A stretch of DNA of 64,000 bases from Mumia xiangluensis (GTDB lineage: Bacteria > Actinomycetota > Actinomycetes > Propionibacteriales > Nocardioidaceae), in contig NZ_WJYO01000003.1 in NCBI RefSeq assembly GCF_010994095.1, positions 496,001-560,000 of the forward strand. Direction: 5' to 3'. The notes under the pieces were generated by a model that saw only the letters and a list, made by a program, of their open reading frames with translations, did not search any database and had not been told where the DNA came from. The position numbers were made by a program, and so were the translations under genes. Below are positions 1 through 64,000 of the stretch, one piece after another (position 1 is the stretch's first letter; every line of letters starts with the position of its first letter).

Positions 1-513
1 GGTCGCGCTCCACTGCGGAGTGAGGTCGGCGCGCCTCAGGTAGTCGTCGATCTCGTCGTCACCCAGGTACGCCAGGACGACGAGGCCCGCCGAGACCACG
101 CCGAGCGGGAACCGCGCCCCTTCGTACAGCACGAATGAGCGGATCGGGAACGCGCCGTCCTCGCGGAGCAGGACCACGGTCTCGTCACCGCGCCGTACGG
201 AGAAGAACGCACTCTCGCCGGTCGCCTCGGCCAGCCGTCGTACGCTCCCCCGGGCCTCTCGCGTCACGTCGAACCGCGACGCTGCGCGTGTGCCGAGCAC
301 GTACAGCTCGGGCCCCAGGAACCACCGTCCCGTCGCGCCGTCACGGTCGAGCAGACCCTCGACGGCGAGCGACTCGAGGAGACGGTGGGTCGTCGCGCGC
401 GGGAGCTCCGTCTCGCGGGCGACGTCACTGGTCGTGACGCCGTCGCTCGGTCCGCCGGCGACCGCGCGAAGGAGCCGGCTGAGCCTCCCGACGAGCTGCG
501 AGGACTGCGCCAC
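1..513 (-). CDS. IclR-family transcriptional regulator, C-terminus cut by the window edge
   Basis: 171 codons are visible from a GTG start at 513; the gene continues past base 1. The N-terminus is a winged helix-turn-helix with the IclR-type recognition stretch LPRATTHRLLESL at about residues 36-48. It is followed by the beta wing (GRWFLGPELYVLG) and the start of the effector-binding domain (ESAFFSVRRGDETVVLL). IclR proteins bind small organic acids and usually control an adjacent catabolic operon. This gene diverges from the CoA-transferase pair beginning at 667, its likely target. A TACGAT hexamer at 520-525 lies 6 bases upstream of the GTG, which suggests a leaderless message. Family assignment is firm; the effector is unknown. 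Confidence 0.85.
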   Translation of the reverse strand, partial: MAQSSQLVGRLSRLLRAVAGGPSDGVTTSDVARETELPRATTHRLLESLAVEGLLDRDGATGRWFLGPELYVLGTRAASRFDVTREARGSVRRLAEATGESAFFSVRRGDETVVLLREDGAFPIRSFVLYEGARFPLGVVSAGLVVLAYLGDDEIDDYLRRADLTPQWSAT

Positions 514-519
514 GCCACG

Positions 520-546
520 ATCGTACGAGGTGTCCGCTCAGTGGAC
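520..546. promoter_or_regulatory. IclR -10 hexamer and candidate IclR operator
   Basis: On the minus strand TACGAT (525-520) is positioned as a -10 box for leaderless transcription of the IclR gene. Just upstream, 532-546 reads GTCCGCTCAGTGGAC, a 15-bp near-palindrome with two mismatched pairs around a central C. It sits in the divergent region between the IclR gene and the CoA-transferase operon, so it is a reasonable autoregulatory and operon operator. Binding is inferred from position and symmetry only. Confidence 0.45.
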
Positions 547-666
547 GCATCGGGCAAGGGGTGACCGCCGACCGAGAGGATTCGGGAGCAGAGTCCTGCG
601 ATCATTGACGAGGTGACCCGTATCGCGTTCACTCGACGCGACCACTGGATGGACGGAGGCCCATCG

Positions 667-1386
667 ATGAGGAAGCTCCGCGACGACGCTCAGGCGGCGC
701 TCGACGGCTTGTTGCACGACGGCATGACGATCGCCGTCGGCGGGTTCGGCCTGTCGGGCAACCCGTTCGACCTGATCGAAGCCGTGCGCGACTCCGGCGT
801 CCAGGACCTCACCGTGGTCTCCAACAACATGGGCGTGGACGGCAAGGGGCTCGGGATCCTGCTGGAGAGCAGCCAGGTCACCAAGGTCATCGCCTCCTAC
901 GTCGGCGAGAACGCGCTGTTCGCGCGTCAGTTCCTCGACGGCGTGCTCGAGGTCGAGTTCACCCCGCAGGGCACGCTCGCGGAGCGGATGCGCGCGGGCG
1001 GTGCGGGCATCGCCGCGTTCTACACACGCACCGGCGTCGGCACGCCCGTCGCCGAGGGCAAGCCGACCGAGGTCTTCGACGGCGAGACGTACGTCCTCGA
1101 GCGCGGCATCATCGCCGATCTCGCCCTCGTCCACGCGCACACCGTCGACCCGGAGGGCAACCTCCGCTACCGGCTGACGGCCCGCAACTTCAACCCGATC
1201 GTCGCGACCTGCGGTCGCGCCACGGTCGTCGACGCCCAGCGGGTGCTCGACACCTACCTCGACCCCGACGACGTGCACACGCCCGGCATCTACGTGGACC
1301 GCGTGATCGCGTCGAGCGACCGCGAGTACCCGATCGAGCAGCGTACGACGCGCCCCCGCCCCGACCGTACGACCGAGGAGGCCTGA
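667..1386 (+). CDS. scoA: 3-oxoacid CoA-transferase subunit A
   Basis: 239 aa. Family I CoA-transferase alpha subunit, with the nucleotide-binding-like stretch [17 protein letters not shown] near residue 25, SSYVGEN-like ASYVGEN, and [28 protein letters not shown] in the middle of the protein (typical ScoA/AtoD landmarks). With subunit B it moves CoA from succinyl- or acetyl-CoA to a 3-oxo acid in the cytoplasm. The ATG at 667 is chosen because GGAGG lies at 656-660 and the upstream ATG at 613 lacks a ribosome site. It is separated from the B subunit by 2 bp. The C-terminal 25 residues are Arg/Thr-rich and look like a non-conserved tail. The exact acid is not determinable. Confidence 0.88.
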
Positions 1387-1388
1387 CC

Positions 1389-2018
1389 ATGGCTTGGACC
1401 CGTGACGAGATGGCCGCGATCGCGGCTCTCGAGCTGAGCGACGGCGACTACGTCAACCTCGGCATCGGCATCCCGACACTCGTGGCCAACCACCTGCCCG
1501 AGGGCGTGTCGGTGTCGCTGCAGAGCGAGAACGGCCTCCTCGGCATCGGCCCCTTCCCGTACGAGGGCGAGGAGGACGCCGACCTGATCAACGCCGGCAA
1601 GCAGACCGTCACCGCGGCGCCCGGTGCGAGCATCTTCGACTCGGCCACGTCGTTCGCGATGATCCGGGGAGGCCACGTCGACGTCGCGATCCTCGGCGCG
1701 CTGCAGGTCGGCGCCAACGGCGACCTCGCCAACTGGACCGTCCCCGGCAAGCTCGTCAAGGGCATGGGCGGCGCGATGGACCTCGTCGCCGGCACGCGCC
1801 GCGTCGTCGTCATCACCGACCACGTCGCCAAGGACGGCACTCCCAAGATCGTCGAGGAGTGCACGCTGCCGCTGACCGGCGCGGGCGTCGTCGACCGGAT
1901 CATCACCGACCTCGCGGTCCTCGACGTCACGCCCGACGGTCTGGAGCTCGTCCAGGTGTGCCCCGGCCTGACCGCCGACGACATCCGCGCGAAGACCGAC
2001 GCGCCGGTGCGCGGCTGA
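1389..2018 (+). CDS. scoB: 3-oxoacid CoA-transferase subunit B
   Basis: 209 aa, normal for this subunit. It carries the SENG signature ([12 protein letters not shown]), whose Glu forms the covalent acyl-enzyme anhydride, plus [14 protein letters not shown] and [18 protein letters not shown], both typical of ScoB/AtoA/PcaJ. Translation starts 2 bp after the A-subunit stop, so the subunits are co-translated. Downstream is a tail-to-tail minus-strand operon; the intergenic gap is only 3 bp, leaving no room for a classic terminator. Confidence 0.9.
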
Positions 2019-2021
2019 CGG

Positions 2022-2354
2022 CTACGCCGCCGGAGCAGGCACCCGCACGAGCGCGAGCGGGACGTGATGCTGCCCGGCATGCATGTCCCGGTCACGCAAC
2101 GATCCCTGGCTGATGGGCCGCGGGTACGAGATCTTCACGACGTTGAGCGACGGGATCCGGAACAGCTGGACCTGGTCCGCCGCGACGCCGTACAGCTCGG
2201 CGACGACGTCCTCGTTCACGTACGCGGCGTCGGCCGCGAGGGCGTACGACGCCTCGTCGCGCATGAAGAGCTCCATCGTCACCCAGAACGGTCCGGCGTT
2301 CTTGGAACGCACCTCCTGGGCCAGGTCGCCGAGAGCGATCGTGTCGTTCGTCAT
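2022..2354 (-). CDS. DUF4387 family protein
   Basis: 110 aa. The sequence starts MTNDTIALGDLAQEVRSKNAGPFWVTMELF and contains RDEASY and a C-terminal segment with MHAGQHHVPLAL, matching my knowledge of the DUF4387 family. This family is found next to, or fused to, AtuA-like/DUF1446 proteins. Its start overlaps the stop of the upstream AtuA-like gene by 4 bases (ATGA), so the two are probably subunits of one enzyme. No biochemical role is established to my knowledge. It is the last gene of the operon that begins with the MFS transporter at 7135. Confidence 0.78.
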   Translation of the reverse strand: MTNDTIALGDLAQEVRSKNAGPFWVTMELFMRDEASYALAADAAYVNEDVVAELYGVAADQVQLFRIPSLNVVKISYPRPISQGSLRDRDMHAGQHHVPLALVRVPAPAA

Positions 2355-3739
2355 GCGTGGTCGTCCTTCGTCTCGATCCGGAACATGCTCGTCGGCGTGG
2401 CTGCGTCGACGACGTGGTTGAGCACGAACTCGTACGCGGCACCGCGTTCGATCTCGGCAGGCGAGGTGGCGAACGCGAAGCTCGGCAGGTAGTCCATGTC
2501 CGCGGTGGGCAGGTGCAGCATCAGCGGGTTCGCGACCTTGGCCACGGCGGTCGCGGTGGCCTGGTCGGCAGCGCTGACGAGGAGCATCACGCCGACCTCA
2601 CGCGGTGGCCCGGCCTCGGGCTCGAGGGTGTCGAGGACCGCGTTGTGCCCGTACAGACGGACGTCGAACGCGTAGTCGTCCGGCCCGAGCCCCAGGGTCT
2701 GCTCGACCCGCTGCGACAGGACGACACGGAGCAGGTCGGCCCAGCCGTCGATGTCGGCGAGCACGCGTGGGTCGCGGATCGCGGCGAACGACATCGTCTC
2801 GTAGCCCGTCAGGCGCGCGCCCTCGAGCTTGATCGTGTGCTGGTCGGCGACGTGGAACTGCGAGCCCTCGACCCTGACACGCCGGTCGTCCAGCGCGGTG
2901 TACGTCGCCTCGTGGACGTCGATCGTGCCGTCGGGCTCGCGCATCGAGAAGGGGTTGACCGTCTCGTACAGCATGTGGGCGGCGACCGAGCTCGGCGTGC
3001 AGGCGGCCTCAGGGTCCAGGGGCTCGATCGTGAACCCGCCCGCGTCGATCGTGGCGATGACGCCTCCGGCACGCGGGTTCGTGGTGCACTGGCCGCCGCA
3101 CTCGACGATCTTCGCGACGTGCCACGTGGGTCCGGCCGGCATCCCCATCATGAGGGGGTACGCCGCCGCGACCGCCGTGTCCGTGGCGCGGCCGGCGAGG
3201 ACGACCTGCGCCCCGCCCTGCAGCGCCTCCACGATCGGCTCGTGACCCATCATGCCGACGATGTGGGTGCAGCTCTCGAGGGTCTCGACGCTGAGCTCGC
3301 CCATCGGCGGGAGCGGGTGCGTACGTCCGGCGTCGAGGTGCTCTTTGAGATCGGCCGCCGACTGCTCGCTGTAGATCCGTGCGACGCGAAGATCGAGCCC
3401 CTCCTCGGCCATCACCTGGTCGGCGAGCCCGGCCACCCAGTCGACACCCGAGTCGGTGCCGCTGGTGCCGCACGACCCGACGATCACCGGGATCCCCGCG
3501 CCGGCAGCCGCCTTGAGCACGATGCGCAGGTCACGAGCGACCTGCGGTGCGGACGTCTTCGGCTTGGACGCACCCAGGTAGGCAGGTCCGGAGTCGGTCG
3601 AGCCTCCGTCGATCGCGATGACGTCGGCGCCGAGCGCGATCCCGCGCTCCACCGTCGACTCCGCGAAGCCCGCACCGAGCATCCCGGTCGGGACGAGGAT
3701 CCGTACCGAGTCCGTCTGCTGGTCTGTCGTCCTGGTCAT
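2351..3739 (-). CDS. Acyclic terpene utilisation AtuA-like (DUF1446) protein
   Basis: 462 aa. N-terminal motif RILVPTGMLGAGF, then VIAIDGGSTDSGPAYLG, GSCGTSGTDSG and VVLAGRATDTAVAAAYPLM, which together match the AtuA/DUF1446 family. AtuA was named from Pseudomonas citronellol/geraniol catabolism, where its catalytic step is not clearly defined. The start at 3739 is preceded by an AGAGGAC ribosome site. It sits 62 bp downstream of the tartrate-type dehydrogenase and overlaps the DUF4387 gene by 4 bases. Nothing else here is typical of the Atu terpene pathway, so a role in hydroxy-acid or dicarboxylate metabolism is at least as likely. Confidence 0.8.
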   Translation of the reverse strand: MTRTTDQQTDSVRILVPTGMLGAGFAESTVERGIALGADVIAIDGGSTDSGPAYLGASKPKTSAPQVARDLRIVLKAAAGAGIPVIVGSCGTSGTDSGVDWVAGLADQVMAEEGLDLRVARIYSEQSAADLKEHLDAGRTHPLPPMGELSVETLESCTHIVGMMGHEPIVEALQGGAQVVLAGRATDTAVAAAYPLMMGMPAGPTWHVAKIVECGGQCTTNPRAGGVIATIDAGGFTIEPLDPEAACTPSSVAAHMLYETVNPFSMREPDGTIDVHEATYTALDDRRVRVEGSQFHVADQHTIKLEGARLTGYETMSFAAIRDPRVLADIDGWADLLRVVLSQRVEQTLGLGPDDYAFDVRLYGHNAVLDTLEPEAGPPREVGVMLLVSAADQATATAVAKVANPLMLHLPTADMDYLPSFAFATSPAEIERGAAYEFVLNHVVDAATPTSMFRIETKDDHA

Positions 3740-3801
3740 GCTCGTCCTCTGATCGGCTGCTGCTGGTCGGTGGGTGGCTGGTCGTGGTGTGCGAGAGGGA
3801 G

Positions 3802-4857
3802 TCACAGCGAGATCGCCTCCTGCACGGCGGCGGCGAGCTCGCGGGTCGTCGCGGTCCCGCCGAGGTCGGGCGTACGGACGTCGCCGTCGGCGAGGGTCGC
3901 CCGGATCGCGGCGAGGAGCGCGTCGCCGGAGCGCTTCTCGCCGAGGTGGTCGAGCATCATCGACGCCGACCACAGTGCACCGATCGGGTTCGCGATGCCC
4001 TTGCCGGCGATGTCCGGTGCCGAACCGTGCACCGGCTCGAACATCGACGGGAAGTCTCGCTCGGGGTCGAGGTTGGCCGACGGGGCGATGCCGATGCTCC
4101 CGGCGACCGCTGCGGCGAGGTCGCTCAGGATGTCGCCGAACAGGTTGGACCCGACGATCACGTCGAACGACGACGGGTCCAGCACGAGCTTGGCCGCGAG
4201 CGCGTCGATGTGCTCCTGCCGCCACGACACCGATGGCTGGCGCTCGGCGCGCTCACGGACGATCTCGTCCCAGAACGGCATGGTGTGGACGATGCCGTTG
4301 GACTTCGTCGCCGAGGTGACATGTCCGCGACGGGTCGTGGCGAGGTCGAAGGCGTAGTCCACGATGCGCGTGACCCCGGCCCGCGTGAACACCGCCTCCT
4401 GCACCGCCATCTCCTGCGCGGTGCCGGTGCTGAACCGGCCGCCGATCTCGGAGTACTCGCCTTCGACGTTCTCGCGGACCACCACGAAATCCACCTCTCC
4501 GGGATCGCGCAACGGCCCCGGCAGGCCAGGCATCACGCTGATCGGGCGGAGGTTGACGTACTGCTGGAACCGGCGGCGGATCGGGATGAGCAGCCCCCAC
4601 AGCGACACGTGGTCGGGGACGCCCGGCCACCCGACCGCGCCGAGCAGGATCGCGTCGTGGTCGCGGATCTGGTCGAGTCCGTCCGGCGGCATCATCGCGC
4701 CGGTCTCCTGGTAGCGCGCGCACGACCAGTCGAAGTGGTCGAACGCGATCTCGAAGCCGGCACGGTCGGCGAGGTGCTCGAGCAGGTCGACGGTCGGGGC
4801 CGTCACCTCCACCCCGATGCCGTCACCGGGGATCACGGCGATGCGGTAGCGGCTCAT
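3802..4857 (-). CDS. Tartrate/D-malate-type decarboxylating dehydrogenase (isopropylmalate dehydrogenase family)
   Basis: 351 aa. Starts with YRIAVIPGDGIGVEV, the beta-decarboxylating dehydrogenase N-terminus. It contains VVVRENVEGEYSEIGGRF (substrate loop), TSATKSNGI with the catalytic Lys region, VGSNLFGDILSDLAA with the metal-binding Asp pair, and EPVHGSAPDIAGKGIANPIG for NAD. The ENVEGEYS loop resembles tartrate dehydrogenase/D-malate dehydrogenase (TtuC, DmlA) rather than LeuB. It would oxidise a 2-hydroxy dicarboxylate to a 2-oxo acid with CO2 release. ATG overlaps the stop of the neighbouring hydroxyacid dehydrogenase (ATGA at 4854-4857), so the two are co-translated. Confidence 0.82.
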   Translation of the reverse strand: MSRYRIAVIPGDGIGVEVTAPTVDLLEHLADRAGFEIAFDHFDWSCARYQETGAMMPPDGLDQIRDHDAILLGAVGWPGVPDHVSLWGLLIPIRRRFQQYVNLRPISVMPGLPGPLRDPGEVDFVVVRENVEGEYSEIGGRFSTGTAQEMAVQEAVFTRAGVTRIVDYAFDLATTRRGHVTSATKSNGIVHTMPFWDEIVRERAERQPSVSWRQEHIDALAAKLVLDPSSFDVIVGSNLFGDILSDLAAAVAGSIGIAPSANLDPERDFPSMFEPVHGSAPDIAGKGIANPIGALWSASMMLDHLGEKRSGDALLAAIRATLADGDVRTPDLGGTATTRELAAAVQEAISL

Positions 4858-5852
4858 GCGGACACTCCTCGGACGTCGGTGATCGGGCGAGCGTCGATCA
4901 GGTGGGCGTTGACGCAGTGCCGGGCTTCGCCGGCGAGCGCCGCCACGAGCTCCTCCGCGCCACGGAGACCGGCGGCCGCACGCGCCTCTGCCGTCTGGCC
5001 AGCCATGTGGGACGTGATGACGATCCCGTCGATCCCCCGCAGCACGCTGTCGGTGGGCAGGGGTTCGACGGCGACGACGTCGAGGGCGGCGCCGGCGATC
5101 ACCCCGTCCCGTACGGCGTCGGCGAGGGCGTGCTCGTCCACGATCCCGCCGCGAGCGGTGTTGACGAGGATCGCGGTCGGCTTCATCCGCGCGAACGCAG
5201 CCGCGTCCATCAGGTGGCGGGTGCTGTCGTCGAGCGAGGTGTGGAGCGAGACGTAGTCCGAGCGGGCGAGGAGCTCGTCGAGGGGGACGACGGTGGCCGC
5301 CACGTCCGCCCGATCGTCGGCCGGCACCCGAGTCGTACAGAGCACCTCCATCCCGAACGCCCGGGCGAGCGGGACGACCGCGCGGGCCGATGCGCCGAGC
5401 CCGACCAGCCCGAGCGTCGCCCCACGGATCTCGTGACCGTCACCTCGCGGCCAACGTCCTCCGGCGACGCCCGCGCTGAGGTGCACGATCCGCCGCGCGG
5501 CCGACAGGATCAGGCCCAGCGTGAACTCGGCGACGGCGTTGGCGTTGATCCCTGGCAGGTTGCTGACGGTGATCCCGTGCCTGGCCGCGGCGACGACGTC
5601 GACGGAGTCGTATCCGACCCCGGTCCTGACGACCGCGCGCAGCCGGCGGGCAGACGCCAGCACCTCGGCCGTCATGGGCTCGTTCGCGACGAGCGCGGCG
5701 TCGACGTCGGCGAGCAGCGCCACGAGCTCCGCCGGGTCGCGCCGTCCCCGCATCGGGGCGTGCACCGTCTCGCACCCCGCGTCGCGCAGGTAGCGGTCCA
5801 CCACGTCGTCCGGCTCGAGGTAGTCGGTGGTGATCAGGACGCGGGGGCTCAC
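4854..5852 (-). CDS. D-2-hydroxyacid dehydrogenase (NAD-dependent, SerA/GyaR type)
   Basis: 332 aa from a GTG at 5852 that overlaps the MFS stop by 4 bases (GTGA). The NAD motif is LGLVGLGASARAVVPLARAF near residue 150. The catalytic triad is visible as Arg in NTARGGIVDE, Glu in VEPLP and His in ITSHMAGQ. It reduces or oxidises a 2-oxo/2-hydroxy acid in the cytoplasm. Placement between a transporter and a tartrate-type dehydrogenase suggests a hydroxy-acid or sugar-acid route. The specific acid cannot be predicted; phosphoglycerate dehydrogenase is unlikely because there is no C-terminal ACT or ASB domain. Confidence 0.85.
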   Translation of the reverse strand: MSPRVLITTDYLEPDDVVDRYLRDAGCETVHAPMRGRRDPAELVALLADVDAALVANEPMTAEVLASARRLRAVVRTGVGYDSVDVVAAARHGITVSNLPGINANAVAEFTLGLILSAARRIVHLSAGVAGGRWPRGDGHEIRGATLGLVGLGASARAVVPLARAFGMEVLCTTRVPADDRADVAATVVPLDELLARSDYVSLHTSLDDSTRHLMDAAAFARMKPTAILVNTARGGIVDEHALADAVRDGVIAGAALDVVAVEPLPTDSVLRGIDGIVITSHMAGQTAEARAAAGLRGAEELVAALAGEARHCVNAHLIDARPITDVRGVSA

Positions 5853-7135
5853 AACGCCACCCCGTCGGTACGGCGGCCCTGGAGCGTGCTGACTCGGCTC
5901 ACCACGACGATCGCCAGACCGGCGAGGATCGCGATGTCGAAGAGCATGAACGACCAGCTGGAGAGGTCGATCGCTCCACCGACGATCGCGGGGCCGATGA
6001 AGCCGCCGCTGGCCCAGCCCACGGTGTACAGACCGGCGTACGTCCCGAGGACCCGCGCCGACGGAGCGAGGTTCCACAGGACGACGACGGCGTTGATCAT
6101 GAAGCCGGCCGCGCCTGCGGCACCGATGCAGAACGCGACCACCGTCGCCGTCGGCGTCTGGACGAGCCCGCCGAACACCATCGCCGCGGCGAACACCGAC
6201 ATGCCGCCGATCATCACGGTGATCCGGCCGACCTTCTCGGCGAGCAGCGCTGCCGGGTACGCCGCCACGATGTACGCGACGCCGGCGGGGAGGGTGAGCC
6301 CGCCGGCGTCGCCGCGTGACAGGTCGAGCACCTCCTGGCCGTACGGGGTGAGGAGCGCGCGCGACGCCGCCCACGCGGCACCGAAGAGGAAGATCGAGAC
6401 CACGAGCAGCAGCCGGCTGCGGTCGACGTCGCGGACGATGTCGAGGATCACGTCACGGACGCGGATCCGCGGGGCCTTCCCGTCCTCGCCGGCCGCATCC
6501 TCCTGGAGAGCGGCCTGGTATCCCGCGGACCGGCTGTCGCGAACCCTCCACGCGAGCACCGCGATCGAGATCAGCATCAGCGCCGCAGGGATCGCGAACG
6601 CCGCCTTCGGGTGCTCGTCGACCACGAAGATGCTGATGAGTGCGGCCACGATGACGGTCAGCGCGGAGGCGATCTTCACCGCCGCGTTGGCGCGGCTGCG
6701 TCGCTCCGGGGCGATGAAGTCCGGCAGGAGCGACTCAGCGATCGGCTTGAACGAGTTGGCGACCAGCGCGTAGGCGAAGATCACCGCGAGAAGGGTCGGC
6801 AGCGAGGCGGCGGAGTGCGGGATGACCACGAAGAGGAGCGCGGCGAGCGGCATGCCGACGACCAGGTACGGCATGCGCCTGCCCCACGTCGTACGGGTGT
6901 TGTCCGACCGGTTGCCCATCCAGGGCTGGATGAAGATCCCGAACAGGTTGTCCATGCCCATGCACAGGCCGACGATCGCGGCACTCGCGATGTGCTCGCG
7001 CAGCAGCGGCGGCACCTGGCTGTCGTAGAAGTTCCACGTCGACTCTTGCGCGAACACCGCGAGCGCGACGAAGAAGGTGATGCGTCGTTCCGTCGAACGC
7101 TGGGACCTGGGTGTCTGTGACGCCGTTGTCGACAT
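5849..7135 (-). CDS. MFS transporter (sugar/acid permease type)
   Basis: 428 aa, with about 12 hydrophobic segments, an A-like motif GNRSDNTRTTWGRRMPY after TM2 and a central cytoplasmic linker (about residues 190-220, acidic and basic). The N-terminal FDSQVPPLL-like WNFYDSQVPPLL and the RSDNTRTTWGRRMPY motif recall the SLC45/GPH-like sucrose-type permeases. The start at 7135 is preferred over 7174 because GAGGAG lies 8 bases before it. It is the promoter-proximal gene of the five-gene minus operon and diverges from the GntR gene, its likely regulator. It probably imports the acid metabolised by the downstream dehydrogenases. Confidence 0.82.
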   Translation of the reverse strand: MSTTASQTPRSQRSTERRITFFVALAVFAQESTWNFYDSQVPPLLREHIASAAIVGLCMGMDNLFGIFIQPWMGNRSDNTRTTWGRRMPYLVVGMPLAALLFVVIPHSAASLPTLLAVIFAYALVANSFKPIAESLLPDFIAPERRSRANAAVKIASALTVIVAALISIFVVDEHPKAAFAIPAALMLISIAVLAWRVRDSRSAGYQAALQEDAAGEDGKAPRIRVRDVILDIVRDVDRSRLLLVVSIFLFGAAWAASRALLTPYGQEVLDLSRGDAGGLTLPAGVAYIVAAYPAALLAEKVGRITVMIGGMSVFAAAMVFGGLVQTPTATVVAFCIGAAGAAGFMINAVVVLWNLAPSARVLGTYAGLYTVGWASGGFIGPAIVGGAIDLSSWSFMLFDIAILAGLAIVVVSRVSTLQGRRTDGVAL

Positions 7136-7189
7136 GCGGTTGCTCCTCACCGAAACAGTAGATGGACGGCCCATACGTGGCTCGCGTCA

Positions 7190-7256
7190 CACTATTTTGC
7201 TATAGCAAGACTGTCAATAGTGGCAAACGGTGATGCGATGGCGTAGCCGCTAGGCT
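7190..7256. promoter_or_regulatory. Divergent MFS/GntR promoter with candidate GntR operator
   Basis: An AT-rich island in otherwise GC-rich DNA. A perfect 12-bp palindrome TTGCTATAGCAA occupies 7197-7208. A wider inverted pair CACTATT (7190-7196) and AATAGTG (7216-7222) overlaps it. TAGGCT at 7251-7256 is 6 bases before the GTG of the GntR gene, fitting a leaderless -10 box. FCD-type GntR proteins bind short palindromes of this kind; the pairing with the adjacent gene is inference. Confidence 0.55.
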
Positions 7257-7262
7257 GGGCCC

Positions 7263-7979
7263 GTGCCCTCCGAGCTCTCGACCCACCTGGCATCCGAAAC
7301 GCTGGCCGACCGCGCCTACCGCTCCATCCGGGCGGCGGTGACGACGGGCGAGCTCCGACCGGGTCAGAAGGTCACCGAGCGCGGGCTCGCCGAACGACTG
7401 TCCGTGAGCCCGACCCCGATCCGCGAGGCGATCCGCCGCCTCGAGCAGGACGGGCTCCTCGAGCGGACCGGCCCACGGACGGTCGAGGTCGCGCAGATCG
7501 GCGACGGTGCGATCTCAGACCTCGCCGAGGTCGAGGTGGCGCTGCGGGGGATGGTCGCGCGATTCGCCGCGCGACACGCGACCCGTGCCCATCTCGACGC
7601 GCTCGACAGCATCCTCGACGAGGCGGACGACCTGCTGATCCTTCTCGTGCAGCGGCACAGCAACGGCGAGCCGCTCGAGCGCTACGTCGACCAGCTCCTG
7701 GATGCCATGCAACGGTTCAACGACGCCCTGGACGCCTGCGCAGGCAACCCCGTGCTGGTGCGGCTCCTCGACCAGGCGCGCGTCTTCTCCCGCCCCGAAC
7801 GCCGCGCCCGCATCGTGGAGGCGATCGACCACGACCCCGAGTTCGGGCGCGACCGCTACGACAGCCACCGCGCGCTGGTCACCGCGCTGCGAGCCGGCGA
7901 CGGCGCCGAGGCCGAGCGGCTCATGACCGAGGACGCACGCGGCGGCCTCGCCGATCTCCTGGCCGACGAGCACCGCTGA
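7263..7979 (+). CDS. GntR-family regulator, FCD (FadR) subfamily
   Basis: 238 aa from GTG 7263. N-terminal winged helix: AYRSIRAAVTTGELRPGQKVTERGLAERLSVSPTPIREAIRRLEQDGLLERTG, the classic GntR pattern. The C-terminal all-helical FCD domain has acidic and His-rich positions (RFAARHATRAHLDALDSILDEAD, YDSHRALVTALRAGD, where the SHR/H pattern is typical of metal-assisted carboxylate sensing). FCD regulators sense organic acids. It diverges from the transporter/dehydrogenase operon with a perfect palindrome between them, so it most likely represses that operon and itself. Confidence 0.85.
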   Translation: MPSELSTHLASETLADRAYRSIRAAVTTGELRPGQKVTERGLAERLSVSPTPIREAIRRLEQDGLLERTGPRTVEVAQIGDGAISDLAEVEVALRGMVARFAARHATRAHLDALDSILDEADDLLILLVQRHSNGEPLERYVDQLLDAMQRFNDALDACAGNPVLVRLLDQARVFSRPERRARIVEAIDHDPEFGRDRYDSHRALVTALRAGDGAEAERLMTEDARGGLADLLADEHR

Positions 7980-8002
7980 CCCGTCGCTGGACGAACCCCG
8001 AC

Positions 8003-8458
8003 TCAGCTCGGCGATGCCCCGCCCGGGGCGACCACCTGCTCGAAGGCGTCGATGGCTCTCAGGAGATAACGCTCCACGGCAGCAGACTCCGCCGCCGTGA
8101 AGTCGGCGTCGAGGTCGCGCAGAGCGATCAACATCGGTTGAAGATGCTCGACCAGCGAGCGACGGCCCGACCGGGTGAGGTGGATCGCGGTACGGCGCCG
8201 GTCCTCCGGGTCAGGCGTGCGTTCGATGTATCCCCGCGCAACCAGCCGGTCGACGAGACCGGTGACGGCGGCGGTGCTCACCGCGAGGGCTCGTGAGAGC
8301 TCGGCCGGACCGGCCACCCGATCAGCGAGGAACTGCAGCGCACTGAGCTCGAGCTGGCTCAACCGAGCCTGTTGGCCCACCAGGCTCCGCACCTGCCAGG
8401 CCTTCTCCACCGCGAGGCTCAGCAGCTGCGGATTCTTGTGCTCTTCCGGGGCTGCCAA
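8003..8458 (-). CDS. MarR-family regulator
   Basis: 151 aa from a TTG start at 8458, with an AGGAAGTGAG stretch upstream. Winged helix LSQLELSALQFLADRVAGPAELSRALAVSTAAVTGLVDRLVARGYIERTPDPEDRRRTAIHLT is textbook MarR, including the DRR wing tip. The N- and C-terminal helices would form the dimer interface. It diverges from the MMPL exporter gene across 76 bp that contain a paired palindrome, so it probably represses the exporter and responds to a hydrophobic or phenolic compound. Confidence 0.85.
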   Translation of the reverse strand: MAAPEEHKNPQLLSLAVEKAWQVRSLVGQQARLSQLELSALQFLADRVAGPAELSRALAVSTAAVTGLVDRLVARGYIERTPDPEDRRRTAIHLTRSGRRSLVEHLQPMLIALRDLDADFTAAESAAVERYLLRAIDAFEQVVAPGGASPS

Positions 8459-8474
8459 TTTGTCTCACTTCCTT

Positions 8475-8492
8475 AACATCTAAGATGCTTAG
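8475..8492. promoter_or_regulatory. Candidate MarR operator
   Basis: Two overlapping inverted repeats: CATCT-A-AGATG (8477-8487) and CTAAG-ATG-CTTAG (8480-8492). They lie in the 76-bp region between the divergent MarR and MMPL genes. The spacing fits MarR dimers covering the exporter promoter. The role is inferred from position. Confidence 0.45.
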
Positions 8493-8524
8493 ACTAATCG
8501 ATGCTGCCGACGCTCGAACTCAAC

Positions 8525-8529
8525 GGAGG
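8525..8529 (+). promoter_or_regulatory. Ribosome binding site deciding the MMPL start
   Basis: GGAGG, 5 bases before the ATG at 8535. It excludes an earlier in-window start at 8485 in another frame. Confidence 0.7.
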
Positions 8530-8534
8530 CGATC

Positions 8535-10661
8535 ATGCCCGGTGCTGACCAGCACCCCCTGCAACACGCCCACGCTCTCGTCCGCCTCATCATCTCGAAG
8601 CGGACCGCTTGGATCTTCGCGCTCGTTCCCCTGCTGCTCGGCGGCATCCTGCTCGGCGTGGTCGGGGAGGTGGAGCGCCAGGCGCAGCCGCAGGACAACC
8701 TGCCGGACGGCTCTCAGAGCGCGCGCGCGGCGCAGCTCCTCCAGGACCTGCCGGAGAAGCAGGGAAGCTCCGCGATCGTCGCCGTCACCAGTGACGACCG
8801 GCTCGACCAGGCGTTTCTGGGCGATCTCGCTCCCCAGCTGGCGGAGCTCGGCGCCGTACCCGCGGGCGCGACCGGACCGCTGACCCTCAGCGAGGACGGC
8901 ACCGCGGCGATCGCCGTCGTGCCGATCCCGGACCGGACGGTCACGGACCCCGACGTCGTCGTCGACGATCTCCGTGAGTCCTTGGCCGACGTCGCTCCGG
9001 AGGGCATCGACGTCCAGGTGACAGGCCCCGCCGCGGTCCAGGCCGACATCTCCAAGGTGTTCGAGGGCGCAGACATGCGCCTGCTCCTGGTGACCATGGC
9101 CGTCGTCGCGATCCTCCTGGTCGTCACCTACCGCAGCCCGATCCTGTGGATCATCCCCCTGCTCGTCGTCGGAGTCGCCGACCGCATCGCTGCCGTCGGC
9201 GCGACCCACCTCCTCGACAGGGCCGGACTGCCCTGGGACGGCACGACACAAGGCATCCTGTCCGTGCTCGTCTTCGGCGCCGGGACCAACTACGCCCTGC
9301 TGCTGATCTCGCGCTACCGCGACGAGCTCCGCATCCATCGCGACCGCCGCGACGCGATGGCCCGCGCCCTTCCGCGGACCGCCGAGGCGGTTCTCGCGAG
9401 CGCCACCACCGTCGTCGTCGGCCTGCTGACGCTGCTCCTCTCCGTGACACCGTCCACCCGCGGACTGGGTCTGTCCTGCGCAGCGGGCATCGTCGTCGCC
9501 GCGTTCTTCGCTCTCGTGGTCCTCCCCGCGGTCCTGGTCAGCTTCGACCGGTGGATCTTCTGGCCGAAGCGACCGAAGGTGGGCGAGACGCAGCTCGTCG
9601 ACGCTCCGACCGTCTGGCGCCGCATCGGCACGGTCGTGAGCAAGCGACCGACGGCGATCGCACTCGCGACGGTCATCGGGCTGGGAGTTCTCGCTACCGG
9701 TGCGCTCAGCGCGAGCACCGGCCTGGACAAGACCGAGCTCTTCATCGACGAACCCGAGGCGATCTCCGCGGCGAACCGGCTGAGCGAGTCTTTCCCGGCC
9801 GGCCTCACCAGTCCGACGACGATCGTGACCCGGGCCGACGCGCAGCAGGTCACGGAGGCTGCCGAGGACGTCGACACGGTGGTCTCGGCCCGCCCGAGCG
9901 AAGCCGTACGCGGGGTCAGCCGGATCGATGTCGTCTTCGACGCCGAGCCGGGCAGCGAGGAGAGCGAGGACGCCACACGGTCCCTGCGGGATGCGCTCTG
10001 CGAGTACGACGCGACCTACGTCGTCGGCGATGCCGCCGAGGCGATCGACCAGGCCGACGGCGCTCAACGCGACCGGGTGCTCATCATGCCGCTGATCCTC
10101 GGGCTGGTCTGCATCGCGCTGATCGTGCTGCTGCGGTCGGTGGTCGCGAGCGTGATCCTCGCGCTCGCCGTGGTGATGACGTACGCCGCGAGCCTCGGCG
10201 CCTCGTGGCTGGTGTTCAGCACGGTCTTCGACTTCCCCGCCATCGACAACACCGTGGCCCTCTTCGCGTTCCTGTTCCTCGTCGCCCTCGGCGTGGACTA
10301 CAGCATCTTCCTGGTCACCAGGGCGTGGGAGGAGACCACCAGCGTCGGGTCCCGGCAGGGGATGCTCCGGGCGCTCGCCGCCACCGGCGGTGTCATCACC
10401 AGCGCGGGCATCCTGCTCGCAGCGGTCTTCGCGGCACTCGGCGTGCTCCCGCTCGTCGTCCTCGCCCAGCTGGGGACGGTCATCTGCATCGGGGTCCTGC
10501 TCGACACCTTCGTCGTACGAACCCTGCTCGTGCCATCCATGGCTCAGATCCTGGGCGACAGGTTCTGGTGGCCGCGACGCATTCCCGAGCCGCACCAGCC
10601 CGCCGCACCCAGCGAGTCGTACGCCGTGAGCGCTCCTACCGGCCCGCGGCCTGGTCGATGA
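8535..10661 (+). CDS. MMPL/RND-family membrane exporter
   Basis: 708 aa, two MMPL halves. Each half has one TM helix, an extracytoplasmic porter domain and then about five TM helices (TM1 near residues 25-45; the second half starts near 375). In half 1 the TM4 motif reads GAGTNYALLLISRYRDEL, where the family normally has Asp-Tyr; Asn is at residue 252. In half 2 LGVDYSIFLVTR retains the Asp-Tyr pair (Asp588). These pairs form the proton relay in MmpL proteins. Likely exports a lipid or hydrophobic toxic compound under control of the divergent MarR gene. The gene end overlaps the convergent hydrolase gene by 26 bp. Confidence 0.88.
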   Translation: MPGADQHPLQHAHALVRLIISKRTAWIFALVPLLLGGILLGVVGEVERQAQPQDNLPDGSQSARAAQLLQDLPEKQGSSAIVAVTSDDRLDQAFLGDLAPQLAELGAVPAGATGPLTLSEDGTAAIAVVPIPDRTVTDPDVVVDDLRESLADVAPEGIDVQVTGPAAVQADISKVFEGADMRLLLVTMAVVAILLVVTYRSPILWIIPLLVVGVADRIAAVGATHLLDRAGLPWDGTTQGILSVLVFGAGTNYALLLISRYRDELRIHRDRRDAMARALPRTAEAVLASATTVVVGLLTLLLSVTPSTRGLGLSCAAGIVVAAFFALVVLPAVLVSFDRWIFWPKRPKVGETQLVDAPTVWRRIGTVVSKRPTAIALATVIGLGVLATGALSASTGLDKTELFIDEPEAISAANRLSESFPAGLTSPTTIVTRADAQQVTEAAEDVDTVVSARPSEAVRGVSRIDVVFDAEPGSEESEDATRSLRDALCEYDATYVVGDAAEAIDQADGAQRDRVLIMPLILGLVCIALIVLLRSVVASVILALAVVMTYAASLGASWLVFSTVFDFPAIDNTVALFAFLFLVALGVDYSIFLVTRAWEETTSVGSRQGMLRALAATGGVITSAGILLAAVFAALGVLPLVVLAQLGTVICIGVLLDTFVVRTLLVPSMAQILGDRFWWPRRIPEPHQPAAPSESYAVSAPTGPRPGR

Positions 10662-11340
10662 CGTCGGCGAGCTCGGCCGGCTTGGACCACATCGGCCAGT
10701 GCCCGGTGGGCAGGTCGACGTAGGTCAGATCGGTGTGGTCCAGCAGTCCTGCCAGGAAGCCCGCGCCCTGCTCGGCGTAGGAGCGGTAGTCCGTCGACGG
10801 GAACGCGGTGCACACCACGGTGCCGGGTACGGCGAGCCGGGCGGGGTCGGACAGGTGCACCGCGCCGCTGACGGTGCGCCCCGGCTGGGGTACGGCGCGG
10901 CTACGGAAGGTCTGCAGCTGCTCCTCGCTGAGGTCGCGCATGCTCCCGTCAGCCATCTCGCTCTCCCACGCCTCGGACAGCGGGAACTCAGCGGCTTCCA
11001 TCGCGGGGTCCATGGCGTAGCCGTCGCGGACCGGTGCGGTGTCGACGAACACGACGTGGTCGATGAGATCGGGGTGACGGTCGAGCACCATCGTGCCTGG
11101 AAGCGCCGCCCCGCTGTGGACGACGAGCACCCTCCGCTCAGCGCTGTGGTCGAGCGCGGCGGCGATGCTCCCCGCCTGGTCGTCCAGGGTGACTCCGCCG
11201 CGGTCAGGGTTGTCCGGCTCGAGCCCCGGCAGGGTCACGGGCGTGACGGCGTACCCGCGATCGGCCAGCAGCGGAGCAACACCGTCCCAGGCCCAAGCGC
11301 CGAGCCAGAATCCGGGGACGAGAACGATCTGAGTGGCCAT
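10636..11340 (-). CDS. Alpha/beta hydrolase
   Basis: 234 aa from ATG 11340. Starts IVLVPGFWLGAWAWDGV (oxyanion strand-loop). The nucleophile elbow is VVHSGAALPG with Ser near residue 80. Acid candidates follow VFVDTAPV, and the catalytic His is in LPTGHWPMWSKP near the C-terminus. This is the AB_hydrolase_6 esterase type seen widely in actinobacteria; no substrate is predicted. It is convergent with the MMPL gene, overlapping its 3' end, and there is no operon partner. Confidence 0.82.
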   Translation of the reverse strand: MATQIVLVPGFWLGAWAWDGVAPLLADRGYAVTPVTLPGLEPDNPDRGGVTLDDQAGSIAAALDHSAERRVLVVHSGAALPGTMVLDRHPDLIDHVVFVDTAPVRDGYAMDPAMEAAEFPLSEAWESEMADGSMRDLSEEQLQTFRSRAVPQPGRTVSGAVHLSDPARLAVPGTVVCTAFPSTDYRSYAEQGAGFLAGLLDHTDLTYVDLPTGHWPMWSKPAELADVIDQAAGR

Positions 11341-11491
11341 GCGCACGATCATGCCAAGCCCGTCGCCTGGGTGCAGGAAGGCTCCGCGCCGACGACGATC
11401 TGCTCGGAGAGCAACTGAGTCGCCAGACGGCGTACGAGGTGTCGCCTGGGGACGACAGCTCTCCGATGCCGCGGCATCTACTGTCGGAAGC

Positions 11492-12382
11492 GTGTCCGTC
11501 TCGGTCGAAGCCCAGGAAGCGCTGCTCCGTGACGCCCTCGGAGTGGGTGACGTACGTCTTCACGGGCGCGGCGGCGAGTCCCGCACGTTCCGGCTCGCGG
11601 CCAGCGATCAGCTCGTCACCGTTGGTCTCGACTGGCCAGCCCGGGTCCGCAGCGAAGCCGACCTCGAGGACGAGGCATCGTTGCTGCGGCACGTGGCCGA
11701 GCGGGTCACGGTCCCCGTTCCCGAGGTGGTCACGGTGACGCTCGGGGCTCGCGTCCTGATCGTGCGAGAGCTTCCGGGACGACGGTTGATCGATCTCCCG
11801 CGTCGGAGCGACGCGATCACGGCGGAGGCGGCCGACGTGATGGCGCGTACGCTCGCGGAGCTCCACAAGTCACCACTCGATCAGCTCGCGGACGTCGCGC
11901 CGCTGGACGCGACACCACCTTCGGCATGGAGGGAGGAGGCCGCAGAGAACTTCAGCGCAGTCAAGCACCTGCTGGACACCGGCCAGCGCACAGACGTCGC
12001 GGAGTTCCTCGCTCGGCCAGCTCCCGCACCGACGACCCAGCACAGGTTCACGCACAACGATCTCGGCATCGAGCATGTCCTCGTCGATCCAGTGCGGGCG
12101 ACCGTCACGGGGGTCATCGACTGGTCGGACGCGGCGATCACGGACCCGGCGGCTGACGTGGGGCGACTGCTGCGCGACCTCGGACCGACCACCCTGGCGC
12201 GGGCGATGAGAACGTATGCCGAGCACGGTGGCGAGCCTGATTCGGTAGGCCCGCGCGCGAGGTTCTACGCGGTCTGCGGACTGCTCGAGGATCTCGCCTT
12301 CGGAGTGGCCACCTCTCGACCCGAGTACGTCGACAAGAGCCTGGCCTCCTGGAGCACTGTCCTCCCGGCGCGAGCCACCTAG
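11492..12382 (+). CDS. Aminoglycoside phosphotransferase-like (APH) kinase
   Basis: About 296 aa if GTG 11492 is used; upstream in-frame codons look non-coding and no clear ribosome site marks the start. The APH fold is shown by VIVRELPG-like LIVRELPGRRL (hinge), the catalytic loop HNDLGIEHVLVD and the metal loop VIDWSDAAITDPAADVGRLL. In the catalytic loop the usual Asn five residues after the Asp is His. Macrolide/aminoglycoside kinases and many small-metabolite kinases share this fold, so resistance should not be assumed. The gene stands alone between a hydrolase and a DHFR-like operon. Confidence 0.75.
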   Translation: MSVSVEAQEALLRDALGVGDVRLHGRGGESRTFRLAASDQLVTVGLDWPARVRSEADLEDEASLLRHVAERVTVPVPEVVTVTLGARVLIVRELPGRRLIDLPRRSDAITAEAADVMARTLAELHKSPLDQLADVAPLDATPPSAWREEAAENFSAVKHLLDTGQRTDVAEFLARPAPAPTTQHRFTHNDLGIEHVLVDPVRATVTGVIDWSDAAITDPAADVGRLLRDLGPTTLARAMRTYAEHGGEPDSVGPRARFYAVCGLLEDLAFGVATSRPEYVDKSLASWSTVLPARAT

Positions 12383-12413
12383 GGGTGAGGCTCGCCCGTC
12401 GTCGTCAGCCGGG

Positions 12414-12977
12414 TCAGGCTCCCACAGTCCGGTAGCGGAGCCGGACGACACCGTTACCGAACAGCCGCTCGTCGATGAGTTCGAGGTCGGCGCGCATCCC
12501 TGTCGGCAGCCCCGGCTTCCCGCCGCCGACCACGACAGGCAAGACGTATATCTGGACGACGTCGACCAGCCCGGCCTTGAACGCCTGATCGGCGAGATTC
12601 GCTCCCCCGAGCAGGAAGTCGCGCGAGTCGGCGTCCTTGAGCTCCCGCACCGCGGCGGGGTCGAAGTCGCGTTCGATCCGGGTGTTGGCGGTGGACGCCG
12701 CGGCCAGGCTTCTGGAGTAGACGACCTTGCTCGGCGCCTGCCAAGCCGCAGCGAATTCGGCGAACGGAGTGGATTGTGCAGCGAGGTCGGTGTTGGTCTC
12801 CCAGACGGCCATCGCCTCGTACAGACGCCGCCCGTACAGGAGCGTGCCGACGGACCGCACAAGGTCCGTATGGTCCGCGAACACCTCGTCGTCGACGGGG
12901 AAGAAGTCGAACGCGCCGTCCGCATCCTCGATGTAGCCGTCGAGGCTCACGTTCGTCGCGTAGATCAGTGTGGCCAT
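12414..12977 (-). CDS. Dihydrofolate reductase-like (RibD C-terminal domain) protein
   Basis: 187 aa. N-terminus MATLIYATNVSLDGYIEDADG and the NADPH-binding stretch DFLLGGANLADQAFKAGLVDVVQIYVLPVVVGGGKP are typical of the small RibD_C/YwjB-type reductases. GAGGAGG lies 7 bases before the ATG. It overlaps the upstream SRPBCC gene by 13 bases, so it is the third gene of the ArsR-SRPBCC-reductase operon, a common actinobacterial arrangement. The substrate is unknown. Confidence 0.82.
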   Translation of the reverse strand: MATLIYATNVSLDGYIEDADGAFDFFPVDDEVFADHTDLVRSVGTLLYGRRLYEAMAVWETNTDLAAQSTPFAEFAAAWQAPSKVVYSRSLAAASTANTRIERDFDPAAVRELKDADSRDFLLGGANLADQAFKAGLVDVVQIYVLPVVVGGGKPGLPTGMRADLELIDERLFGNGVVRLRYRTVGA

Positions 12978-13471
12978 GGGATGCCTCCTCGGCGATCGGC
13001 AGCGTGTGCCTGGGCGGTGATCAGAGCGGCGTCGAGCTTGGTGAACGCCTCGTGCCACCCCTGCTCGCTGGGGCCGGTGAGGTGATCGGGAAGCCACTGG
13101 TGGATCTCCAAGCGGGTGCGCCCGTCAGGCTCGTCGTGGAACTCGATCCGGAACCTCGTCGCGAACGGCTCGAAGCCGCCCTGGAGCTGCCCGCTCACGT
13201 GCATCACGCCTTCGAGCAGCTCGTCGATGGTGACGTCGGTCAGGTCGATGTGGACGTGCGACCGGACGTCGGATCCGGCGGCCCCGACCTCGGTCCACCG
13301 TTGAAAGCCACCGGGCCGCACGTCGAAGTCGATCTCGTCGCGCGGCAGCGAGTTCCCGATCGGCCCCCACCACGTGGCCAGCTGGTCGGGGTCGGTGAAG
13401 GCCCGGTAGACAAGCTGTCGTGGCGCCTCGAACACGCGACTGATGAAGATCTGCGAAGACTCGGTGCTCAC
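12965..13471 (-). CDS. SRPBCC (AHSA1/START-like) domain protein
   Basis: 168 aa from GTG 13471, overlapping the ArsR stop by 4 bases. Sequence ISRVFEAPRQLVYRAFTDPDQLATWWGP is the conserved AHSA1 N-terminus, followed by beta strands forming a hydrophobic cavity (DFDVRPGGFQRWTEV) and a C-terminal helix (GWHEAFTKLDAALITA). Members pair with ArsR regulators, probably as ligand-binding partners; the ligand is unknown. Co-transcribed with ArsR and the DHFR-like gene. Confidence 0.84.
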   Translation of the reverse strand: MSTESSQIFISRVFEAPRQLVYRAFTDPDQLATWWGPIGNSLPRDEIDFDVRPGGFQRWTEVGAAGSDVRSHVHIDLTDVTIDELLEGVMHVSGQLQGGFEPFATRFRIEFHDEPDGRTRLEIHQWLPDHLTGPSEQGWHEAFTKLDAALITAQAHAADRRGGIPWPH

Positions 13472-13851
13472 TGCTGCTCCTCGTCGGGGTGCCCGGCGGG
13501 GCCTGCCCGGTGCGATGCGTCGTCGGCGGCCTGAACTGCGGCGAGGTGGGCGTCGAGGCGGTCCAGGGACGCGTCCCAGAACCGCCGGTAGCGCTCGATC
13601 CAGTCGGCTGCGTCGCGCATCGAGGCGGCCTCGAGCCGACACACGCGCCACTTGCCGGCCCGCGAGCGCGAGATCAGCGACGCATGCTCGAGCACCTTCA
13701 GGTGCCTGGAGACCGCGGGCATCGAGATGGGCAGCGGCGCGGTGAGCTCGGAGACCGTGGCGTCACGCTCCGTCAGCTCGGCCAGAATCGCCCGTCGCGT
13801 GGGATCTGCCAGCGCTGAGAACACGGCGCTGAGCTGGTCGGTGTCTGCCAC
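13468..13851 (-). CDS. ArsR-family winged-helix repressor
   Basis: 127 aa. Core LSAVFSALADPTRRAILAELTERDATVSELTAPLPISMPAVSRHLKVLEHASLISRSRAGKWRVCRL matches the SRPBCC-associated ArsR subgroup. It lacks the CVC metal site, so it is probably not a metal sensor. A perfect 7-bp inverted repeat just upstream is its likely operator. First gene of a three-gene operon. Confidence 0.85.
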   Translation of the reverse strand: MADTDQLSAVFSALADPTRRAILAELTERDATVSELTAPLPISMPAVSRHLKVLEHASLISRSRAGKWRVCRLEAASMRDAADWIERYRRFWDASLDRLDAHLAAVQAADDASHRAGPAGHPDEEQQ

Positions 13852-13867
13852 CTGACGCCCCCTTCAC

Positions 13868-13883
13868 TTAACGATGTCGTTAA
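13868..13883. promoter_or_regulatory. ArsR operator candidate
   Basis: TTAACGA-TG-TCGTTAA, perfect 7-bp arms separated by 2 bp, located 17 bp upstream of the ArsR start. The symmetry and position fit autorepression of the ArsR-SRPBCC-DHFR-like operon. Confidence 0.6.
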
Positions 13884-13960
13884 ATGTAATGGCGGGCTGA
13901 GGCGCGGTCAACCCGGCGATCGGCACCGAGCTTCACGTCACGCCGGGTGCCGAGCGCGGG

Positions 13961-14719
13961 TCAGCGCGGTGCCATGCGGAGGGCGCCGTCCATCCGGATG
14001 ACCTCGCCGTTGAGGTAGTCGTGGTCCACGATCATCGTGACGAGGTCGGCGAACTCCGAGGGCCGGGCGAGGCGCTGGGGGAACGGGACGCCGGCGGCGA
14101 GGCCGGCGCGGAACTCGTCGGAGACGGTCGCCAGCATCGGGGTGTCGACGATGCCGGGGGCGACGGTGCAGACGCGGATGCCGAACTGTGCGAGGTCGCG
14201 CGCGGCGGGGAGGGTGAGCCCGACGATCCCGCCCTTCGACGCGGCGTACGCGGCCTGGCCGACCTGGCCGTCGTAAGCGGCGATCGAGGCGGTGTTGACG
14301 ATGACGCCGCGCTGCCCGTCGGCATCTGCCTCGGTCGCAGCGATCGCCTCGGCGGCAACGGTCATCACGTTGAACGAGCCCACGAGGTTGACCTGGACGA
14401 CCTTCGCGAAGAGGTCGAGGTCGTGCGGTCCGCGCTTGGACAGGATGCGCGCCGACGGGCCGATGCCCGCACAGGACACGACCGTGCGCAGCGGCACCCC
14501 GCCGGAGGCGGCCGCGGTCACCGCGTTGCGGACCGAGTCGCCGTCGGTCACGTCGGTCTCGATGTAGGTGACGCCAGCGACGTCGGCGGCTTTGTCGATG
14601 GCTGGGGCCAGGTCGAGCGCGTACACGCTCGCGCCGCGGGCGGCCAGCGCGGCGGCGGTCGCGGCGCCGAGGCCGGAGGCGCCTCCGGTGACGATCGCGG
14701 CGGTGTTGGCGAGGTCCAT
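13961..14719 (-). CDS. SDR-family dehydrogenase (3-hydroxyacyl-CoA dehydrogenase type 2-like)
   Basis: 252 aa. Rossmann motif TGGASGLG at the N-terminus, DVTD for adenine, CAG in place of NAG, and the catalytic Ser/Tyr/Lys in NTASIAAYDGQVGQAAYAASKGG. The sequence resembles the HSD17B10 (type 2 HADH) branch, which oxidises 3-hydroxyacyl-CoA or 17-beta/3-alpha-hydroxysteroids with NAD. AGGAGC precedes the ATG. Lies 7 bp downstream of an acyl-CoA dehydrogenase gene, giving two consecutive beta-oxidation steps. Confidence 0.85.
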   Translation of the reverse strand: MDLANTAAIVTGGASGLGAATAAALAARGASVYALDLAPAIDKAADVAGVTYIETDVTDGDSVRNAVTAAASGGVPLRTVVSCAGIGPSARILSKRGPHDLDLFAKVVQVNLVGSFNVMTVAAEAIAATEADADGQRGVIVNTASIAAYDGQVGQAAYAASKGGIVGLTLPAARDLAQFGIRVCTVAPGIVDTPMLATVSDEFRAGLAAGVPFPQRLARPSEFADLVTMIVDHDYLNGEVIRMDGALRMAPR

Positions 14720-14726
14720 GGTGCTC

Positions 14727-15866
14727 CTATCGGGCGAGTCCGCGGCTGATGACGAGCCGCTGGATCTGGTTGGTCCCCTCGAAGATCTGCATGACCTTCA
14801 CCTCGCGCATGTAGCGCTCGACGGGGAAGTCCTTGGTGTAGCCGGCGCCGCCGAGGACCTGCACGGCGTCGGTGGTCACGCGCATGGCGTTGTCGGTCGC
14901 GACCAGCTTGGCGATGGACGCCTGCCGGCTGAACGGGCGGCCGGCATCTTTGAGCCGCGCGGCAGCCAGATAGGTCGCGCGTGCCGACTCGACCGCGGCC
15001 GCCATGTCGGCGAGCACGAACGCGAGGCCCTGGTGCTCGATGATCGGCTTGCCGAACGACTCGCGCTCACGGGCGTAGGCGACGGCAACGTCGAGCGCCC
15101 CTTGGGCGACGCCGGTGGCCACCGCGGCAATGCCGAGGCGGCCGGAGTCGAGCCCGGCCAGTGCGATCGACAGGCCTTGGCCCTCCTCGCCGAGCCGACG
15201 CTCGGCGGGCACCCGGACACCGTCGAACAGCATCGTCGCCGTCGTGGACCCCATCAGGCCCATCTTGTCCTCCGGGTTGTCCGCGACGAGCCCGGGCGTG
15301 TCGGCGGGCACGAGGAAGCACGAGATCCCCCGGCTTCCTTCGGACGTCCGTGCCATCACCTTGTAGAAGTCGGCCTCACCACCGTGGGTGGTCCAGGCCT
15401 TGGCACCGTCGATGACGTACTCGTCACCGACGCGCACGGCGCGGGTCCGCATCGCGGCCGGGTCGGAACCGGCGTGCGCCTCGGACAGGCAGTACGCGCC
15501 GAGGAGCTCACCGCCGAGCATGTCGGGCAGCCACCGCTGCTTCTGCTCGTCGGTGCCCGCGGTGAACAGCCCGAAGCACGACAACGCGTGCACACTCGTG
15601 CCGACGCCGACCGACGCCCACGCGGACGCGATCTCCTCCACGACCTGCAGATACACCTCGTACGGCTGCCCGCCACCGCCGTACTCCTCCGGATACGGCA
15701 GCCCCAGCAGGCCAGCGCGACCCAAGGTCCGGAACACCTCGCGCGGGAACGACGCCGCACGCTCGGCCGCATCGACCCGAGGCCGCAGCTCACGGTCGAC
15801 GATGTCACGGGTCAGCGCGATCAGATCGATGGACTCCTCGGTCGGCATCAGCCGTTCGGCAGGCAT
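14727..15866 (-). CDS. Acyl-CoA dehydrogenase (canonical catalytic Glu)
   Basis: 379 aa, the usual homotetramer length. Contains LSEAHAGSDPAAMRTRAV (FAD/substrate), GAKAWTTHGGEADFY, a GRLGIAA helix-G segment, and QIFEGTNQIQRLVISR, where the Glu of EGT aligns with the medium-chain acyl-CoA dehydrogenase base. It is the only one of the ten dehydrogenases in this window with that Glu. GAGAGG lies 5 bases before the ATG. Likely acts on a short or branched acyl-CoA, and is co-transcribed with the SDR that follows. Diverges from a TetR gene. Confidence 0.88.
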   Translation of the reverse strand: MPAERLMPTEESIDLIALTRDIVDRELRPRVDAAERAASFPREVFRTLGRAGLLGLPYPEEYGGGGQPYEVYLQVVEEIASAWASVGVGTSVHALSCFGLFTAGTDEQKQRWLPDMLGGELLGAYCLSEAHAGSDPAAMRTRAVRVGDEYVIDGAKAWTTHGGEADFYKVMARTSEGSRGISCFLVPADTPGLVADNPEDKMGLMGSTTATMLFDGVRVPAERRLGEEGQGLSIALAGLDSGRLGIAAVATGVAQGALDVAVAYARERESFGKPIIEHQGLAFVLADMAAAVESARATYLAAARLKDAGRPFSRQASIAKLVATDNAMRVTTDAVQVLGGAGYTKDFPVERYMREVKVMQIFEGTNQIQRLVISRGLAR

Positions 15867-15886
15867 AGGACCTCTCGCGGTGCTGG

Positions 15887-15914
15887 TGTACTGAAATGAA
15901 TACCTTGGTACAGT
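15887..15914. promoter_or_regulatory. Divergent promoter between acyl-CoA dehydrogenase and TetR gene
   Basis: TACAGT at 15909-15914 is 7 bases before the TetR ATG, fitting a leaderless -10 box. Inverted elements TACC-TT-GGTA (15901-15910) and TGTAC/GTACA (15887-15891 and 15908-15912) overlap it and may be the binding site of this TetR protein. The sequence is unlike the 18-bp palindrome found elsewhere in the window, so this pair appears to be controlled separately. Confidence 0.4.
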
Positions 15915-15921
15915 CTAGAGT

Positions 15922-16515
15922 ATGGCTCGAGACGCTGTCACCCGCAGTCGACGCCGCGAGGCCGTTCTGGACGGTCTCGTGGATCTGTACCTCGCTGAGG
16001 GATTCCTCGGGTTCGGCATCGCGGATCTTGCCAGCCGTCTCCGGTGCTCGAAGTCGACGCTGTACGAGATCGCGCCGAGCAAGGAGCAGCTGATCACTGC
16101 CGCCGTTCGAGCGTTCTTCAAGCGCGCCACGGCGCGCGTCGAGGCCGAGGTCGCACGGGAGTCCGATCCGGTCGCCCGGATCGGCACGTACCTCGACGCC
16201 ATCGCGCGAGAGCTGGCGCCGGCCACGGAAGAGTTCTTCGTCAACCTCCAGCAGTTCGCGCCGGCACGCGATCTCTACTCGGAGAACACTGCGATCGCCG
16301 CTCGGCGCGTCCAAGGTCTCGTCCGAGAGGCCACCGGGCCCAGCGCCCCGGTCAACGCCGCCTTCATCGGAATGGTGACCGCACAGGTCATGGAAAGCAT
16401 CCAGCGCGGCGAGATGGAAGCCATGACTGCGCTTGACGATGCGACCGCGTACCACCTTCTTGCCGACCTGATCGTCAAGGGCATCGGCGCCCCGACCACC
16501 AGCACCTCACGCTGA
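15922..16515 (+). CDS. TetR-family regulator (local)
   Basis: 197 aa. N-terminal HTH around residues 10-55: LVDLYLAEGFLGFGIADLASRLRCSKSTLYEIAPSKEQLITAAV, with the recognition helix CSKSTLYEIAPSKEQL. The C-terminal helical ligand domain has no family-wide motif. Diverges from the acyl-CoA dehydrogenase/SDR pair, its likely target. Its end overlaps the convergent next TetR gene by 9 bp. Recognition helix and body differ from the two following TetR proteins, so it is not part of that paralogous pair. Confidence 0.82.
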   Translation: MARDAVTRSRRREAVLDGLVDLYLAEGFLGFGIADLASRLRCSKSTLYEIAPSKEQLITAAVRAFFKRATARVEAEVARESDPVARIGTYLDAIARELAPATEEFFVNLQQFAPARDLYSENTAIAARRVQGLVREATGPSAPVNAAFIGMVTAQVMESIQRGEMEAMTALDDATAYHLLADLIVKGIGAPTTSTSR

Positions 16516-17106
16516 CCCGAACCCAGAGCGCAGCACGCCAGACATCACGAACGTCGACAGCCCGTCGACCACCTCCGCCGTCGCCTCTGGCGAGCGATGC
16601 CGGAACCACTCCGGGACATAGGCAAGGACGCCGATGATCGAGTACTGGATCATCGCGACGTCCATCCCGCGCAGCTCTCCTGCGGCAGACCCGTCGGTCA
16701 GCAGACCCTCGGTGATACGGCGGTAGGTGTCGATCCGCTGACGCAGGTCCTTGACCTGCTCGGCAGGGAGATTCTTCTCGATCCAGGGAATCTCGTGAAA
16801 GAAGACGGCCACCTCGTCAGAGACGCCCGCCACGCGCTCCACCTGCAGCCGAACCAGTTCGCGCAAGCGCTCGGACGGTTGAGCATCCGACGGAACCTTG
16901 TCAGCGAGTGCGATCGTCTCGTCGATCTGATCGGACAGCAGCTCGAAGAGGATCGCGCTCTTGGAGGGGTAGTAGTGGTAGAGCGTGCCCTTGTTCAGCC
17001 CCACGGTGTCGGCGATGAGGTCCATCGTGGCCGAGCTGTATCCGTACTCGCGAAAGACCCGTGCAGCGGTCGCGCGCACGTCGTCACGCCGGGAGATCTT
17101 GGGCAT
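16507..17106 (-). CDS. TetR-family regulator, paralogue 1 of a divergent pair
   Basis: 199 aa from ATG 17106. HTH: DVRATAARVFREYGYSSATMDLIADTVGLNKGTLYHYYPSKSAILFELL. The C-terminal domain (VSDEVAVFFHEIPWIEKNL, MIQYSIIGVLAYVPEWF) resembles TetR proteins of fatty-acid and steroid catabolism, which sense acyl-CoA thioesters. Over half of its residues match the gene at 17410 by eye, including an identical recognition helix. An 18-bp palindrome lies 57 bp upstream of the start. The same palindrome precedes at least six other transcription units here, so this protein is a leading candidate regulator of the whole acyl-CoA cluster. Confidence 0.85.
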   Translation of the reverse strand: MPKISRRDDVRATAARVFREYGYSSATMDLIADTVGLNKGTLYHYYPSKSAILFELLSDQIDETIALADKVPSDAQPSERLRELVRLQVERVAGVSDEVAVFFHEIPWIEKNLPAEQVKDLRQRIDTYRRITEGLLTDGSAAGELRGMDVAMIQYSIIGVLAYVPEWFRHRSPEATAEVVDGLSTFVMSGVLRSGFGSA

Positions 17107-17409
17107 GTGCTTACACCTGGCCGTCTCGTGACGGGCAAATCGACCACGCCACCTCGATGAACCCAACCGACTGTTCGGCTGGTAGAAATACCCTACCAAG
17201 TCTTGAGACCAGGGCGGGGAGAGTGAAGCGTGATGAACGACCCATCGACGGGCCGGACCCCAGCGGACCGGTCACGCACAGACACGCGCGGCCTCGAACT
17301 GTCGAGACGACGGCCCTAGACCGGCGATACGATCGCGGACGGCGGCGACGAAGCCACCCAGCGCCGCAGCAGCTCGCACATCCACGGTGACATGAAGGAA
17401 AGGAACGCC
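17107..17409. promoter_or_regulatory. Intergenic region between the paired TetR genes, with operator copy A
   Basis: 303 bp without a convincing gene; short frames crossing it are not coding-like. Operator A is CAACCGACTGTTCGGCTG at 17164-17181 (16 of 18 match to the window consensus). It is followed by TAGAAA (17183-17188) and an inverted pair GGTAG (17181-17185)/CTACC (17193-17197). AAGGAAAGGAA before 17410 is the ribosome site of the plus-strand gene. The remaining roughly 180 bp between the operator and that site show no further structure I can support. Confidence 0.6.
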
Positions 17410-18000
17410 ATGCCTCGAGTTTCACGACGTGCCGATGTGCGCTCGACCGCTGCTCAACTGTTCCGTGAGCACGGTTACAACTCCGCGACGATGGACCTCA
17501 TCGCCGACACCGTGGGACTGAACAAGGGCACGCTCTACCACTACTACCCCTCCAAGAGCGCGATCCTCTACGAGCTGCTGGCCGGCCAGCTCGACACGAC
17601 GATGGAGCTGCTCGCGAAGGTCCCCGCCGAGGGCACGCCGACAGAGCGGTTCCGCGAGCTCATTCGGTTGGAAGTAGCTCAAGCAGCGGGAGCGTCGGAC
17701 GAGCTTGTCGTGTTCTTCCAGGAGCTGCCCTGGGTCGAGCGGAATCTCCCCAGCGAGCAGGCGAGCGACGTCCTCCGGCGGGTCGAGAAGTACCGCAGCT
17801 TCTCCCAGAAGCTCCTCAAGGAGGGCATCAACGCCGGTGAGTTCCGGCCCGTCAACGTCAGCATCGTCCACTACTCGATCGTCGGCGTCCTCGCGTACAT
17901 TCCGAACTGGTTCCGTCCGCGCTCCGGACGGGGCAAGGCCTCGCTCGTCGACGAGCTGACGGAGTTCGTCCTGGCAGGGGTGCTCGCGCCCCGAGACTGA
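17410..18000 (+). CDS. TetR-family regulator, paralogue 2 of a divergent pair
   Basis: 196 aa from ATG 17410, preceded by an AAGGAAAGGAA ribosome site. HTH DVRSTAAQLFREHGYNSATMDLIADTVGLNKGTLYHYYPSKSAILYELL has a recognition helix identical to the TetR at 16507-17106. The ligand domain (ASDELVVFFQELPWVERNL, SIVHYSIVGVLAYIPNWF) is also closely similar, which points to a local duplication followed by divergence. Both probably bind the same palindrome; different ligand pockets would let one operator set answer two acyl-CoA signals. Convergent with the SDR at 18016. Confidence 0.85.
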   Translation: MPRVSRRADVRSTAAQLFREHGYNSATMDLIADTVGLNKGTLYHYYPSKSAILYELLAGQLDTTMELLAKVPAEGTPTERFRELIRLEVAQAAGASDELVVFFQELPWVERNLPSEQASDVLRRVEKYRSFSQKLLKEGINAGEFRPVNVSIVHYSIVGVLAYIPNWFRPRSGRGKASLVDELTEFVLAGVLAPRD

Positions 18001-18015
18001 TCGACAGCCGCAACC

Positions 18016-18801
18016 TCAGAGCGTCTCCCCGCCGTCGATCGCGATCAGCTCACCCGTGACGAAGCCCGCGGCATCGCCGCAGAGGTACGCGACGAGGTCG
18101 GCAAACTCCTCGAGCTCACCGGTCCGCCGCATCGCGACCCGGCTGATCATCTGCTCACGAGCGCGCTCGTTCGCGAACTGCTCTCGCGTCATCTCGGTCT
18201 CGAAGTGTCCGGCCGCGACGGCGTTCACGGTGACGCCGTAGCGTCCCCACTCACGCGCGAGCGAGCGCGTCAGCTGAACGAGCGCTCCTTTCGCGGTGTC
18301 GTAGCCCACCGTGTACGGCACGGCCCGTCGCACCACGTTGCTGACGACGTTCACGACACGGCCACTGCCCTTCGCGAGCATTCCGGGGCCGAGTGCGCGG
18401 AGCATCCGCACGGCACCGCCGAGGTGGACCTCCATCACGTTCGCCCACTCGTCGTCGGCGATCGGCGTGTCGAAGCCCGGGTAGGCGTCCTCGCGACCGG
18501 GAAGCGGAACGAACGGCTTGTAGAGGAGGTTGCCGGCGTTGTTCACGAGGATGTCGACCGTCCCGAGCTCGCGCGTGATCGCGTCGCGTGCGGCGTCGAC
18601 CGCCTCGGTCGAGGTGACGTCGACCGAGAGTCCGAGAGAGCGCACGCCGCAGGCCTTCGCCTCGGCGGCCACGTCGGCGACTTCGTCGAGCGACCGCGCG
18701 ACCACGGCGACATCGATCCCATCGCGCGCGAGCCGGAGGGCGGTCGCCCGCCCGAGCCCCCGACCGCCTCCAGTAACGACAGCCACCCGCGAGGCGGTCA
18801 C
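18016..18801 (-). CDS. SDR-family dehydrogenase
   Basis: 261 aa from GTG 18801, overlapping the stop of the preceding dehydrogenase by 4 bases. TGGGRGLG cofactor motif, DVTS, NNAG, catalytic Ser region VNVVSNVVRRAVPYTVGYDTAKGAL with Tyr-x3-Lys (YDTAK), and C-terminal FVTGELIAIDGGETL. Probably oxidises a hydroxyl on a CoA ester or ring intermediate with NAD(P). Last gene of a three-gene operon (19913, 18798, 18016) that reads away from operator B. Confidence 0.85.
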   Translation of the reverse strand: MTASRVAVVTGGGRGLGRATALRLARDGIDVAVVARSLDEVADVAAEAKACGVRSLGLSVDVTSTEAVDAARDAITRELGTVDILVNNAGNLLYKPFVPLPGREDAYPGFDTPIADDEWANVMEVHLGGAVRMLRALGPGMLAKGSGRVVNVVSNVVRRAVPYTVGYDTAKGALVQLTRSLAREWGRYGVTVNAVAAGHFETEMTREQFANERAREQMISRVAMRRTGELEEFADLVAYLCGDAAGFVTGELIAIDGGETL

Positions 18802-19916
18802 CACAAGCTGCCTTCGACGGCCTCCCGGCGTACGACCAGGCCCTGGTGGAGCTCGCGCAACCGGGACGATCGCCGCCCCGACCGCAGTTGCATCGCCTTC
18901 GCGCGCCGGAAGTGGTGGTGCAGGACGTGCTCGACTGTCGTGCCGACCCCGCCGTGCACCTGTGCCGCCGTGAGCACCACGTCCATGTACGACCTCCCCG
19001 CCGCGAACAAAGCCGCCCGCGCGACGGCCGTCTCCTGCGCTCCGGGCAGGGCACGGTTCAGGGCGTCGTCGCAGAGCAGCTGGGCGCCATCCGCGGCGAT
19101 GACCATCCGCGCCAGGTGATGGCGTACGGCCTGGAACTTCCCGAGGGGCTGCCCGAACTGGTGCCGCTCCAGCGCGTACGTCGCGGAGCGCTCGACGACG
19201 TCCTGGGCGCCACCGACCATCGCGCTCGCGCGGAGCAGGTCGGCCCTGGCGAGGGCGTACGCCGCATCCTCCGCGGACAGGTCGGTCGTCCGCACAGCCT
19301 CGCTCGGGAGCACCATCCCATCGAGGTCCAGCCGGACCATCCGCTCGTTGTCGATGCTCGGGACGTCGACCGCCCGCTCCCCGAAGGAGTCCGCGGTCAC
19401 GACGGCGCCGAGCCAGCCCCGCTCGACGGTCGGCAGCACGAGCACAACCCACTCGGCCTGCGCGAGCCACTCGACGACCACCGGCGGGCCGCTGAGGGCG
19501 AAACCGTCCGCCACGGACTCGGCCATCACCGTCCTGTCCGGGGGCGCGACGAGGGTCGCGATCGCGCCACCGACGATGCCGGCCAGCACGTCGTCGTACG
19601 TCTTGTCGGCAGCGATCGCGTCGAGGACCGTCGCCGACCGCAGCGTCTGCAGCAGCGGGCTCGCGTACGCCGCGCGCCCGCACTCGCGTGTGATGAGTGC
19701 CGCGTCGACGAGCGTGCCGTCGGCGCCGCCGACCCGTGCCGGCAGGTGGACGCTGCTCCAGCCGAGGTCGCGCATGCGGCCCCACCGAGACGCCTCGAAT
19801 CCCGTCGGGGACTCCTCCTGCTCGTTGAGGTAGGTGTTGTCGACGAAGTCACGAAGGAACGCTCGCGCGGTCGCCTGGACCTGCGTCTCCTCCTCCGAGA
19901 GCGTGAACGCGGTCAT
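18798..19916 (-). CDS. Acyl-CoA dehydrogenase, beta-type subunit of pair 1
   Basis: 372 aa. Acyl-CoA dehydrogenase fold (N-terminal helices with SSVHLPARVGGADGTLVDAALITRECGRAAYASPLLQTL; C-terminal ALERHQFGQPLGKFQAVRHHLARM), but no EGT motif; the end reads VHGGVGTTVEHVLHHHFRRAKAMQL. It directly overlaps the next dehydrogenase gene (ATGA). In mycobacterial steroid catabolism such adjacent genes encode alpha2beta2 heterotetramers (for example FadE28-FadE29), in which one subunit contributes mainly FAD and structural contacts. I infer the same arrangement here. Confidence 0.82.
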   Translation of the reverse strand: MTAFTLSEEETQVQATARAFLRDFVDNTYLNEQEESPTGFEASRWGRMRDLGWSSVHLPARVGGADGTLVDAALITRECGRAAYASPLLQTLRSATVLDAIAADKTYDDVLAGIVGGAIATLVAPPDRTVMAESVADGFALSGPPVVVEWLAQAEWVVLVLPTVERGWLGAVVTADSFGERAVDVPSIDNERMVRLDLDGMVLPSEAVRTTDLSAEDAAYALARADLLRASAMVGGAQDVVERSATYALERHQFGQPLGKFQAVRHHLARMVIAADGAQLLCDDALNRALPGAQETAVARAALFAAGRSYMDVVLTAAQVHGGVGTTVEHVLHHHFRRAKAMQLRSGRRSSRLRELHQGLVVRREAVEGSLW

Positions 19917-21082
19917 CGCGGCATCCCCAGACCCTGGTTGGCGATCATGTCGAGCTGGATCTCGTTGGTGCCCCCGCCGAAGCGCCACACCGGCGACGAC
20001 TGCAGGCCGTGCTCGAGGTGGCCGTGCGCCGGGGCGTACGGCGAACCGTGCGCGATCGCGCCCTCCTCGCCGATCAGGTCCAGTCCCGTGTTGCAGATGC
20101 GCTGGCGAAGCTCGCCCCACCAGATCTTGTTGGCCGACGCCTCGGCGACCGGCACCTTCCCGTCGGCCAGCATGCTCGCCCCCCGCAGCGCGAAGAGGCG
20201 GCAGATCTCGACGTCCACGGCGTGCTCTCCCATGCGTTCCTGGAGGGCGTACGCGTCCGCGCTCTCGCCCTCGAGGAGACCCTGCTCTCGCGCCCAGTCT
20301 GCGAGCTGCTCCAGCTCCCAGCGGGGTTCGTTGTGGAAGAACATCCGCTCGAAGTTGAGAGCGCAGACGATCGCGGCCCAGCCCTCGTTCTCCTCGCCGA
20401 TGCGCTGCGACGCAGGGATTCGGACGTCGTCGAGGTAGACCGACGTCGTCCGCTCCCCACCCTGGGTGACGATCGGGGTGACCGTGATGCCGGGCGCGTC
20501 CATCGGCACGATGAACAGGCTGACGCCGCGGTGGCGGTCCTCCTGCTTGCCCGTCCGCGCTGCCAGCCAGTAGTGGGTGGCGACGTGCCCACCGGTGGTC
20601 CAGAGCTTCTGCCCGTTGACGACGTACTCGTCGCCGTCGCGGACGGCCCGCGTCCGCAGCGACGCGAGGTCGCTGCCGGCGTCGGGCTCGCTGTAGCCGA
20701 TCGCGAACACCAGCTCGCCGTTGATGATCCGCGGCAGGTAGTCGGCCTTCTGCTCCTCGGTCCCGGTCAGCATGAGCGTGGGGCCGATGACGTTGAGGGT
20801 GAGCAGGCCGTTGGGGAGCCGGCGGCTGTAGAGCTCCTCGGCGAACAGCCAGTGCTCGATCTCGGTGCGACCCTGCCCGCCGTACTCGGTCGGCCAGGAG
20901 ACGCCCAGCCACCCGTCAGCGGCGAGCTGGCGCAGGAACCGGCGTCCGTGCTCGCGTGGCTGCATCGGATCAGCGATGTTCTCCGCCCGGGTCGACTCGA
21001 CGAGCTCGGGATCGAGCCCGTCGAGGTAGGACCTCAGCTCGGCGAGGAAGGACCGCTGATCGGGGCCAAGGACGGTCTTCAC
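19913..21082 (-). CDS. Acyl-CoA dehydrogenase, alpha-type subunit of pair 1
   Basis: 389 aa from GTG 21082. This start is preferred over GTG 21094 because GGAGG lies 5 bases upstream of it. Landmarks: YGGQGRTEIEHWLFAEEL, YSEPDAGSDLASLRTRAVRDGDEYVVNGQKLWTTGG, ALNFERMFFHNE and RFGGGTNEIQLDMIANQGLGMPR. The EGT Glu is Gly, but Glu in FER on helix G is available, as in isovaleryl-CoA dehydrogenase-type enzymes. Promoter-proximal gene behind operator B, diverging from the carboxylase-like operon. Confidence 0.85.
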   Translation of the reverse strand: MKTVLGPDQRSFLAELRSYLDGLDPELVESTRAENIADPMQPREHGRRFLRQLAADGWLGVSWPTEYGGQGRTEIEHWLFAEELYSRRLPNGLLTLNVIGPTLMLTGTEEQKADYLPRIINGELVFAIGYSEPDAGSDLASLRTRAVRDGDEYVVNGQKLWTTGGHVATHYWLAARTGKQEDRHRGVSLFIVPMDAPGITVTPIVTQGGERTTSVYLDDVRIPASQRIGEENEGWAAIVCALNFERMFFHNEPRWELEQLADWAREQGLLEGESADAYALQERMGEHAVDVEICRLFALRGASMLADGKVPVAEASANKIWWGELRQRICNTGLDLIGEEGAIAHGSPYAPAHGHLEHGLQSSPVWRFGGGTNEIQLDMIANQGLGMPR

Positions 21083-21134
21083 ATGTGCCTCCACGGCTGC
21101 TCGACTACCGCCCTCAGGCTAGAGGCGTCACGAA

Positions 21135-21168
21135 GGTCTAGTCAACCAACTGGTCGGTTGTGTAGTGT
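21135..21168. promoter_or_regulatory. Operator copy B with divergent -10 boxes
   Basis: CAACCAACTGGTCGGTTG at 21143-21160 matches the window consensus CAACCRACYRGTYGGTTG at all 18 positions. On the plus side TAGTGT (21163-21168) lies 2 bp away and 7 bases before GTG 21176, a leaderless arrangement. On the minus side TAGACC (21140-21135) is also 2 bp away. A repressor bound here would block both divergent promoters. Confidence 0.7.
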
Positions 21169-21175
21169 CCGCCGG

Positions 21176-22234
21176 GTGAGCGACCGTGACTTCCACCACA
21201 TCACTCCGGCCGAGATCGCCTGGCACAGCGAGCTCGGGAAGAACGACCCGGACTTCGTCGACCTGTTCTGGCTCGACGCAGGCCTCGACAACGGCTGGCA
21301 GGTCGGTGTCGGCTTCTACCGCTCCCGCCCCCACGACGGCGGTCGACCGGCGATCACGCTCAACCTCGTACGGCCGGGCGAGGAGTTCGTCGAGGTCCAC
21401 GAGACGTTTGCAGCCGACGCCTTCGCGCCGGCGGAGTTCGGCGGGCAGTGGGGTGACGCCAACGTCCTCGTCGGCACCTTCGACTCCCGCGGGAGGCCGG
21501 AGTCGATTCGCCTGTCGGTCGCCGTCGGCGGCGTGCGGGTCGATCTCTCCGGCGCGGTGGTCTGCTCCGGGGTGAAGTTCACGTCCGCGACACCGGGCTA
21601 CACGCACTACCGCGAGGAGACGGGGACGGCGGTCGGCTGGTGGCCGGTCGCTCCCCGCGTGGACGTCGTCGGCCGCATCACGGTCGACGGCGACGACGTC
21701 GAGGTGAAGGGCACCGCTCACCTGGAGAAGCAGCTGTCGTCACTCCCGCTGGCGGGCGAGGCTGGCGCCCCTTCGGCCCAGTCCATGTGGACGTGGGGCC
21801 ACTTCACCTGCGGCGACTACACCGGGATCTGGACGGACTCAGCCGCCTCCGAGCAGCTCGGCTACCGGCACTTCACGCCCTTCGTGCTCTACCGCGGGAG
21901 CGAGCCCGTCCTGAGCACCTTCGCGTTCTCCAGCAACGTCGAGCGCTTCGTGACGGAACCGGACACGGCGCTCCCCCGCCCGCAGGTCGTCACCCTGAAG
22001 GCGTCCGACGGACACCGGGACTTCTTCGCCCGCCTCGTCGACGGCCGGGTCAGCGACCAGTTCGAGCTCAACGGCGTCGCCGGGGCCTACTACTGCCGCC
22101 AGGTCGGTCGCATCGAGGCAGAGATCCACCACTGGGGCGCGCGTACCCGCATCGACGGCGAGGTCGTCCACGAGTGGGGCACGCAGGCCGGCAACTTCCC
22201 GTTCGCACGCTCGCGCAGAGGAGACGACGAATGA
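21176..22234 (+). CDS. Uncharacterised beta-rich protein, possibly AttH/CrtC lipocalin-like
   Basis: 352 aa from GTG 21176, positioned for leaderless translation. I do not recognise it with confidence. No signal peptide or TM segment is visible. It is rich in predicted beta strands and Trp/Tyr/His (SMWTWGHFTCGDYTGIWTDSAASEQLGYRHFTPFVLY, AEIHHWGARTRIDGEVVHEWGTQAGNF). The W-W-G-H pattern and two-half organisation recall AttH/hydroxyneurosporene-synthase-like double lipocalins, which bind hydrophobic ligands; this is a weak suggestion. It overlaps the first HyuA gene by 4 bases and is first in the carboxylase-like operon, so it may bind or modify that enzyme's substrate. Confidence 0.5.
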   Translation: MSDRDFHHITPAEIAWHSELGKNDPDFVDLFWLDAGLDNGWQVGVGFYRSRPHDGGRPAITLNLVRPGEEFVEVHETFAADAFAPAEFGGQWGDANVLVGTFDSRGRPESIRLSVAVGGVRVDLSGAVVCSGVKFTSATPGYTHYREETGTAVGWWPVAPRVDVVGRITVDGDDVEVKGTAHLEKQLSSLPLAGEAGAPSAQSMWTWGHFTCGDYTGIWTDSAASEQLGYRHFTPFVLYRGSEPVLSTFAFSSNVERFVTEPDTALPRPQVVTLKASDGHRDFFARLVDGRVSDQFELNGVAGAYYCRQVGRIEAEIHHWGARTRIDGEVVHEWGTQAGNFPFARSRRGDDE

Positions 22235-24324
22235 CCATTCTCGACACGGAACACGGGACACAACCACCGGGGAGCACGTGCATCGGCGTCGACGTCGGCG
22301 GCACGTTCACCGACGCGATTCTGTCCGACGGTACGACGGTGTGGCGCGCCAAGGCCCCGAGCACGCCCGGCGACCTCGGGGCCGGCGTGCTCGACGCCTG
22401 CGAGCGGGTGGCCGAGCGGGCCGGCACCACGCTCGACGCGCTCCTCCCGAGCGTCGCCCGGTTCGGGCTCGGCACGACCGCGGTGACCAACGCCATCGCC
22501 TCGCGTACCGGTCGTCGCCTCGGGCTCGTGACCACGCAGGGCTTCGAGGACCTGGTCCCCATGGCCCGGGCGATGCGCACCCACGTCGACGGCTGGCTGA
22601 CCACCCCCGATTCCCTGGTCGACCGGGAACGCATCCGCGGTGTCCGCGAGCGCGTCGACCGCACGGGCACCGTGCTCACTGCGCTCGATCCGGCCGACGT
22701 CGTCGCCGAGGTCCAGTGGCTCGTGGACCACCACCAGATCGAGGGTCTGACCGTCTCCTTCCTGTGGTCGTGCGTCAACGACGCCCACGAGAGCGCGGCC
22801 GTCGCGGCGGTCCGTGAGCGCTTCCCCGACCTGCCCCTCACCTCCGGGGCGGAGCTGCTGCCCGTGGTCAAGGAGTTCGAGCGCACCCAGTTCGCCCTGC
22901 TCAACGCGTACACCGGCGGCGCACTCGACGGCGTCGACACGCTCGCCGCCGAGCTCGCCGCGCGAGGCCTGCGGGTGTCACCGCTGCTCGTGCACTCCGG
23001 CGGCGGGTCGATCAGCGTGGCCGAAGGCCGGAACGTCCCTGCCACCATGGCCGAGTCCGGACCCGCCGCCGGTGTCATCGCCGCCCAGGCCATCTGCGCC
23101 GCCACCGGGGTCAGCAACGCCGTCACCGGCGACGTCGGCGGCACGTCCTTCGACGTCTCGTTCATCTCCGACGGCGTGGCGTCACGGCGCAGCACCGGTG
23201 AGCTGATGGGGATCTGGACCGCATTGCCGATGATCGACATCAACTCGATCGGCACCGGCGGCGGGTCCATCGGCTGGGTGGACTCGCTCAACATCCTGCG
23301 TGTCGGGCCGCGCTCGGCCGGCGCGAACCCCGGCCCCGCCTGCTACGGCCGGGGTGGCTCGGAACCGACGGTCACGGATGCGCTAGTGGTGCTCGGCTAT
23401 ATCGACCCCGCCCAGTTCCTCGGCGGCACGATGACCCTCGACAGCGATGCCGCTATGGCGGCCTGCGAGACGCTGGCCGGGCAGCTGGGGATGAGCGCGG
23501 TCGAGGCCGCGTGGGGGATCTGGGAGGTCGCCAAGTCCAGCATGACCCGCGCGCTGCGAGCCCGGTTCGCCGAGCAGGGCGTCGACCAGCGCGAGTTCTC
23601 GCTGATCACGATGGGCGGCTGCGGAGCACTGTCGAGCGCAGAGATCGCCCACGAGCTCGGGCTGCGCGGAGTCGTCGTCCCCGAGCTCGCCTCCGTCCTG
23701 TCCGCGTTCGGCGCCGCAACGTCGGACGTACGCCGCGAGCGCAGCCGCGCGGTGTCGGTCCTGCTCCCCGACGGCAGCGACGTGCTGGCGCAGACCGCCA
23801 AGGAGCTGGCCGACGAGGTCCGCGCCGACCTCGCGGCCGACGAGGTACCCGACGAGGACGTCACGATCGGGCTGATCGCGGACGTACGGTTCTTCCGTCA
23901 GCACTACGAGCTGCAGATCCCGTGGGACGGCGGCCTCGACGAGGACGGTCAGGCCGCACTGGTCAAGCGGTTCACGAGCGAGTACGTCTCGCGGTACGGC
24001 TCCGGCGCCGTGTCCACCGGTGCGCCGGTCGAGCTCGTCACGCTGCGGGCGTATGGCCTCGGTGCGACCGTACGCGCGTCCCTGGCCCAGTACGACGACG
24101 GTCCCGGCGGAGTACCCGAACCCAGCGGCGAGCGCCTGATACACCTCACCCGCGGCAGCGAGCCCACCTCCGTACCCACCGTCGTCGGCGACACCCTGCA
24201 GCCCGGGCACCGCCTCACGGGTCCGGCCGTCATCGACGCCGCCGACACCACGATCTGGATCCCCGAGACCTTCACCGCCACCGTCGACTCCTACCGCAAC
24301 CTGCACCTGGAGGCAGCGAAATGA
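22231..24324 (+). CDS. HyuA-type ATPase subunit 1 (hydantoinase/oxoprolinase, acetone carboxylase beta-like)
   Basis: 697 aa. N-terminal phosphate loop GVDVGGTFTDAIL, FGLGTTAVTNAIASRTG, then the second ASKHA phosphate motif GDVGGTSFDVSFI and GTGGGSIGWVD followed by RVGPRSAGANPGPACYG. All are diagnostic of HyuA/hydantoinase A, which phosphorylates a carbonyl or amide oxygen using ATP. The C-terminal domain contains QHYELQIPW. In acetone and acetophenone carboxylases this subunit activates bicarbonate or ketone. Overlaps both neighbours by 4 bases (ATGA), so stoichiometric co-translation with HyuB1 is likely. Confidence 0.88.
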   Translation: MTILDTEHGTQPPGSTCIGVDVGGTFTDAILSDGTTVWRAKAPSTPGDLGAGVLDACERVAERAGTTLDALLPSVARFGLGTTAVTNAIASRTGRRLGLVTTQGFEDLVPMARAMRTHVDGWLTTPDSLVDRERIRGVRERVDRTGTVLTALDPADVVAEVQWLVDHHQIEGLTVSFLWSCVNDAHESAAVAAVRERFPDLPLTSGAELLPVVKEFERTQFALLNAYTGGALDGVDTLAAELAARGLRVSPLLVHSGGGSISVAEGRNVPATMAESGPAAGVIAAQAICAATGVSNAVTGDVGGTSFDVSFISDGVASRRSTGELMGIWTALPMIDINSIGTGGGSIGWVDSLNILRVGPRSAGANPGPACYGRGGSEPTVTDALVVLGYIDPAQFLGGTMTLDSDAAMAACETLAGQLGMSAVEAAWGIWEVAKSSMTRALRARFAEQGVDQREFSLITMGGCGALSSAEIAHELGLRGVVVPELASVLSAFGAATSDVRRERSRAVSVLLPDGSDVLAQTAKELADEVRADLAADEVPDEDVTIGLIADVRFFRQHYELQIPWDGGLDEDGQAALVKRFTSEYVSRYGSGAVSTGAPVELVTLRAYGLGATVRASLAQYDDGPGGVPEPSGERLIHLTRGSEPTSVPTVVGDTLQPGHRLTGPAVIDAADTTIWIPETFTATVDSYRNLHLEAAK

Positions 24325-26420
24325 CCCTCACCGACCACCGGACGGCGTCCGACCCGATCGCCCTGGAAGTGTTGCGCTCCCGCCTGCAGGCCGTGGCCGA
24401 GGAGGGCGCGATCACCATCGAGCGCACCGCGATCAGCCCTATCATCATCGAGAGCCGCGACTACTCCTGCACGCTTCTGGAGGCGGACGGCTCGATGATG
24501 GTGGCCGGCGGCGCCATCTCGCACCACTTCGGCATCTGCGGCCCGGCCGTCCACGTCACGATGGCGAGCCACGGCACCATCTCCCCCGGGGACGTCTTCC
24601 TGTCGAACGACCCGTACAACGGGGGTGGACTGCACCCGCAGGACGTCGTCGTGCAGATGCCGGTGTTCCACGGCGACACGCTGATCGCGTGGGTGGTGAA
24701 CTCCGGCCACCTCATCGACCTCGGCGGCATGGTATTCGGCTCGTGGACCCCCGCGGCGACCGAGTGCTACCAGGAGGCGCTGCGGTTCCCGCCCGTACGC
24801 CTGTTCCGGGCGGGCGTCGAGCAGCCCGACGTGTGGGGCATCCTGCGGACCAACGTGCGTCAGGCCGACATGGTCGAGATGGACATGCGAAGCCTGGTGG
24901 CCGGCTGCCAGGTTGCCGCGGACAAGCTCGTCGCCATCGCCGACAGCATGGGGACGGAGGGGTTCGTCGACAGAGTCGCCGAACTGCGGCGTCTGGCCGA
25001 GGCCGAGATGCGCCGCCGCATCGGCCAGCTCGCCGACGGCGAGTACCGCTACGACATGTGGGTGGAGTGGCACGACGAGCTGTACGAGGTGCCGACCCGG
25101 ATGACCGTGCGCGGCGACGAGCTGGTCTTCGACTTCGAGGGAGCCCCGCCGCAGGCCGACCACTTCTTCAACACGCAACCGCACATCGTGACCGCGGGCG
25201 TCGTCGGCGACATCTCCGACGTGCTCACGTACGACCTGCCACTGAACGAGGGCATGTTCGCGCCGGTCACGGTGAACTGTCCGAAGGGCACGATCATGCA
25301 CAGCGCGCCGCCGGCACCGGTGGCCTCCGCACACTGCGACGTCGCCCTCGCGGCGTCCACCGCGGCCACCGAGTGCGTGATGATGGCGATCGCCGCCTCC
25401 GACGAGAGCGAGGTCGCACACCTCGCGACCGGCCCGATCGCGTCGACCACGCTGGCGATCCAGATCTGGGCGTACGTCGGACCCGCCGGCCCCGACGGCT
25501 GGATGATGCTCGACGGCGCGATGGGCGGGGCCGCTGCGGCTCACGACCACGACGGCATCGACCTGTCCAACTTCATGGTGTCGCGCGCGCAGATCATGGA
25601 GGCGAGCGACGTCGAGTCGCTGGAATCCGCGTACCCCATGCTCGTCGACTTCAAGCGGGCCCGCGGTGGCGCGTTCGGCGAGGGCACGTTCCGCAGCGGC
25701 GGCGGCGCCCACATGCAGCTGCGGCCGCACGGCATCCCCCAGATCGTCGGGCAGTGCCTGGCGATCCGCGAGGACATCCCGCTCAACGGTGCGGCCGGGG
25801 GCTTCCCGGGCGGGGTGTGCGAGTTCACGCTGCACCTCGCCGACGGCACCAGCGACACGCTGCCGGGCAAGAGCAGCGACGTGGTGCTCGCCGAGGGCGA
25901 CGCGGTCGAGTTCGCGTTGGCCACGGCGGGCGGCTACGGCGACCCGCTGGACCGGGAGCCGGACAGGGTCGCTCGCGACGTACGGTGTCATCGCATCACG
26001 ACCGAGGTGGCGCTGACGTCGTACGGCGTCGTCGTCGAGGACGGCCTGCCCGACCTCGACGCCACCGCGCGACGACGCGAGCAGATCCGGGCGGAGCGGC
26101 TCGCGGCAGCCCAGCCGGCGACGAAGCCGGTAACCGGACCCGCGCGGGCGGGCGACCTCGAGCAGGCGCCGTACCCGCTGTTCGTCGGCGTCCAGCGGCG
26201 CGGCGCGACCGCGGTCGCCGCGCAGAGCGGAGCGCTCCTCGCGCACGCGCCGGACTCCTGGACCGACGGGTGCCCGACGCTGGAACGCCAGGTCGCCCCC
26301 GCCATCATCGAGCGCACGTACCTCGATCCGCAGACGGGACGCACCTTGCTGGTCGAGGCAGTCCCGTCAGGGTCGCCGCTCAGCATCGCGGCCCAGCCCG
26401 ACCACTGGACGAAGGCGTGA
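24321..26420 (+). CDS. HyuB-type subunit 1 (hydantoinase B/oxoprolinase)
   Basis: 699 aa. Begins DPIALEVLRSRLQAVAEEGAITIERTAISP, with IIIESRDYSCTLLEADG, GDVFLSNDPYNGGGLHPQDVVVQMPVF and AWVVNSGHLIDLGGMV, the metal-binding His/Asp pattern of HyuB/acetone carboxylase alpha. The mid-region has GGAFGEGTFRSGGG and the C-terminus GGYGDPLDREPDRVARDV, typical of the family. A roughly 100-residue tail (QIRAERLAAAQPATKPVTG onward) lies beyond the conserved core. Pairs with the HyuA1 protein encoded immediately upstream. Confidence 0.88.
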   Translation: MTLTDHRTASDPIALEVLRSRLQAVAEEGAITIERTAISPIIIESRDYSCTLLEADGSMMVAGGAISHHFGICGPAVHVTMASHGTISPGDVFLSNDPYNGGGLHPQDVVVQMPVFHGDTLIAWVVNSGHLIDLGGMVFGSWTPAATECYQEALRFPPVRLFRAGVEQPDVWGILRTNVRQADMVEMDMRSLVAGCQVAADKLVAIADSMGTEGFVDRVAELRRLAEAEMRRRIGQLADGEYRYDMWVEWHDELYEVPTRMTVRGDELVFDFEGAPPQADHFFNTQPHIVTAGVVGDISDVLTYDLPLNEGMFAPVTVNCPKGTIMHSAPPAPVASAHCDVALAASTAATECVMMAIAASDESEVAHLATGPIASTTLAIQIWAYVGPAGPDGWMMLDGAMGGAAAAHDHDGIDLSNFMVSRAQIMEASDVESLESAYPMLVDFKRARGGAFGEGTFRSGGGAHMQLRPHGIPQIVGQCLAIREDIPLNGAAGGFPGGVCEFTLHLADGTSDTLPGKSSDVVLAEGDAVEFALATAGGYGDPLDREPDRVARDVRCHRITTEVALTSYGVVVEDGLPDLDATARRREQIRAERLAAAQPATKPVTGPARAGDLEQAPYPLFVGVQRRGATAVAAQSGALLAHAPDSWTDGCPTLERQVAPAIIERTYLDPQTGRTLLVEAVPSGSPLSIAAQPDHWTKA

Positions 26421-26425
26421 CGGCG

Positions 26426-28750
26426 ATGACCACCGTCCACACCGACGATCTGGACGCGTACGACGACATCGTGTGGGACGGGGTGCAGCACAGCTACCGC
26501 CCCTCTCCCGACTGGCGGGACCGGGTCTCCTCGACGCTCGCGATCGACACGGCTGCCGACGAGGACCTCGATCCCGTGACGTTCGAGGTCCTCCGCAACC
26601 GGCTGTGGACGCTGAACCTCGCCCACGGCGACACGCTCTCGCGGATGTCGGGCTCACCGATCTTCCAGGCGCTCGACTTCAACATGTCGATCCTCACCGA
26701 GGACGGCGAGATCGTGATGGGCGCGCCGTTCATCCAGTACCTCAACACCGGCTCGCCGCTGATGATCCGCTACCTGATGGAGCGACTGAGCGAGAACCCC
26801 GGCATCGAGGAGGGCGACATCTTCCTCGCCAGCGACCCGTGGATCGGCGCCTCGCACCAGATGGACGTCTGCATCGCGGCGCCGGTGTTCGTCGACGGCA
26901 AGCTGTTCGCGTGGGTGTCCAACGCCGCGCAGCAGTACGACCTGGGCGGCATCGTGCCTGGCGGATGGCCGCAGAACGCACCCGACATCTTCAGCGACCC
27001 GATCATCTTCCGACCGTTCAAGCTGGTCGAGCAGGGCGTGCTTCGGCCCGATCTCGAGGAGATGTTCCGACGGCAGTCACGCCTCCCGGACATGGTGGCC
27101 CTCGACCTGCGTGCCCAGCTCGCCGGGTGCCGGTTCGCGGCACAACGGCTGCAGGAGACGTGCGAGGAGTTCGGAGCCTCGACCGTCAAGGCGGCGATGC
27201 GGAGCATTCTCGACAACGCCCAGGCGGCGTTCGCGCGCAAGCTCGAGCGTGTCCCGGACTGCACGCTCAGCGACGTCCTCTACTTCGACGAGTTGATGCC
27301 CGGCGACCGGACGACGCACCGCGTGCAGTTCAACGTCACCAAGCGCGGGTCACGTCTGATCATCGACAACGTCGGCACCGACCCCCAGGTCGACGGGCCG
27401 ATCGGCTTCACGTACATGAACTTCGCCGGCATCGTGCTCGGCGTCGTCGGCCAGACCATGCTCCACGAGCACACGTTCTCGGTCGGAGGAGCGGAGCGGC
27501 AGATCGACTTCCGCCCGCGCCCCGGGACACTGAGCTGCGTCGACTACCCCGCCGCCGTCAGCGGCAGCGTGCTCAACGTCAGCAGCGCGTACATGCGGCT
27601 GCACAACGTGTTCTCCCGCCTGATGGCCTGCGACCCGCAGCTCAAGGAGGACCTGGTCGTCTCCGGCCCCGACGTCCCGCTGACCGTGATCGCGGGAGCC
27701 GACGAAGGCGGTCGTGTGTTCGGTACGGCGCTGACCGAGGCCTCCGGCTTCGGCGGCGGCGCGCGGTCGCACTCCGACGGGGTCGACACCAGCGGGGCCT
27801 CGTACATCCCGCTCATCCGGATGCCGAACATCGAGGCGAGCGAGCAGTTCTACCCGATGCTCGTGATGTATCGCAGAGCGGCACCCGACAGCGGCGGCGC
27901 CGGGCGGTGGCGCGGCGGCGTCGGCATGGAGGTGGCGATCACCCCGTACCACGCGGCCGCGATCGACATCGTCACCAACGCCGGCGGGCAGGGCGTCTCG
28001 ACCAACCAGGCCGTCGGGGTCTTCGGGGGTCTCCCGTCGCCGACGGCCCGGTACGAAGTGCTGGCCGGCACCGACATCCGTGACCGCTGGACCGACGGCG
28101 AGATGCCGCGGGACGTCGCCGAGCTGACGCGACGCGAGGCCCAAACGCTGCGCGGCAAGTCCAACGGGACCCCGCTGAACGCCGACGACGTACTGCTGCT
28201 CGTCGTGTGCGGCGGCGGTGGGTATGGCGACCCGCTCGACCGCGAGCCCGAGCGCATCGCGGACGACGTGGCGCAGGGACGGGTCTCGGTCGAGGCAGCC
28301 GCCGCGCTGTACGGCGTGGTGCTGGACGGCGACGCCGTGGATGCGGGGGCGACCGGCGTACGGCGTACGGAGGTCCGCGCCGAGCGGGCGACGTGGCGAC
28401 CTGCGGCCGAGGTCTTCGAGGGCACGGCCCCGTACGACGTCGCGTCGGCGACGGCCGAGCCGGCGGTCTCGGTCCACGAGTACGTCGTCGCCCGGGACGA
28501 CGGCGAGCGCCGTGTGCTCGCGTGCGCGACGTGCAACCACGTCCTGTCTGACTACCGCGACAACTACAAGCGTGGGTTGCTCGTCGACCAGACCGGCGTC
28601 GACGTCCTCCCCCGGGTCGACGATCCTCGCGCCTTCCTCGACGAGGACATGGTCCTGCGGCGCTACTGCTGCCCGGGCTGCCAGACGCTGATGACGATCG
28701 AGATCGCTCGCGCGAGCGAGCCGATGCTGACGGAGGTGGTGTTCCGATGA
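26426..28750 (+). CDS. HyuB-type subunit 2 fused to an acetone-carboxylase-gamma-like zinc domain
   Basis: 774 aa from ATG 26426 (GAAGG 10 bases upstream); a GTG at 26417 would add three residues. The HyuB core includes DPVTFEVLRNRLWTLNLAHGDTLSRMSG, GDIFLASDPWIGASHQMDVCIAAPVF and GGGGYGDPLDREPERIADDV. After about residue 660 a separate domain follows with CATC (Cys700, Cys703) and CCPGC (Cys749, Cys752), a likely zinc ribbon. Acetone and acetophenone carboxylases use a small separate zinc-containing gamma subunit; here an equivalent appears to be fused to HyuB. Only the fusion is seen; the gamma identity is inferred from the cysteine pattern and context. Confidence 0.83.
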   Translation: MTTVHTDDLDAYDDIVWDGVQHSYRPSPDWRDRVSSTLAIDTAADEDLDPVTFEVLRNRLWTLNLAHGDTLSRMSGSPIFQALDFNMSILTEDGEIVMGAPFIQYLNTGSPLMIRYLMERLSENPGIEEGDIFLASDPWIGASHQMDVCIAAPVFVDGKLFAWVSNAAQQYDLGGIVPGGWPQNAPDIFSDPIIFRPFKLVEQGVLRPDLEEMFRRQSRLPDMVALDLRAQLAGCRFAAQRLQETCEEFGASTVKAAMRSILDNAQAAFARKLERVPDCTLSDVLYFDELMPGDRTTHRVQFNVTKRGSRLIIDNVGTDPQVDGPIGFTYMNFAGIVLGVVGQTMLHEHTFSVGGAERQIDFRPRPGTLSCVDYPAAVSGSVLNVSSAYMRLHNVFSRLMACDPQLKEDLVVSGPDVPLTVIAGADEGGRVFGTALTEASGFGGGARSHSDGVDTSGASYIPLIRMPNIEASEQFYPMLVMYRRAAPDSGGAGRWRGGVGMEVAITPYHAAAIDIVTNAGGQGVSTNQAVGVFGGLPSPTARYEVLAGTDIRDRWTDGEMPRDVAELTRREAQTLRGKSNGTPLNADDVLLLVVCGGGGYGDPLDREPERIADDVAQGRVSVEAAAALYGVVLDGDAVDAGATGVRRTEVRAERATWRPAAEVFEGTAPYDVASATAEPAVSVHEYVVARDDGERRVLACATCNHVLSDYRDNYKRGLLVDQTGVDVLPRVDDPRAFLDEDMVLRRYCCPGCQTLMTIEIARASEPMLTEVVFR

Positions 28751-30861
28751 CCGGCCGCTACGTGATCGGTGTCGACATCGGTGGCACGTTCACCGACTGC
28801 GTGCTCCTCGACGACGAGGGCCGGATCGCGATCGGCAAGGCGCCGTCGACCCCGCCGGACTTCCACGAGGGGTTCCTCGCCGCGATCGAGGTCGCGGCGG
28901 CCCGGATCGGGATCGGTGCCGAGGTGCTGATCGGCCAAGCGCGCGCGATCGTGCACGGCTGCACGGTCGCGACGAACGCGCTGGTCGAGAAGCGGACGTC
29001 GCGGACGGCGCTCCTCACCACCGCCGGGCACGGCGACACGCTGTCCTTCATGCAGGCGGGGCACCGGCTCGCCGGGCTCGATGCCCGCCAGATCGCCCGT
29101 CTGGCGGGGCACACCAAGCCCGAGGCGCTGATCCCGAAGTCCCTCGTGGTCGAGGTCGACGAGCGCGTCGCCGCCGACGGGTCGGTGATCGTGGCGCTCG
29201 ACGAGGACCGCGTACGGGACCAGGTCAGGGCACTGGTGGCCGACGGGGTGGAGGCCTTCGCGGTCACCTTCTTGTGGTCGACCGCGAACGACCGGCACGA
29301 GCGGCTCCTCGGTCGCATCATCAGCGAGGAGGCGCCTGACGCGTTCCTGTCGCTCAGCTGCGAGGTCAGTCCGCGTCCGGGTGAGTACCAGCGCAGCGTC
29401 GCGACCGCGATCAACGCCATGATCGGCCCGGTCACCAGCACCTACCTGCAGCAGCTCACCGCGCGGCTGCAGGCGTTGGGCTACACGGGCGAGCTCGCCG
29501 TGATGAGCTGCACCGGCGGCCTGATCGACGCCGCGCGCGCGAGCCGCCTCCCGCTGCTCACCATCGGCTCCGGACCGGTGGCCGGGCTGATCGGCGCCGG
29601 CAAGCTGGCGCAGGCGATGGGCGGTGGGACCGCCGCGGACGACGGCAACGTGCTCACGGGCGACATGGGCGGGACGACGTTCGACGTCGGCGTCATCCGT
29701 CGCGGGCAGCCCGTCACGCGGAGCGAGACCCGCTATGGACAGTACGAGTACTTCGTCCCCACGCTCGACGTCCGCTCGGTCGGCTCGGGTGGCGGCAGCA
29801 TCGTCGCGTACGACGAGGAGACCGCGAGCCTTCGCGTCGGTCCGCAGAGCGCGGGCGCCGTCCCCGGCCCGGCGGCGTACCTGCGCGGCGGCGAGAAGGC
29901 CACCGTCACCGATGCCGACCTCGTGCTCGGCTACCTCAACCCGGAGTACTTCCTCGGTGGTGACATCGCCCTCGGCACCCAGGCCGCCCGCGACGCACTG
30001 GAGCGCGCCGGCAGCCCGCTCGGATTCACCGCCGAGCAGACGGCCGCCGCGGCCGCCCGGATCGTCGACGACCAGATGGCCGACGCGATCCGGCTCTCGA
30101 GCATCCAGCAGGGGTACGATCCGCGCTCGTGCGTGATGTACGCGTACGGCGGCGCGGGCGCCGTGCACTGCCCGCAGGTCGCGCGCAGTCTCGGGATCCG
30201 GACCCTCGTCATCCCGCTCGGCGACCTCGCGGCGGGCTGGTCGGCCTTCGGCGTCGCGTCGTCCGACGCAATGCTGGTGCAGGACATGCCGCTGGTCCTC
30301 GCATCGCCCTTCGATCCGGACGCGCTCAACAACGCGTGGAAACAGCTCGAGGAGGAGGTTCGCGCAGCGATGCCGGAGGGGATGCGCGACGCGAACCCGG
30401 TCCTCGAACGCTCCGCCGAGATGCGTTTCACGATGCAGGTCAACCAGATCCGCATCCCGGCGCCCGACGGCGTCTACGGCCCCGACGAGGTCACGCAGCT
30501 GGTGGCGGCGTTCGAGGAGGAGTACGAGCGCCTGTACGGGCAGGGCAGCGGCTACCCCGTGGCGGGGTTCATGGTCACGTCGCTGCGGGTCAGCGCCCGG
30601 GCACAGATGGCGGCCGCGGAGCTGACCGCGCGCGGTGACGGCGTACCGCACGACGTCGCACCCGCCGGCGAGCGCGACGTGATCTGGTACGAGCTCGGAC
30701 CGGACCCGGTGCGTACGCCGGTGTACCGCGGCTCGGAGTTCACCTCCGGCTCCCGCGTCGTCGGGCCTGCGATCGTCGAGTTCGTCGACACCACGCTCGT
30801 CCTGCGGCAGGGACAGCGTGCGATCGTCGACACCTACGACAGCATCGTGATCGAGACCTGA
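28747..30861 (+). CDS. HyuA-type ATPase subunit 2 (hydantoinase/oxoprolinase)
   Basis: 704 aa. GVDIGGTFTDCVLLDD at the start, HGCTVATNALVEKRTSRTALLTTAG, GDMGGTTFDVGVIRRG and GSGGGSIVAYDEETASLRVGPQSAGAVPGPAAY are the HyuA ATPase motifs. Distinct from HyuA1 in its insert AMGGGTAADDGNVLTG and in its C-terminus. Overlaps the HyuB2-gamma gene by 4 bases. Two HyuA plus two HyuB subunits with a gamma-like domain match the complexity of acetophenone carboxylase more than that of simple hydantoinase. Last gene of the operon; followed by terminator-like hairpins. Confidence 0.88.
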   Translation: MTGRYVIGVDIGGTFTDCVLLDDEGRIAIGKAPSTPPDFHEGFLAAIEVAAARIGIGAEVLIGQARAIVHGCTVATNALVEKRTSRTALLTTAGHGDTLSFMQAGHRLAGLDARQIARLAGHTKPEALIPKSLVVEVDERVAADGSVIVALDEDRVRDQVRALVADGVEAFAVTFLWSTANDRHERLLGRIISEEAPDAFLSLSCEVSPRPGEYQRSVATAINAMIGPVTSTYLQQLTARLQALGYTGELAVMSCTGGLIDAARASRLPLLTIGSGPVAGLIGAGKLAQAMGGGTAADDGNVLTGDMGGTTFDVGVIRRGQPVTRSETRYGQYEYFVPTLDVRSVGSGGGSIVAYDEETASLRVGPQSAGAVPGPAAYLRGGEKATVTDADLVLGYLNPEYFLGGDIALGTQAARDALERAGSPLGFTAEQTAAAAARIVDDQMADAIRLSSIQQGYDPRSCVMYAYGGAGAVHCPQVARSLGIRTLVIPLGDLAAGWSAFGVASSDAMLVQDMPLVLASPFDPDALNNAWKQLEEEVRAAMPEGMRDANPVLERSAEMRFTMQVNQIRIPAPDGVYGPDEVTQLVAAFEEEYERLYGQGSGYPVAGFMVTSLRVSARAQMAAAELTARGDGVPHDVAPAGERDVIWYELGPDPVRTPVYRGSEFTSGSRVVGPAIVEFVDTTLVLRQGQRAIVDTYDSIVIET

Positions 30862-30897
30862 GCCTCCTCCGCCGCCTCCGCGCCGCGGCGCCGCGCT

Positions 30898-30927
30898 CCC
30901 ACCTCCCCCGTCTCCCCCGCCTCCCCC
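30898..30927 (-). other. G-quadruplex-capable G-tracts
   Basis: On the minus strand four G-runs (three runs of five and one of three) are separated by 4-base loops; on the plus strand they appear as CCCCC runs at 30905-30909, 30914-30918 and 30923-30927 plus CCC at 30898-30900. Located between convergent transcription units, 37 bp after the HyuA2 stop. Structure formation is inferred from spacing only. Confidence 0.5.
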
Positions 30928-30951
30928 GTTTGCGGTGCTACCACCTGAAAT

Positions 30952-30989
30952 GCCGGGACCCCACCGCGAATTTGCGGTGGGGTCCCGGC
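30952..30989. terminator. Strong intergenic hairpin between convergent operons
   Basis: Perfect 16-bp stem, 30952-30967 pairing with 30974-30989, around a 6-base GAATTT loop. It lies between the end of the carboxylase-like operon (30861) and the end of the minus-strand FadD operon (31124). No long U-tract follows on either side. It may act in both directions as an intrinsic-like or road-block terminator. Confidence 0.65.
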
Positions 30990-31015
30990 GTTTGCGGTGC
31001 TAGCACCGCAAACGC
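30988..31015. repeat. Perfect 28-bp palindrome
   Basis: A perfect 14-bp inverted repeat meeting at CTAG with no loop, directly abutting the 16-bp hairpin. Its left arm sequence TTTGCGGTGCTA also occurs separately at 30930-30941. Could be a second terminator stem or a protein-binding site. Confidence 0.6.
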
Positions 31016-31121
31016 GTGGGCCGAGGGACGGCGAGGCAAACGCGTGGGCCGAGGGACGGCGAGGCAAACGCGCGGGCCGAGGGACGGCGAGGCAAACGCG
31101 TGGGCGGAGGGACGGCGAGGC
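31010..31121. repeat. Tandem repeat, four 28-bp units
   Basis: Units at 31010-31037, 31038-31065, 31066-31093 and 31094-31121. Units 1 and 2 are identical; unit 3 has one change (T to C) and unit 4 has one change (C to G). The core reads GGGCCGAGGGACGGCGAGGC. The array ends 2 bp before the stop codon of the minus-strand FadD gene. The 28-bp period is not a multiple of 3 and there are no spacers, so it is neither coding nor CRISPR. Confidence 0.85.
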
Positions 31122-31123
31122 GC

Positions 31124-32683
31124 TCAGGGAGCGGAGTACGCCGCGCGGAGCTCGCGCTTCAAGATCTTCGCCGCCGCCGACATCGGGAGGGGGTCCGTAC
31201 GGAGCTCGACCGACTTCGGTGCCTTGTACGCCGCGATCTTCGCGCGGACGTGGTCGATCAGCTCCTGCTCGGTCACCTCCTCACCAGGCCGCACCATGAC
31301 GACCGCGTGCACCGCCTCGCCCCACGTCGAGGACGGGACGCCGATGACCGCGACCTGCGCGACCGCCGGGTGGGTGGAGAGGGCGTTCTCGACCTCGATC
31401 GAGTACACGTTCTCGCCGCCGGTGACGATCATGTCCTTCAGTCGGTCGGTGACGTACAGGTAGCCCTCGTCGTCGAGGCGACCCATGTCGCCCGTGTAGT
31501 ACCAGCCGTCGCGCAGCACCTGCGCGGTCTCCTCGGGCAGGTTCCAGTAGCCCGTCATGGCGGCACCCGACTGGACCACGATCTCCCCGACCTCGCCCGT
31601 CGGCGTCACCTGCCCGGAGACCGGGTCGCAGATCCGGAGGCGTACGCCCGGCAGCGCACGCCCCGCTGACCGCGTGCGTCCGCCACCGGCACGGTGGTCG
31701 GCGGGCGTGAGCGCCGTGAGGACGGCAGCCATCTCGGTCATCCCGTAGATCTGGAAGAGCTCGCTGTGCGGGAACGCCTCCCCGAGGCGACGCATCAGGT
31801 CGTCCGGCATCGGCGAGCCGCCGTACGCGATGGCACGCACCGACGCCACCTTCTCGGGCGTGAAGTCAGGGTGCGCCATCACCATCGCGAGCATCATCGA
31901 GACGACTCCGAGCCGCGTGACCTTGTGCTTCTCGATCGCGGCGAGGGCCGTGCCCGGGTCGAAGCGCGGCAGGATCACGACGCGGCTCCCGGCAGCGGGC
32001 ATCCCCATCAGCCCGAGGCAGCCGGCGACGTGGAACATCGGGGTGTTCATGAGGAAGACGTCGTCGACGCCGAAGTAGCGGTACGCGAAGTCCATGCGAT
32101 AGACCGTGAGCGCCTCTGCACGGTGGGTCAGCTGCACGCCCTTGGGCTTGCCGGACGTGCCGCCGGTGTACATCAGCACGGCGATCGCGTCCTCATCCGG
32201 CTCGGCGTGGTCCGCAGGAGCGTGTGCCGCCAGCAGGTCCTCGTACCGCAGATCATGGGCGCCGTCGCCGTCGTCCATGAGCACGACCGTACGAAGGGCC
32301 GTGGTGTCGCGGAGCTTCTCGACGACCGGTGCGTACGTGCTGTCGACGAAGATCGTCTCGACCTGCGAGTCGTTGAGGATGTAGTCCAGCTCCGGCACGG
32401 CCAGGCGCGCGTTCAGCGGGTTGATGACCCCCGCCCCGAAGAGCGCAGCGTGCCACAGCTCGAGGTAGCGGTGGCTGTTGTCGGCGATCACCGCGAACCG
32501 GTCCTGCGGCCCGAGGCCGAGCCCTTCCGCGAGCGCCCGCTTCAGCCGCAGCACGCGGTCGAGATGCTGCGCGAAGGTCGCCTCGTACGAGGTGCCGTCG
32601 TCGTACTCGGCGATCACCGCCAGGTTGTCCGGAACCCGCTCGACCGTCGGCACGAGCAGACGCGGGAACACCAGCTCCTTCAT
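31124..32683 (-). CDS. Acyl-CoA synthetase (FadD/AMP-dependent ligase)
   Basis: 519 aa from ATG 32683. AMP-binding loop YTGGTSGKPKGVQLTH, IYGMTEMAAVLTAL (A5), YTGDMGRLDDEGYLYVTDR (A7/A8), GGENVYSIEVE hinge, and C-terminal Lys in PMSAAAKILKREL. Activates a carboxylic acid as CoA ester through an acyl-adenylate. Last gene of the long minus-strand operon that starts at 40965; its stop is 2 bp from a tandem repeat array. The acid is unknown; the single-domain length suits short to medium or cyclic acids. Confidence 0.87.
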   Translation of the reverse strand: MKELVFPRLLVPTVERVPDNLAVIAEYDDGTSYEATFAQHLDRVLRLKRALAEGLGLGPQDRFAVIADNSHRYLELWHAALFGAGVINPLNARLAVPELDYILNDSQVETIFVDSTYAPVVEKLRDTTALRTVVLMDDGDGAHDLRYEDLLAAHAPADHAEPDEDAIAVLMYTGGTSGKPKGVQLTHRAEALTVYRMDFAYRYFGVDDVFLMNTPMFHVAGCLGLMGMPAAGSRVVILPRFDPGTALAAIEKHKVTRLGVVSMMLAMVMAHPDFTPEKVASVRAIAYGGSPMPDDLMRRLGEAFPHSELFQIYGMTEMAAVLTALTPADHRAGGGRTRSAGRALPGVRLRICDPVSGQVTPTGEVGEIVVQSGAAMTGYWNLPEETAQVLRDGWYYTGDMGRLDDEGYLYVTDRLKDMIVTGGENVYSIEVENALSTHPAVAQVAVIGVPSSTWGEAVHAVVMVRPGEEVTEQELIDHVRAKIAAYKAPKSVELRTDPLPMSAAAKILKRELRAAYSAP

Positions 32684-32735
32684 CGCGGACAAACCACCAT
32701 CTGAACCACTCCCTCTCTCTCCTCCGTAGAGGCTG

Positions 32736-33509
32736 TCATGACTGCCACCGAGGCGGACGCCGTTCGGCGAACGCGCGCGGACCTTCCTGCGAGTCCGGGT
32801 GGTCCCAGTGCGCCTGGACGGCCTCCCACCCGCGCTCCATCGCCGGCCGCACGACCTGCGCCTCGAACGCACGGAGCGCGCGGCGCGTGGCGGCGACGGC
32901 AGCCGGCGAACCGCTGACGACCAGCTCGGCCAGCGCGTACGCCCGTGCGTCCAGCGCGTCGGACGGGACGACCTCGGTCACCAGGTCGACTGCCATCGCC
33001 TCCGCCGCGGTCAGCCGCTCGCCCTTGCCCAGCAGCGCCAGCCGCATCAGGCGCGGCAGGGGGACGCGCAGCGCGAGCGACACCGGCTCCAGCGCGCTCA
33101 CCTGCCCCACACTCACGTGCGGGTCGACGAACGAGGCGGCCTCGCTGGCGATCGCGATGTCGGCGTCGGCCACGAAGTGCAGGCCTCCCCCCGCGCAGAC
33201 ACCGTTGACCGCGACGATGACCGGCACCTCGAGGTGCGGGCCCGGGAGGAACGAGAGCTCGGCCTCGACGCCCTCACCACGTGGTCTGCGCTCCGCGGCG
33301 AGGTCGGAGACCTCCGCGCCCGCGCAGAACCCGCGCCCCGCACCGGTCAGCACCACCGCCCGGATCGAACGATCGGCCGCAGCCCTCTGCCACAGCTCGG
33401 TCAGCTCCTGGGTCATGGCCCAGTCGAACGCGTTGAGCTGGTCGGGGCGGTTGAGGCGTACGCCAAGGACCTCGCCACGCCTCTCGACCTCGATCGTCTC
33501 GTACGACAC
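32736..33509 (-). CDS. Crotonase-fold (enoyl-CoA hydratase/isomerase) protein, atypical active site
   Basis: 257 aa from GTG 33509, chosen for GAGAGG about 8 bases upstream; GTG 33560 would add 17 residues and overlap the preceding gene. Oxyanion segments GAGRGFCAGAEVS and NGVCAGGGLHFVADADIA are present. The two Glu of classical hydratase (GGGxE and PE positions) are both His here (GGGLH and DPH). The DPHVSVGQVSALEP segment marks a distinct actinobacterial/proteobacterial subfamily. It could be an isomerase, retro-aldolase or ring hydrolase instead of a hydratase. Confidence 0.82.
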   Translation of the reverse strand: MSYETIEVERRGEVLGVRLNRPDQLNAFDWAMTQELTELWQRAAADRSIRAVVLTGAGRGFCAGAEVSDLAAERRPRGEGVEAELSFLPGPHLEVPVIVAVNGVCAGGGLHFVADADIAIASEAASFVDPHVSVGQVSALEPVSLALRVPLPRLMRLALLGKGERLTAAEAMAVDLVTEVVPSDALDARAYALAELVVSGSPAAVAATRRALRAFEAQVVRPAMERGWEAVQAHWDHPDSQEGPRAFAERRPPRWQS

Positions 33510-33549
33510 TCGTCGTTCCTCTCGTGCGGGCTCCTCGCGGACGGGCAGG

Positions 33550-34656
33550 TCAGCGGTCACGGGGCAGTCCGAGCACGCGCTCGCCGATGATGTTGCGCTG
33601 CACCTCGGAGGTGCCGCCGTAGATCGTCGCGCCGAGCGACTCGACGCGGTCCTCCATCAGCTGGGCGTCGAGCAGGCCGTCCACGCCGGTGGACTCCATC
33701 GCGAAGCGCGTCGCCCGCTGGGCGGCCTCGGAGCCGAGCAGCTTCAGGATGAAGAACTCGTCGGGGTCCCGGCCCGACAACCGTCCGAAGACCGTCCGCA
33801 GTCCGGTGAACCGCACGGCCTCCGCGTCGGCGAGGATGCGGCCCAGCTCGGTCAGCGCATCGTCGCCGAGGTCGGGACGACGCAGCGCCGGCTCGACCGC
33901 CTGGGCGATCTCGACCCAGTTGTTCACCCAGATCATGTCGCGCTCGTGCTCGAGACTCTCCGACGCGACGCGCCACCCGCCGTTCAGCGGGCCGAGCAGG
34001 TTGTCGGCGGGGATGCGCACGTCGTCGAGGAAGACCTCGCAGAACGCGTCGACGGACTGCGCGGCACGCGGGATCGGGCGTACGTCCACGCCGGGACTGC
34101 GGAGGTCGAGGATCAGGCACGAGATCCCCGCATGCGGTCGAGCCGCGTCGGGATCGGTGCGGACGTACAACGTCGCCCAGCGCGACTCGCGTGCCTGCGT
34201 GGTCCAGATCTTCGACCCGTTGACCACGAAGACGTCCCCCTCGCGCCGCGCCTGCGTCCGCAACGACGCAAGGTCGGAGCCGGAACCCGGCTCGGACATG
34301 CCCAGCGCCCACCACTCGTCGCCCCGCAGCACCGGCCGCAGGAGACGGTCCTGCTGCGCCGGCGTGCCGAAGCGCCGCAGGCCGGGTGCCACGACGCCGA
34401 CCCCCTGGACGTTGTGGATCTTGGGGACCCTGCGTCGTGCGCCTTCGACCCGTACGGCGAGCGCGTCGCCGGACGACAGACCCTGGCCTCCGAGGCCAGG
34501 CTCCCAGTCGGGCACCAGCCAGCCTGCCTCGAACGAGGCGACCTGGAACTCCGTACGGAGGTGGTCGTCGTGGCGGTAGTGGTCGACCCGCGCGGCGTAG
34601 TCCTCGGGAAGTGCCTCTCCGAGGAACCGGTCGTACGCGGCCAGCACGTCGCTCAT
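33550..34656 (-). CDS. Acyl-CoA dehydrogenase, alpha-type subunit of pair 2
   Basis: 368 aa from ATG 34656 with AGGGAGG upstream. Landmarks: GMSEPGSGSDLASLRTQARREGDVFVVNGSKIWTTQA, SLEHERDMIWVNNW (HER Glu on helix G) and ATIYGGTSEVQRNIIGERVLGLPRDR. Gly replaces the EGT Glu. The IYGGTSEVQRN ending is usual for FadE subunits of heteromeric steroid-type dehydrogenases. It overlaps its partner (34653-35735) by 4 bases, which supports complex formation. Confidence 0.87.
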   Translation of the reverse strand: MSDVLAAYDRFLGEALPEDYAARVDHYRHDDHLRTEFQVASFEAGWLVPDWEPGLGGQGLSSGDALAVRVEGARRRVPKIHNVQGVGVVAPGLRRFGTPAQQDRLLRPVLRGDEWWALGMSEPGSGSDLASLRTQARREGDVFVVNGSKIWTTQARESRWATLYVRTDPDAARPHAGISCLILDLRSPGVDVRPIPRAAQSVDAFCEVFLDDVRIPADNLLGPLNGGWRVASESLEHERDMIWVNNWVEIAQAVEPALRRPDLGDDALTELGRILADAEAVRFTGLRTVFGRLSGRDPDEFFILKLLGSEAAQRATRFAMESTGVDGLLDAQLMEDRVESLGATIYGGTSEVQRNIIGERVLGLPRDR

Positions 34657-35735
34657 CGGTGGTCCTCCCTGCGGACGAGGGCCGCCGCCCGGTAGCAGTC
34701 CGCTGCGGACCCGAGGAACGGTGCGGTCTGCTGAGCACGGCGGAAGTAGAGGTGGGCATCGGCCTCGAACGTCATGCCCATGGCGCCGAGCACCTGCACG
34801 TACGCCCGGGTGGAGTCCACTGCAGCGTCGGTCGCGGCGGCCTTCGCGAGGAGCGCCAGCTCGGCCGCCGACAGGTCGCTGGTCCCGTCGCTCGCGAGGG
34901 CGACCGCGGCAGCCCGGGTGAGCGACCGCGCGCGCTCGACCGCCACGTACACGTCGGCGAGCCGGTGCTTGATCCCCTGGAACGCACCGATCCGCTTGCC
35001 GAACTGCTCGCGCTCGAGCGCGTGCCGGACCGCGCGGTCGAGCGCGGTCGCGCCGACGCCGGTGAGGTCGGCAGCGAGCACGGTCCGTGCCGGCGCGAGG
35101 ACGGCGTCGACGTCGGTCCGTCCGTCGGCCAGCACGGTCTCGCTGAGCCTCGTACGGTCGAGAACCGCGGTCGGTCGCCCGGGGTCGACGTGGCGGTGAA
35201 CGGCCGTGACCGCGTCCGAGACGTCGGCGACCGACACCCTCACCGCGGCACCGCGGACGTCGACCAGCACGACCTCGTCCGCCAGCGCCCCGTCGAGCAC
35301 GACGAGCTCGTCCGTCCCGTCCACGACGGCGAGCGCCGCACGGCGCTCGGAGGAGACCTCGTACGCGCGGCCTTCCGACGGCCGGCCCGCGTGCGCCACG
35401 GTCTGCCACGCCGTCACGGTGCTCACCAGCGGCAGGGGGACCAGTGCCGGCCCTGCGGCCTCGACCATCGCGACGGCGTCCACGATCGACCCGGCGCCGC
35501 CCATCGCCTCCGGGAGGCCGATCACCGGGTAGTCGGCGGCCGCGATCTCGCGCCAGGCCTCCGCAGGCTGGGCTGCATCGAAGCAGGCGCGGGCCGCATC
35601 CGGTCCGAACCGCGCGCCCAGGTGCGCACGGACCGAAGCCGCGAACTCGGCGCGCTCGTCGGAGTCGACGAGGTCGCGCCACCGGCTCGGGTCGGTGTGC
35701 ACACGGGAGGCGGTCGTCGTGCTCACCGCGCTCAC
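34653..35735 (-). CDS. Acyl-CoA dehydrogenase, beta-type subunit of pair 2
   Basis: 360 aa from GTG 35735, overlapping the crotonase stop (GTGA). Divergent dehydrogenase fold: YPVIGLPEAMGGAGSIVDAVAMVEAAGPALVPLPL near the N-terminus, LEREQFGKRIGAFQGIKHRLADVYVAVERARS in the C-terminal helices and AHLYFRRAQQTAPFLGSAADCYR at the end, with no EGT motif. It probably forms a heterotetramer with the adjacent alpha subunit. Confidence 0.83.
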   Translation of the reverse strand: MSAVSTTTASRVHTDPSRWRDLVDSDERAEFAASVRAHLGARFGPDAARACFDAAQPAEAWREIAAADYPVIGLPEAMGGAGSIVDAVAMVEAAGPALVPLPLVSTVTAWQTVAHAGRPSEGRAYEVSSERRAALAVVDGTDELVVLDGALADEVVLVDVRGAAVRVSVADVSDAVTAVHRHVDPGRPTAVLDRTRLSETVLADGRTDVDAVLAPARTVLAADLTGVGATALDRAVRHALEREQFGKRIGAFQGIKHRLADVYVAVERARSLTRAAAVALASDGTSDLSAAELALLAKAAATDAAVDSTRAYVQVLGAMGMTFEADAHLYFRRAQQTAPFLGSAADCYRAAALVRREDHR

Positions 35736-36598
35736 CCCGCCTTCTCCGACAGCCGGCGCGACAGCCGGGCGAAGGCCGCATGCGTGTCGGGGTGGTCGAA
35801 GAGCACGAGCTGGGCCGCGTGCTCCTCGCGGAGCTGCTCGACCATCGTGCTGGTCATCGAGCGGCGCAGGACCCGCTTCGCGGCGCGCAGGCCCAGCGGA
35901 GGCATGGAGGCGACGCGCTCGGCCAGCGTCATCGCCGCGTCGAGAGCCCGGCCTTCGGCAGAGATCCGGTTGACCAGCCCGATCTCCTTGGCCTCGACGG
36001 CGTCGACCAGCCGCCCGGTGAACAGCAGGTCCGCCGCGAGGGACAGGCCCGTCACCCGCGGAAGGAGAAGGCTGATCCCCAGCTCGGGCGCGAGGCCGAT
36101 CGGCGCGAACCCGGCCCCCAGCCGCGCGGCCGGGTCGGCCACGATGAGGTCGTGCAGCAGCGCGATGCCGAAGCCTCCACCGACCGCCACGCCGCTCACC
36201 GCCGCGATCGTCGGCTTCTCGAGCCGCCAGATCTTCTCGGTCCACCGACCGGCGTTGCCGAGGTCGTCGAGGCTCCGCTCGTACGCCGTCAGATCGGGGA
36301 GGCCCTTCCGACCCCCGAGGCTGGTGCCCGACAGGATCTCGCGCGCGCTGGCGTCCCCCGCGCCGCCGAGGTCGGCAGCGTCGGCGCCGACGCAGAACGT
36401 GGACCCCGCCCCGGTCGTCACGACCACGCGTACGGAGTCGTCCGCGGCCGCTTCGGCGAACGCCTCGGCGATGCCCTCCAGCATCGTGCCGCCGATCGCG
36501 TTGTGCCGGTCCGGGCGGTTCAACGTCACGACCATGACGCCGCCCTGGCGCTCGACCAGGACGTCGGGCGCCGTCGCGCCGCCCCCGTTCCCGCTCAC
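35732..36598 (-). CDS. Crotonase-fold protein, isomerase-like acid position
   Basis: 288 aa from GTG 36598, overlapping the FadD stop by 4 bases. Oxyanion segments GAGSTFCVGADAADLG and SGVAVGGGFGIALLHDLIV. The GGGxE position is Gly (GGGFG) and the PE position is Phe, so the hydratase Glu pair is absent. A single Glu occurs in GLAPELGISLLLPR, where delta3,delta2-enoyl-CoA isomerases place theirs. Best call is enoyl-CoA isomerase or related; hydratase is less likely. Co-translated within the 40965-31124 operon. Confidence 0.82.
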   Translation of the reverse strand: MSGNGGGATAPDVLVERQGGVMVVTLNRPDRHNAIGGTMLEGIAEAFAEAAADDSVRVVVTTGAGSTFCVGADAADLGGAGDASAREILSGTSLGGRKGLPDLTAYERSLDDLGNAGRWTEKIWRLEKPTIAAVSGVAVGGGFGIALLHDLIVADPAARLGAGFAPIGLAPELGISLLLPRVTGLSLAADLLFTGRLVDAVEAKEIGLVNRISAEGRALDAAMTLAERVASMPPLGLRAAKRVLRRSMTSTMVEQLREEHAAQLVLFDHPDTHAAFARLSRRLSEKAG

Positions 36599-38202
36599 GC
36601 GCGGACCCGATCCGTACGGCCGCGGCGTGTCGCCACCAGTCCGAGCGCGGTCAGGTCCCACATGGTGTCGCTCACGCCTTCGTCGCGGAGCACGTGCTTC
36701 ATCACCCGGCTCAACGCGTTGACCGGCAGCGCGTCGCGGACGTCCACGTAGCGGGGGACCGCGAAGTAGGGCAGCCGTGCCTCGGCGAAGTCGAAGAGCT
36801 CCTCCGGTGTCAGCGTGCCCGCGAGCACGAGGCTGGCCTTGATCTCCTCCTCACCGACCTCCGACGGGACGCTGGAGACAGCGACGTCCTGGATCGCCGG
36901 GTGTGCGCGCAAGACACCCTCGACCGCGAGCGCCGACACGTTCTCGCCGCGCCTGCGGATGACGTCCTTCTTGCGGTCCACGAACGTCACGCACCCGTTC
37001 TCGTCCATCCGCCCGTGGTCACCGGTGTGGTGCCACAGGCTCGACCAGGTGTCGACGGTGGTCTCGGGCTTGTTCCAGTAGCCGCTGTACATCACGTGCG
37101 GCTCGCGGGGGCGTACGACGATCTCACCCGCCTCCCCCAGCGGCACCTCGTTGTCCTGGTCGTCGACGATGCGGACCTCGATCAGCGGTGAGACCTGGCC
37201 GGACGTCGCCCGGTCGCGCGGGCCGCCCGGGTCGGTGTTCGTGATCGGGACGCACTCGGTCTGCCCGTAGCCCTCCGACATCACCGGCGTGCCGAACCGC
37301 TCCTCGAAGGCGCGCTGGTCGTCCTGCCCCATCGGCACCCACACCGCCAGGCGGAACGGGTGCGCGGCGTCGTCGGGGCGCTCGGGCTGCGCGAGCAGCA
37401 TCTGCCCCATCGGGCCGACGCCGACGAGCATCGTCGCCTCGTCCGCCGCCGCCTCGGCCAGGAACGTCGAGGCGTGGAACTCCGGCGCGATGCTGATCGT
37501 CGCGTCGTTGACCAGCGCGGACATGAACGCGACCATCTGGCCACTCGTGTGGAACATCGGGAAGCCCGTGAACATCCGGTCACCGGGGACCACCCACCGG
37601 CGCATCCCGTACGCCCGCCCGACGGCGGTGTAGTAGCCGGTGCTGAGCAGGCAGCCCTTCGCCGCGGCGGTGGTGCCGGAGGTGTACATGATCGAGACGA
37701 TGTCGCCCGGCGCCGACTCCCGCGCGTGGGTCTCGTACGCGGTGAGCAGCTCGCCGTACGGGACTGCACCGGGCTCCGGGTCGTCGACGAGGACCCGATG
37801 GCGTACGGGCGTCGCGGCGAGCAGCCCGCGCGCGGCCTCGTACCCGGCGGCGTCGGCGACGAGGATCTCGGCCCCGCAGTCGTTCAGCTGGTACTCGAGG
37901 AAGTCGCCCTTGAGGTAGTAGTTCAGCGGCACCTGGACCGCGCCGAGCCTGTCGACCGCGAAGAGGAGCTCCACGGTCTCGATCCGGTTCGGCAGGATCG
38001 TCGCCACCTTGTCGCCTGAGCCGACGCCGAGCGACGCCAGTCCGGTCGCGAGCCGGTCGGCACGCTCGTCCAGGGCGGCAGCGGAGATCCAGTCGCCGCC
38101 GCACCGGACGAACGGCGCGGCGGGCTCGCGGTCCAGCCGGCGCTGGAACGCCGCCGAGATGGTCCGGGTGGCGAAGCGCTCCTCGGTTCCTGCACTGCTC
38201 AC
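36595..38202 (-). CDS. Acyl-CoA synthetase (CaiC/FadD-like), Arg in place of A10 Lys
   Basis: 535 aa from GTG 38202 with GGGAGAG upstream. IMYTSGTTAAAKGCLLS loop, SEGYGQTECVPIT, HHTGDHGRMDENGCVTFVDRKKDVIRRRGENVS. Near the C-terminus LPVNALSRVMKHVL has Ser-Arg where Gly-Lys is usual, so the adenylation Lys appears replaced. It is a close relative of the synthetase at 39385-40965 in the same operon. It should ligate CoA to an acid, but the active-site change makes activity less certain. Confidence 0.85.
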   Translation of the reverse strand: MSSAGTEERFATRTISAAFQRRLDREPAAPFVRCGGDWISAAALDERADRLATGLASLGVGSGDKVATILPNRIETVELLFAVDRLGAVQVPLNYYLKGDFLEYQLNDCGAEILVADAAGYEAARGLLAATPVRHRVLVDDPEPGAVPYGELLTAYETHARESAPGDIVSIMYTSGTTAAAKGCLLSTGYYTAVGRAYGMRRWVVPGDRMFTGFPMFHTSGQMVAFMSALVNDATISIAPEFHASTFLAEAAADEATMLVGVGPMGQMLLAQPERPDDAAHPFRLAVWVPMGQDDQRAFEERFGTPVMSEGYGQTECVPITNTDPGGPRDRATSGQVSPLIEVRIVDDQDNEVPLGEAGEIVVRPREPHVMYSGYWNKPETTVDTWSSLWHHTGDHGRMDENGCVTFVDRKKDVIRRRGENVSALAVEGVLRAHPAIQDVAVSSVPSEVGEEEIKASLVLAGTLTPEELFDFAEARLPYFAVPRYVDVRDALPVNALSRVMKHVLRDEGVSDTMWDLTALGLVATRRGRTDRVRA

Positions 38203-38233
38203 GGTCTCTCCCTCGTTTCGATCAGGTCCGACG

Positions 38234-39388
38234 TCAGGCGACGTCGCCCGACGCCTTCAAGCGCGCCACGGCACCCGGATCGACGCCCCACTCGGTCAGG
38301 ACGTCGTCGGTGTGCTCGCCCGGGCGGGGCGGAGGTCCCGCGATCTGCCCCGGCGTGCGCCCGAAGCGCGGCGCCGGGCTGGGCTGCACGAGGCCGTTGC
38401 TCGTCGTGAACGTCTCGCGGGCCACGTGGTGCGGGTGGTCGGGTGCCTCCCACGGCGACAGCACCGGCGCGACGCACGCCTCAGCGGAGTCGAGCAGGGC
38501 GGCCCACTCGTCACGCGTGCGTGTCTTGAACGTGGCGGCGAGCTCCTTGCGCAGGCTCTCCCACGCTTCCTCGTCGCCCTGGTCTCGCGGGTCGAACGAC
38601 AGCCCGAGCGTCGTGACCAGGTTCGCGAAGAACTTCGGCTCCATCGCGCCGACCGCGACCCACCGCCCGTCGGACGTCTCGTACGTCTCGTAGTACGGGG
38701 TGCCCGTGTCGAGGAGGTTCTTGCCGCGCTCCTCGCCCCACATCCCCGCCGCACGCATCCCGTACAGGAATCCGCCGAGCACCGCGGAGCCGTCGATCAT
38801 CGCCGCGTCCACGACCTGCCCGCGCCCGGACGTCGCCCGCTCCGCCAGGGCGGCGCAGACCCCGAGCGCGAGGAACATGCCGCCCGCGCCGAAGTCGCCC
38901 ACGTAGGTGAGCGGGGGCACGGGCGCCTCGCCGTCGCGGCCGATCGACCAGAGCGCGCCCGACAGCGCGATGTAGTTGATGTCGTGCCCGGCGTACGGCG
39001 CCCACGGACCGTCCTGCCCGTAGCCCGTCACCCGGCCGTACACGAGCCTGGGGTTGCGCTCCAGGCAGGTGTCGGGGCCGAGGCCGAGGCGCTCCATCAC
39101 GCCGGGGCGGAACCCCTCGATCAGGACGTCAGCCTGCTCGACCATCGCCAGGACGAGAGCGACACCGTCGGGGCTCTTGAGGTTGACTCCGACCGAGCGC
39201 CGGCCACGTCCGAGCACGTCGACGGGAGGCGGACCCTCGCGTCCGGGGGCGACGTTCTCGACCCGGTCGACACGCACGACGTCCGCGCCGTAGTCGCTCA
39301 AGATCATCCCCGCGAACGGGCCGGGGCCGAGCCCCTGGATCTCCAGCACCTTCACGCCCGCCAGCGGGCCACTGCGTCCGTCGCTCAT
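38234..39388 (-). CDS. Alpha-methylacyl-CoA racemase (CaiB/BaiF family)
   Basis: 384 aa. GPLAGVKVLEIQGLGPGPFAGMILSDYGADVVRVDR is the family III CoA-binding start. YAGHDINYIALSGAL supplies the proposed catalytic His and YVGDFGAGGMFLALG the Asp, as in mycobacterial MCR/AMACR. It inverts the 2-methyl centre of branched acyl-CoA so that S-specific dehydrogenases can act, which implies an isoprenoid or steroid-type side chain. ATG overlaps the stop of the upstream synthetase. The GHD and DFGAGG motifs make a CoA-transferase role less likely. Confidence 0.85.
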   Translation of the reverse strand: MSDGRSGPLAGVKVLEIQGLGPGPFAGMILSDYGADVVRVDRVENVAPGREGPPPVDVLGRGRRSVGVNLKSPDGVALVLAMVEQADVLIEGFRPGVMERLGLGPDTCLERNPRLVYGRVTGYGQDGPWAPYAGHDINYIALSGALWSIGRDGEAPVPPLTYVGDFGAGGMFLALGVCAALAERATSGRGQVVDAAMIDGSAVLGGFLYGMRAAGMWGEERGKNLLDTGTPYYETYETSDGRWVAVGAMEPKFFANLVTTLGLSFDPRDQGDEEAWESLRKELAATFKTRTRDEWAALLDSAEACVAPVLSPWEAPDHPHHVARETFTTSNGLVQPSPAPRFGRTPGQIAGPPPRPGEHTDDVLTEWGVDPGAVARLKASGDVA

Positions 39389-40965
39389 CGGCGCTCGCTC
39401 CTGCCCACGGACAGCCCGAGCGTGAGGAAGTCGACCGTCTCCGGGGTGTCCCAGTCGGCGCGGAGCTTGTGCTTGAGGATGCGTCCCATCGCGTTCACCG
39501 GCAAGGCATCGATGACCTCGACGTACCGCGGGATCGCGTAGTACGGCAGGTGCTCGCGGAAGTAGCCGAACATCTCCGTCGGGTCGAACGTGCACCCGTC
39601 CTCGAGCACCAGGCAGGCCTTGATCTCGTCCTCGGACAGCTCTGACGGCACGGCGTGCACGGCGACCTGCGCGATGCCGGGGTGCTGGACCAGCGCGACC
39701 TCGAGCTCGACCGACGACACGTTCTCGCCGCGTCGCCGCAGCGCGTCCTTCAAGCGATCGACGAAGTAGAGCATCCCGTCGTCGTCGAAGCGGCCCATGT
39801 CGCCCGTGTGGTGCCACAGGTTGCGCCACGCGTCGAGCGTCGCGTCCTCCTTGCGCCAGTAGCCGGAGAAGATCGAGTGCGGTTCGCGCGGGCGTACGAC
39901 GATCTCACCGGTCTCCCCCACGGGAAGCACGCGGTCGTCGCCGTCCACGACCTGGACGTCGAGCCACGGCAGCGCCTTGCCGCAGCTGGGTTGGTCGCGC
40001 CCGGGGCGCACGCCGCCCATCGTCGCGGGCAGCACCTCGGTCTGGCCGTAGCCTTCCGCCAGCACGTCGACGCCGAACCGCTCCTCGAACGCGTGCTGCG
40101 CCTGCGGCGCCATCGGGATGAAGACGGCCCGCTCGATCGTGTGGTCGCGGTCGGCGTCCGACGGCGGCGTCGCCAGCAGCGCCGCACCGATCGCTCCGAC
40201 CGCCCAGAGCTGCGTCGCCCCGACCTCGCACGCCCGGGAGATCAGCGTGGACGCGCTGAACGCCGACTCGAAGTCCACACGGCACCCGGCGACCAACGCG
40301 TCCATGAGGGAGCTCAGACCGAAGCCGTGGTAGAGCGGCAGCGTCGTGATCGAGGTGTCCGTCGGCTTGAACCAGTCGAACATCATGTGGGCCTTCGGCA
40401 TGTGCAGGAAGTAGCCCTGGTCGATCATGCAGCCCTTGGGGAGCCCGGTCGTGCCGGACGTGTAGAGGATGCTGAGCAGCGAGTCGGGAGTCGGCTCCTC
40501 CCACGCGCGCTCTCCCGCGACGTAGAGGTCGGCGAGCCGAGGCGTGCTGCCATCGCCCTCGTCGAGCGCGATCAACGTCGTCGCGATGCCGGAGGCAGCG
40601 ATCAGCTTCTTCGTGGCGTCGAAGGCCTCCTGGTCGACGATCAGCACCGACGGGTCGGAGTCGGCGATCTGGTAGCGCAGGAACTCGCCCTTGAGGAAGA
40701 CGTGGAGGGGCACCTGGACGGCACCCAGCTCGGCGCAGGCGAAGAAGAGCTCGACCGCCTCGCGCCGGTTCGCCATGATCGAGGCAACCCGGTCACCCGG
40801 TCGTACGCCGAGCCGGTGGAGCCCGTACGCCAGCCGTCGTGCGGCGTCCTGGACCTCCTTGACCGTGATCCATACGCCGTCGACGCCGGCCAGGTGCGCG
40901 CTCGGGTCGACCTCGACCCGCTGCGCCAGCCTCGCGGGCAGAATGCCCGCCTCGGTGTTCGTCAC
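39385..40965 (-). CDS. Acyl-CoA synthetase (CaiC/FadD-like), first gene of the 41-31 kb operon
   Basis: 526 aa from GTG 40965. TAGGGA (40977-40972) lies 6 bases upstream, so the message may be leaderless, although GGGAGA could also serve as a ribosome site. ILYTSGTTGLPKGCMID loop, AEGYGQTEVLPATM, HHTGDMGRFDDDGMLYFVDRLKDALRRRGENVS. LPVNAMGRILKHKLR has Arg where the A10 Lys is expected, as in its paralogue at 36595. Reads away from operator C and probably catalyses the entry CoA-ligation step. Confidence 0.86.
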   Translation of the reverse strand: MTNTEAGILPARLAQRVEVDPSAHLAGVDGVWITVKEVQDAARRLAYGLHRLGVRPGDRVASIMANRREAVELFFACAELGAVQVPLHVFLKGEFLRYQIADSDPSVLIVDQEAFDATKKLIAASGIATTLIALDEGDGSTPRLADLYVAGERAWEEPTPDSLLSILYTSGTTGLPKGCMIDQGYFLHMPKAHMMFDWFKPTDTSITTLPLYHGFGLSSLMDALVAGCRVDFESAFSASTLISRACEVGATQLWAVGAIGAALLATPPSDADRDHTIERAVFIPMAPQAQHAFEERFGVDVLAEGYGQTEVLPATMGGVRPGRDQPSCGKALPWLDVQVVDGDDRVLPVGETGEIVVRPREPHSIFSGYWRKEDATLDAWRNLWHHTGDMGRFDDDGMLYFVDRLKDALRRRGENVSSVELEVALVQHPGIAQVAVHAVPSELSEDEIKACLVLEDGCTFDPTEMFGYFREHLPYYAIPRYVEVIDALPVNAMGRILKHKLRADWDTPETVDFLTLGLSVGRSERR

Positions 40966-40971
40966 ATCGTC

Positions 40972-41005
40972 TCCCTACCAGACCGACCAGTTGGTGGGTT
41001 ACGCT
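40972..41005. promoter_or_regulatory. Operator copy C with divergent -10 boxes
   Basis: AGACCGACCAGTTGGTGG at 40980-40997 (15 of 18 to consensus). TACGCT (41000-41005) on the plus side and TAGGGA (40977-40972) on the minus side are each 2 bp from it. It lies between the minus-strand synthetase/racemase/dehydrogenase operon and the plus-strand thiolase operon. Confidence 0.62.
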
Positions 41006-41082
41006 ACCGCAACAAGACCTCCCGGGCTAGGCCCGAGCAGCTGCGCAGACCCCACCGATCGACCGAAGAACGAGGAGCGGTG

Positions 41083-42261
41083 ATGACCTTCACCCCGACC
41101 CCCAGCGACCGCGACGCCGTCGTCGTCGCGGCCGTCCGTACGCCCGTCGGACGGCGGGGCGGCGGCCTCTCCGGGACGCACGCCATCGACCTGTCCGCGC
41201 ACGTGCTGACGGCGCTGCAGGAGCGGACGGGGATCGATCCGGCCGAGGTCGACGACGTCGTCTGGGGCTGCGTTCACCAGGTGGGCGAACAGGGCATCAA
41301 CATCGGCCGCAACGCCGTGCTGTCCGCCGGGTGGCCCGAGTCCGTGCCCGCGACGACCCTCGACCGTCAGTGCGGCTCGTCGCAGCAGGCGGTGCACTTC
41401 GCGGCGGCCGGACTGGTTGCCGGGCACTACGACCTGGTCGTCGCCGGCGGGGTCGAGATGATGTCGCGGGTCCCGATGGGGTCCACGCTCGGCGAAGGCC
41501 TCGGCGAGCCGATGACGGCGGCGATGCGGGATCGGTACGGCGTCGACCAGTTCAACCAGGGCCTCGGCGCCGAGATGATGGCCGAGCGGTGGGGATTGTC
41601 GCGGACCCAGCTCGACGAGTTCGCCCTCCGCTCCCACGAGCTCGCCGCCAAGGCGGCCGCCGGAGGTGTGTTCGACGACGAGATCGTCGCAGTGCCGCGA
41701 CCGGACGACGACCCCGTGAGCGCGGACGAAGGGATCCGGCTCGGTGGCACGCTCGAGTCGCTCGGCGCGATCCGTCCGGCGTTCAAGCCCGACGGCATGA
41801 TCCACGCGGGCAACGCGTCGCAGATCAGCGACGGTGCGGCGGCGCTGCTGCTCGCGACACCCGCCAAGGCCGCCGAGCTCGGCCTGACGCCGATGGCCCG
41901 CATCCACACGAGCGTGCTCGCCGGCGACGACCCGGTGATGATGCTCGGTGCCCCCATTCCGGCGACGCGCAAGGCGCTGGCACGATCGGGCCTCGGGGTC
42001 GGCGACATCGGCTGCTTCGAGGTCAACGAGGCGTTCGCGCCCGTCCCGCTCGCCTGGCTGGCCGAGACCGGGGCCGACCTCGAGGCACTCAACCCCAACG
42101 GCGGCGCGATCGCGCTCGGCCACCCTCTTGGCGCGTCGGGGGCGCGGATCATGACGACACTTCTGCACCACCTGCGGCGTACCGGCACGCGGTACGGCCT
42201 GCAGACCATGTGCGAGGGCGGCGGGATGGCGAACGCCACCATCGTCGAGCTCCTGGACTGA
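41083..42261 (+). CDS. Acetyl-CoA acetyltransferase/3-ketoacyl-CoA thiolase
   Basis: 392 aa with GAGGAG 5 bases before the ATG. Nucleophile Cys97 in LDRQCGSSQQAVHFAA, NEAFA, GHPLGASGARI and the second Cys in CEGGGMANATIV complete the thiolase set. Cleaves 3-ketoacyl-CoA at the end of a beta-oxidation round. First gene of a plus operon with SDR, luciferase-like and DapB-like genes, under operator C. Confidence 0.9.
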   Translation: MTFTPTPSDRDAVVVAAVRTPVGRRGGGLSGTHAIDLSAHVLTALQERTGIDPAEVDDVVWGCVHQVGEQGINIGRNAVLSAGWPESVPATTLDRQCGSSQQAVHFAAAGLVAGHYDLVVAGGVEMMSRVPMGSTLGEGLGEPMTAAMRDRYGVDQFNQGLGAEMMAERWGLSRTQLDEFALRSHELAAKAAAGGVFDDEIVAVPRPDDDPVSADEGIRLGGTLESLGAIRPAFKPDGMIHAGNASQISDGAAALLLATPAKAAELGLTPMARIHTSVLAGDDPVMMLGAPIPATRKALARSGLGVGDIGCFEVNEAFAPVPLAWLAETGADLEALNPNGGAIALGHPLGASGARIMTTLLHHLRRTGTRYGLQTMCEGGGMANATIVELLD

Positions 42262-42265
42262 GCGG

Positions 42266-43018
42266 ATGGGCGAGCACGCTGGGCGAGTCGCGATCGTCAC
42301 CGGCGGCTCGCGCGGGATCGGCAGGGCGATCGCGCGCCGACTCGTCGACGCCGGGGCCTACGTCACGATCACCGGCCGCAAGGCAGACGGCCTCGCCGCC
42401 GCCGCGGCGGAGCTCGGTGAGCGCTGTACGCCCGTCGTCTGCCACGCCGCGGACACCGAGTCCGCGGCCGCCTGCGTCCGCGCGACCGCCGACGCCCACG
42501 GCAGCATCGACCTCCTCGTCAACAACGCCGCCGTCAATCCGCAGTGGGGTCCGTCGCTGGACGTCGAGGCTCCGGCGGCCGCGAAGATGGCCGAGGTCAA
42601 CCTCTGGGCACCGCTGGCGTGGTCCCGCCTGGCGTACGAGGCGGGGATGCGGGAGCACGGCGGCTCGATCGTCAACATCACCTCGATCGGCGGGCTCGTG
42701 GCGTCGCCCAACACCGGCTACTACAACGCGACCAAGGCGGCGCTCACCCACCTCACCCGCGAGCTGGCGCTCGAGCTCGCCCCACGGGTCCGCGTCAACG
42801 CGGTCGCGCCCGGCCTGATCGCCACGGAGATGGCCGCGCAGATCCCGGTCGACGACCGCGCAGCGTTGACGGCGCAGGTCCCGCTCGCCCGCCTCGGGAC
42901 GCCCGAGGACGTCGCGGCAGCGGTGTCGTTCCTCCTGTCGAGCGACTCCGCCTGGATCACCGGCGCGGTCCTGGTCGTCGACGGCGGCGCACGGCACGAC
43001 CGGGGAGGTCATGGATGA
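42266..43018 (+). CDS. SDR-family dehydrogenase (FabG-like)
   Basis: 250 aa. TGGSRGIGRAIA cofactor motif, NNAAV, Ser in NITSIGGLVASPNTGYYNATKAALTHL with Tyr-x3-Lys (YYNATK), VRVNAVAPGLIATEM and DSAWITGAVLVVDGGA. Probably converts a 3-hydroxyacyl-CoA or cyclic alcohol to the ketone. Starts 4 bp after the thiolase stop and overlaps the next gene (ATGA). Confidence 0.87.
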   Translation: MGEHAGRVAIVTGGSRGIGRAIARRLVDAGAYVTITGRKADGLAAAAAELGERCTPVVCHAADTESAAACVRATADAHGSIDLLVNNAAVNPQWGPSLDVEAPAAAKMAEVNLWAPLAWSRLAYEAGMREHGGSIVNITSIGGLVASPNTGYYNATKAALTHLTRELALELAPRVRVNAVAPGLIATEMAAQIPVDDRAALTAQVPLARLGTPEDVAAAVSFLLSSDSAWITGAVLVVDGGARHDRGGHG

Positions 43019-43905
43019 GGGTCGGGCTGGCACCCCCGAACTACGCGCGCTGGTTCGACGGCGCGACCGTCGCCGAGGTCTGTCGCCACGCCGAGGAGGC
43101 CGGGTTCGACAGCCTCTGGTTCGGCGACCACGTCGCGATCCCGCAGGATCAGGCCGACGTGTTCGGCAACGCGTACCTCGACGTCTTCCCCCTGCTCGGC
43201 CACGTGGCCGCGCTCACCGAGCGGGTCCGCCTCGGGACCAACGTGCTCGTCGCGCCGTACCGCAACCCCGTCGTCACCGCCAAGGAGGTGGCGACGGTCG
43301 ACCGGCTCTCGGACGGACGGGTCGTCCTCGGCGTCGGAGTCGGACACGTTCGCGGCGAGTTCGAGGCACTGGGCGTCCCGTTCGACGAGCGCGGGCGAAG
43401 GACGGACGAGTACCTGCGCGCGATGCGCGCGCTGTGGGAGCAGGACGTCGCGTCGTACGAGGGAGAGTGGGTGCGCTTCCGCGACCTGTGCCCGCTGACC
43501 CGCCCCGTGCAGCAGCCGCTGCCCGTGCTCATCGGCGGCGACGGCCCCCGGTCGATGCGCCGCGCCCTCGAGCACGACGCCGGCTGGGCGCCCGGCCAGG
43601 GCACGATCGAGCAGCTGGCGGCGAAGGTCGCCCAGCTCCGCACGCTCGCCGCCGAGGTGGGCAAACCGTGTCCGACGATCGTCGCGCGCTGGCTCGTCCA
43701 CCCGGTCGAGGACGGCGCGCCACGGCCCCCGATCCCGCACCGCGGCGAGCTCCGGCGCCCCAGGCTCGAGAAGGCCGAGGCCCGCGAACAGCTCGCCCGG
43801 ATCGCCGAGCTCGGCGTCAGCGAGCTCATCGTCGACATCCCGGCGCGCCACGAGACGTACCACCGCAACATCGACCTCATCGCCGAGCACGTCCTCGCCG
43901 GTTGA
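43015..43905 (+). CDS. Luciferase-like F420-dependent oxidoreductase
   Basis: 296 aa. MRVGLAPPNYARWFDGATVAEVCRHAEEAGFDSLWFGDHVAIP, VRLGTNVLVAPYRNPVVTAKEVATVDRLSDGRVVLGVGVG and EFEALGVPFDERGRRTDEYLRAMRALW are standard for actinobacterial LLM proteins using F420 (or FMN). Cytoplasmic hydride transfer, or oxygenation if flavin-dependent. Overlaps the SDR stop. Its substrate is likely a CoA ester or ring ketone of the same pathway; the cofactor is inferred from family resemblance. Confidence 0.85.
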   Translation: MRVGLAPPNYARWFDGATVAEVCRHAEEAGFDSLWFGDHVAIPQDQADVFGNAYLDVFPLLGHVAALTERVRLGTNVLVAPYRNPVVTAKEVATVDRLSDGRVVLGVGVGHVRGEFEALGVPFDERGRRTDEYLRAMRALWEQDVASYEGEWVRFRDLCPLTRPVQQPLPVLIGGDGPRSMRRALEHDAGWAPGQGTIEQLAAKVAQLRTLAAEVGKPCPTIVARWLVHPVEDGAPRPPIPHRGELRRPRLEKAEAREQLARIAELGVSELIVDIPARHETYHRNIDLIAEHVLAG

Positions 43906-43946
43906 GCCTCGACCCGATCTCTCCCGACCCCTGGAGGTCCCTGCCC

Positions 43947-45080
43947 ATGGAGCGAACCCGTCCGTACCGCGTCGTCGTCTGGGGCCCGGGCTACACCGGC
44001 TCGCAGGCGCTGCGGGAGATCGCTCGACGGCCCGAGCTGGACCTCGTGGGATGCGTGGCGTACTCGCCGTCGAAGGTCGGCCAGGACGCCATGGCATACA
44101 TCGGAGAGGAGCCGTGCGGCATCACGATCACCGACGACAAGGAGGCGATCTACGCGCTCGACGCCGACGTCGTCCTGTACGCCGGGGCGTCGACGCCGGA
44201 CGAGTCCGCGCGGCACGAGGAGATCACCCGGCTGCTGCGCTCGGGCAAGAACGTCGTCACCACCACCGCGTACTTCTTCCCCTGGCAGCACGGCGAGGAC
44301 TACGTCCGGCCGCTGGAGGACGCGTGTGCAGCGGGCGGTACGACGCTGCACGGGACGGGGGTGCACCCGGGGTGGTTCGTCGAGCGCTTCGCGCTGACGA
44401 GCGCGAGCCTGTGCACGTCGGTGTCGTCGATCGCGGTCCGCGAGGTGTGCGACCTCAGCCACCACGCCGGCGAGATCATCGCGGCGATCGGCTTCGGCAA
44501 GCGACCCGAGCGTCTCGGGTCCCGCACGCGCAAGGAGATCCTCAGCCGCTACTACTTCGAGTGCATCGCCGGGCTCGGCCACCTGCTGGGGCTCGAGCTG
44601 GACGAGATCGTCGCCGAGGTCGTCTACGTCCCCAGCCCGCGGACGTTGGAGTGCGCCGGGGTGACGGTCGAGGAGGGCACGGTCGCCGTCGTCGACGGCA
44701 CGTGGTCCGGCGTGGTCGGTGGCGAGACCGTGATCTCGATCCGCGAGCTGTGGTACCTCGACGCCGATCTCGTCGATCCCGCGATCACGGTGAGCTCTCC
44801 CGACATGTACGAGGTGGCCGTCGAGGGCCTGCCGATCGACGTACGGACCCGCGCCGACCTGTTCACCTCCGACACCCATGACGTCTTCGGCGTCGACGAC
44901 CGGCAGTCCGCCGCGAACCTGGCGACCGCCGTCCAGCTCGTCCAGGCGGCACCCTCCGTCGTGGAGGCGCCGCCCGGGATCCTGCTCGCCCCCGGATTCG
45001 CGTACCCGGCTGCCGACCTGCGGACCATCCCCGACCCGCTCGCTCGCCGCCCGCGGCCCATCCCAACCCTCATCCGCTGA
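43947..45080 (+). CDS. DapB/2,4-diaminopentanoate dehydrogenase-like NAD(P) oxidoreductase
   Basis: 377 aa with GGAGG 9 bases before the ATG. Rossmann start YRVVVWGPGYTGSQALREIARRPELDLVG, then VLYAGASTPDESARHEEITRLLRSGKNVVTTTAYFFPW and HGTGVHPGWFVERF. The C-terminal domain matches the DAP_DH_C type and not true DapB (no SGTSNFSKT-like signature). Such proteins recur in actinobacterial lipid and steroid gene clusters with unproven roles. Last gene of the thiolase operon; followed by a long imperfect hairpin. Confidence 0.78.
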   Translation: MERTRPYRVVVWGPGYTGSQALREIARRPELDLVGCVAYSPSKVGQDAMAYIGEEPCGITITDDKEAIYALDADVVLYAGASTPDESARHEEITRLLRSGKNVVTTTAYFFPWQHGEDYVRPLEDACAAGGTTLHGTGVHPGWFVERFALTSASLCTSVSSIAVREVCDLSHHAGEIIAAIGFGKRPERLGSRTRKEILSRYYFECIAGLGHLLGLELDEIVAEVVYVPSPRTLECAGVTVEEGTVAVVDGTWSGVVGGETVISIRELWYLDADLVDPAITVSSPDMYEVAVEGLPIDVRTRADLFTSDTHDVFGVDDRQSAANLATAVQLVQAAPSVVEAPPGILLAPGFAYPAADLRTIPDPLARRPRPIPTLIR

Positions 45081-45109
45081 CCGCCCTCCCCCTCCCCCTC
45101 GACCCGACG

Positions 45110-45170
45110 CCGCATTGGTACGCGAGTGGTCACGCGGACGACACCGGTGACCACTCCCGCACCAACGCGG
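45110..45170. terminator. Long imperfect hairpin between convergent genes
   Basis: Arms 45110-45133 and 45147-45170 pair at 21 of 24 positions around a 13-base loop. Lies between plus-strand and minus-strand gene ends (45080 and 45196), a bidirectional terminator position. There is no U-tract. Confidence 0.6.
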
Positions 45171-45195
45171 CGAGGTCAGGAGAGGACAGGAGGGG

Positions 45196-46350
45196 TCAGT
45201 ACGAGCGCGGCAGGCCGAGGGTGTGCTGCGCGACGTAGTTCAGCACCATCTCGCGGCTCACCGGCGCCGAACGCATCAGCCGCGTGAGGCCCCACAGGTC
45301 GGCGATCCCGTACTCGCTGGCGAACGCGTTGCCGCCGTGGACCTGCACGGCCTGGTCGAAGGCGAACAGCACGGCGTCGGCCGCGGCCAGCTTGGCGACC
45401 GAGGCCGACTCCCCGACCGTCGGCTCGCCGTGGTCGAACTCCCACGCGGCCTTGTAGGCCATCAGGCGAGAGAGCTCGATCTGGATCTTCGCCTCCGCCA
45501 ACGGGTGGGAGACGCCCTGGTGGGCACCGATCGGCTGACCCCACACGTCCCGGCTCTTCGCGTACGACACGGCCTTGCCCATGAAGTAGCGCCCGAGCCC
45601 GACCGCCTGCGCCGCGACGTTGATCCGCTCCGGGTTCAGGCCCGAGAAGACCTGGAGCATCCCCTTCCCCGGCACACCTCCGACGAGATTCGCCTCGGGG
45701 ACGTCGACACCGTCGAGGAAGACCGAGAACTGCCGGTCCGGCTCCTTGATCTCCATCGCGATCGGCTGGTACTCGAGCCCCGGCCGGTCGGTCTCGACGA
45801 TGAAGAGCCCGAGCTCCGCACGGCCCGACGGATCGGTCCCGGTGCGCGCGACGACCAGCACCGCATCGGCCACGTCGATCCCGGTGATGTACTGCTTCTG
45901 CCCTGACAGCCGCCATGTCCCGTTCTCGAGGCGCGCAGTGGTCGCGAGGTTCGGGGCGTTCGACCCCGACCCCGACTCGGTGATCGCGAACGCCATCTTC
46001 TGCTGTCCGGACGCGAGCGCGGGAAGCCAGCGGCGCTTCTGGTCCTCGGTCCCGAAGTCGTCGATGATCGGGCCGCACATGCCGGCGACGATGAGGAAGA
46101 TCAGCGGGCATCCCTGGGCCGCGAGCTCCTCGATCACGATCGCCATCTCGTAGATGCCGCCGCCACCCCCGCCGTACTCCTCGGGGAGGTTGACGCCCCC
46201 GAAGCCCTGCCCGAACACGGTGCTCCACAGCTCGTCGACGAACACCCCGCCTGTCGTGCACTTCACGAAGTAGTCGTGGCCGAAGCCCGCCCCGATCTCG
46301 GCGACTGCCGCTCGGATCGCCGCGTGCTCGGGTGATTCTCGAAAGTCCAT
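45196..46350 (-). CDS. Acyl-CoA dehydrogenase (unpaired)
   Basis: 384 aa from ATG 46350 with GAGG upstream. EEYGGGGGGIYEMAIVIEELAAQG, AITESGSGSNAPNLATTARLENGTWRLSGQKQYITG and SGLNPERINVAAQAVGLGRYFMGKAVSYAKSRDVWGQPIGAHQGVSHPLAEAKI are clear. The C-terminal motif is RLMRSAPVSREMVLNYV with no EGT. Glu in the PER segment of helix G is the likely base (isovaleryl-type position). Single gene reading from operator D, diverging from the crotonase/IpdAB-like operon. Confidence 0.87.
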   Translation of the reverse strand: MDFRESPEHAAIRAAVAEIGAGFGHDYFVKCTTGGVFVDELWSTVFGQGFGGVNLPEEYGGGGGGIYEMAIVIEELAAQGCPLIFLIVAGMCGPIIDDFGTEDQKRRWLPALASGQQKMAFAITESGSGSNAPNLATTARLENGTWRLSGQKQYITGIDVADAVLVVARTGTDPSGRAELGLFIVETDRPGLEYQPIAMEIKEPDRQFSVFLDGVDVPEANLVGGVPGKGMLQVFSGLNPERINVAAQAVGLGRYFMGKAVSYAKSRDVWGQPIGAHQGVSHPLAEAKIQIELSRLMAYKAAWEFDHGEPTVGESASVAKLAAADAVLFAFDQAVQVHGGNAFASEYGIADLWGLTRLMRSAPVSREMVLNYVAQHTLGLPRSY

Positions 46351-46391
46351 GCCAACCTCTTCGCCGGATCGGGTGCTCCGTCCCACCTTGC

Positions 46392-46417
46392 CAGCCAACT
46401 AGTCGGTTGACTAGAGT
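46392..46417. promoter_or_regulatory. Operator copy D with plus-strand -10 box
   Basis: CAGCCAACTAGTCGGTTG at 46392-46409 (17 of 18 to consensus). TAGAGT (46412-46417) follows after 2 bp and fits a start site about 24 bases before the ATG at 46448, which has GGAGGGG. The minus side has no clear -10 hexamer. Confidence 0.66.
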
Positions 46418-46447
46418 CGAGCGACAGTTCCGGCACGGAGGGGATCC

Positions 46448-47359
46448 ATGAGCGATGTCGCGTTCGCCCTCGACCACCACGTCGCGACCCTCACGTTGTC
46501 GCGACCGGACTCGCTCAACGCACTGAGCGACTCGATGCTCGACGAGCTCGTCGCGCTCTTCGACCGCTGCGACACCGACGACGACGTGCGCTGCATCGTC
46601 CTCACGGGCGCGGGCCGTGCCTTCTCCGCGGGCGCCGACCTCAGCGGAGGCGCCGACACCTTCGCCGACTGGTTCGGCGGCGGGGACTCAGCCGGCGCAG
46701 CGGCCGATGCGGGCGAGCAGGCGTCGTGGCGCGAGCCGCGCAGAGACGCCGGCGGTGTCATGGCCCTGCGGATCTACGACTCGCTCAAGCCCGTCATCGT
46801 CGCTCTCAACGGCCCGGCCGTCGGCGGCGGCGCGTCGCTCACCTTGCCTGCGGACCTCCGTCTGGCATGTCCCGAGGGGACGATCGGCTTCGTGTTCACC
46901 GCACGGGGGCTCGTCCCCGAGTCGTGCTCGAGCTGGTTCCTCCCCCGGCTCGTCGGCATGTCGACCGCTCAGGAGTGGATCCTCACGTCACGCAAGATCG
47001 GGGCCGACGAGGCCCTGGCAAAAGGCCTGCTGCACGCGGTGCACCCGGCGGACCGCCTGATGGACGAGGCGTACGCGATCGCCGACCGCATCAGCACGCG
47101 CACGGCCCCGGTCTCGGCCTCGCTCGCGCGCCGGATGCTGTGGCGGTCGCTCGAGCTCCCTCATCCGATGCGCGCGCACGAGATCGAGACACGCGCCCTC
47201 GACGCCCGCAGCACCAGCGCCGACGTCCGCGAGGGCGTGACGGCCTTCCTCGAGAAGCGACCGCCGCAGTTCCGCGCCCGCGTCAGCACCGACCTCCCCG
47301 ACGTCTTTGCCTCCCTTCCCACGCCGGCGTACGTCGCGCCGCGGCTCGCGAAGGACTGA
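46448..47359 (+). CDS. Crotonase-fold protein (EchA-like), isomerase-like acid position
   Basis: 303 aa, longer than usual (about 260) because of a Gly/Ala/Asp-rich insert, DTFADWFGGGDSAGAAADAGEQ, after the first oxyanion segment GAGRAFSAGADLSGGA. GGGAS replaces GGGxE and Phe is at the PE position. A single Glu is in ARGLVPESCSSWFLPRLVG, the isomerase position. Directly upstream of an IpdAB-like pair, recalling the mycobacterial echA20-ipdA-ipdB order of steroid C/D-ring degradation; orthology is not proven. Confidence 0.85.
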   Translation: MSDVAFALDHHVATLTLSRPDSLNALSDSMLDELVALFDRCDTDDDVRCIVLTGAGRAFSAGADLSGGADTFADWFGGGDSAGAAADAGEQASWREPRRDAGGVMALRIYDSLKPVIVALNGPAVGGGASLTLPADLRLACPEGTIGFVFTARGLVPESCSSWFLPRLVGMSTAQEWILTSRKIGADEALAKGLLHAVHPADRLMDEAYAIADRISTRTAPVSASLARRMLWRSLELPHPMRAHEIETRALDARSTSADVREGVTAFLEKRPPQFRARVSTDLPDVFASLPTPAYVAPRLAKD

Positions 47360-47364
47360 CACCG

Positions 47365-48252
47365 ATGCCGGACAAGGTGATGACGGCCGCGGAGGCGGTC
47401 GGGCTGATCCGTGACGGCGACGTCGTCGGGCTCCAGGCCGGACCGACGCAGTGCGCACCGATGAGTCTCGTGCGCGCACTCGTCAGGGCCGGCCGGCGCG
47501 ACCTTCATGCTGTCTCGCTCAGCGGGTCGATGGCCCTGGACTGGCTCGCGACCAGCGGAGCGCTCACCCGCCTCACGACCGCGGCCGTGACGATGGAGAG
47601 CTACGGCATGTGCCGCCAGGTCCGGCGTGCCGTCGAGTCGGGCGTCGTGGGGTTCGAGGAGCTGTCCGAGACCGCTCTGCTCGCCCGCCTCGGCGCGGCC
47701 GCCCGAGGACTCCCCTTCCTGCCCACCCGCGGCATGCTCGGCTCCGACCTCCTGTCCGTCGGCAACGCTCATCTCGCGGTGATCGACGACCCGTTCGGGG
47801 GGCCGCCGGTCGTCGCCTGCCAGGCACTGCGACCCGACGTCGCGCTCCTGCACGCCCATCGGGCGGACGCCGACGGCAACGTCGCGGTCGACCCCGGCCC
47901 GCGCCACCCGATGACCACCCTGCTGCCGCGTGCCAGCGACCGGGTGGTCGTCAGCGTCGAGGAGATCGTCGACGCCGACACGCTCCGCGAGCATCCGGAG
48001 CAGACCATCCTCCCGAGCTTCGCGGTGGACGCCGTCGTCCTCGCGCCGTACGGGGCCCACCCGACGTCGCTCTTCCCGCGGTACGACTACGACGCGGCGG
48101 CCTTCCAAGCCTGGGTGGACGCGTCGCGCGACCCCGCCGACGCCGAGGCGTTCCTCGCCTCGTACGTGCACGGACCGGCGACGCACGACGACTACCTCGC
48201 CCTCGTCGGTGCCGACCGCCTGTCCGCTCTCACGATGGAGCGGGCGTCGTGA
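47365..48252 (+). CDS. CoA-transferase alpha subunit, IpdA/glutaconate CoA-transferase-like
   Basis: 295 aa. MPDKVMTAAEAVGLIRDGDVVGLQA at the N-terminus, LPFLPTRGMLGSD, ALLHAHRADADGNVAVDPGP and VVVSVEEIVDADTLREHP match the GctA/IpdA family. IpdAB in Mycobacterium is a CoA-dependent hydrolase that opens the last steroid ring rather than a transferase. This pair may likewise be a cyclic-ketone CoA hydrolase. GTGA overlap with the beta subunit; starts 6 bp after the crotonase gene. Confidence 0.82.
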   Translation: MPDKVMTAAEAVGLIRDGDVVGLQAGPTQCAPMSLVRALVRAGRRDLHAVSLSGSMALDWLATSGALTRLTTAAVTMESYGMCRQVRRAVESGVVGFEELSETALLARLGAAARGLPFLPTRGMLGSDLLSVGNAHLAVIDDPFGGPPVVACQALRPDVALLHAHRADADGNVAVDPGPRHPMTTLLPRASDRVVVSVEEIVDADTLREHPEQTILPSFAVDAVVLAPYGAHPTSLFPRYDYDAAAFQAWVDASRDPADAEAFLASYVHGPATHDDYLALVGADRLSALTMERAS

Positions 48253-49085
48253 GCGGCGCGAAGCGGTCGACGGAGGCACAGCCCGGCGACGCTCCGTCCA
48301 CCAGCTACTCGGTCGACGAGCTCGTCGTGAGCCGTCTCGCTGCGGAGCTCGCGGACGACGACCAGGTGCTCAACGGCCTGTCGTCGTTCGTCCCCGTCTG
48401 CGCGATCGAGCTGGCCCGGCGGACGCACGCGCCCGGCCTCGTATGGGTCGCGGGCGGGACCGGTGTCTCGCCGTCACACCCGAGGATGACGGCGTCCACC
48501 TTCGAGTGGCCGCTGTGGGACAGCGCGCTGATGTACGTCGACGTGGCCACCGAGCTGTGGGACTGGGTGGCCGACCCGCGGCGCTTCCGCACGTTCTTCG
48601 CCGGCGCCGCCCAGCTCGACGCCTTCGGCAACGCCAACATCTCGGTCGTCGGCGACTACCACCGCCCCCGCGTACGCCTCTCGGGGACGGCGGGTCTGGC
48701 CGACATGAGCGTGCTCGACAAGCGGATCGTGTACGTCGTCACCGACCACGACCCGCGCACGCTGGTCGAACGCGTCGACTTCCGGTCCGGAGTCGGCTTT
48801 CTCGACGGGTACGGCGAGCGCGCGCGCCGCGGCCTGGGAGGCGGGCCGGCGCTGGTCGTCACGAACCTCGCCGTGTTCGACTTCGCGCCGTCCTCGCAGC
48901 GGATGCGGCTCCGTACGGTGCATGCAGGGCACACCGTCGACGACGTCCTCGCCGCCACCGGGTTCGTCCCCGTGATCGCCGACGACGTCACCGTCACCCC
49001 GGCGCCGACCGTCGCGCAGGTGGCGCTCCTGCGCGACGAGATCGACCCCGAGGGCTACCGTCGACGCGGCTTCCCCGCTCGGTGA
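48249..49085 (+). CDS. CoA-transferase beta subunit, IpdB/GctB-like
   Basis: 278 aa from GTG 48249. YSVDELVVSRLAAELADDDQVLNGLSSFVPVCAIELARRTHAPGLVWVAGGTGVSP, then FFAGAAQLDAFGNANISVVGDYHRPRVRLSGTAGLADMSVLDKR. The second block is the conserved GctB/IpdB core (AQVDxxGNxN, GSGG-like loop). No clear SENG-type Glu is seen, as expected for the IpdB branch. Forms the heteromer with the upstream subunit. Convergent with the 49095 gene. Confidence 0.82.
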   Translation: MSGAKRSTEAQPGDAPSTSYSVDELVVSRLAAELADDDQVLNGLSSFVPVCAIELARRTHAPGLVWVAGGTGVSPSHPRMTASTFEWPLWDSALMYVDVATELWDWVADPRRFRTFFAGAAQLDAFGNANISVVGDYHRPRVRLSGTAGLADMSVLDKRIVYVVTDHDPRTLVERVDFRSGVGFLDGYGERARRGLGGGPALVVTNLAVFDFAPSSQRMRLRTVHAGHTVDDVLAATGFVPVIADDVTVTPAPTVAQVALLRDEIDPEGYRRRGFPAR

Positions 49086-49094
49086 CCCGCGAGG

Positions 49095-49859
49095 TCACCG
49101 CCCCGTGAAGACCGGGTCGCGCTTCTGCGCGAACGCCGCGAACGCCTCCGCCACGTCGGTCGTCCCGGTCGCGACGACGGCAGCAGCCGCCTCGGCGTCG
49201 AGCTGGGCGTCGAACGCCGTCTCGTACGAGGCGTGGAGGAGCTGCTTGGTCAGCCTCTGGGCGACCGGCGCGCCTGCGGCGAGCCTGCCGGCGACCTCGC
49301 GGGCGCGTGCGAGGAGGGTGTCGTCGGGGACGACCTCCGCGACGATGCCGAGCGCCGCCGCCTCGTCCGCGCCGACCGGCTCACCGAGCAGCGCGAGCCG
49401 CTTCGCCGTCTGCATTCCGACGATCCGGGGCAGCAGCCACGAGCTGCCGAAGTCTGGGACGAGTCCGCGCTTGACGAAGACCTGGCAGAACACCGCACGC
49501 TCCGACGCGACGGTGAGGTCCGCGGCCAGCGCGATGCTCATGCCCGCCCCGTACGCCGGGCCGCCGACCGCGGCGACGACGGGCTGCGGGAGCCGGTGCA
49601 AGGCGCGCGCAGTCTCCTGGATGCGTCCCATGATCGCGACGACCGACTCGTCCGGCACCGTCTCCGCGAGGTGTGCGCCCGAGCAGAAGGCGCCCGGCGC
49701 GCCGGTGATCAGCACGGCACGGTCGCCCGACGATCCCGCGACCTGGCGCAGAGCGTCGCCGAGCGCCGCGAACTCGTCCGGCGTGAGCGCGTTGCGGCGC
49801 TCTGGCGCGTTCAGGGTGATCTCGACGACCCCGTCGCCGCGGACGACATCGATGCTCAT
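49095..49859 (-). CDS. Crotonase-fold protein, Asp at isomerase position
   Basis: 254 aa. GAPGAFCSGAHLAETVP and GPAYGAGMSIALAADLTVASERAVFCQVFVKRGLVPDFGSSWLLPRIVG. The classical Glu pair is Ser and Phe; Asp in LVPDFG sits where PaaG-type isomerases have theirs. Predicted enoyl-CoA isomerase (PaaG-like or delta3,delta2). ATG overlaps the MaoC gene stop; last in the operon 53258-49095, whose other genes supply a MaoC hydratase, CoA ligase and SDR. Confidence 0.84.
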   Translation of the reverse strand: MSIDVVRGDGVVEITLNAPERRNALTPDEFAALGDALRQVAGSSGDRAVLITGAPGAFCSGAHLAETVPDESVVAIMGRIQETARALHRLPQPVVAAVGGPAYGAGMSIALAADLTVASERAVFCQVFVKRGLVPDFGSSWLLPRIVGMQTAKRLALLGEPVGADEAAALGIVAEVVPDDTLLARAREVAGRLAAGAPVAQRLTKQLLHASYETAFDAQLDAEAAAAVVATGTTDVAEAFAAFAQKRDPVFTGR

Positions 49860-50734
49860 GCGGTCGCCTCGTGGGCGGCGACCACGATCTCCCCGCCCGA
49901 CAGCGCGGGCGCACCGTCGCGGTCGAGAACCTGAGTCGTGAAGAGGATCCTGTCCGATGCGACCCACACCGCGGTACGCAACGTCTCTCCCGGGAAGACG
50001 ACCCCGGCGAACCGCGCCTCGAGCGACCGCACCGCCGACGACCGCCCGTCGAGCACGCGGTCGACGACGGCCCGGCAGACCGCCCCGTAGGTGCACAGAC
50101 CGTGCAGGATCGGGCGCGGGAAGCCCGCCGCGGAAGCGACCTCCGGATCGCTGTGCAGCGGGTTCCGGTCTCCGAGGAGGCGGTAGAGCAGGGCCTGCTG
50201 CGGGAGGATCGTCGTCTCCAGGATGTGGTCCGGCGCGCGGTCGGGCGGTGCCGGCGGACCGTCGGGGCCTCGATCACCGCCGAACCCGCCCTCACCGCGG
50301 GAGTACATCCGCATGCTCGACGTCCACAGCGGCTCGCCGTCGGAGCCCACTGCCTCGCTGTCCACGACGATGATCGCGGCGGACCCCTTGTCGTACAGCG
50401 CGGCGACCCCGGTGGACACCTCGGCCTTGCCGTCGCGCGGGATCGGGCGGTGCAGCTCGACCCGCTGGCTCGCGTGCAGGATCGTGCTCAGGTCGACGTC
50501 GACCCCCGGAAAGCTCACCGCCGGCGGTGAGGTCGCGCGCAGGGTCGGCGCGACCACCGCGAAGGTCGGCAGCACCTCCTCTCCGCGCTCGGTCGCGTAC
50601 GCGAGCTGCCGCACGTCGGTCGGATCGGCGCCGGCTCCGAGCGCGAGGTGGTAGAGGAGGACGTCGGACTCCTGCCAGCTGATCGGCGTGACCGAGGGCG
50701 GTGCGTCGAGGGCGGCGGAGGGGTCGATGGGCAT
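49856..50734 (-). CDS. MaoC-type (R)-enoyl-CoA hydratase, double hotdog
   Basis: 292 aa with AAGGAG upstream. The C-terminal hotdog carries the hydratase-2 motif YRLLGDRNPLHSDPEVASAAGFPRPILHGLCTYG, with catalytic Asp and His. The N-terminal half is a degenerate hotdog (VLPTFAVVAPTL onward), as in MFE-2 hydratase and HtdX/HtdY proteins. It hydrates trans-2-enoyl-CoA to (3R)-hydroxyacyl-CoA. It pairs logically with the MFE-2-like (3R)-specific SDR in the same operon, giving an R-specific beta-oxidation branch. Confidence 0.88.
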   Translation of the reverse strand: MPIDPSAALDAPPSVTPISWQESDVLLYHLALGAGADPTDVRQLAYATERGEEVLPTFAVVAPTLRATSPPAVSFPGVDVDLSTILHASQRVELHRPIPRDGKAEVSTGVAALYDKGSAAIIVVDSEAVGSDGEPLWTSSMRMYSRGEGGFGGDRGPDGPPAPPDRAPDHILETTILPQQALLYRLLGDRNPLHSDPEVASAAGFPRPILHGLCTYGAVCRAVVDRVLDGRSSAVRSLEARFAGVVFPGETLRTAVWVASDRILFTTQVLDRDGAPALSGGEIVVAAHEATA

Positions 50735-50738
50735 CGGT

Positions 50739-52388
50739 CTAGCTCCTTGCGGTGGTGAGGTCTTCGGGGTTGCCGGGTTCAGTGGCCAGAGCTTCGTTCG
50801 TCTCCTGCCGGACGGTGACCCGGCGGATCTTGCCGGACGCGGTCGTCGGCAGCTGGTCCACGAACCGCCATGCGATCGGGATCTTGAACCGCGCGACTTT
50901 GCCGGTCAGGTGAGCAGTCAGCTCGTCGGTCGAGATCTCCGCCCCCGGGACGGGCACCACGACTCCGGCGACCGTCTCGCCCAGCCGCGCGTCGTCGACA
51001 CCGACGAGCACCGCGGCCGCGACCTGTGGCAGCTGCACCAGCAGCTCCTCGACCTCAGCCGGGTAGATGTTCTCGCCCCCGCGGATGATGACGTCCTTCG
51101 CGCGGTCGCGGAACTCGATGTACCCGAGCTCGTCCATCGCCCCGACGTCGCCGGTACGAAGGAAGCCGTCCTCCGTCATCGTCGCCGCGGTCTGCTCCGG
51201 GTCCTGCCAGTACCCGGCCATCACGTTCGGGGACTGCACCTGGATCTCGCCGGGCACACCGACCGGGCAGGTCTCGCCGGTCAGGACATCAGCAATCCGG
51301 ACTGTGGCTCCCGGGAGCGGTCTGCCGACCGTACGCGACAAGGTCTCCGGATCGTCCGCGACATCGGTCGAGGTGATGAGCGGGCACTCCGACTGGCCGT
51401 ACCCGATCACGGTCGGCGCCCCCAGCTGGTCACGGATCCGCTCGACGACCGCACGGCTCACGGTGGCGCCTCCGAGGCCGACGGAGGCGATCCCCGCGTC
51501 GCGCGCGTCGTCGCCGAGCCGGTCGAGGAGGTCGACCAGCATCGTCGGGACGCCGCCGAGCCGGGTGATCACCCCCGTACGCAGGAGGTCGGTCGCCTCG
51601 CTCGGGTTCCACCGGTCGACCACGACGAACGATCCCCCGCCGAGCGGGCCGCCGAAGACGACGAAGCACGAGCCTCCGATGTGGTGGTACGGGACAGGGT
51701 TGAGCCAGACGTCGTCGTCGCCGATCACATCGTGGTGGTTGCGTTGGAACGCCCCGTTGACCGCGGCCCGGTGGCTCACGACGGCACCCTTGGCGCGGCC
51801 CGTCGTTCCTGAGGTGAACTGGATGAGGAACGGGTCCTCTGGCGCGACCACAGGGAGGTCGCCCACCGGCTGCGACGCAGCCCACGGGAGCAAGTCGTCG
51901 AGCGCGACGACCTCGATGCCGCCGACCAGCCCGGTCGCCCGGGGCTCGAGGTCGTCGCCGGCGACCGTCGCCCCCGCGAACACGATCGACGGAGTCGTGA
52001 GCCCCACGCCGTGGCGGACCTCATCGTCGCTCCAGCCGGTGTTGAGCGGCGTCAGGATCGTCCCGGCGTACGCGCACGCGTAGTGCAGCAGCACGTACGA
52101 GACGGAGTTGCGGCCCCAGACGCCTACCCGGTCGCCGGGCGCGAACCGCCCGGCGAGGGCGCCCGCGATCGTCCGGGCATCACGGTCGAGCGCGGCGTAC
52201 GACAGCTCCCGCCAGGCGCCGTCCTCACGCCACCGCAGCGCCGGCGCATCGCCGAGCTCGGGCAGCCGGCGGGCGAGCATCTGAGGGAGCGACTCCTCGA
52301 GCACGTCGTCGAGGCGGTCGGCCTCCCAGTACGCGAGGGAGCCGATGCGTCTCCGCCCGTTGGTCGGAACGGCACTCGTCTGGCTCAT
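50739..52388 (-). CDS. Acyl-CoA synthetase (FadD-like)
   Basis: 549 aa. IQFTSGTTGRAKGAVVSH loop, GYGQSECPLIT, LRTGDVGAMDELGYIEFRDRAKDVIIRGGENIYPAEVEE and LPTTASGKIRRVTVRQET with the A10 Lys intact. It has a long N-terminus (MSQTSAVPTNGRRRIGSLAYWEADRLDDVL). Activates an acid for the surrounding SDR/MaoC/isomerase steps. Spaced 3 bp from the SDR upstream and 4 bp from the MaoC gene downstream. Confidence 0.87.
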   Translation of the reverse strand: MSQTSAVPTNGRRRIGSLAYWEADRLDDVLEESLPQMLARRLPELGDAPALRWREDGAWRELSYAALDRDARTIAGALAGRFAPGDRVGVWGRNSVSYVLLHYACAYAGTILTPLNTGWSDDEVRHGVGLTTPSIVFAGATVAGDDLEPRATGLVGGIEVVALDDLLPWAASQPVGDLPVVAPEDPFLIQFTSGTTGRAKGAVVSHRAAVNGAFQRNHHDVIGDDDVWLNPVPYHHIGGSCFVVFGGPLGGGSFVVVDRWNPSEATDLLRTGVITRLGGVPTMLVDLLDRLGDDARDAGIASVGLGGATVSRAVVERIRDQLGAPTVIGYGQSECPLITSTDVADDPETLSRTVGRPLPGATVRIADVLTGETCPVGVPGEIQVQSPNVMAGYWQDPEQTAATMTEDGFLRTGDVGAMDELGYIEFRDRAKDVIIRGGENIYPAEVEELLVQLPQVAAAVLVGVDDARLGETVAGVVVPVPGAEISTDELTAHLTGKVARFKIPIAWRFVDQLPTTASGKIRRVTVRQETNEALATEPGNPEDLTTARS

Positions 52389-52391
52389 CGG

Positions 52392-53258
52392 TCACTCCGG
52401 CAGCTCGACGGCCTGGCCGGGGATGCTCCACTCGGACAGGTCCATGATCTGCCCGAGGTTCGCGGCGATGTCCTCGATCGTCGCGTCAGCGTTCTCGTAG
52501 CCCTGCGTCTGAGCGATGAACGTGCGCGCGAACGTCCCGGCGACGGCGTGGAAGATCTCCCCGGTGGTCTCGCAGGACTCGTGGCACAGGTAGCCGACCA
52601 TCGGCGCGACCCGGTCCGGCGACATCTTCTCGTGCAGGCGCTCAGGAAGCATCGCCGCCGTCATCGCGGTGGCTGCCCCGGGCGAGATCAGGTTGACCTT
52701 GATGCCACTGCGAGCGCCCTCGACGGCGAGCGTACGGCCGAGTCCGACGAGCGCGGCCTTGGCCGACGAGTAGTTCGCCTGGCCTAGGTTGCCGTACAAC
52801 CCTGCGACGGAGGTCGTGAAGACGATGCGGCCGTACTCCTGGGCGCGCAGGTGCGGCCATGCCGCCTTCGTCAGGGCGTACGAGCCGAAGTAGTGGACCG
52901 CGAGCACGTCGGACAGCTCCTCGTCGGACATCTTCGCGAACGACCGGTCGCGCACCATGCCGGCGTTGTTCACCAGGACGTCCACGCGGCCGAACGCGTC
53001 GAGCGCGGTCGCGACGACCGACTCGCCGGCGCCGGCCTCGCCGATCGATCCGTTGTGGGCGACGGCTGTGCCGCCGGCCTCGGTGATCTCCTCGACCAGA
53101 GCACCGGCAGGCGTGCGACCGTCGTCGTCCTTGACGTCGAGATCGTTGACGACGACCTTCGCACCCCGCGAGGCGAGCAGCCGCGCGTACGCCCGGCCAA
53201 GTCCCCCGCCCCCGCCGGTCACGACCGCCACCCGGTCGTCGAAACGAAGCTCTGCCAT
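52392..53258 (-). CDS. SDR (3R)-hydroxyacyl-CoA dehydrogenase, MFE-2 type
   Basis: 288 aa with GGAGGAG upstream. FDDRVAVVTGGGGGLGRAYARLLASRGAKVVVNDLDVKDDDG is the hallmark of the peroxisomal MFE-2/17-beta-HSD4 dehydrogenase unit, followed by NNAGMVRDRSFAKMSDEE and Ser/Tyr/Lys in TTSVAGLYGNLGQANYSSAKAAL. Oxidises (3R)-hydroxyacyl-CoA, including bile-acid and steroid side-chain esters in relatives. First gene of its operon; a TATACT -10 box (53313-53308) lies beside operator E. Confidence 0.88.
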   Translation of the reverse strand: MAELRFDDRVAVVTGGGGGLGRAYARLLASRGAKVVVNDLDVKDDDGRTPAGALVEEITEAGGTAVAHNGSIGEAGAGESVVATALDAFGRVDVLVNNAGMVRDRSFAKMSDEELSDVLAVHYFGSYALTKAAWPHLRAQEYGRIVFTTSVAGLYGNLGQANYSSAKAALVGLGRTLAVEGARSGIKVNLISPGAATAMTAAMLPERLHEKMSPDRVAPMVGYLCHESCETTGEIFHAVAGTFARTFIAQTQGYENADATIEDIAANLGQIMDLSEWSIPGQAVELPE

Positions 53259-53307
53259 GTGCGCTCCTCCAGCTCGTGGCGACCCTGCCGAGCCGCGCGT
53301 GGCGCCA

Positions 53308-53340
53308 AGTATAGCCAACCAACCAGTCGGGCAGTAAAGT
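53308..53340. promoter_or_regulatory. Operator copy E with divergent -10 boxes
   Basis: CAACCAACCAGTCGGGCA at 53316-53333 (15 of 18; the left half is perfect). TATACT (53313-53308) lies 2 bp away for the minus operon. TAAAGT (53335-53340) lies 1 bp away for the plus operon, 8 bases before ATG 53349, which lacks a ribosome site and is therefore probably leaderless. Confidence 0.68.
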
Positions 53341-53348
53341 ACCGAGAC

Positions 53349-54572
53349 ATGAAGAATGTCGTCATCGTCGATACCGTCAGGACCCCCCGAGGCAAGGGCA
53401 AGCCAGGCGGTGCGCTCAGCAGCATCCACCCCCAGGAGCTCCTCGCCGGCGTGCTGCGCGAGCTGCAGCACCGCAATGCCCTCGACCCGTCGACCGTCGC
53501 CGACGTCATCACCGGGTGCGGCAACCCGGTCGGCACCCACGGCGACAACGTCGGACGCCTGGCCGCCCTCGCCGCGGGCTGGCCCACCACCGTCCCCGGC
53601 GTCACCCTCAACCGCGCCTGCGGGTCGGGCCAGCAGGCCATCAACGCCGCCGCGATGATGGTCGAGTCCGGCCAGGCCGACGTGGTCGTCGCCGCCGGCG
53701 TCGACATGATGTCGCAGTACCCGATGCCGGACCGCATGACGCTCGACGCGGGCAACGAGCGGCTGCGCGAGCGCTACCCCATCATCCCGCAGGGCATCTC
53801 CGCCGACCTGATCGCGACGGTCGAGGGCTTCTCGCGGACCGACGTCGACGCGCTCGCCGCCGAGTCCCAGCGTCGCGCGGCCGAGGCGATCGCGGACCAC
53901 CGGTTCGCGCGATCGATGGTCCCCGTCCTGGCGCCCGACGGCACGGTCGTTCTCGACCACGAAGAGCTCCCCCGCGCCACCACGGCCAAGGCGCTCGCCG
54001 GGCTCAAGCCGTCGTTCGGCGGACTCGGGCGCGAGACGTTCGAGGGGTACGCCGAGCCGTTCGACGCGATGGCGATCCGGACGTATCCCGAGGTCGACGA
54101 GATCGAGCACGTGCACCACGCCGGCAACTCCTCCGGACTCGCCGACGGAGCCGCCGCCGTGCTCGTCACCAGCGAGGCGTACGCCCGGGCCCAGGGCTGG
54201 ACGCCACGCGCCCGCATCGTCGCGACCGCCACCGCCGGAGCCGAGCCCGTCATCATGCTGACCGCACCGGGCCCTGCTGCCCAGAGGTGCGCGGACCTCG
54301 CGGGGATGTCGCTCCAGGACGTCGACCTGTTCGAGGTCAACGAGGCGTTCGCCTCGGTCGTCCTGCGGTTCAGCCGCGAGGCCAAGGTCGATCTCGACCG
54401 TGTCAACGTCAACGGTGGCGCCATCGCCCTCGGCCACCCCATCGGCGCGAGCGGGCCGATCCTGATGGCGACACTGATCGACGAGCTCGAGCGCAGCGAC
54501 CGCACGACGGGCCTCGTCACCATGTGCACCGGCGGCGGCATGGGCACCGCGACCGTCGTCGAGCGGATCTGA
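53349..54572 (+). CDS. 3-ketoacyl-CoA thiolase (FadA-like)
   Basis: 407 aa. Nucleophile Cys91 in LNRACGSGQQAINAAA, FEVNEAFASVVLRF, GHPIGASGPILM and the second Cys in MCTGGGMGTATV. The insert FGGLGRETFEGYAEP suits larger substrates. Starts without a Shine-Dalgarno sequence directly after a -10-like box. Completes beta-oxidation for the SDR/MaoC/ligase operon encoded divergently. Confidence 0.9.
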   Translation: MKNVVIVDTVRTPRGKGKPGGALSSIHPQELLAGVLRELQHRNALDPSTVADVITGCGNPVGTHGDNVGRLAALAAGWPTTVPGVTLNRACGSGQQAINAAAMMVESGQADVVVAAGVDMMSQYPMPDRMTLDAGNERLRERYPIIPQGISADLIATVEGFSRTDVDALAAESQRRAAEAIADHRFARSMVPVLAPDGTVVLDHEELPRATTAKALAGLKPSFGGLGRETFEGYAEPFDAMAIRTYPEVDEIEHVHHAGNSSGLADGAAAVLVTSEAYARAQGWTPRARIVATATAGAEPVIMLTAPGPAAQRCADLAGMSLQDVDLFEVNEAFASVVLRFSREAKVDLDRVNVNGGAIALGHPIGASGPILMATLIDELERSDRTTGLVTMCTGGGMGTATVVERI

Positions 54573-54602
54573 GCCGGGGCGCGCGAGCGATCCGGACGCG
54601 AC

Positions 54603-55559
54603 ATGCGAGCCGTTCTCGTCACGGACCGGACCGGACCGGCCGGCGTCCACGTGCGCGACGTGCCGACCCCGCGCCCGCACCCCGACCACGTCCTGGTCGA
54701 GGTGCGGGCGGCGGGCGTGACCTTTCCAGACCTGCTCCTCGCGTACGGGCGCTACCAGGAGGTCCCGGAGCTGCCGTTCGTCCTCGGCGGCGAGTTCGCC
54801 GGCGTCGTCCTGGACGCGCCGTCGGGCTCCGCCTTCACCCCAGGGGACCGCGTCGTGTGCTCCAGCTACACCGGGTTCGCCGAGCAGGCCAGCGTGCCCT
54901 GCGGGCGCGTGCTGCCGCTGCCTGACGACATCACCTTCGAGGACGGGGCGTGCCTGCCGGCGAACTACCTCACGATGATGTTCGGCCTCGGCAGGCGGGG
55001 ACGGATGCAGGCCGGCGAGCGTGTTCTCGTCCATGGCGCCTCCGGCGGTGTGGGAACGGCCTCGATCCAGCTCGCCCTCGCCCTCGGGGCGTCGCAGGTC
55101 GTCGCCGTCACGTCGAGCCCGCTGCCGATCGTCGACGCACGGCTCCATGTCGTCCCGGTCGAGGGATTCGCGGCGCGGACGAAGTCCCTCACCGAAGGCC
55201 ACGGGGTCGACGTGGTCGTGGACCCTGTCGGTGGGGACCGCATCGTGCAGTCTCTTTCCTGCATGGCGCCCGGCGGCCGGGCGCTCGTGCTGGGCTTCGC
55301 CTCGGGGACGATCCCGACGATCGACGTCGGTCTGACACTCGAGCACCAGGTCGACCTCGTCGGGGTCGGCTGGGGCGCGTACCTCGTCAACCAGCCCGAG
55401 ACCCTGCGCGAGGAGTGGGACAGTCTCGTCTCCCTCATGCGCGAGCACCCCCGCCTCCGGCCCGTCATCGACCGCATCCTCACCCTCGACGACGCGGCGG
55501 ACGCGTTGCGTGCGCTCGAGGACCGTCGTGCCCGCGGCCGGCTGGTGCTGCGGCCCTAG
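54603..55559 (+). CDS. Zinc-independent MDR oxidoreductase (quinone/enoyl reductase type)
   Basis: 318 aa. MRAVLVTDRTGPAGVHVRDVPTP, AAGVTFPDLLLAYGRYQ, VLGGEFAGVV, cofactor motif VLVHGASGGVGTASIQLALALGA and PVGGDRIVQSL are typical of NADPH:quinone oxidoreductase/enoyl-reductase MDRs. The catalytic zinc ligands are absent. Could reduce an enoyl or quinone intermediate. Follows the thiolase by 30 bp under operator E and ends 4 bases inside the convergent SnoaL-like gene. Confidence 0.85.
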   Translation: MRAVLVTDRTGPAGVHVRDVPTPRPHPDHVLVEVRAAGVTFPDLLLAYGRYQEVPELPFVLGGEFAGVVLDAPSGSAFTPGDRVVCSSYTGFAEQASVPCGRVLPLPDDITFEDGACLPANYLTMMFGLGRRGRMQAGERVLVHGASGGVGTASIQLALALGASQVVAVTSSPLPIVDARLHVVPVEGFAARTKSLTEGHGVDVVVDPVGGDRIVQSLSCMAPGGRALVLGFASGTIPTIDVGLTLEHQVDLVGVGWGAYLVNQPETLREEWDSLVSLMREHPRLRPVIDRILTLDDAADALRALEDRRARGRLVLRP

Positions 55560-56041
55560 GTCCACAGGCGCGGCTCGACGGCGTGGAGCTGGGCGTCCCG
55601 CGGCGCCGCGGGACCGCCCGCTCCCCGCGGAGCGATCGCTCGCGACCAGGTGATCCGGCACCGACGGTCCGCAATCCGCCAGCCTTCACCGGTACGGCGC
55701 AGCACGTCGTCGTACCAGGCGTCGCCTTCGCGTCCGGCGTACCCGCCCTCGGTCGTGGTGGCCAGGCGCCACGACACCCGGGAGAACGCGACAGCACGGT
55801 CGCGGTCGCCGTCGACCCGGACGACGTGGCCTGTAACCAGGTGCTGGGTGTGGTCGTACCGCTCGTGCAGGCGGGCGAAGTCGGCGACGAGCGTCGCGCG
55901 GTCGGACCAGTACCCGCCTCGTCCGTAGTCCGCGCGCACGTCCTCCGCGAAGACCTGATCGAACAGGTCCCAGCGGCGGCCGTCGACGGCGAGCGCGTAG
56001 AGGTTCACGTTCTGCTGGATCAGCACCTCGTCACAGGCCAC
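55556..56041 (-). CDS. SnoaL-like (NTF2-fold) protein
   Basis: 161 aa from GTG 56041 (GGAG upstream). IQQNVNLYALAVDGRRWDLFDQVFAEDVRADYGRGGYW, HTQHLVTGHVVRVDGDRDRAVAFSRVSWR and DAWYDDVLRRTGEGWRIADRRCRITW form the cone-shaped NTF2 fold with the N-terminal helix and curved sheet. Similar to SnoaL-like isomerases/dehydratases, but no catalytic pair can be assigned by eye. The last roughly 30 residues are Ala/Pro/Arg-rich. Confidence 0.8.
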   Translation of the reverse strand: MACDEVLIQQNVNLYALAVDGRRWDLFDQVFAEDVRADYGRGGYWSDRATLVADFARLHERYDHTQHLVTGHVVRVDGDRDRAVAFSRVSWRLATTTEGGYAGREGDAWYDDVLRRTGEGWRIADRRCRITWSRAIAPRGAGGPAAPRDAQLHAVEPRLWT

Positions 56042-56066
56042 GCGACGCTCCGCGTCCTACGGTCCC

Positions 56067-57695
56067 CTAGGCGGACGCCGGCTGACGGAGCTCTTCGGCG
56101 ATCCGCCGCGCCTCGGAGTAGACGGCCTTGCCGTTCGGACCGCGGGGCACCGTCTCCACGATCGCCACGTGCCGCGGCGCCTTGTAGCTCGCGAGCCGCT
56201 CCTTCACGTGAGCGACGACCTCGTCGGCTCCGATCGCCGGAGCCTCGGGATCAAGGCTGACGACCGCCGCCACCGTCTGGCCCCACTCCGGATCCGGCAG
56301 GCCGATCACCAGGACGTCGGCCACGCTGGGATGGTCGAGGATGACGCCCTCGACCTCCTCGGTGAAGATCTTCTCGCCACCCGAGGTGATGCACAGCGAG
56401 TCCCGCCCCATCAGCTGGATCGTCCCGTCCTCCAGCACGACGGCCCGGTCACCCGGGACAGACCGTCGTTCGCCCTCGACGACGGGGAACGTCCGCTCGG
56501 ACTTCTCCGGGTCCTTGTAGTAGCCGAGGGGAAGCCTTCCGACGACGACGAGCGTGCCCACCACGTCCGATCCGGGCTCGACCGGCTTGCCCTCCTCGTC
56601 GAGAACCGTCGTGTTCGCGCCCGGGCTGAATCTCCCGGTCGGCGGGATGTTGCCCTTCGTGGCGACGGACCACCCCATCCCGAACCCCTCCGACGACGAG
56701 AACCCGTCGAGGATCGACGCCTCGGGCCAGAGCTCGAGGAGACCCTCCTTGCTCGCCTCGCTGAGCATGCCTCCCGACGACAGGAGGTTGCGCACCGACG
56801 ACACGTCCCACCGGTCGGGATCCTCCGCCCGCGCGGCCAGGATCCGCCGGGCGAACACCTCGCCGGCGATGGTCAGACTCTGCACTCGGTGCCGGTCGAT
56901 CGTGTCGAGCAGCTCGGCGGGGTCGAGCGAGGGCGCGACCAGCGATGCGACGGCGCCGCCCTTGTGCATGGCCATCGTCGCGCCGAACCAGCCGCTGCCG
57001 TGCATCATCGGGCTGCATGAGATGTGGACCGGCCCCGGCTCGACGAGGGTGCCTCGGATGCTCGCCTCGAGGTTCTCAAGGTCGAACGAAAGACCCGCGA
57101 CGTCGTTGATCTGACGGAGCATGTCGATCACGCGCCACATGACGCCCTTGGGCATGCCCGTGGTGCCGCCGGTGTAGAGGAGGAAGAGGTCGTCGCCCGA
57201 ACGGCCCCACGCGGAGCGGACCTGGCCGGCATCAGCAGCTGCGGCCTGCTCGTACGGGACCGCCCAGTCGGGGCAGGCCTCCGTGCCGTCGTCGACGTGG
57301 AGGTACTGACGGACGTTGCTCAGCTCCGGCCGCAAGGAGGACATGGTCTCCGTGAACGAGCCGTGGAAGACGACCGACGTGACGTCCGCGTCGTCGAAGA
57401 GGTAGCGCAGCTCCTCGTCGCGGTAACGGTAGTTCGTGTTGATCGCCGGGATGCCGATCTTGAAGGCCGCGTGCTGGACCTCGAGGTACTCCGGGCTGTT
57501 CCGGAGGAAGAGCGCCACCCGGTCGTCCTTGCTGGCGCGCGGATCGAGCAGGGTGCGGGCCACGCCGTTGGCGCGCCGCTCGAACGCGGACCAGGTGAAG
57601 CGACGGTCGCCGTGCGCCTGGGCGAGCGCGTCGGGCAGCACCTCGGCGATCGTCTCCCAGACGGTCGCGATGTTCTCGTGGACCTCGGCAGCCAT
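56067..57695 (-). CDS. Acyl-CoA synthetase (FadD19-like)
   Basis: 542 aa with GGAGGAA upstream. LLYTGGTTGMPKGVMWR, ASILDGFSSSEGFGMGW, GDRAVVLEDGTIQLMGRDSLCITSGGEKIFTEEVE and VPRGPNGKAVYSEARRIAEE with the A10 Lys. The YTGGTTGMPKGVMWR loop and SGGEKIFTEEVE hinge resemble FadD19/FadD17-type ligases that activate steroid side chains in mycobacteria. Third gene behind operator F after an acyl-CoA dehydrogenase pair, a combination reminiscent of steroid side-chain operons. Confidence 0.87.
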   Translation of the reverse strand: MAAEVHENIATVWETIAEVLPDALAQAHGDRRFTWSAFERRANGVARTLLDPRASKDDRVALFLRNSPEYLEVQHAAFKIGIPAINTNYRYRDEELRYLFDDADVTSVVFHGSFTETMSSLRPELSNVRQYLHVDDGTEACPDWAVPYEQAAAADAGQVRSAWGRSGDDLFLLYTGGTTGMPKGVMWRVIDMLRQINDVAGLSFDLENLEASIRGTLVEPGPVHISCSPMMHGSGWFGATMAMHKGGAVASLVAPSLDPAELLDTIDRHRVQSLTIAGEVFARRILAARAEDPDRWDVSSVRNLLSSGGMLSEASKEGLLELWPEASILDGFSSSEGFGMGWSVATKGNIPPTGRFSPGANTTVLDEEGKPVEPGSDVVGTLVVVGRLPLGYYKDPEKSERTFPVVEGERRSVPGDRAVVLEDGTIQLMGRDSLCITSGGEKIFTEEVEGVILDHPSVADVLVIGLPDPEWGQTVAAVVSLDPEAPAIGADEVVAHVKERLASYKAPRHVAIVETVPRGPNGKAVYSEARRIAEELRQPASA

Positions 57696-57735
57696 GGTGG
57701 TTCCTCCTGCGGGATCGAGCCGGTTGGGGGTGCCG

Positions 57736-58896
57736 TCAGCGCGACGACGAACGAGGGGGGCGCGGCAGTCCCAGCCGCTGCTGGGCGACGACGGTCTTGA
57801 GCACCTCGGAGGTGCCGCCGTAGATGGTGGCGATCTGGGACTCGCGGTAGAGGTGCTGCAGCTCGGCGGCCGGCGACTCGTTCGTACGGTCGCTCGCGAG
57901 GCCCTCGACACCGGCGCCGTCGAGCAGTGCGCTGCTCGCGCGCTGGAGGGCCTCCGTGCCGTACACCTTCGCGATCGTGCCCTCGACCGCACCGGCGCGG
58001 GCGGTCTCGCGGGACCACGAGGCGTACGCCCCGAGCAGCCGGGCGACCTCCGCGGACGTCGCGGCACGTCCGAGCCGCGCCAGGAACCGCGGATCGGTGC
58101 CGTGGTCGCCCGTCCGCGCCCAGGCGACGGCCGCCTCGACGAGTCGCCGCAGCTGGGCGGCGAACTCACCGCCCCGCTCGAACGCGAGGGCGACGTTGAC
58201 GATCTCCCATCCGGCCCCTTCCGCGCCGAGCCGAGCCGTGTCGTCGACGCGGAGGTCGGAGTAGTACGTCGTGTTGGTCCGCTGGCCGCTCAGGGTGAAG
58301 ATCGGCGCCGCCGAGAAGCCGGGATCGTCGGTGGGAACGAGGAAGAGCGTGAGACCGGCGTGCTTGGGGACCGTCGGGTCGGTCCGTGCAAGCAGGAAGA
58401 CGTGGTCGGCGATGCTGCCGGCGGTCGTGAAGATCTTCTGGCCGTCGATCACCCAGCCGTCGCCGTCGCGGACGGCCCGGGTCTGGACCGAGGCCAGGTC
58501 GGACCCCGACGCCGGCTCGCTGTAGCCCAGCGCGAGCAGAACCTCGCCGCGGCAGATCGACGGCAGGAAGCGCGCCTTCTGCTCCGGCGTCCCCACCCGG
58601 CGGATCGCCTCGCCGATGATCTGCGTGATCGCCAGCCCCTCGACGGGGGCGCCCGCGGCGGCGAGCTCCTCGTAGACCACGTCGCTGTACGCCCGCGGCC
58701 AGCCCCGACCGCCGTCCTCGGGATCCCAGTGCGCGCCGACCCAGCCCCGGTCCGCCATCGCCTGGTGGAACGCGTCGTCGTGATAGTTGCCAGACTCGGC
58801 CACGCGTGCGCGGACCGCGGGAGTGAGGTGCTCCGCGGCGAAGGCACGGACCTCCGTACGAAGCGCCTCGGCGTGGTCGTCGGTTCCGAAGTCCAT
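57736..58896 (-). CDS. Acyl-CoA dehydrogenase, alpha-type subunit of pair 3
   Basis: 386 aa. YSEPASGSDLASVQTRAVRDGDGWVIDGQKIFTTAG, ALAFERGGEFAAQLRRLVEAA (FER Glu) and YRESQIATIYGGTSEVLKTVVAQQRLGLPRPP. Gly replaces the EGT Glu. Its ATG overlaps the partner's TGA by one base (TGATG), so translation is coupled. Followed 40 bp later by the FadD19-like gene. Confidence 0.86.
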   Translation of the reverse strand: MDFGTDDHAEALRTEVRAFAAEHLTPAVRARVAESGNYHDDAFHQAMADRGWVGAHWDPEDGGRGWPRAYSDVVYEELAAAGAPVEGLAITQIIGEAIRRVGTPEQKARFLPSICRGEVLLALGYSEPASGSDLASVQTRAVRDGDGWVIDGQKIFTTAGSIADHVFLLARTDPTVPKHAGLTLFLVPTDDPGFSAAPIFTLSGQRTNTTYYSDLRVDDTARLGAEGAGWEIVNVALAFERGGEFAAQLRRLVEAAVAWARTGDHGTDPRFLARLGRAATSAEVARLLGAYASWSRETARAGAVEGTIAKVYGTEALQRASSALLDGAGVEGLASDRTNESPAAELQHLYRESQIATIYGGTSEVLKTVVAQQRLGLPRPPRSSSR

Positions 58897-59906
58897 CACT
58901 GTGCCTTTGCCATCGTCGCCGCGCCGACCGCTTCCCAGAGCTGCTCGGGGTCTCCGCCGTGGAGTCGCAACGCCCTGGCTCGCCGCAGGAAGAGCTGCGC
59001 GTCGTACTCGAGCGTGAAGCCGTAGCCGCCGTGGACGTGCAGGCACGCCTCCGCCGCGCGGACCGCGACGTCGCTCGCGAAGGCGTACGCCGCCGTCGCC
59101 ACGCCGCCACGGTCGGGCTCGGCGTGGTCGAGGCTCCATGCGGCGGCCCGCGAGAGCAGCCGTGCCCCGTCCACCTCGATGGCCACCTCTGCCAGGGTGT
59201 GCTGGATCGCCTGGAAGGACCCGATGGGCACCCCGAACTGCTCGCGCACGGTCGCGTACTCGACGGCGACCCGGAGGGCCTCTTCGGCGATCCCCACGAG
59301 CACCGCGGCCGTGCCCGCGTGCCACCGGGCCACGCCGCCAAGCCACGATGCGTACGCCTCCTCGTCGCGCGCGAGCACCGTCCGCTCGACGCCGGGCTCG
59401 TCCAGGCGCACGGAAGCGGCACCGGTGAACCCGAGGTCGTCCACGGGCTCGGCGACCGCTCCTATGGCGAGGACGAGGTCGGCCCCGTCCAGGACGACGA
59501 TCCCCTCGGCCGCCGCAGCACCGGCCGTCACCTGCGCGACGCCACCCTGTGCGGGTCGCGGCGCGAACACGATGAGACCGTCACCGGCGGATCCACTCGC
59601 GACCGGGACCCCGCTCTCGGCCAGAAGAACTGTTGCTGCTGCCGCCTCGACGAGCGGGACGCAGCCGAGGTGCCGTCCGAGGCTCTCCGCGATCAGCGAG
59701 AGCTCGACCGCTCCGCTTCCCGATCCTCCGGCGCCGGCAGGCTGGACCACGCCCAGCGCCCCCATGTCGACGATCACCCGCCACAGATCCGGGTCGAAGC
59801 CGGCCTTCTCGGCGGCCCGCACCCGCTCGATCGACGACTCTCGCGACAACGCCCGGTCGAAGGCGGCCACGATGTCGCGCTGCTCCGCGGAGAGCTCAAA
59901 GTCCAC
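58896..59906 (-). CDS. Acyl-CoA dehydrogenase, beta-type subunit of pair 3
   Basis: 336 aa from GTG 59906 with GAGGGAG upstream. Starts VDFELSAEQRDIVAAFDRALSRES; ESLGRHLGCVPLVEA; ATVREQFGVPIGSFQAIQHTLAEVAIEVDGARLLSRAAAW; ends HGGYGFTLEYDAQLFLRRARALRL with no EGT. First gene of the operon behind operator F (TATACA -10 candidate at 59958-59953). Predicted partner of the 57736 gene product in an alpha2beta2 enzyme. Confidence 0.83.
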   Translation of the reverse strand: MDFELSAEQRDIVAAFDRALSRESSIERVRAAEKAGFDPDLWRVIVDMGALGVVQPAGAGGSGSGAVELSLIAESLGRHLGCVPLVEAAAATVLLAESGVPVASGSAGDGLIVFAPRPAQGGVAQVTAGAAAAEGIVVLDGADLVLAIGAVAEPVDDLGFTGAASVRLDEPGVERTVLARDEEAYASWLGGVARWHAGTAAVLVGIAEEALRVAVEYATVREQFGVPIGSFQAIQHTLAEVAIEVDGARLLSRAAAWSLDHAEPDRGGVATAAYAFASDVAVRAAEACLHVHGGYGFTLEYDAQLFLRRARALRLHGGDPEQLWEAVGAATMAKAQ

Positions 59907-59952
59907 GCCGACTCCCTCATCGTGCCGAGACGCCGCGGCCTCGGTCAATCAC

Positions 59953-59978
59953 TGTATACCCAACTATCTAGTTGGTTG
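59953..59978. promoter_or_regulatory. Operator copy F with minus-strand -10 candidate
   Basis: CAACTATCTAGTTGGTTG at 59961-59978 (16 of 18 to consensus). TATACA (59958-59953) lies 2 bp away on the minus side. The operator overlaps the last codons and TAG stop of the upstream luciferase-like gene, so it marks an internal promoter between adjacent minus-strand units. Confidence 0.64.
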
Positions 59979-60963
59979 GCAAGCCCTCGTCAGCCGACAG
60001 CGGCGAGTGCGCGGCTGCACGGTCGAATGCCGCGACGAGCCCAGCGAACATCTCGTACGCCGCCTCGTAGCTCGGCGGCACCCGCAGGCCCGACCTGAAA
60101 TCGGTGACACCGACGGCGACGAGGCTCGCGACATCGGCGAAGAGGGCGTCATGGTCGACCTGCCGGTCGTCCGTGAACCGCGGCGGCAACGCGTACGCGA
60201 CCTGGATCCGGTCGAAGTCACCGCCCTCGGCCTCGACGAGCGCCCGCATCTCACCCAGGTGCGAGGCGTAGTCCTCCGCGGGTACTCCCCACGGGATCCA
60301 TCCGTGCGCATACTGCGCGAGACGGCGCGCGACAAAGGGCTTCACGCTGCCACCGAGCCACACCGGCACGCCGTCCGTGCGTGCCGGCTTCGGCATCATG
60401 TGGATGCCCTCGAACGTCACGTGCTCGCCGGCGAAGCTCGCGACCGGAGCCGTCCACAGCTCGCGGCAGGCGGCCAGCTGCTCGTCGAGGATGCTGCCGC
60501 GCCGCGCGTAGTCGACGCCGAGGGCGTCGTACTCCGCCTGCTGCCATCCGATCCCCACGCCGAGCTCGAAGCGACCGTGCGACAGCGCGTCGATCGTCGC
60601 GGCCATCTTGGCCAGCAGCACAGGCGGACGCAGCGGCGCGACCAGCACGTTCGTGCCGATCCGGACCCGCGAGGTCACCGCCGCCATCGCAGAGACCACA
60701 GTGAGCGCCTCCATCCACTCACCGTCCGGGCCGGTGGGCTGCGCACCGTTCGCTCGCCCCCCACGCCGAGGATCGGAGTAGTCCCCGAGATCCCCGCCGA
60801 AGACGACGTGGTCGCTGACGTAGATGCGGTCGATGCCCGCGTCGTCGGCGGCGCGCGCCTGATCCAGCACGTGCCGCCAGTCCTCGGGCGCCGACGCGGC
60901 GTAGTTGCGTACCGAGACGCTGAGCTGCGGTCGGCGCGCGCCGTGCTCGACCCGGCTGCTCAC
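59968..60963 (-). CDS. Luciferase-like F420-dependent oxidoreductase
   Basis: 331 aa from GTG 60963, overlapping the thioesterase stop by 4 bases. RRPQLSVSVRNYAASAPEDWRHVLDQARAADDAGIDRIYVSDHVVFGGD, VRIGTNVLVAPLRPPVLLAKMAATIDALSHGRFELGVGIGWQQAEYDALGVDYARRG and VPVWLGGSVKPFVARRLAQYAHGWIPWG are typical TIGR-type F420 LLM features. The second LLM enzyme in the cluster; it differs from the one at 43015 by its longer N-terminus. The last codons lie in operator F. Confidence 0.85.
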   Translation of the reverse strand: MSSRVEHGARRPQLSVSVRNYAASAPEDWRHVLDQARAADDAGIDRIYVSDHVVFGGDLGDYSDPRRGGRANGAQPTGPDGEWMEALTVVSAMAAVTSRVRIGTNVLVAPLRPPVLLAKMAATIDALSHGRFELGVGIGWQQAEYDALGVDYARRGSILDEQLAACRELWTAPVASFAGEHVTFEGIHMMPKPARTDGVPVWLGGSVKPFVARRLAQYAHGWIPWGVPAEDYASHLGEMRALVEAEGGDFDRIQVAYALPPRFTDDRQVDHDALFADVASLVAVGVTDFRSGLRVPPSYEAAYEMFAGLVAAFDRAAAHSPLSADEGLPTN

Positions 60964-61604
60964 TGCTGCTCCGGTCGCAGCTCGATGAAGAGTCCCGTCG
61001 CCTCGGCGCAGACGCGACCTCCGTCGCTCAGCGTGCCGTGCAGGGTGCGTTTGCGGCCGTCGAGGTGCGTGAGACGCACCCGCACCTCGAGGACGCGGTC
61101 CAGCGGGGTCAGACTGCGGAAGTCGACCTTCAAGGACGCCGTACGGGAGCGCTCGCGCCCGCCGAGGTCGGAGGTGACGCCCAGAGCATCATCGAACATC
61201 AAGGCGATGGCTCCACCGTGGACGACGCCGTTGTTCCCGGCGTGGAACCTGCCGAACCTGGTCGTCGCGGCCAGCTCGTCGTCCTCGTACCGGTCGACCC
61301 ACAACGGCGGGCTGAACGTCTGCCCCCTGGTCGCGGAGGTGAGGAGACGGCCAAAGATCTGCTCGCTCCCGGAGACCTCGTACGGCTCGAGCAGTGCGCG
61401 TGCTCTCTCCATCAGCACGGTCGCCTCCTCGACCACATCCTCGGGCGGGACTGCACCGGCGAGCGTGTCCTGGAGGCTGCCGAGGCTGGCGGTCATGTCC
61501 TGCCACCCTGGCGCCATCTGCCGGATGGCCGCCTCCGCCCAGCTCTTCCAGTGCGGGCTCAGAACCGCGATCCGGTTGTCGTCGTCCACGGACACGCGAG
61601 TCAC
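60960..61604 (-). CDS. PaaI-like hotdog thioesterase
   Basis: 214 aa from GTG 61604 (GTGA overlap). A roughly 90-residue helical N-terminal extension precedes the hotdog core: FGRFHAGNNGVVHGGAIALMFDDALGV with the PaaI-type N-x-x-x-VHGG signature, then SLKVDFRSLTPLDRVLEVRVRLTHLDGRKRTLHGTLSDGGRVCAEATGLFI. Hydrolyses an acyl-CoA, probably to rescue CoA or release an end product. Sits between SnoaL-like and LLM genes in one operon behind operator G. Confidence 0.84.
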   Translation of the reverse strand: MTRVSVDDDNRIAVLSPHWKSWAEAAIRQMAPGWQDMTASLGSLQDTLAGAVPPEDVVEEATVLMERARALLEPYEVSGSEQIFGRLLTSATRGQTFSPPLWVDRYEDDELAATTRFGRFHAGNNGVVHGGAIALMFDDALGVTSDLGGRERSRTASLKVDFRSLTPLDRVLEVRVRLTHLDGRKRTLHGTLSDGGRVCAEATGLFIELRPEQQ

Positions 61605-62137
61605 CCGAAGAACTCGTACGAAGGGTCAGCACCGCCGCGGCGGCCGCCGGGGTAGCCCCCGCGCTCGGTCGTCTTCTCCCACTCGGCTCCACCGAAGTGG
61701 TTGCGCGTCCAGTCCGAGATCACCGTGCGCCGAACGATCCCCCAGGCGCCCTCACGGCGCTCGAGCTCGTCGAGGTAGCGGCCCGACATGACGGCCAGCT
61801 CGGGATGGCCGTTGTCGGCATGAGGATGGCAGGCAAGGAAGTACACCTCGGCGCGAGCACGGTCGCCGTCGAGCTCGATGTAGTGGTTGGTGATGTGGTG
61901 GTTGCCGACGTGATCCCAGACCGCCTTCGCCCCGTCGACCACGACACCGGCGAAGTCGTGCCCCGGCCCGTCGAACGGACCGTGGTGATCCGTGCCCCCC
62001 TCGGCGTACACCGAGCGGATGAGCTCGAGATCGGCCCGGTCGACCCCTCGCGCGTAGCGAAAGAGCAGCTGCCGGATCTCCTCGTGGTCACGTAGCTGCC
62101 GCACCTCGCGACGGAGCCGGTCAAGTTCGTCGTCCAT
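61601..62137 (-). CDS. SnoaL-like (NTF2-fold) protein
   Basis: 178 aa if ATG 62137 is used. HEEIRQLLFRYARGVDRADLELIRSVYAEGGTDHHGPFDGPGHDF and VGNHHITNHYIELDGDRARAEVYFLACHPH show the NTF2-like fold with conserved Asp/His positions, typical of SnoaL-like/gamma-BHC dehydrochlorinase-type proteins. The ATG lies only 1 base from a TACGCA -10 candidate beside operator G, too close for that pair. Either the promoter is elsewhere or the true start is a later codon near 62103. Overlaps the thioesterase gene by 4 bases. Confidence 0.78.
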   Translation of the reverse strand: MDDELDRLRREVRQLRDHEEIRQLLFRYARGVDRADLELIRSVYAEGGTDHHGPFDGPGHDFAGVVVDGAKAVWDHVGNHHITNHYIELDGDRARAEVYFLACHPHADNGHPELAVMSGRYLDELERREGAWGIVRRTVISDWTRNHFGGAEWEKTTERGGYPGGRRGGADPSYEFFG

Positions 62138-62138
62138 C

Positions 62139-62164
62139 TGCGTACCCTACCAACTAGATGGTTG
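62139..62164. promoter_or_regulatory. Operator copy G
   Basis: CTACCAACTAGATGGTTG at 62147-62164 (16 of 18 to consensus). It covers the 3' end and TAG stop of the acyl-CoA dehydrogenase gene at 62154 and lies directly upstream of the SnoaL-like gene. TACGCA (62144-62139) is 2 bp away on the minus side. Confidence 0.58.
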
Positions 62165-63131
62165 GAATAGAACCGTCGCCCGGCGCCACGTCGAAGGTCC
62201 CGCCGTAGCCGAAGCGGTCGATCGCATCGACGAGCAGCGCCACAGTCCTGCCCTGCCCGAACGGCCGGATCAACGTCGGCGTCACGTGGCGGTCGACCAC
62301 TGTCAGGTCGTGCTCCTCGCACAGCCCGATGGCTCCGAGGACCTGGTGCGCGTTGCGCAGCACGCTGCCCGCGGCTTCCAGCATCGCCAGCCGTACGGCC
62401 AGGGCATCAGCGATGCTCGCACGACCTCGCCGGACCTGGAACCAGGTGAACGTCGCCATCTCGTCGAGGCCGTCCACGGCGACGGCGATGTCCGCGAGCC
62501 GCCACCGGATCTCGCCGAACGTCGCGATCGCCTTACCGAACTGGCGACGCTGCGTGGCGTATCGCGCCGCGTCGGTCGCGACCGTCTGCAGCGCACCCGC
62601 GATCCAGAACGCGTCGAGCACGTAGGACATCAGTACCGCCGACTCGGTCACGGCAACCCCACCGGCACCGTCGACGAGGTCCACGGCCGCACCGAAGGGG
62701 TCGAGCGGGGCGCGCACAGCAGCAGAACGGTTGGCAGCGCGACGCACGCCCCCTCCGTTCGCGTCGACCGCGATCGCCTGCTCGAACAGGTCAGCGTGCT
62801 CCAAGAAGCCCGCGCAGCCGTCGACGACGTACAGCGCGTCGACGCCGGGCCGCATCGCAGCCGGCACCGACAGGACGCGAGTGACCGGGTACGGCGCGAC
62901 CACCTCGCCGCACGCACGGACCGCCAGCACAGCCGCCGACGACTCCACCTCCTCACCCAACGGATCGAGCTCGAGGACCCCGAGGGACTCCAGCGCGGGT
63001 CGCAGCTGCTCAACCCGCACTGCCGCCTTCTCCTCGGCGGCACGAGCAAGCTCGACGCCCCCGAGTCCGGCCAGCGACGACCGTACGGCGCTCTGGAGAT
63101 CGCGCGCCTCTGGTGCCCACGCACGGTTCAC
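62154..63131 (-). CDS. Acyl-CoA dehydrogenase, short beta-type subunit of pair 4
   Basis: 325 aa from GTG 63131, overlapping the stop of its neighbour by 4 bases. Shorter than a normal dehydrogenase (about 370-390). Recognisable parts are VRACGEVVAPYPVTRVL, ATQRRQFGKAIATFGEIRWRLADIAVAVDGLDEMATF and HQVLGAIGLCEEHDLTVVDRHVTPTLIRPFG. No EGT motif. Likely a structural partner of the following alpha subunit. Its 3' end coincides with operator G. Confidence 0.78.
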   Translation of the reverse strand: MNRAWAPEARDLQSAVRSSLAGLGGVELARAAEEKAAVRVEQLRPALESLGVLELDPLGEEVESSAAVLAVRACGEVVAPYPVTRVLSVPAAMRPGVDALYVVDGCAGFLEHADLFEQAIAVDANGGGVRRAANRSAAVRAPLDPFGAAVDLVDGAGGVAVTESAVLMSYVLDAFWIAGALQTVATDAARYATQRRQFGKAIATFGEIRWRLADIAVAVDGLDEMATFTWFQVRRGRASIADALAVRLAMLEAAGSVLRNAHQVLGAIGLCEEHDLTVVDRHVTPTLIRPFGQGRTVALLVDAIDRFGYGGTFDVAPGDGSIPTI

Positions 63132-64000
63132 TGCTTGGCCTCCTGCATCAGGGAGCGAGCCACGAGCATGCGCTGGATCTCGATGGTTCCGGACGCGATC
63201 GTGGCCGAACGGGCGTAGCGGTAGACATCCTCAGCGTGCGAGAGCAACCCGTCGGTACCTGGCCGCAGCCCGGCTGGGCCGAGGATGTCGAGGACCAGGC
63301 CGGCGACCTCCTGGTCGAGCTGGATCGACGCGATCCGCGCACCTGACGCCGCGCGGTCGGTCAACCCGCCCTGCTCCCGCAGGGCGATAGCACGGTGGTT
63401 CAGAAGCCTCGCGGTTCGGGCATGCACCAGCGCGCGAGCGAAATCGGCGCGCGAGGCCGGGTCCGCGTCGCGGGTGGTCTCGGCAAGCTCGGCGAGCAGG
63501 CGCTCGTCGCGCGCGTACCTCGGGATGCCGACGCGTTCGTGGTTGAGGACGTACTTGATCACCTGCCAGCCTTCGTCGACCTCCCCGAGCACGTCGGCGC
63601 GGCTCGCGCGAACCTCGTCGAAGAAGACCTCGTTGAGATGCTGCTCCCCCATCATCGACGCGATCGGGCGGACACTGATGCCCGCACGGTCCATCGGCAG
63701 CAGGAAGATCGTGACGCCGCGGTTCTTCGAGCGGACGTCATGGCTCGTGCGGGCAGCGAGAAAGCACCAGTCTGCGATCGGTGCGTACGACGTCCAGATC
63801 TTCTGCCCGTTGATGACCCAGCCGTCGTCGTCGGCGGTCGCGGGCAACGACAGCGACCCGAGGTCGCTCCCCGCCTCGGGCTCGCTGAATCCCTGGCACC
63901 AGATCCGCCTCCCAGCCGCGATGGGCGGGAGATGCGTCCTCTTCTGCGCCTCGGTGCCGAATGCCATGAGGGTTGGACCGACCCAGCTCAACCCCATGTA
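63128..64000 (-). CDS. Acyl-CoA dehydrogenase, alpha-type subunit of pair 4, N-terminus beyond the window
   Basis: Visible portion is about 290 residues; the start lies beyond base 64000. GFSEPEAGSDLGSLSLPATADDDGWVINGQKIWTSYAPIADW, MMGEQHLNEVFFDEVRASRADVLGEVDEGWQVIKYVLNHERVGIPRYAR (HER Glu) and RSATIASGTIEIQRMLVARSLM, where Ser replaces the EGT Glu. Co-translated with the short beta subunit at 62154. Shows that the cluster extends beyond the window. Confidence 0.86.
   Translation of the reverse strand, partial: YMGLSWVGPTLMAFGTEAQKRTHLPPIAAGRRIWCQGFSEPEAGSDLGSLSLPATADDDGWVINGQKIWTSYAPIADWCFLAARTSHDVRSKNRGVTIFLLPMDRAGISVRPIASMMGEQHLNEVFFDEVRASRADVLGEVDEGWQVIKYVLNHERVGIPRYARDERLLAELAETTRDADPASRADFARALVHARTARLLNHRAIALREQGGLTDRAASGARIASIQLDQEVAGLVLDILGPAGLRPGTDGLLSHAEDVYRYARSATIASGTIEIQRMLVARSLMQEAKQ

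Follow-up and report, generated by a model that had tools for sequence, protein, structure and literature searches.

A conserved HyuA/HyuB-gamma pair, a candidate two-polypeptide ketone carboxylase, shares an operon of Mumia xiangluensis with a probably acquired second HyuAB pair

Among the enzymes built from HyuA- and HyuB-type subunits, a gamma subunit is present in the acetone (Acx) and acetophenone (Apc) carboxylases and in none of the hydrolases (Weidenweber et al., PMC5214803). In the Apc structure, the active site is too distant from gamma for this subunit to be directly involved in carboxylation (PMC5214803), and the presence of gamma therefore marks a branch of the family and does not prove a reaction. 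In the M. xiangluensis sequence analysed here (64,000 nucleotides, hereafter the window), five ORFs at positions 21176-30861 encode two HyuA-type and two HyuB-type proteins plus a leader protein, and one of the HyuB proteins ends in a gamma domain. The parts all belong to known families, and the fused alpha/beta-gamma branch is catalogued just as 'hydantoinase B/oxoprolinase'. Our reading, which we regard as reasonably probable in its entirety, is that the operon encodes two separable ATP-using enzymes and not one, with the HyuA/HyuB-gamma pair predicted to be a fused alpha/beta-gamma ATP-dependent ketone-carboxylase-like enzyme.

All five genes lie on the plus strand. The leader gene P0001 (21176-22234, 352 aa) is followed by a cassette consisting of P0002 (22231-24324), a HyuA-type alpha subunit in which the alpha-subunit fingerprint RERVDRTG and the ATP motifs are present, and P0003 (24321-26420), a HyuB-type beta subunit. 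P0004 (26426-28750, 774 aa) is a fusion of a HyuB beta subunit with a zinc-type gamma domain of the acetone/acetophenone carboxylase kind, and P0005 (28747-30861), a HyuA-type ATPase, is the alpha subunit with which it is conserved as a pair. Pfam assigns three Hydantoinase_A domains each to P0002 and P0005 and a full Hydantoinase_B domain to both P0003 and P0004, in agreement with an earlier note on this DNA, made from the sequence alone, which had named two HyuA and two HyuB proteins. The coupling of the five ORFs that it described is likewise present, as the genes at 22231, 24321, and 28747 start inside the upstream stop codon (4-bp ATGA overlaps) and the ATG at 26426 follows the end of P0003 after a gap of five bases. 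Right after the operon, a unit of ~28 bases is repeated in tandem at 30870-31120, together with GC-rich inverted repeats.

The acetone-carboxylase-gamma domain on P0004 (28456-28747) is real. The C-terminus of the protein matches PF08882 (Acetone_carb_G) with 33.1 bits, where the cutoff is 21, and the domain spans residues ~677-773, counted without the first Met. In this numbering, its cysteine pairs CATC and CCPGC are C699/C702 and C748/C751 (+1 in the 774-aa numbering), and all four cysteines, those of the metal site of this domain family, are invariant in the sequences compared (80/80). A profile of 45 fused proteins matched the Apc gamma chain 5l9w_C (E 2.8e-11) and Acx gamma (E 4.6e-5). 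The gamma-like domain that the earlier note had recognised by its cysteines also has the acetone carboxylase gamma fold in the AlphaFold model of P0004 (mean pLDDT 88, gamma part mostly 85-96), where Foldseek aligned it with Acx gamma (5svc_C, E 5.9e-5) and Apc gamma (5l9w_C, probability 1.00). A separate gamma chain was not among the matches listed in a DALI-like comparison of the long P0004 model. In HyuA-HyuB-gamma operons on haloarchaeal plasmids, the HyuB is 36-40% identical to P0004, and an HMM built from the fused domains matches the stand-alone gamma with E values of 1e-28 to 1e-33; with a separate gamma gene behind the same HyuB in these archaea, P0004 is a simple fusion of two subunits.

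This gamma-HyuB fusion is common across many bacteria and not particular to the operon studied here. When 84,980 species genomes were scanned, nearly all of the best 80 relatives were full-length fusions, and they come from Pseudomonadota, Acidobacteriota, Actinomycetota, SAR324, Rokubacteria, and others. A P0005-type HyuA adjoins the fused HyuB in 70 of these 80 loci, most of the others ending at a contig edge, and none of the 80 has a P0002-P0003 pair between the HyuA and the fused HyuB. The conserved unit is thus HyuA(28747) plus HyuB-gamma(26426), and the view of the five genes as one conserved unit was not confirmed. Some Actinomycetota encode a second, Acx-like HyuB-gamma fusion of 930-956 aa (L085, L086, L087) that is related to acetone carboxylase; in the tree it groups with the Apc-type beta subunits, away from P0004, which suggests that gamma fusion probably arose more than once. 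In one of these proteins (L086), the gamma cysteines are partly lost.

A different history emerges for the cassette. In the same-genus genome G005, the cluster is syntenic and the operon consists of P0001-P0004-P0005 (81%-84% identity) with the cassette absent; relatives of P0002 and P0003 (59% and 61%) are found ~50 kb away, beside amidohydrolases, a Rieske ferredoxin, and an APH/DUF7064 pair. Nakamurella lactea, a member of another order, has P0001, P0004-P0005, and APH-DUF7064-P0002-P0003 (P0002/P0003 at 85/89% identity) as three units within ~30 kb. In the M. xiangluensis genome, an amidohydrolase/Rieske/APH/DUF7064 cluster lies just past the window, and the HyuAB position in it is taken by a CoA ligase. 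The P0002 and P0003 of the window are 85%-90% identical to the N. lactea pair vs. ~60% to that of their own genus, and in the trees the cassette joins Nakamurella and not its own genus with full support, unlike P0004 and P0005, which track the species order. Judged by these identities and trees, the cassette was most likely acquired horizontally and inserted between P0001 and P0004. It would there stand in for, and take over the role of, the pair that in G005 belongs to a nearby cluster under the same regulon.

The earlier note had read the four HyuA/HyuB proteins as one heteromeric enzyme. This could be, for instance, an alpha-beta-beta'gamma-alpha' complex whose halves handle ketone and bicarbonate. 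Such a complex would agree with the translational coupling and near-zero gaps, with the joint presence of both pairs and common operators in all three cassette-bearing genomes, and with the gamma Cys4 site lying in one half and the complete set of metal ligands in the other. However, the two pairs are in separate operons in two of these three genomes, the relatives of the cassette genes lying outside the operon in G005 and in an operon of their own in N. lactea, and HyuA/HyuB-gamma stands alone in dozens of others. In four genomes, P0004-P0005 orthologs of 48-60% identity occur without close P0002/P0003, the best match to P0003 reaching 29-33%. The cassette is also rare while the P0004-P0005 unit is widespread: no P0003 relative at E 1e-90 or better was found in the 394 other genomes of the class (cassette in 1/395). 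Neither HyuA resembles the alpha' subunit of acetophenone carboxylase. On balance, a single four-subunit enzyme appears improbable to us. Coupling within one genome is poor proof of a single complex where the middle cassette was acquired separately.

The reading of two separable enzymes leaves room for a shared pathway. The operon stands behind the best copy of a TetR-type operator, AACCAACTGGTCGGTT at 21144-21159, located between the operon and a divergent acyl-CoA dehydrogenase gene (19913-21082, minus strand). Seven intergenic copies of the operator AACCAACYRGTYGGTT are present in the window (14 strand-hits vs. ~0.65 expected by chance), and the earlier note was right in calling the one ahead of the operon the best. 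A site of equal score (23.2) is found at the same place in the same-genus genome (L040:6538). G005 has copies ahead of P0001, P0004, and the P0002 unit and N. lactea ahead of the P0004 and P0002 units, some of the copies in these two genomes being weak. With both pairs behind copies of one TetR-type operator in three genomes, they probably serve one pathway; the common operators speak for a single regulon and pathway and not for a single complex. Two TetR paralogs (16507-17106 and 17491-18000), which are ~60% identical and divergent around an operator at 17165, are the likely regulators of the regulon.

The leader gene P0001 is rare, found at high similarity in two of the 295 family genomes and at 52% identity in Nakamurella lactea. 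By profile comparison, its product is a CrtC/AttH/Svf1-type two-domain lipocalin-like protein: its own Pfam match is under the cutoff and searches against the PDB gave no matches, but hhalign aligned it with two CrtC_N-matching proteins over 263 columns and both lipocalin domains (96% probability, E 1.9e-9). A role as hydratase, isomerase, or carrier would be a guess. Kinship with the DUF7064/DUF7065 protein that lies beside P0002-P0003 in relatives was considered and dropped, as the comparison was not significant. Two CrtC-like distant relatives of P0001 (L090, L091) both adjoin an apparent mce-type transport operon.

As five genes like apcABCDE, with P0001 close in size to the epsilon subunit, the operon might also be taken for one in which the cassette supplies an Apc-type alpha' and accessory subunits that merely assist P0004-P0005. 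We consider this highly improbable. P0002 gives 295 bits against ApcC (alpha) and 224 against ApcA (alpha'), whereas the control alpha' proteins from two Actinomycetota Apc-type operons have ApcA as their best match and are without the alpha fingerprint. In addition, P0003 is a complete HyuB protein, and P0001 shows a relationship of the CrtC/lipocalin type. More generally, an Apc-like alpha/alpha' split of the two HyuA proteins was rejected, as neither scores best to ApcA; the best scores of P0002 and P0005 are to CapA and ApcC, by which both are classified as alpha-type HyuA.

Under the two-enzyme reading, the first enzyme would be formed by P0005, the alpha subunit with an ASKHA-type ATPase, and P0004, and would correspond, in two polypeptides, to the ketone carboxylases with separate alpha, beta, and gamma. 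Because gamma is restricted to carboxylases in this family (PMC5214803), the pair contains the subunits that a ketone carboxylase would have. We put ketone carboxylation by P0005 and P0004 somewhat above an even chance. The alpha subunit would probably phosphorylate the ketone enolate and bicarbonate, and beta would join them; a CoA ligase or transferase could then activate the beta-keto acid so formed, for cleavage by a thiolase, and the cluster has genes for all of these enzymes. In full, the CoA-dependent catabolic cluster to which the earlier note had correctly assigned the operon and its regulon contains several CoA ligases, acyl-CoA dehydrogenases, crotonases, thiolases, F420-type oxidoreductases, and a CoA-transferase-like pair, and a KshA-like Rieske oxygenase is encoded ~11 kb past the window. 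This gene content suggests a polycyclic, perhaps steroid-like, ketone feeding a CoA-ligase/thiolase route. The more specific proposal that the pair is a biotin-independent carboxylase acting on a steroid- or terpenoid-like ring or side-chain ketone, in a pathway for which the second HyuAB enzyme would be required as well, is a tentative one. The CoA-transferase-like pair (47365-49085) resembles IpdAB-type proteins, and its N. lactea counterpart adjoins P0001 (L184).

Genomic neighbourhoods elsewhere point in more than one direction. Among the best 80 relatives, the neighbouring genes show no single fixed pathway, and include CoA ligases (16 loci), crotonases (14), CaiB transferases (10), and aminotransferases (8). 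On Rhodococcus opacus plasmid pCP105, the row SDR - HyuA - HyuB-gamma - SDR - acyl-CoA ligase has the order expected, by analogy with the acetophenone pathway, for a conversion of alcohol to ketone, keto acid, and CoA ester. A plasmid of Haloterrigena alkaliphila (L195) carries an acetoacetate decarboxylase family gene, HyuA-HyuB-gamma, and then an AMP-binding ligase. In several Alphaproteobacteria, a class-III aminotransferase gene lies directly downstream of the fused HyuB, as might be expected if the substrate were an amide or lactam.

These aminotransferase neighbours are one argument for seeing P0004-P0005 as an ATP-dependent lactam, imide, or amide hydrolase that has kept gamma for its structure and does not carboxylate. 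The top scores of the alpha subunits, which are to caprolactamase and N-methylhydantoinase, also support it, as does residue 168 of P0004 (counted without Met), a Gln in place of the fourth putative metal-ligand His of beta; this Gln is shared by the two closest orthologs, and the His is kept in 78 of 80 aligned sequences among the best 80 relatives. Against it stand the lack of gamma in the characterised hydrolases, the P0004 beta part, which is nearest to acetophenone carboxylase beta, and the ketone-like contexts in Rhodococcus and haloarchaea. Moreover, a clear nitrogen-handling enzyme was not found among the scanned cluster proteins. We therefore judge hydrolysis by this pair to be rather unlikely and retain ketone carboxylation as the favoured activity.

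The second enzyme, P0002-P0003, is an alpha-beta pair with no gamma subunit. It is a candidate for Hyd-type, ATP-dependent hydrolysis of an amide or lactam, with a fold predicted to be closest to caprolactamase/hydantoinase. P0003 keeps the four putative metal ligands; its extra tail of ~90 residues (about 610-699) resembles gamma minus the cysteines, aligning with it by eye and being modelled in the same strand order. A degenerate gamma was nevertheless not supported statistically, as the gamma HMM misses the tail and neither profile-profile comparison (E 0.15) nor Foldseek against Acx gamma (E 0.062) gave firm matches; PF08882 and the gamma cysteines are absent from P0003 by Pfam and alignment. 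The alignment behind the P0003 model held gamma-bearing sequences and may have biased it, and the likeness of the tail to gamma is thus only a suggestion.

We found no description of a HyuB-gamma fusion, or of a HyuAB role in steroid breakdown, in the open-licence literature searched. Among the many proteins annotated just as 'hydantoinase B/oxoprolinase', the fused gamma domain sets apart a coherent and widespread alpha/beta-gamma branch, with its unfused version in haloarchaea; this branch likely fixes bicarbonate onto ketones without biotin. With two polypeptides in place of three to five subunits, such enzymes should also be simpler to express than those investigated to date. If the steroid/terpenoid proposal were true, it would add a new carboxylation step to such catabolism and a carboxylase type across many phyla.

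Of the described systems, Apc from Aromatoleum aromaticum (PDB 5L9W) is nearest to the P0004 beta part by both sequence (319 bits) and fold (Z 34.0), in agreement with the kinship to acetone/acetophenone carboxylases seen in the earlier note. It likewise has a four-cysteine gamma domain and the alpha ATP motifs, but its gamma is a separate subunit and it has alpha' and epsilon, whereas here gamma is fused to beta, alpha' is absent, and epsilon was not identified. The apc gene order is alpha'-gamma-alpha-beta(-epsilon), as in the two operons L088 and L092, in contrast to the fused gamma and two betas of the present operon. Acx (PDB 5SVB/5M45) has the same composition as P0005 plus P0004, i.e. 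one alpha, one beta, and one gamma, but in three polypeptides instead of two, with a beta subunit of 22-23% identity, and the P0005 alpha is closer to the hydrolase alphas. P0004 falls outside the Acx branch, scoring higher to Apc beta than to Acx, and the tree agrees. CapAB and N-methylhydantoinase (PDB 6YRA, 7HK5, 9H03) are the best match of P0002, P0003, and P0005; caprolactamase alpha outscores every carboxylase alpha for both alpha subunits, and the fold of P0003 is nearest to caprolactamase beta (Z 39.0). The characterised enzymes of this type lack gamma, and P0003 is ~120 residues longer. The operons on Natronosalvus, Haloterrigena, and Haladaptatus plasmids belong to the same family, with an unfused 'acetone carboxylase subunit gamma' gene directly behind HyuB. 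The fusions annotated as 'hydantoinase B/oxoprolinase family protein' in Mycobacterium branderi, Rhodococcus opacus, and many Pseudomonadota and Acidobacteriota (34-73% identity) have the same architecture, in operons without the inner cassette.

Follow-up and report, generated by a model that had tools for sequence, protein, structure and literature searches.

In M. tuberculosis and R. jostii RHA1, steroid ring C is hydrolysed by IpdAB; EchA20 is the hydrolase of steroid ring D. AibAB, which shares the CoA-transferase fold, is 3-methylglutaconyl-CoA decarboxylase. According to a structure study of IpdAB in PNAS in 2018, Glu105 of IpdA is said to be essential. The catalytic B-chain glutamate of GCT, Glu54, corresponds to Gly57 of RHA1 IpdB, and RHA1 IpdAB did not transfer CoA between short acids (PMC5380842).

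The window analysed here is a stretch of 64,000 nucleotides (contig C3, 496001-560000) from the 4.62-Mb, 98.64% complete assembly of Mumia xiangluensis. Three adjacent genes on its plus strand encode a crotonase, an A subunit of the type I CoA-transferase fold and a B subunit that lacks the catalytic transferase glutamate. The crotonase (46448..47359) has 303 aa and matches PF00378 with 171.7 bits. Both subunits match PF01144, A (47365..48252, 295 aa) with 80.1 bits and B (48249..49085, 278 aa) with 43.8 bits. With gene starts taken from a home-made gene caller, 5 bases separate the crotonase stop from the A start, and A and B overlap by 4 bases. The three genes, first pointed out in an earlier note on this DNA, are thereby confirmed. 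The genome holds three PF01144 pairs, and this is the sole Gct/Ipd-like one. The earlier note had likened the gene order to the echA20-ipdA-ipdB order of steroid degraders.

Active site and phylogeny of the A and B chains

Compared by phmmer with solved chains, A scores 121 bits to GctA, 102 to IpdA and 99.5 to AibA, and B scores 96 bits to GctB, 79 to AibB and 64 to IpdB. The top scores go to GctAB, but overall similarity is not decisive and the active-site letters decide. The predicted model of A (pLDDT 86.6) has GctA, IpdA and AibA as its best structural matches (Z 34.7, 34.0 and 31.6, the first two tied). The model of B was poor (pLDDT 67.8) and was left unused.

In B, G69 occupies the position of the catalytic transferase glutamate in the MAFFT register. 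The glutamate is absent in either alignment register, and residues 62 to 80 contain neither Glu nor Asp. In A, Glu102 falls at the position of IpdA Glu105, with identical spacing to LPFLP. At this position the solved IpdA chain 6co6_A has Glu and 6coj_A has Ala, the latter from the entry titled 'IpdAB E105A COCHEA-COA complex'. Elsewhere, this A site is Gln in GctA and Gly in AibA. Judged by this signature (B glutamate lost, Glu102 in A), the window pair is not a CoA transferase. We rejected Glu86 of B as a second signature, as its column is a general Asp/Glu one.

The pair resembles GctAB in fold and in bit score, whereas it differs in having no equivalent of Glu54 in B and a glutamate instead of a glutamine at the A site. 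With IpdAB it has in common the fold, the two chains, the A-chain glutamate at the E105 position and a glycine in place of the lost B-chain glutamate. However, identity to IpdAB is 33% for A and 28% for B, and the IpdA motif GGWGSRRKPM is missing from window A, which reads GLQAGPTQCAPM there.

Next, we surveyed such pairs in 58 relatives, 394 genomes of the class, plasmids and a scan of genome contigs (best 80 of 219 relatives). The resulting table of 105 pairs leaves out L084, L116, L131 and L147, where no B was found, and for balance takes from one set 21 of its 49 loci with pairs. At a further locus, L043, there is an additional A chain with Glu at the A site, for which no B of its own was found. 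The A site is N, H, M or Q in all 43 pairs that carry the B glutamate; in the 62 pairs that lack it, the A site is always E, C, G or A.

We then built a quick ML tree of the 105 pairs from which the two signature columns had been removed. The 62 Glu-less pairs form one branch (SH-aLRT 100) that contains IpdAB, AibAB and the window pair. Each trait, the A-site letter and the B glutamate, changes once on this tree, with a single loss of the glutamate. One change per trait means one old split and not repeated co-evolution, and the two-position code is accordingly descriptive.

The window pair groups with those of a congener (G005), three Actinomadura, Nakamurella lactea and a MAG (support 99). 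This clade lies outside the IpdAB clade (12 rows, SH-aLRT 100), and the branching order of the two is tentative (support 85). AibAB is grouped with the Cys/Gly type in the 105-pair tree, a weak test of its grouping because AibAB is one long branch. In the phylogeny against IpdAB and GctAB that the earlier note had proposed, the window subunits are thus not found with the glutaconate CoA-transferases. They stand on the Glu-less side with IpdAB, in a clade of their own.

The crotonase and the search for canonical steroid genes

The crotonase matches NCBIfam PRK08260 with 369.6 bits (cut-off 320) over 290 of 296 model positions, and its best solved relative, 6ijk, has 299 aa and 48% identity. Its length is therefore ordinary, although it had been described as unusually long. 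For gene order, our positive control was a Tsukamurella plasmid with echA20-ipdA-ipdB-ipdC, the names being assigned from order and annotation. EchA20 of this plasmid and the window crotonase both belong to the crotonase superfamily and both lie directly upstream of an A-B pair. Nevertheless, the two align only partially, at 26-31% identity, and we rejected the PRK08260-type window protein as an EchA20 or its counterpart.

Two glutamate positions of hydratases, which we take from the rat enoyl-CoA hydratase, are Ser and Phe in the window crotonase. It also contains PESCSS, a PE-x-x-SS motif that is presumably typical of Delta3,Delta2-enoyl-CoA isomerases. The gene adjoins A-B in two of the seven orthologous loci, those of M. 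xiangluensis and of the congener G005, and in none of the five from other lineages (Actinomadura, Nakamurella and the MAG). We accordingly rejected crotonase-A-B as a conserved functional unit. As the crotonase is of the PRK08260 type and absent beside A-B in all five of these loci, the resemblance to echA20-ipdA-ipdB is superficial. The crotonase is probably an accessory enoyl-CoA isomerase and does not perform the EchA20 step. What stands of the likeness to EchA-IpdA-IpdB is the placement of the subunits on the IpdAB side with two catalytic letters in common; the crotonase is not EchA20, and the pair is not IpdAB.

Among the window genes scanned with Pfam, a subset of the genes, there is no KshA, KstD or HsaA-D, in agreement with the earlier note. 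In the whole genome, no HsaC/BphC-type dioxygenase matches TIGR03213, for which controls in three Actinomadura and one Amycolatopsis scored 326-357 bits, all under the family cut-off of 366. The genome encodes four FAD_binding_2 proteins, and none is a KstD: the best long alignment reaches 28% identity to a KstD-like reference, an Amycolatopsis protein named solely by its place beside an HsaC-type gene. No canonical IpdC was found in the genome, where the best match has 43% identity over 232 of 352 residues compared to 66-69% in controls. The KstR2 box AnCAAGnnCTTGnT, in the form given in PMC3068626, occurs nowhere in the window at up to one mismatch, a weak result as the control locus L044 has just one, with one mismatch (reached in 13 of 200 shuffles).

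KshA_C has one match in the genome, a Rieske oxygenase encoded in the flank 11 kb to the right of the window (75001-76002; KshA_C 82.5 bits). Its solved relatives at E<=1e-10 are KshA entries only. However, it reaches only 98 bits to KshA 4qdc, and on this score we rejected it as a true KshA. Among known KshA homologues, identity is about 60% (PMC4064121).

The suggestion that the upper-pathway genes may lie elsewhere in the genome is not supported for the canonical 9,10-seco pathway, as the genome search revealed no HsaC, close KshA, KstD or IpdC. With no HsaC, IpdC or KstD in the genome, the pair is not fed by a hidden pathway of this type.

A shared island and an operator-like palindrome

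Among the 58 relatives, the A gene is found in one of five congeners (G005, 74% identity), and no homologue above 42% identity occurs in the other genomes of these relatives or in the 394 of the class. The scan of genome contigs (best 80 of 219 relatives) gave five loci at 54-71% identity, the remainder being at or below 45%. A canonical IpdA (64-70% identity to the Tsukamurella protein) is encoded at another locus in four of the five other-lineage genomes with a window-type pair, namely those of the three Actinomadura and Nakamurella. It was not found in the M. xiangluensis genome, in G005 or in the MAG. The Nakamurella copy of canonical IpdA has one TGA in the matched frame.

The pair is part of an island of about 70 kb with 65 called genes (13961-85380 in window coordinates, where positions beyond 64000 are flank). 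Reciprocal best hits were found for 62 of these genes in a collinear region of G005, for 36 in 71 kb of A. mexicana and for 32 in 60 kb of N. lactea. Seventeen island genes are common to all three (two of them at 32% and 40% in one lineage). This set includes A, B, the acyl-CoA dehydrogenase at 45196, the dehydrogenase pair 33550/34653, three acyl-CoA ligases, an F420-type oxidoreductase, a TetR regulator and the Rieske oxygenase. Identity of the Rieske protein to its counterparts is highest in G005 (92%), followed by Nakamurella (88%) and the three Actinomadura (71-72%). Its gene shares a contig with A in A. mexicana, A. livida and Nakamurella (at most about 13 kb apart) and in G005 (at most about 30 kb apart); in A. 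sp. KC345 it lies on a different contig. The MAG (L082) has neither the Rieske gene nor a steroid-type neighbourhood. In the open-licence literature, we found no paper on the island or the window clade.

In G005, the three Actinomadura and Nakamurella, the acyl-CoA dehydrogenase (45196..46350, minus strand) is again the divergent partner of A-B, whether the crotonase is present or not. Downstream of B, the minus strand encodes a second crotonase (49095..49859, with LVPDFGSSW), a MaoC-type hydratase (49856..50734), an acyl-CoA ligase (50739..52388) and a short-chain dehydrogenase (52392..53258), followed by a thiolase on the plus strand (53349..54572). Further genes on the minus strand encode another acyl-CoA ligase (56067..57695), the two halves of an acyl-CoA dehydrogenase pair (57736..58896 and 58896..59906) and the F420-type luciferase-like oxidoreductase (59968..60963; TIGR03619). 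The best solved relatives of the first half are Tcur3483 and 4x28_A and that of the second is Tcur3481, enzymes that we take to act on steroid side chains.

To the left of A-B, the minus strand encodes the other pair of acyl-CoA dehydrogenases (33550..34656 and 34653..35735), a crotonase (35732..36598), an acyl-CoA ligase (36595..38202), a CoA-transferase family III protein (38234..39388) and one more acyl-CoA ligase (39385..40965). Plus-strand genes encode hydantoinase A-type (22231..24324) and B-type (24321..26420) proteins, a fusion of hydantoinase B with an acetone-carboxylase gamma domain (26426..28750) and its hydantoinase A-type partner (28747..30861). Since the hydantoinase-type genes have no reciprocal best hit in the 71-kb region of A. 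mexicana, we set aside a ketone-carboxylase step before A-B as a general scheme.

An operator-like palindrome of consensus CCAACYnnnnrGTTGG recurs across the island. We noticed it first beside A-B and generalised it later. The first copy, CCAACTAGTCGGTTGA (46395..46410), lies between the acyl-CoA dehydrogenase at 45196 and crotonase-A-B. Further sites are found at 17167..17182, 40983..40998 and 53315..53330 (two mismatches each), at 21146..21161 and 59960..59975, and at 62150..62165 (perfect). The window has 19 matches to ACCAACYNNTNGGTTGG at up to three mismatches compared to 3.0 expected, a number reached in 0 of 100 shuffles. Across the four island regions, all 37 distinct sites with at most one mismatch are non-coding (60-base tolerance), in sequence that is 79-94% coding; 0.65-1.3 such sites are expected per region. 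The palindrome is found ahead of A-B in all six genomes examined, three of them Actinomadura species.

Genome-wide, a stricter and longer pattern matches at nine distinct places, five of them in the island (P about 1e-7, for island limits chosen afterwards), and its reversed control matches five times. The site at 46395 is not among the nine because it has two mismatches to the longer pattern. The TetR regulator (16507..17106, minus strand), which is kept in the other three lineages, is a candidate reader of these sites.

Proposed ring opening and competing readings

From these observations we infer an activity, a substrate and a regulator for the pair. With a probability of roughly 60%, A and B catalyse the hydrolytic ring opening of a cyclic oxo-acyl-CoA in the manner of IpdAB, as part of an uncharacterised steroid- or terpenoid-like pathway. 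That the set may open a different cyclic ketone, as the earlier note suggested, is a fair reading given the placement with IpdAB on the non-transferase side and the two catalytic-site letters in common.

The product of 47365-49085 would be a heteromeric enzyme of the type I CoA-transferase fold that has lost CoA transfer. Its most likely substrate would be a cyclic acyl-CoA of the beta-oxo (or oxo-enoyl) kind, in which hydrolysis of a C-C bond would open the ring. If the mechanism follows that of IpdAB, Glu102 in A would serve as the catalytic acid/base, and the pocket vacated by the lost B-chain glutamate would make room for substrate or water. The ring-opened product would be finished by the beta-oxidation enzymes of the island, and the pair may be induced together with its pathway through the palindrome.

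Some observations speak against this reading. Both chains have their highest bit scores to GctAB, and the steroid-like nature of the substrate rests on relatives of the neighbours and not on A or B. A decarboxylase, AibAB, is found in the same Glu-less branch, GGWGSRRKPM is missing, and the MAG carries the pair outside a steroid-type setting.

The main rival is another Glu-less chemistry in which no ring is opened: the pair would act on an intermediate of the island as an AibAB-like decarboxylase or lyase or as a plain acyl-CoA hydrolase. The pair is 35% (A) and 31% (B) identical to AibAB, AibB outscores IpdB as a match of B, AibA and IpdA are about level for A, and the fold is able to decarboxylate, as described for AibAB (PMC7756340). 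Nonetheless, AibA has a glycine where window A and IpdA have a glutamate, and AibAB sits in another sub-branch, on its long branch with the Cys/Gly type. We consider this rival unlikely.

The pair could also be the organism's own IpdAB, opening COCHEA-CoA from steroid rings C/D that enter by an unusual route. Its Glu/Gly signature, its steroid-like neighbours and its status as the sole Gct/Ipd-type pair in the genome would fit. Yet it branches outside the IpdAB clade without the GWGSRRKP motif, and no EchA20, canonical IpdC, HsaC or, for what its control is worth, KstR2 box was found. Together with the four other-lineage genomes in which a window-type pair coexists with canonical IpdA, this makes such a role improbable from sequence. 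As a last alternative, the pair might be a CoA transferase whose active site has been rearranged and which loads an acid substrate of the island onto CoA. This would account for the top scores to GctAB but is very improbable given B residues 62-80, the single glutamate loss in the tree and the several acyl-CoA ligases already in the island.

Building on the ring-opening reading, we tentatively propose, at slightly short of even odds, that the pair represents a new family of ring-opening hydrolases beside IpdAB. It would serve a complete catabolic pathway, as yet undescribed, by which a polycyclic natural product with methyl branches is degraded. This pathway would begin with the KshA-like Rieske oxygenase and involve several acyl-CoA dehydrogenase pairs. 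It would be controlled as a separate TetR regulon with about ten promoters and would be spread among Actinomadura, Nakamurella and the genus of the window.

IpdAB is among the few enzymes of the CoA-transferase fold shown to cut a C-C bond. Its loss cripples M. tuberculosis on cholesterol (PMC5380842). A second clade that put these catalytic letters to use in another pathway would show the chemistry to extend beyond steroid rings C/D. In the 105 pairs, the two-position code (A site by B site) holds without exception, and it offers a simple guard against annotating such pairs as transferases. Finally, the operator defines a whole regulon, and its substrate can now be sought.

A/B pairs in the window and on plasmids

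A second CoA-transferase pair, of the ordinary type, lies at the start of the window (667-2018; PF01144, 214 and 160 bits). In the tree of 105 A/B pairs, the 13 pairs of Cys/Gly type, which lack the catalytic transferase Glu in the B chain, form a single clade.

Plasmid pNOCA01 of Nocardioides sp. JS614 carries a Glu-less pair of Cys/Gly type (L042:9980-11721). Genes for alkene monooxygenase lie next to it, as does a gene resembling that of an acetate-CoA ligase. At the Microvirga plasmid locus L043, three A chains occur within 17 kb; one of them has Glu at the A site, and our search for its B partner found none.

Canonical IpdA of Nakamurella lactea

The canonical IpdA gene of Nakamurella lactea (G444:C5:207250-208116) has one reported in-frame TGA. 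No match to TIGR03213, the HsaC/BphC-type dioxygenase family, was found in this genome.

Other genes of the window

The protein encoded at 43947-45080 bears a distant likeness to 2,4-diaminopentanoate dehydrogenase (100.7 bits against a cut-off of 400), and among the three regions compared its gene is shared only with that of the congener.

A gene fusing a hydantoinase B domain to an acetone-carboxylase gamma domain (26426-28750) and its partner (28747-30861) are a candidate ATP-dependent ketone carboxylase; Nakamurella keeps this pair at 72-73%. A further hydantoinase A/B pair (22231-26420) is 84-89% identical to that of Nakamurella lactea and only 59-61% to that of the congener G005. This closer likeness to Nakamurella lactea than to the congener suggests a swap or a separate transfer of the pair.
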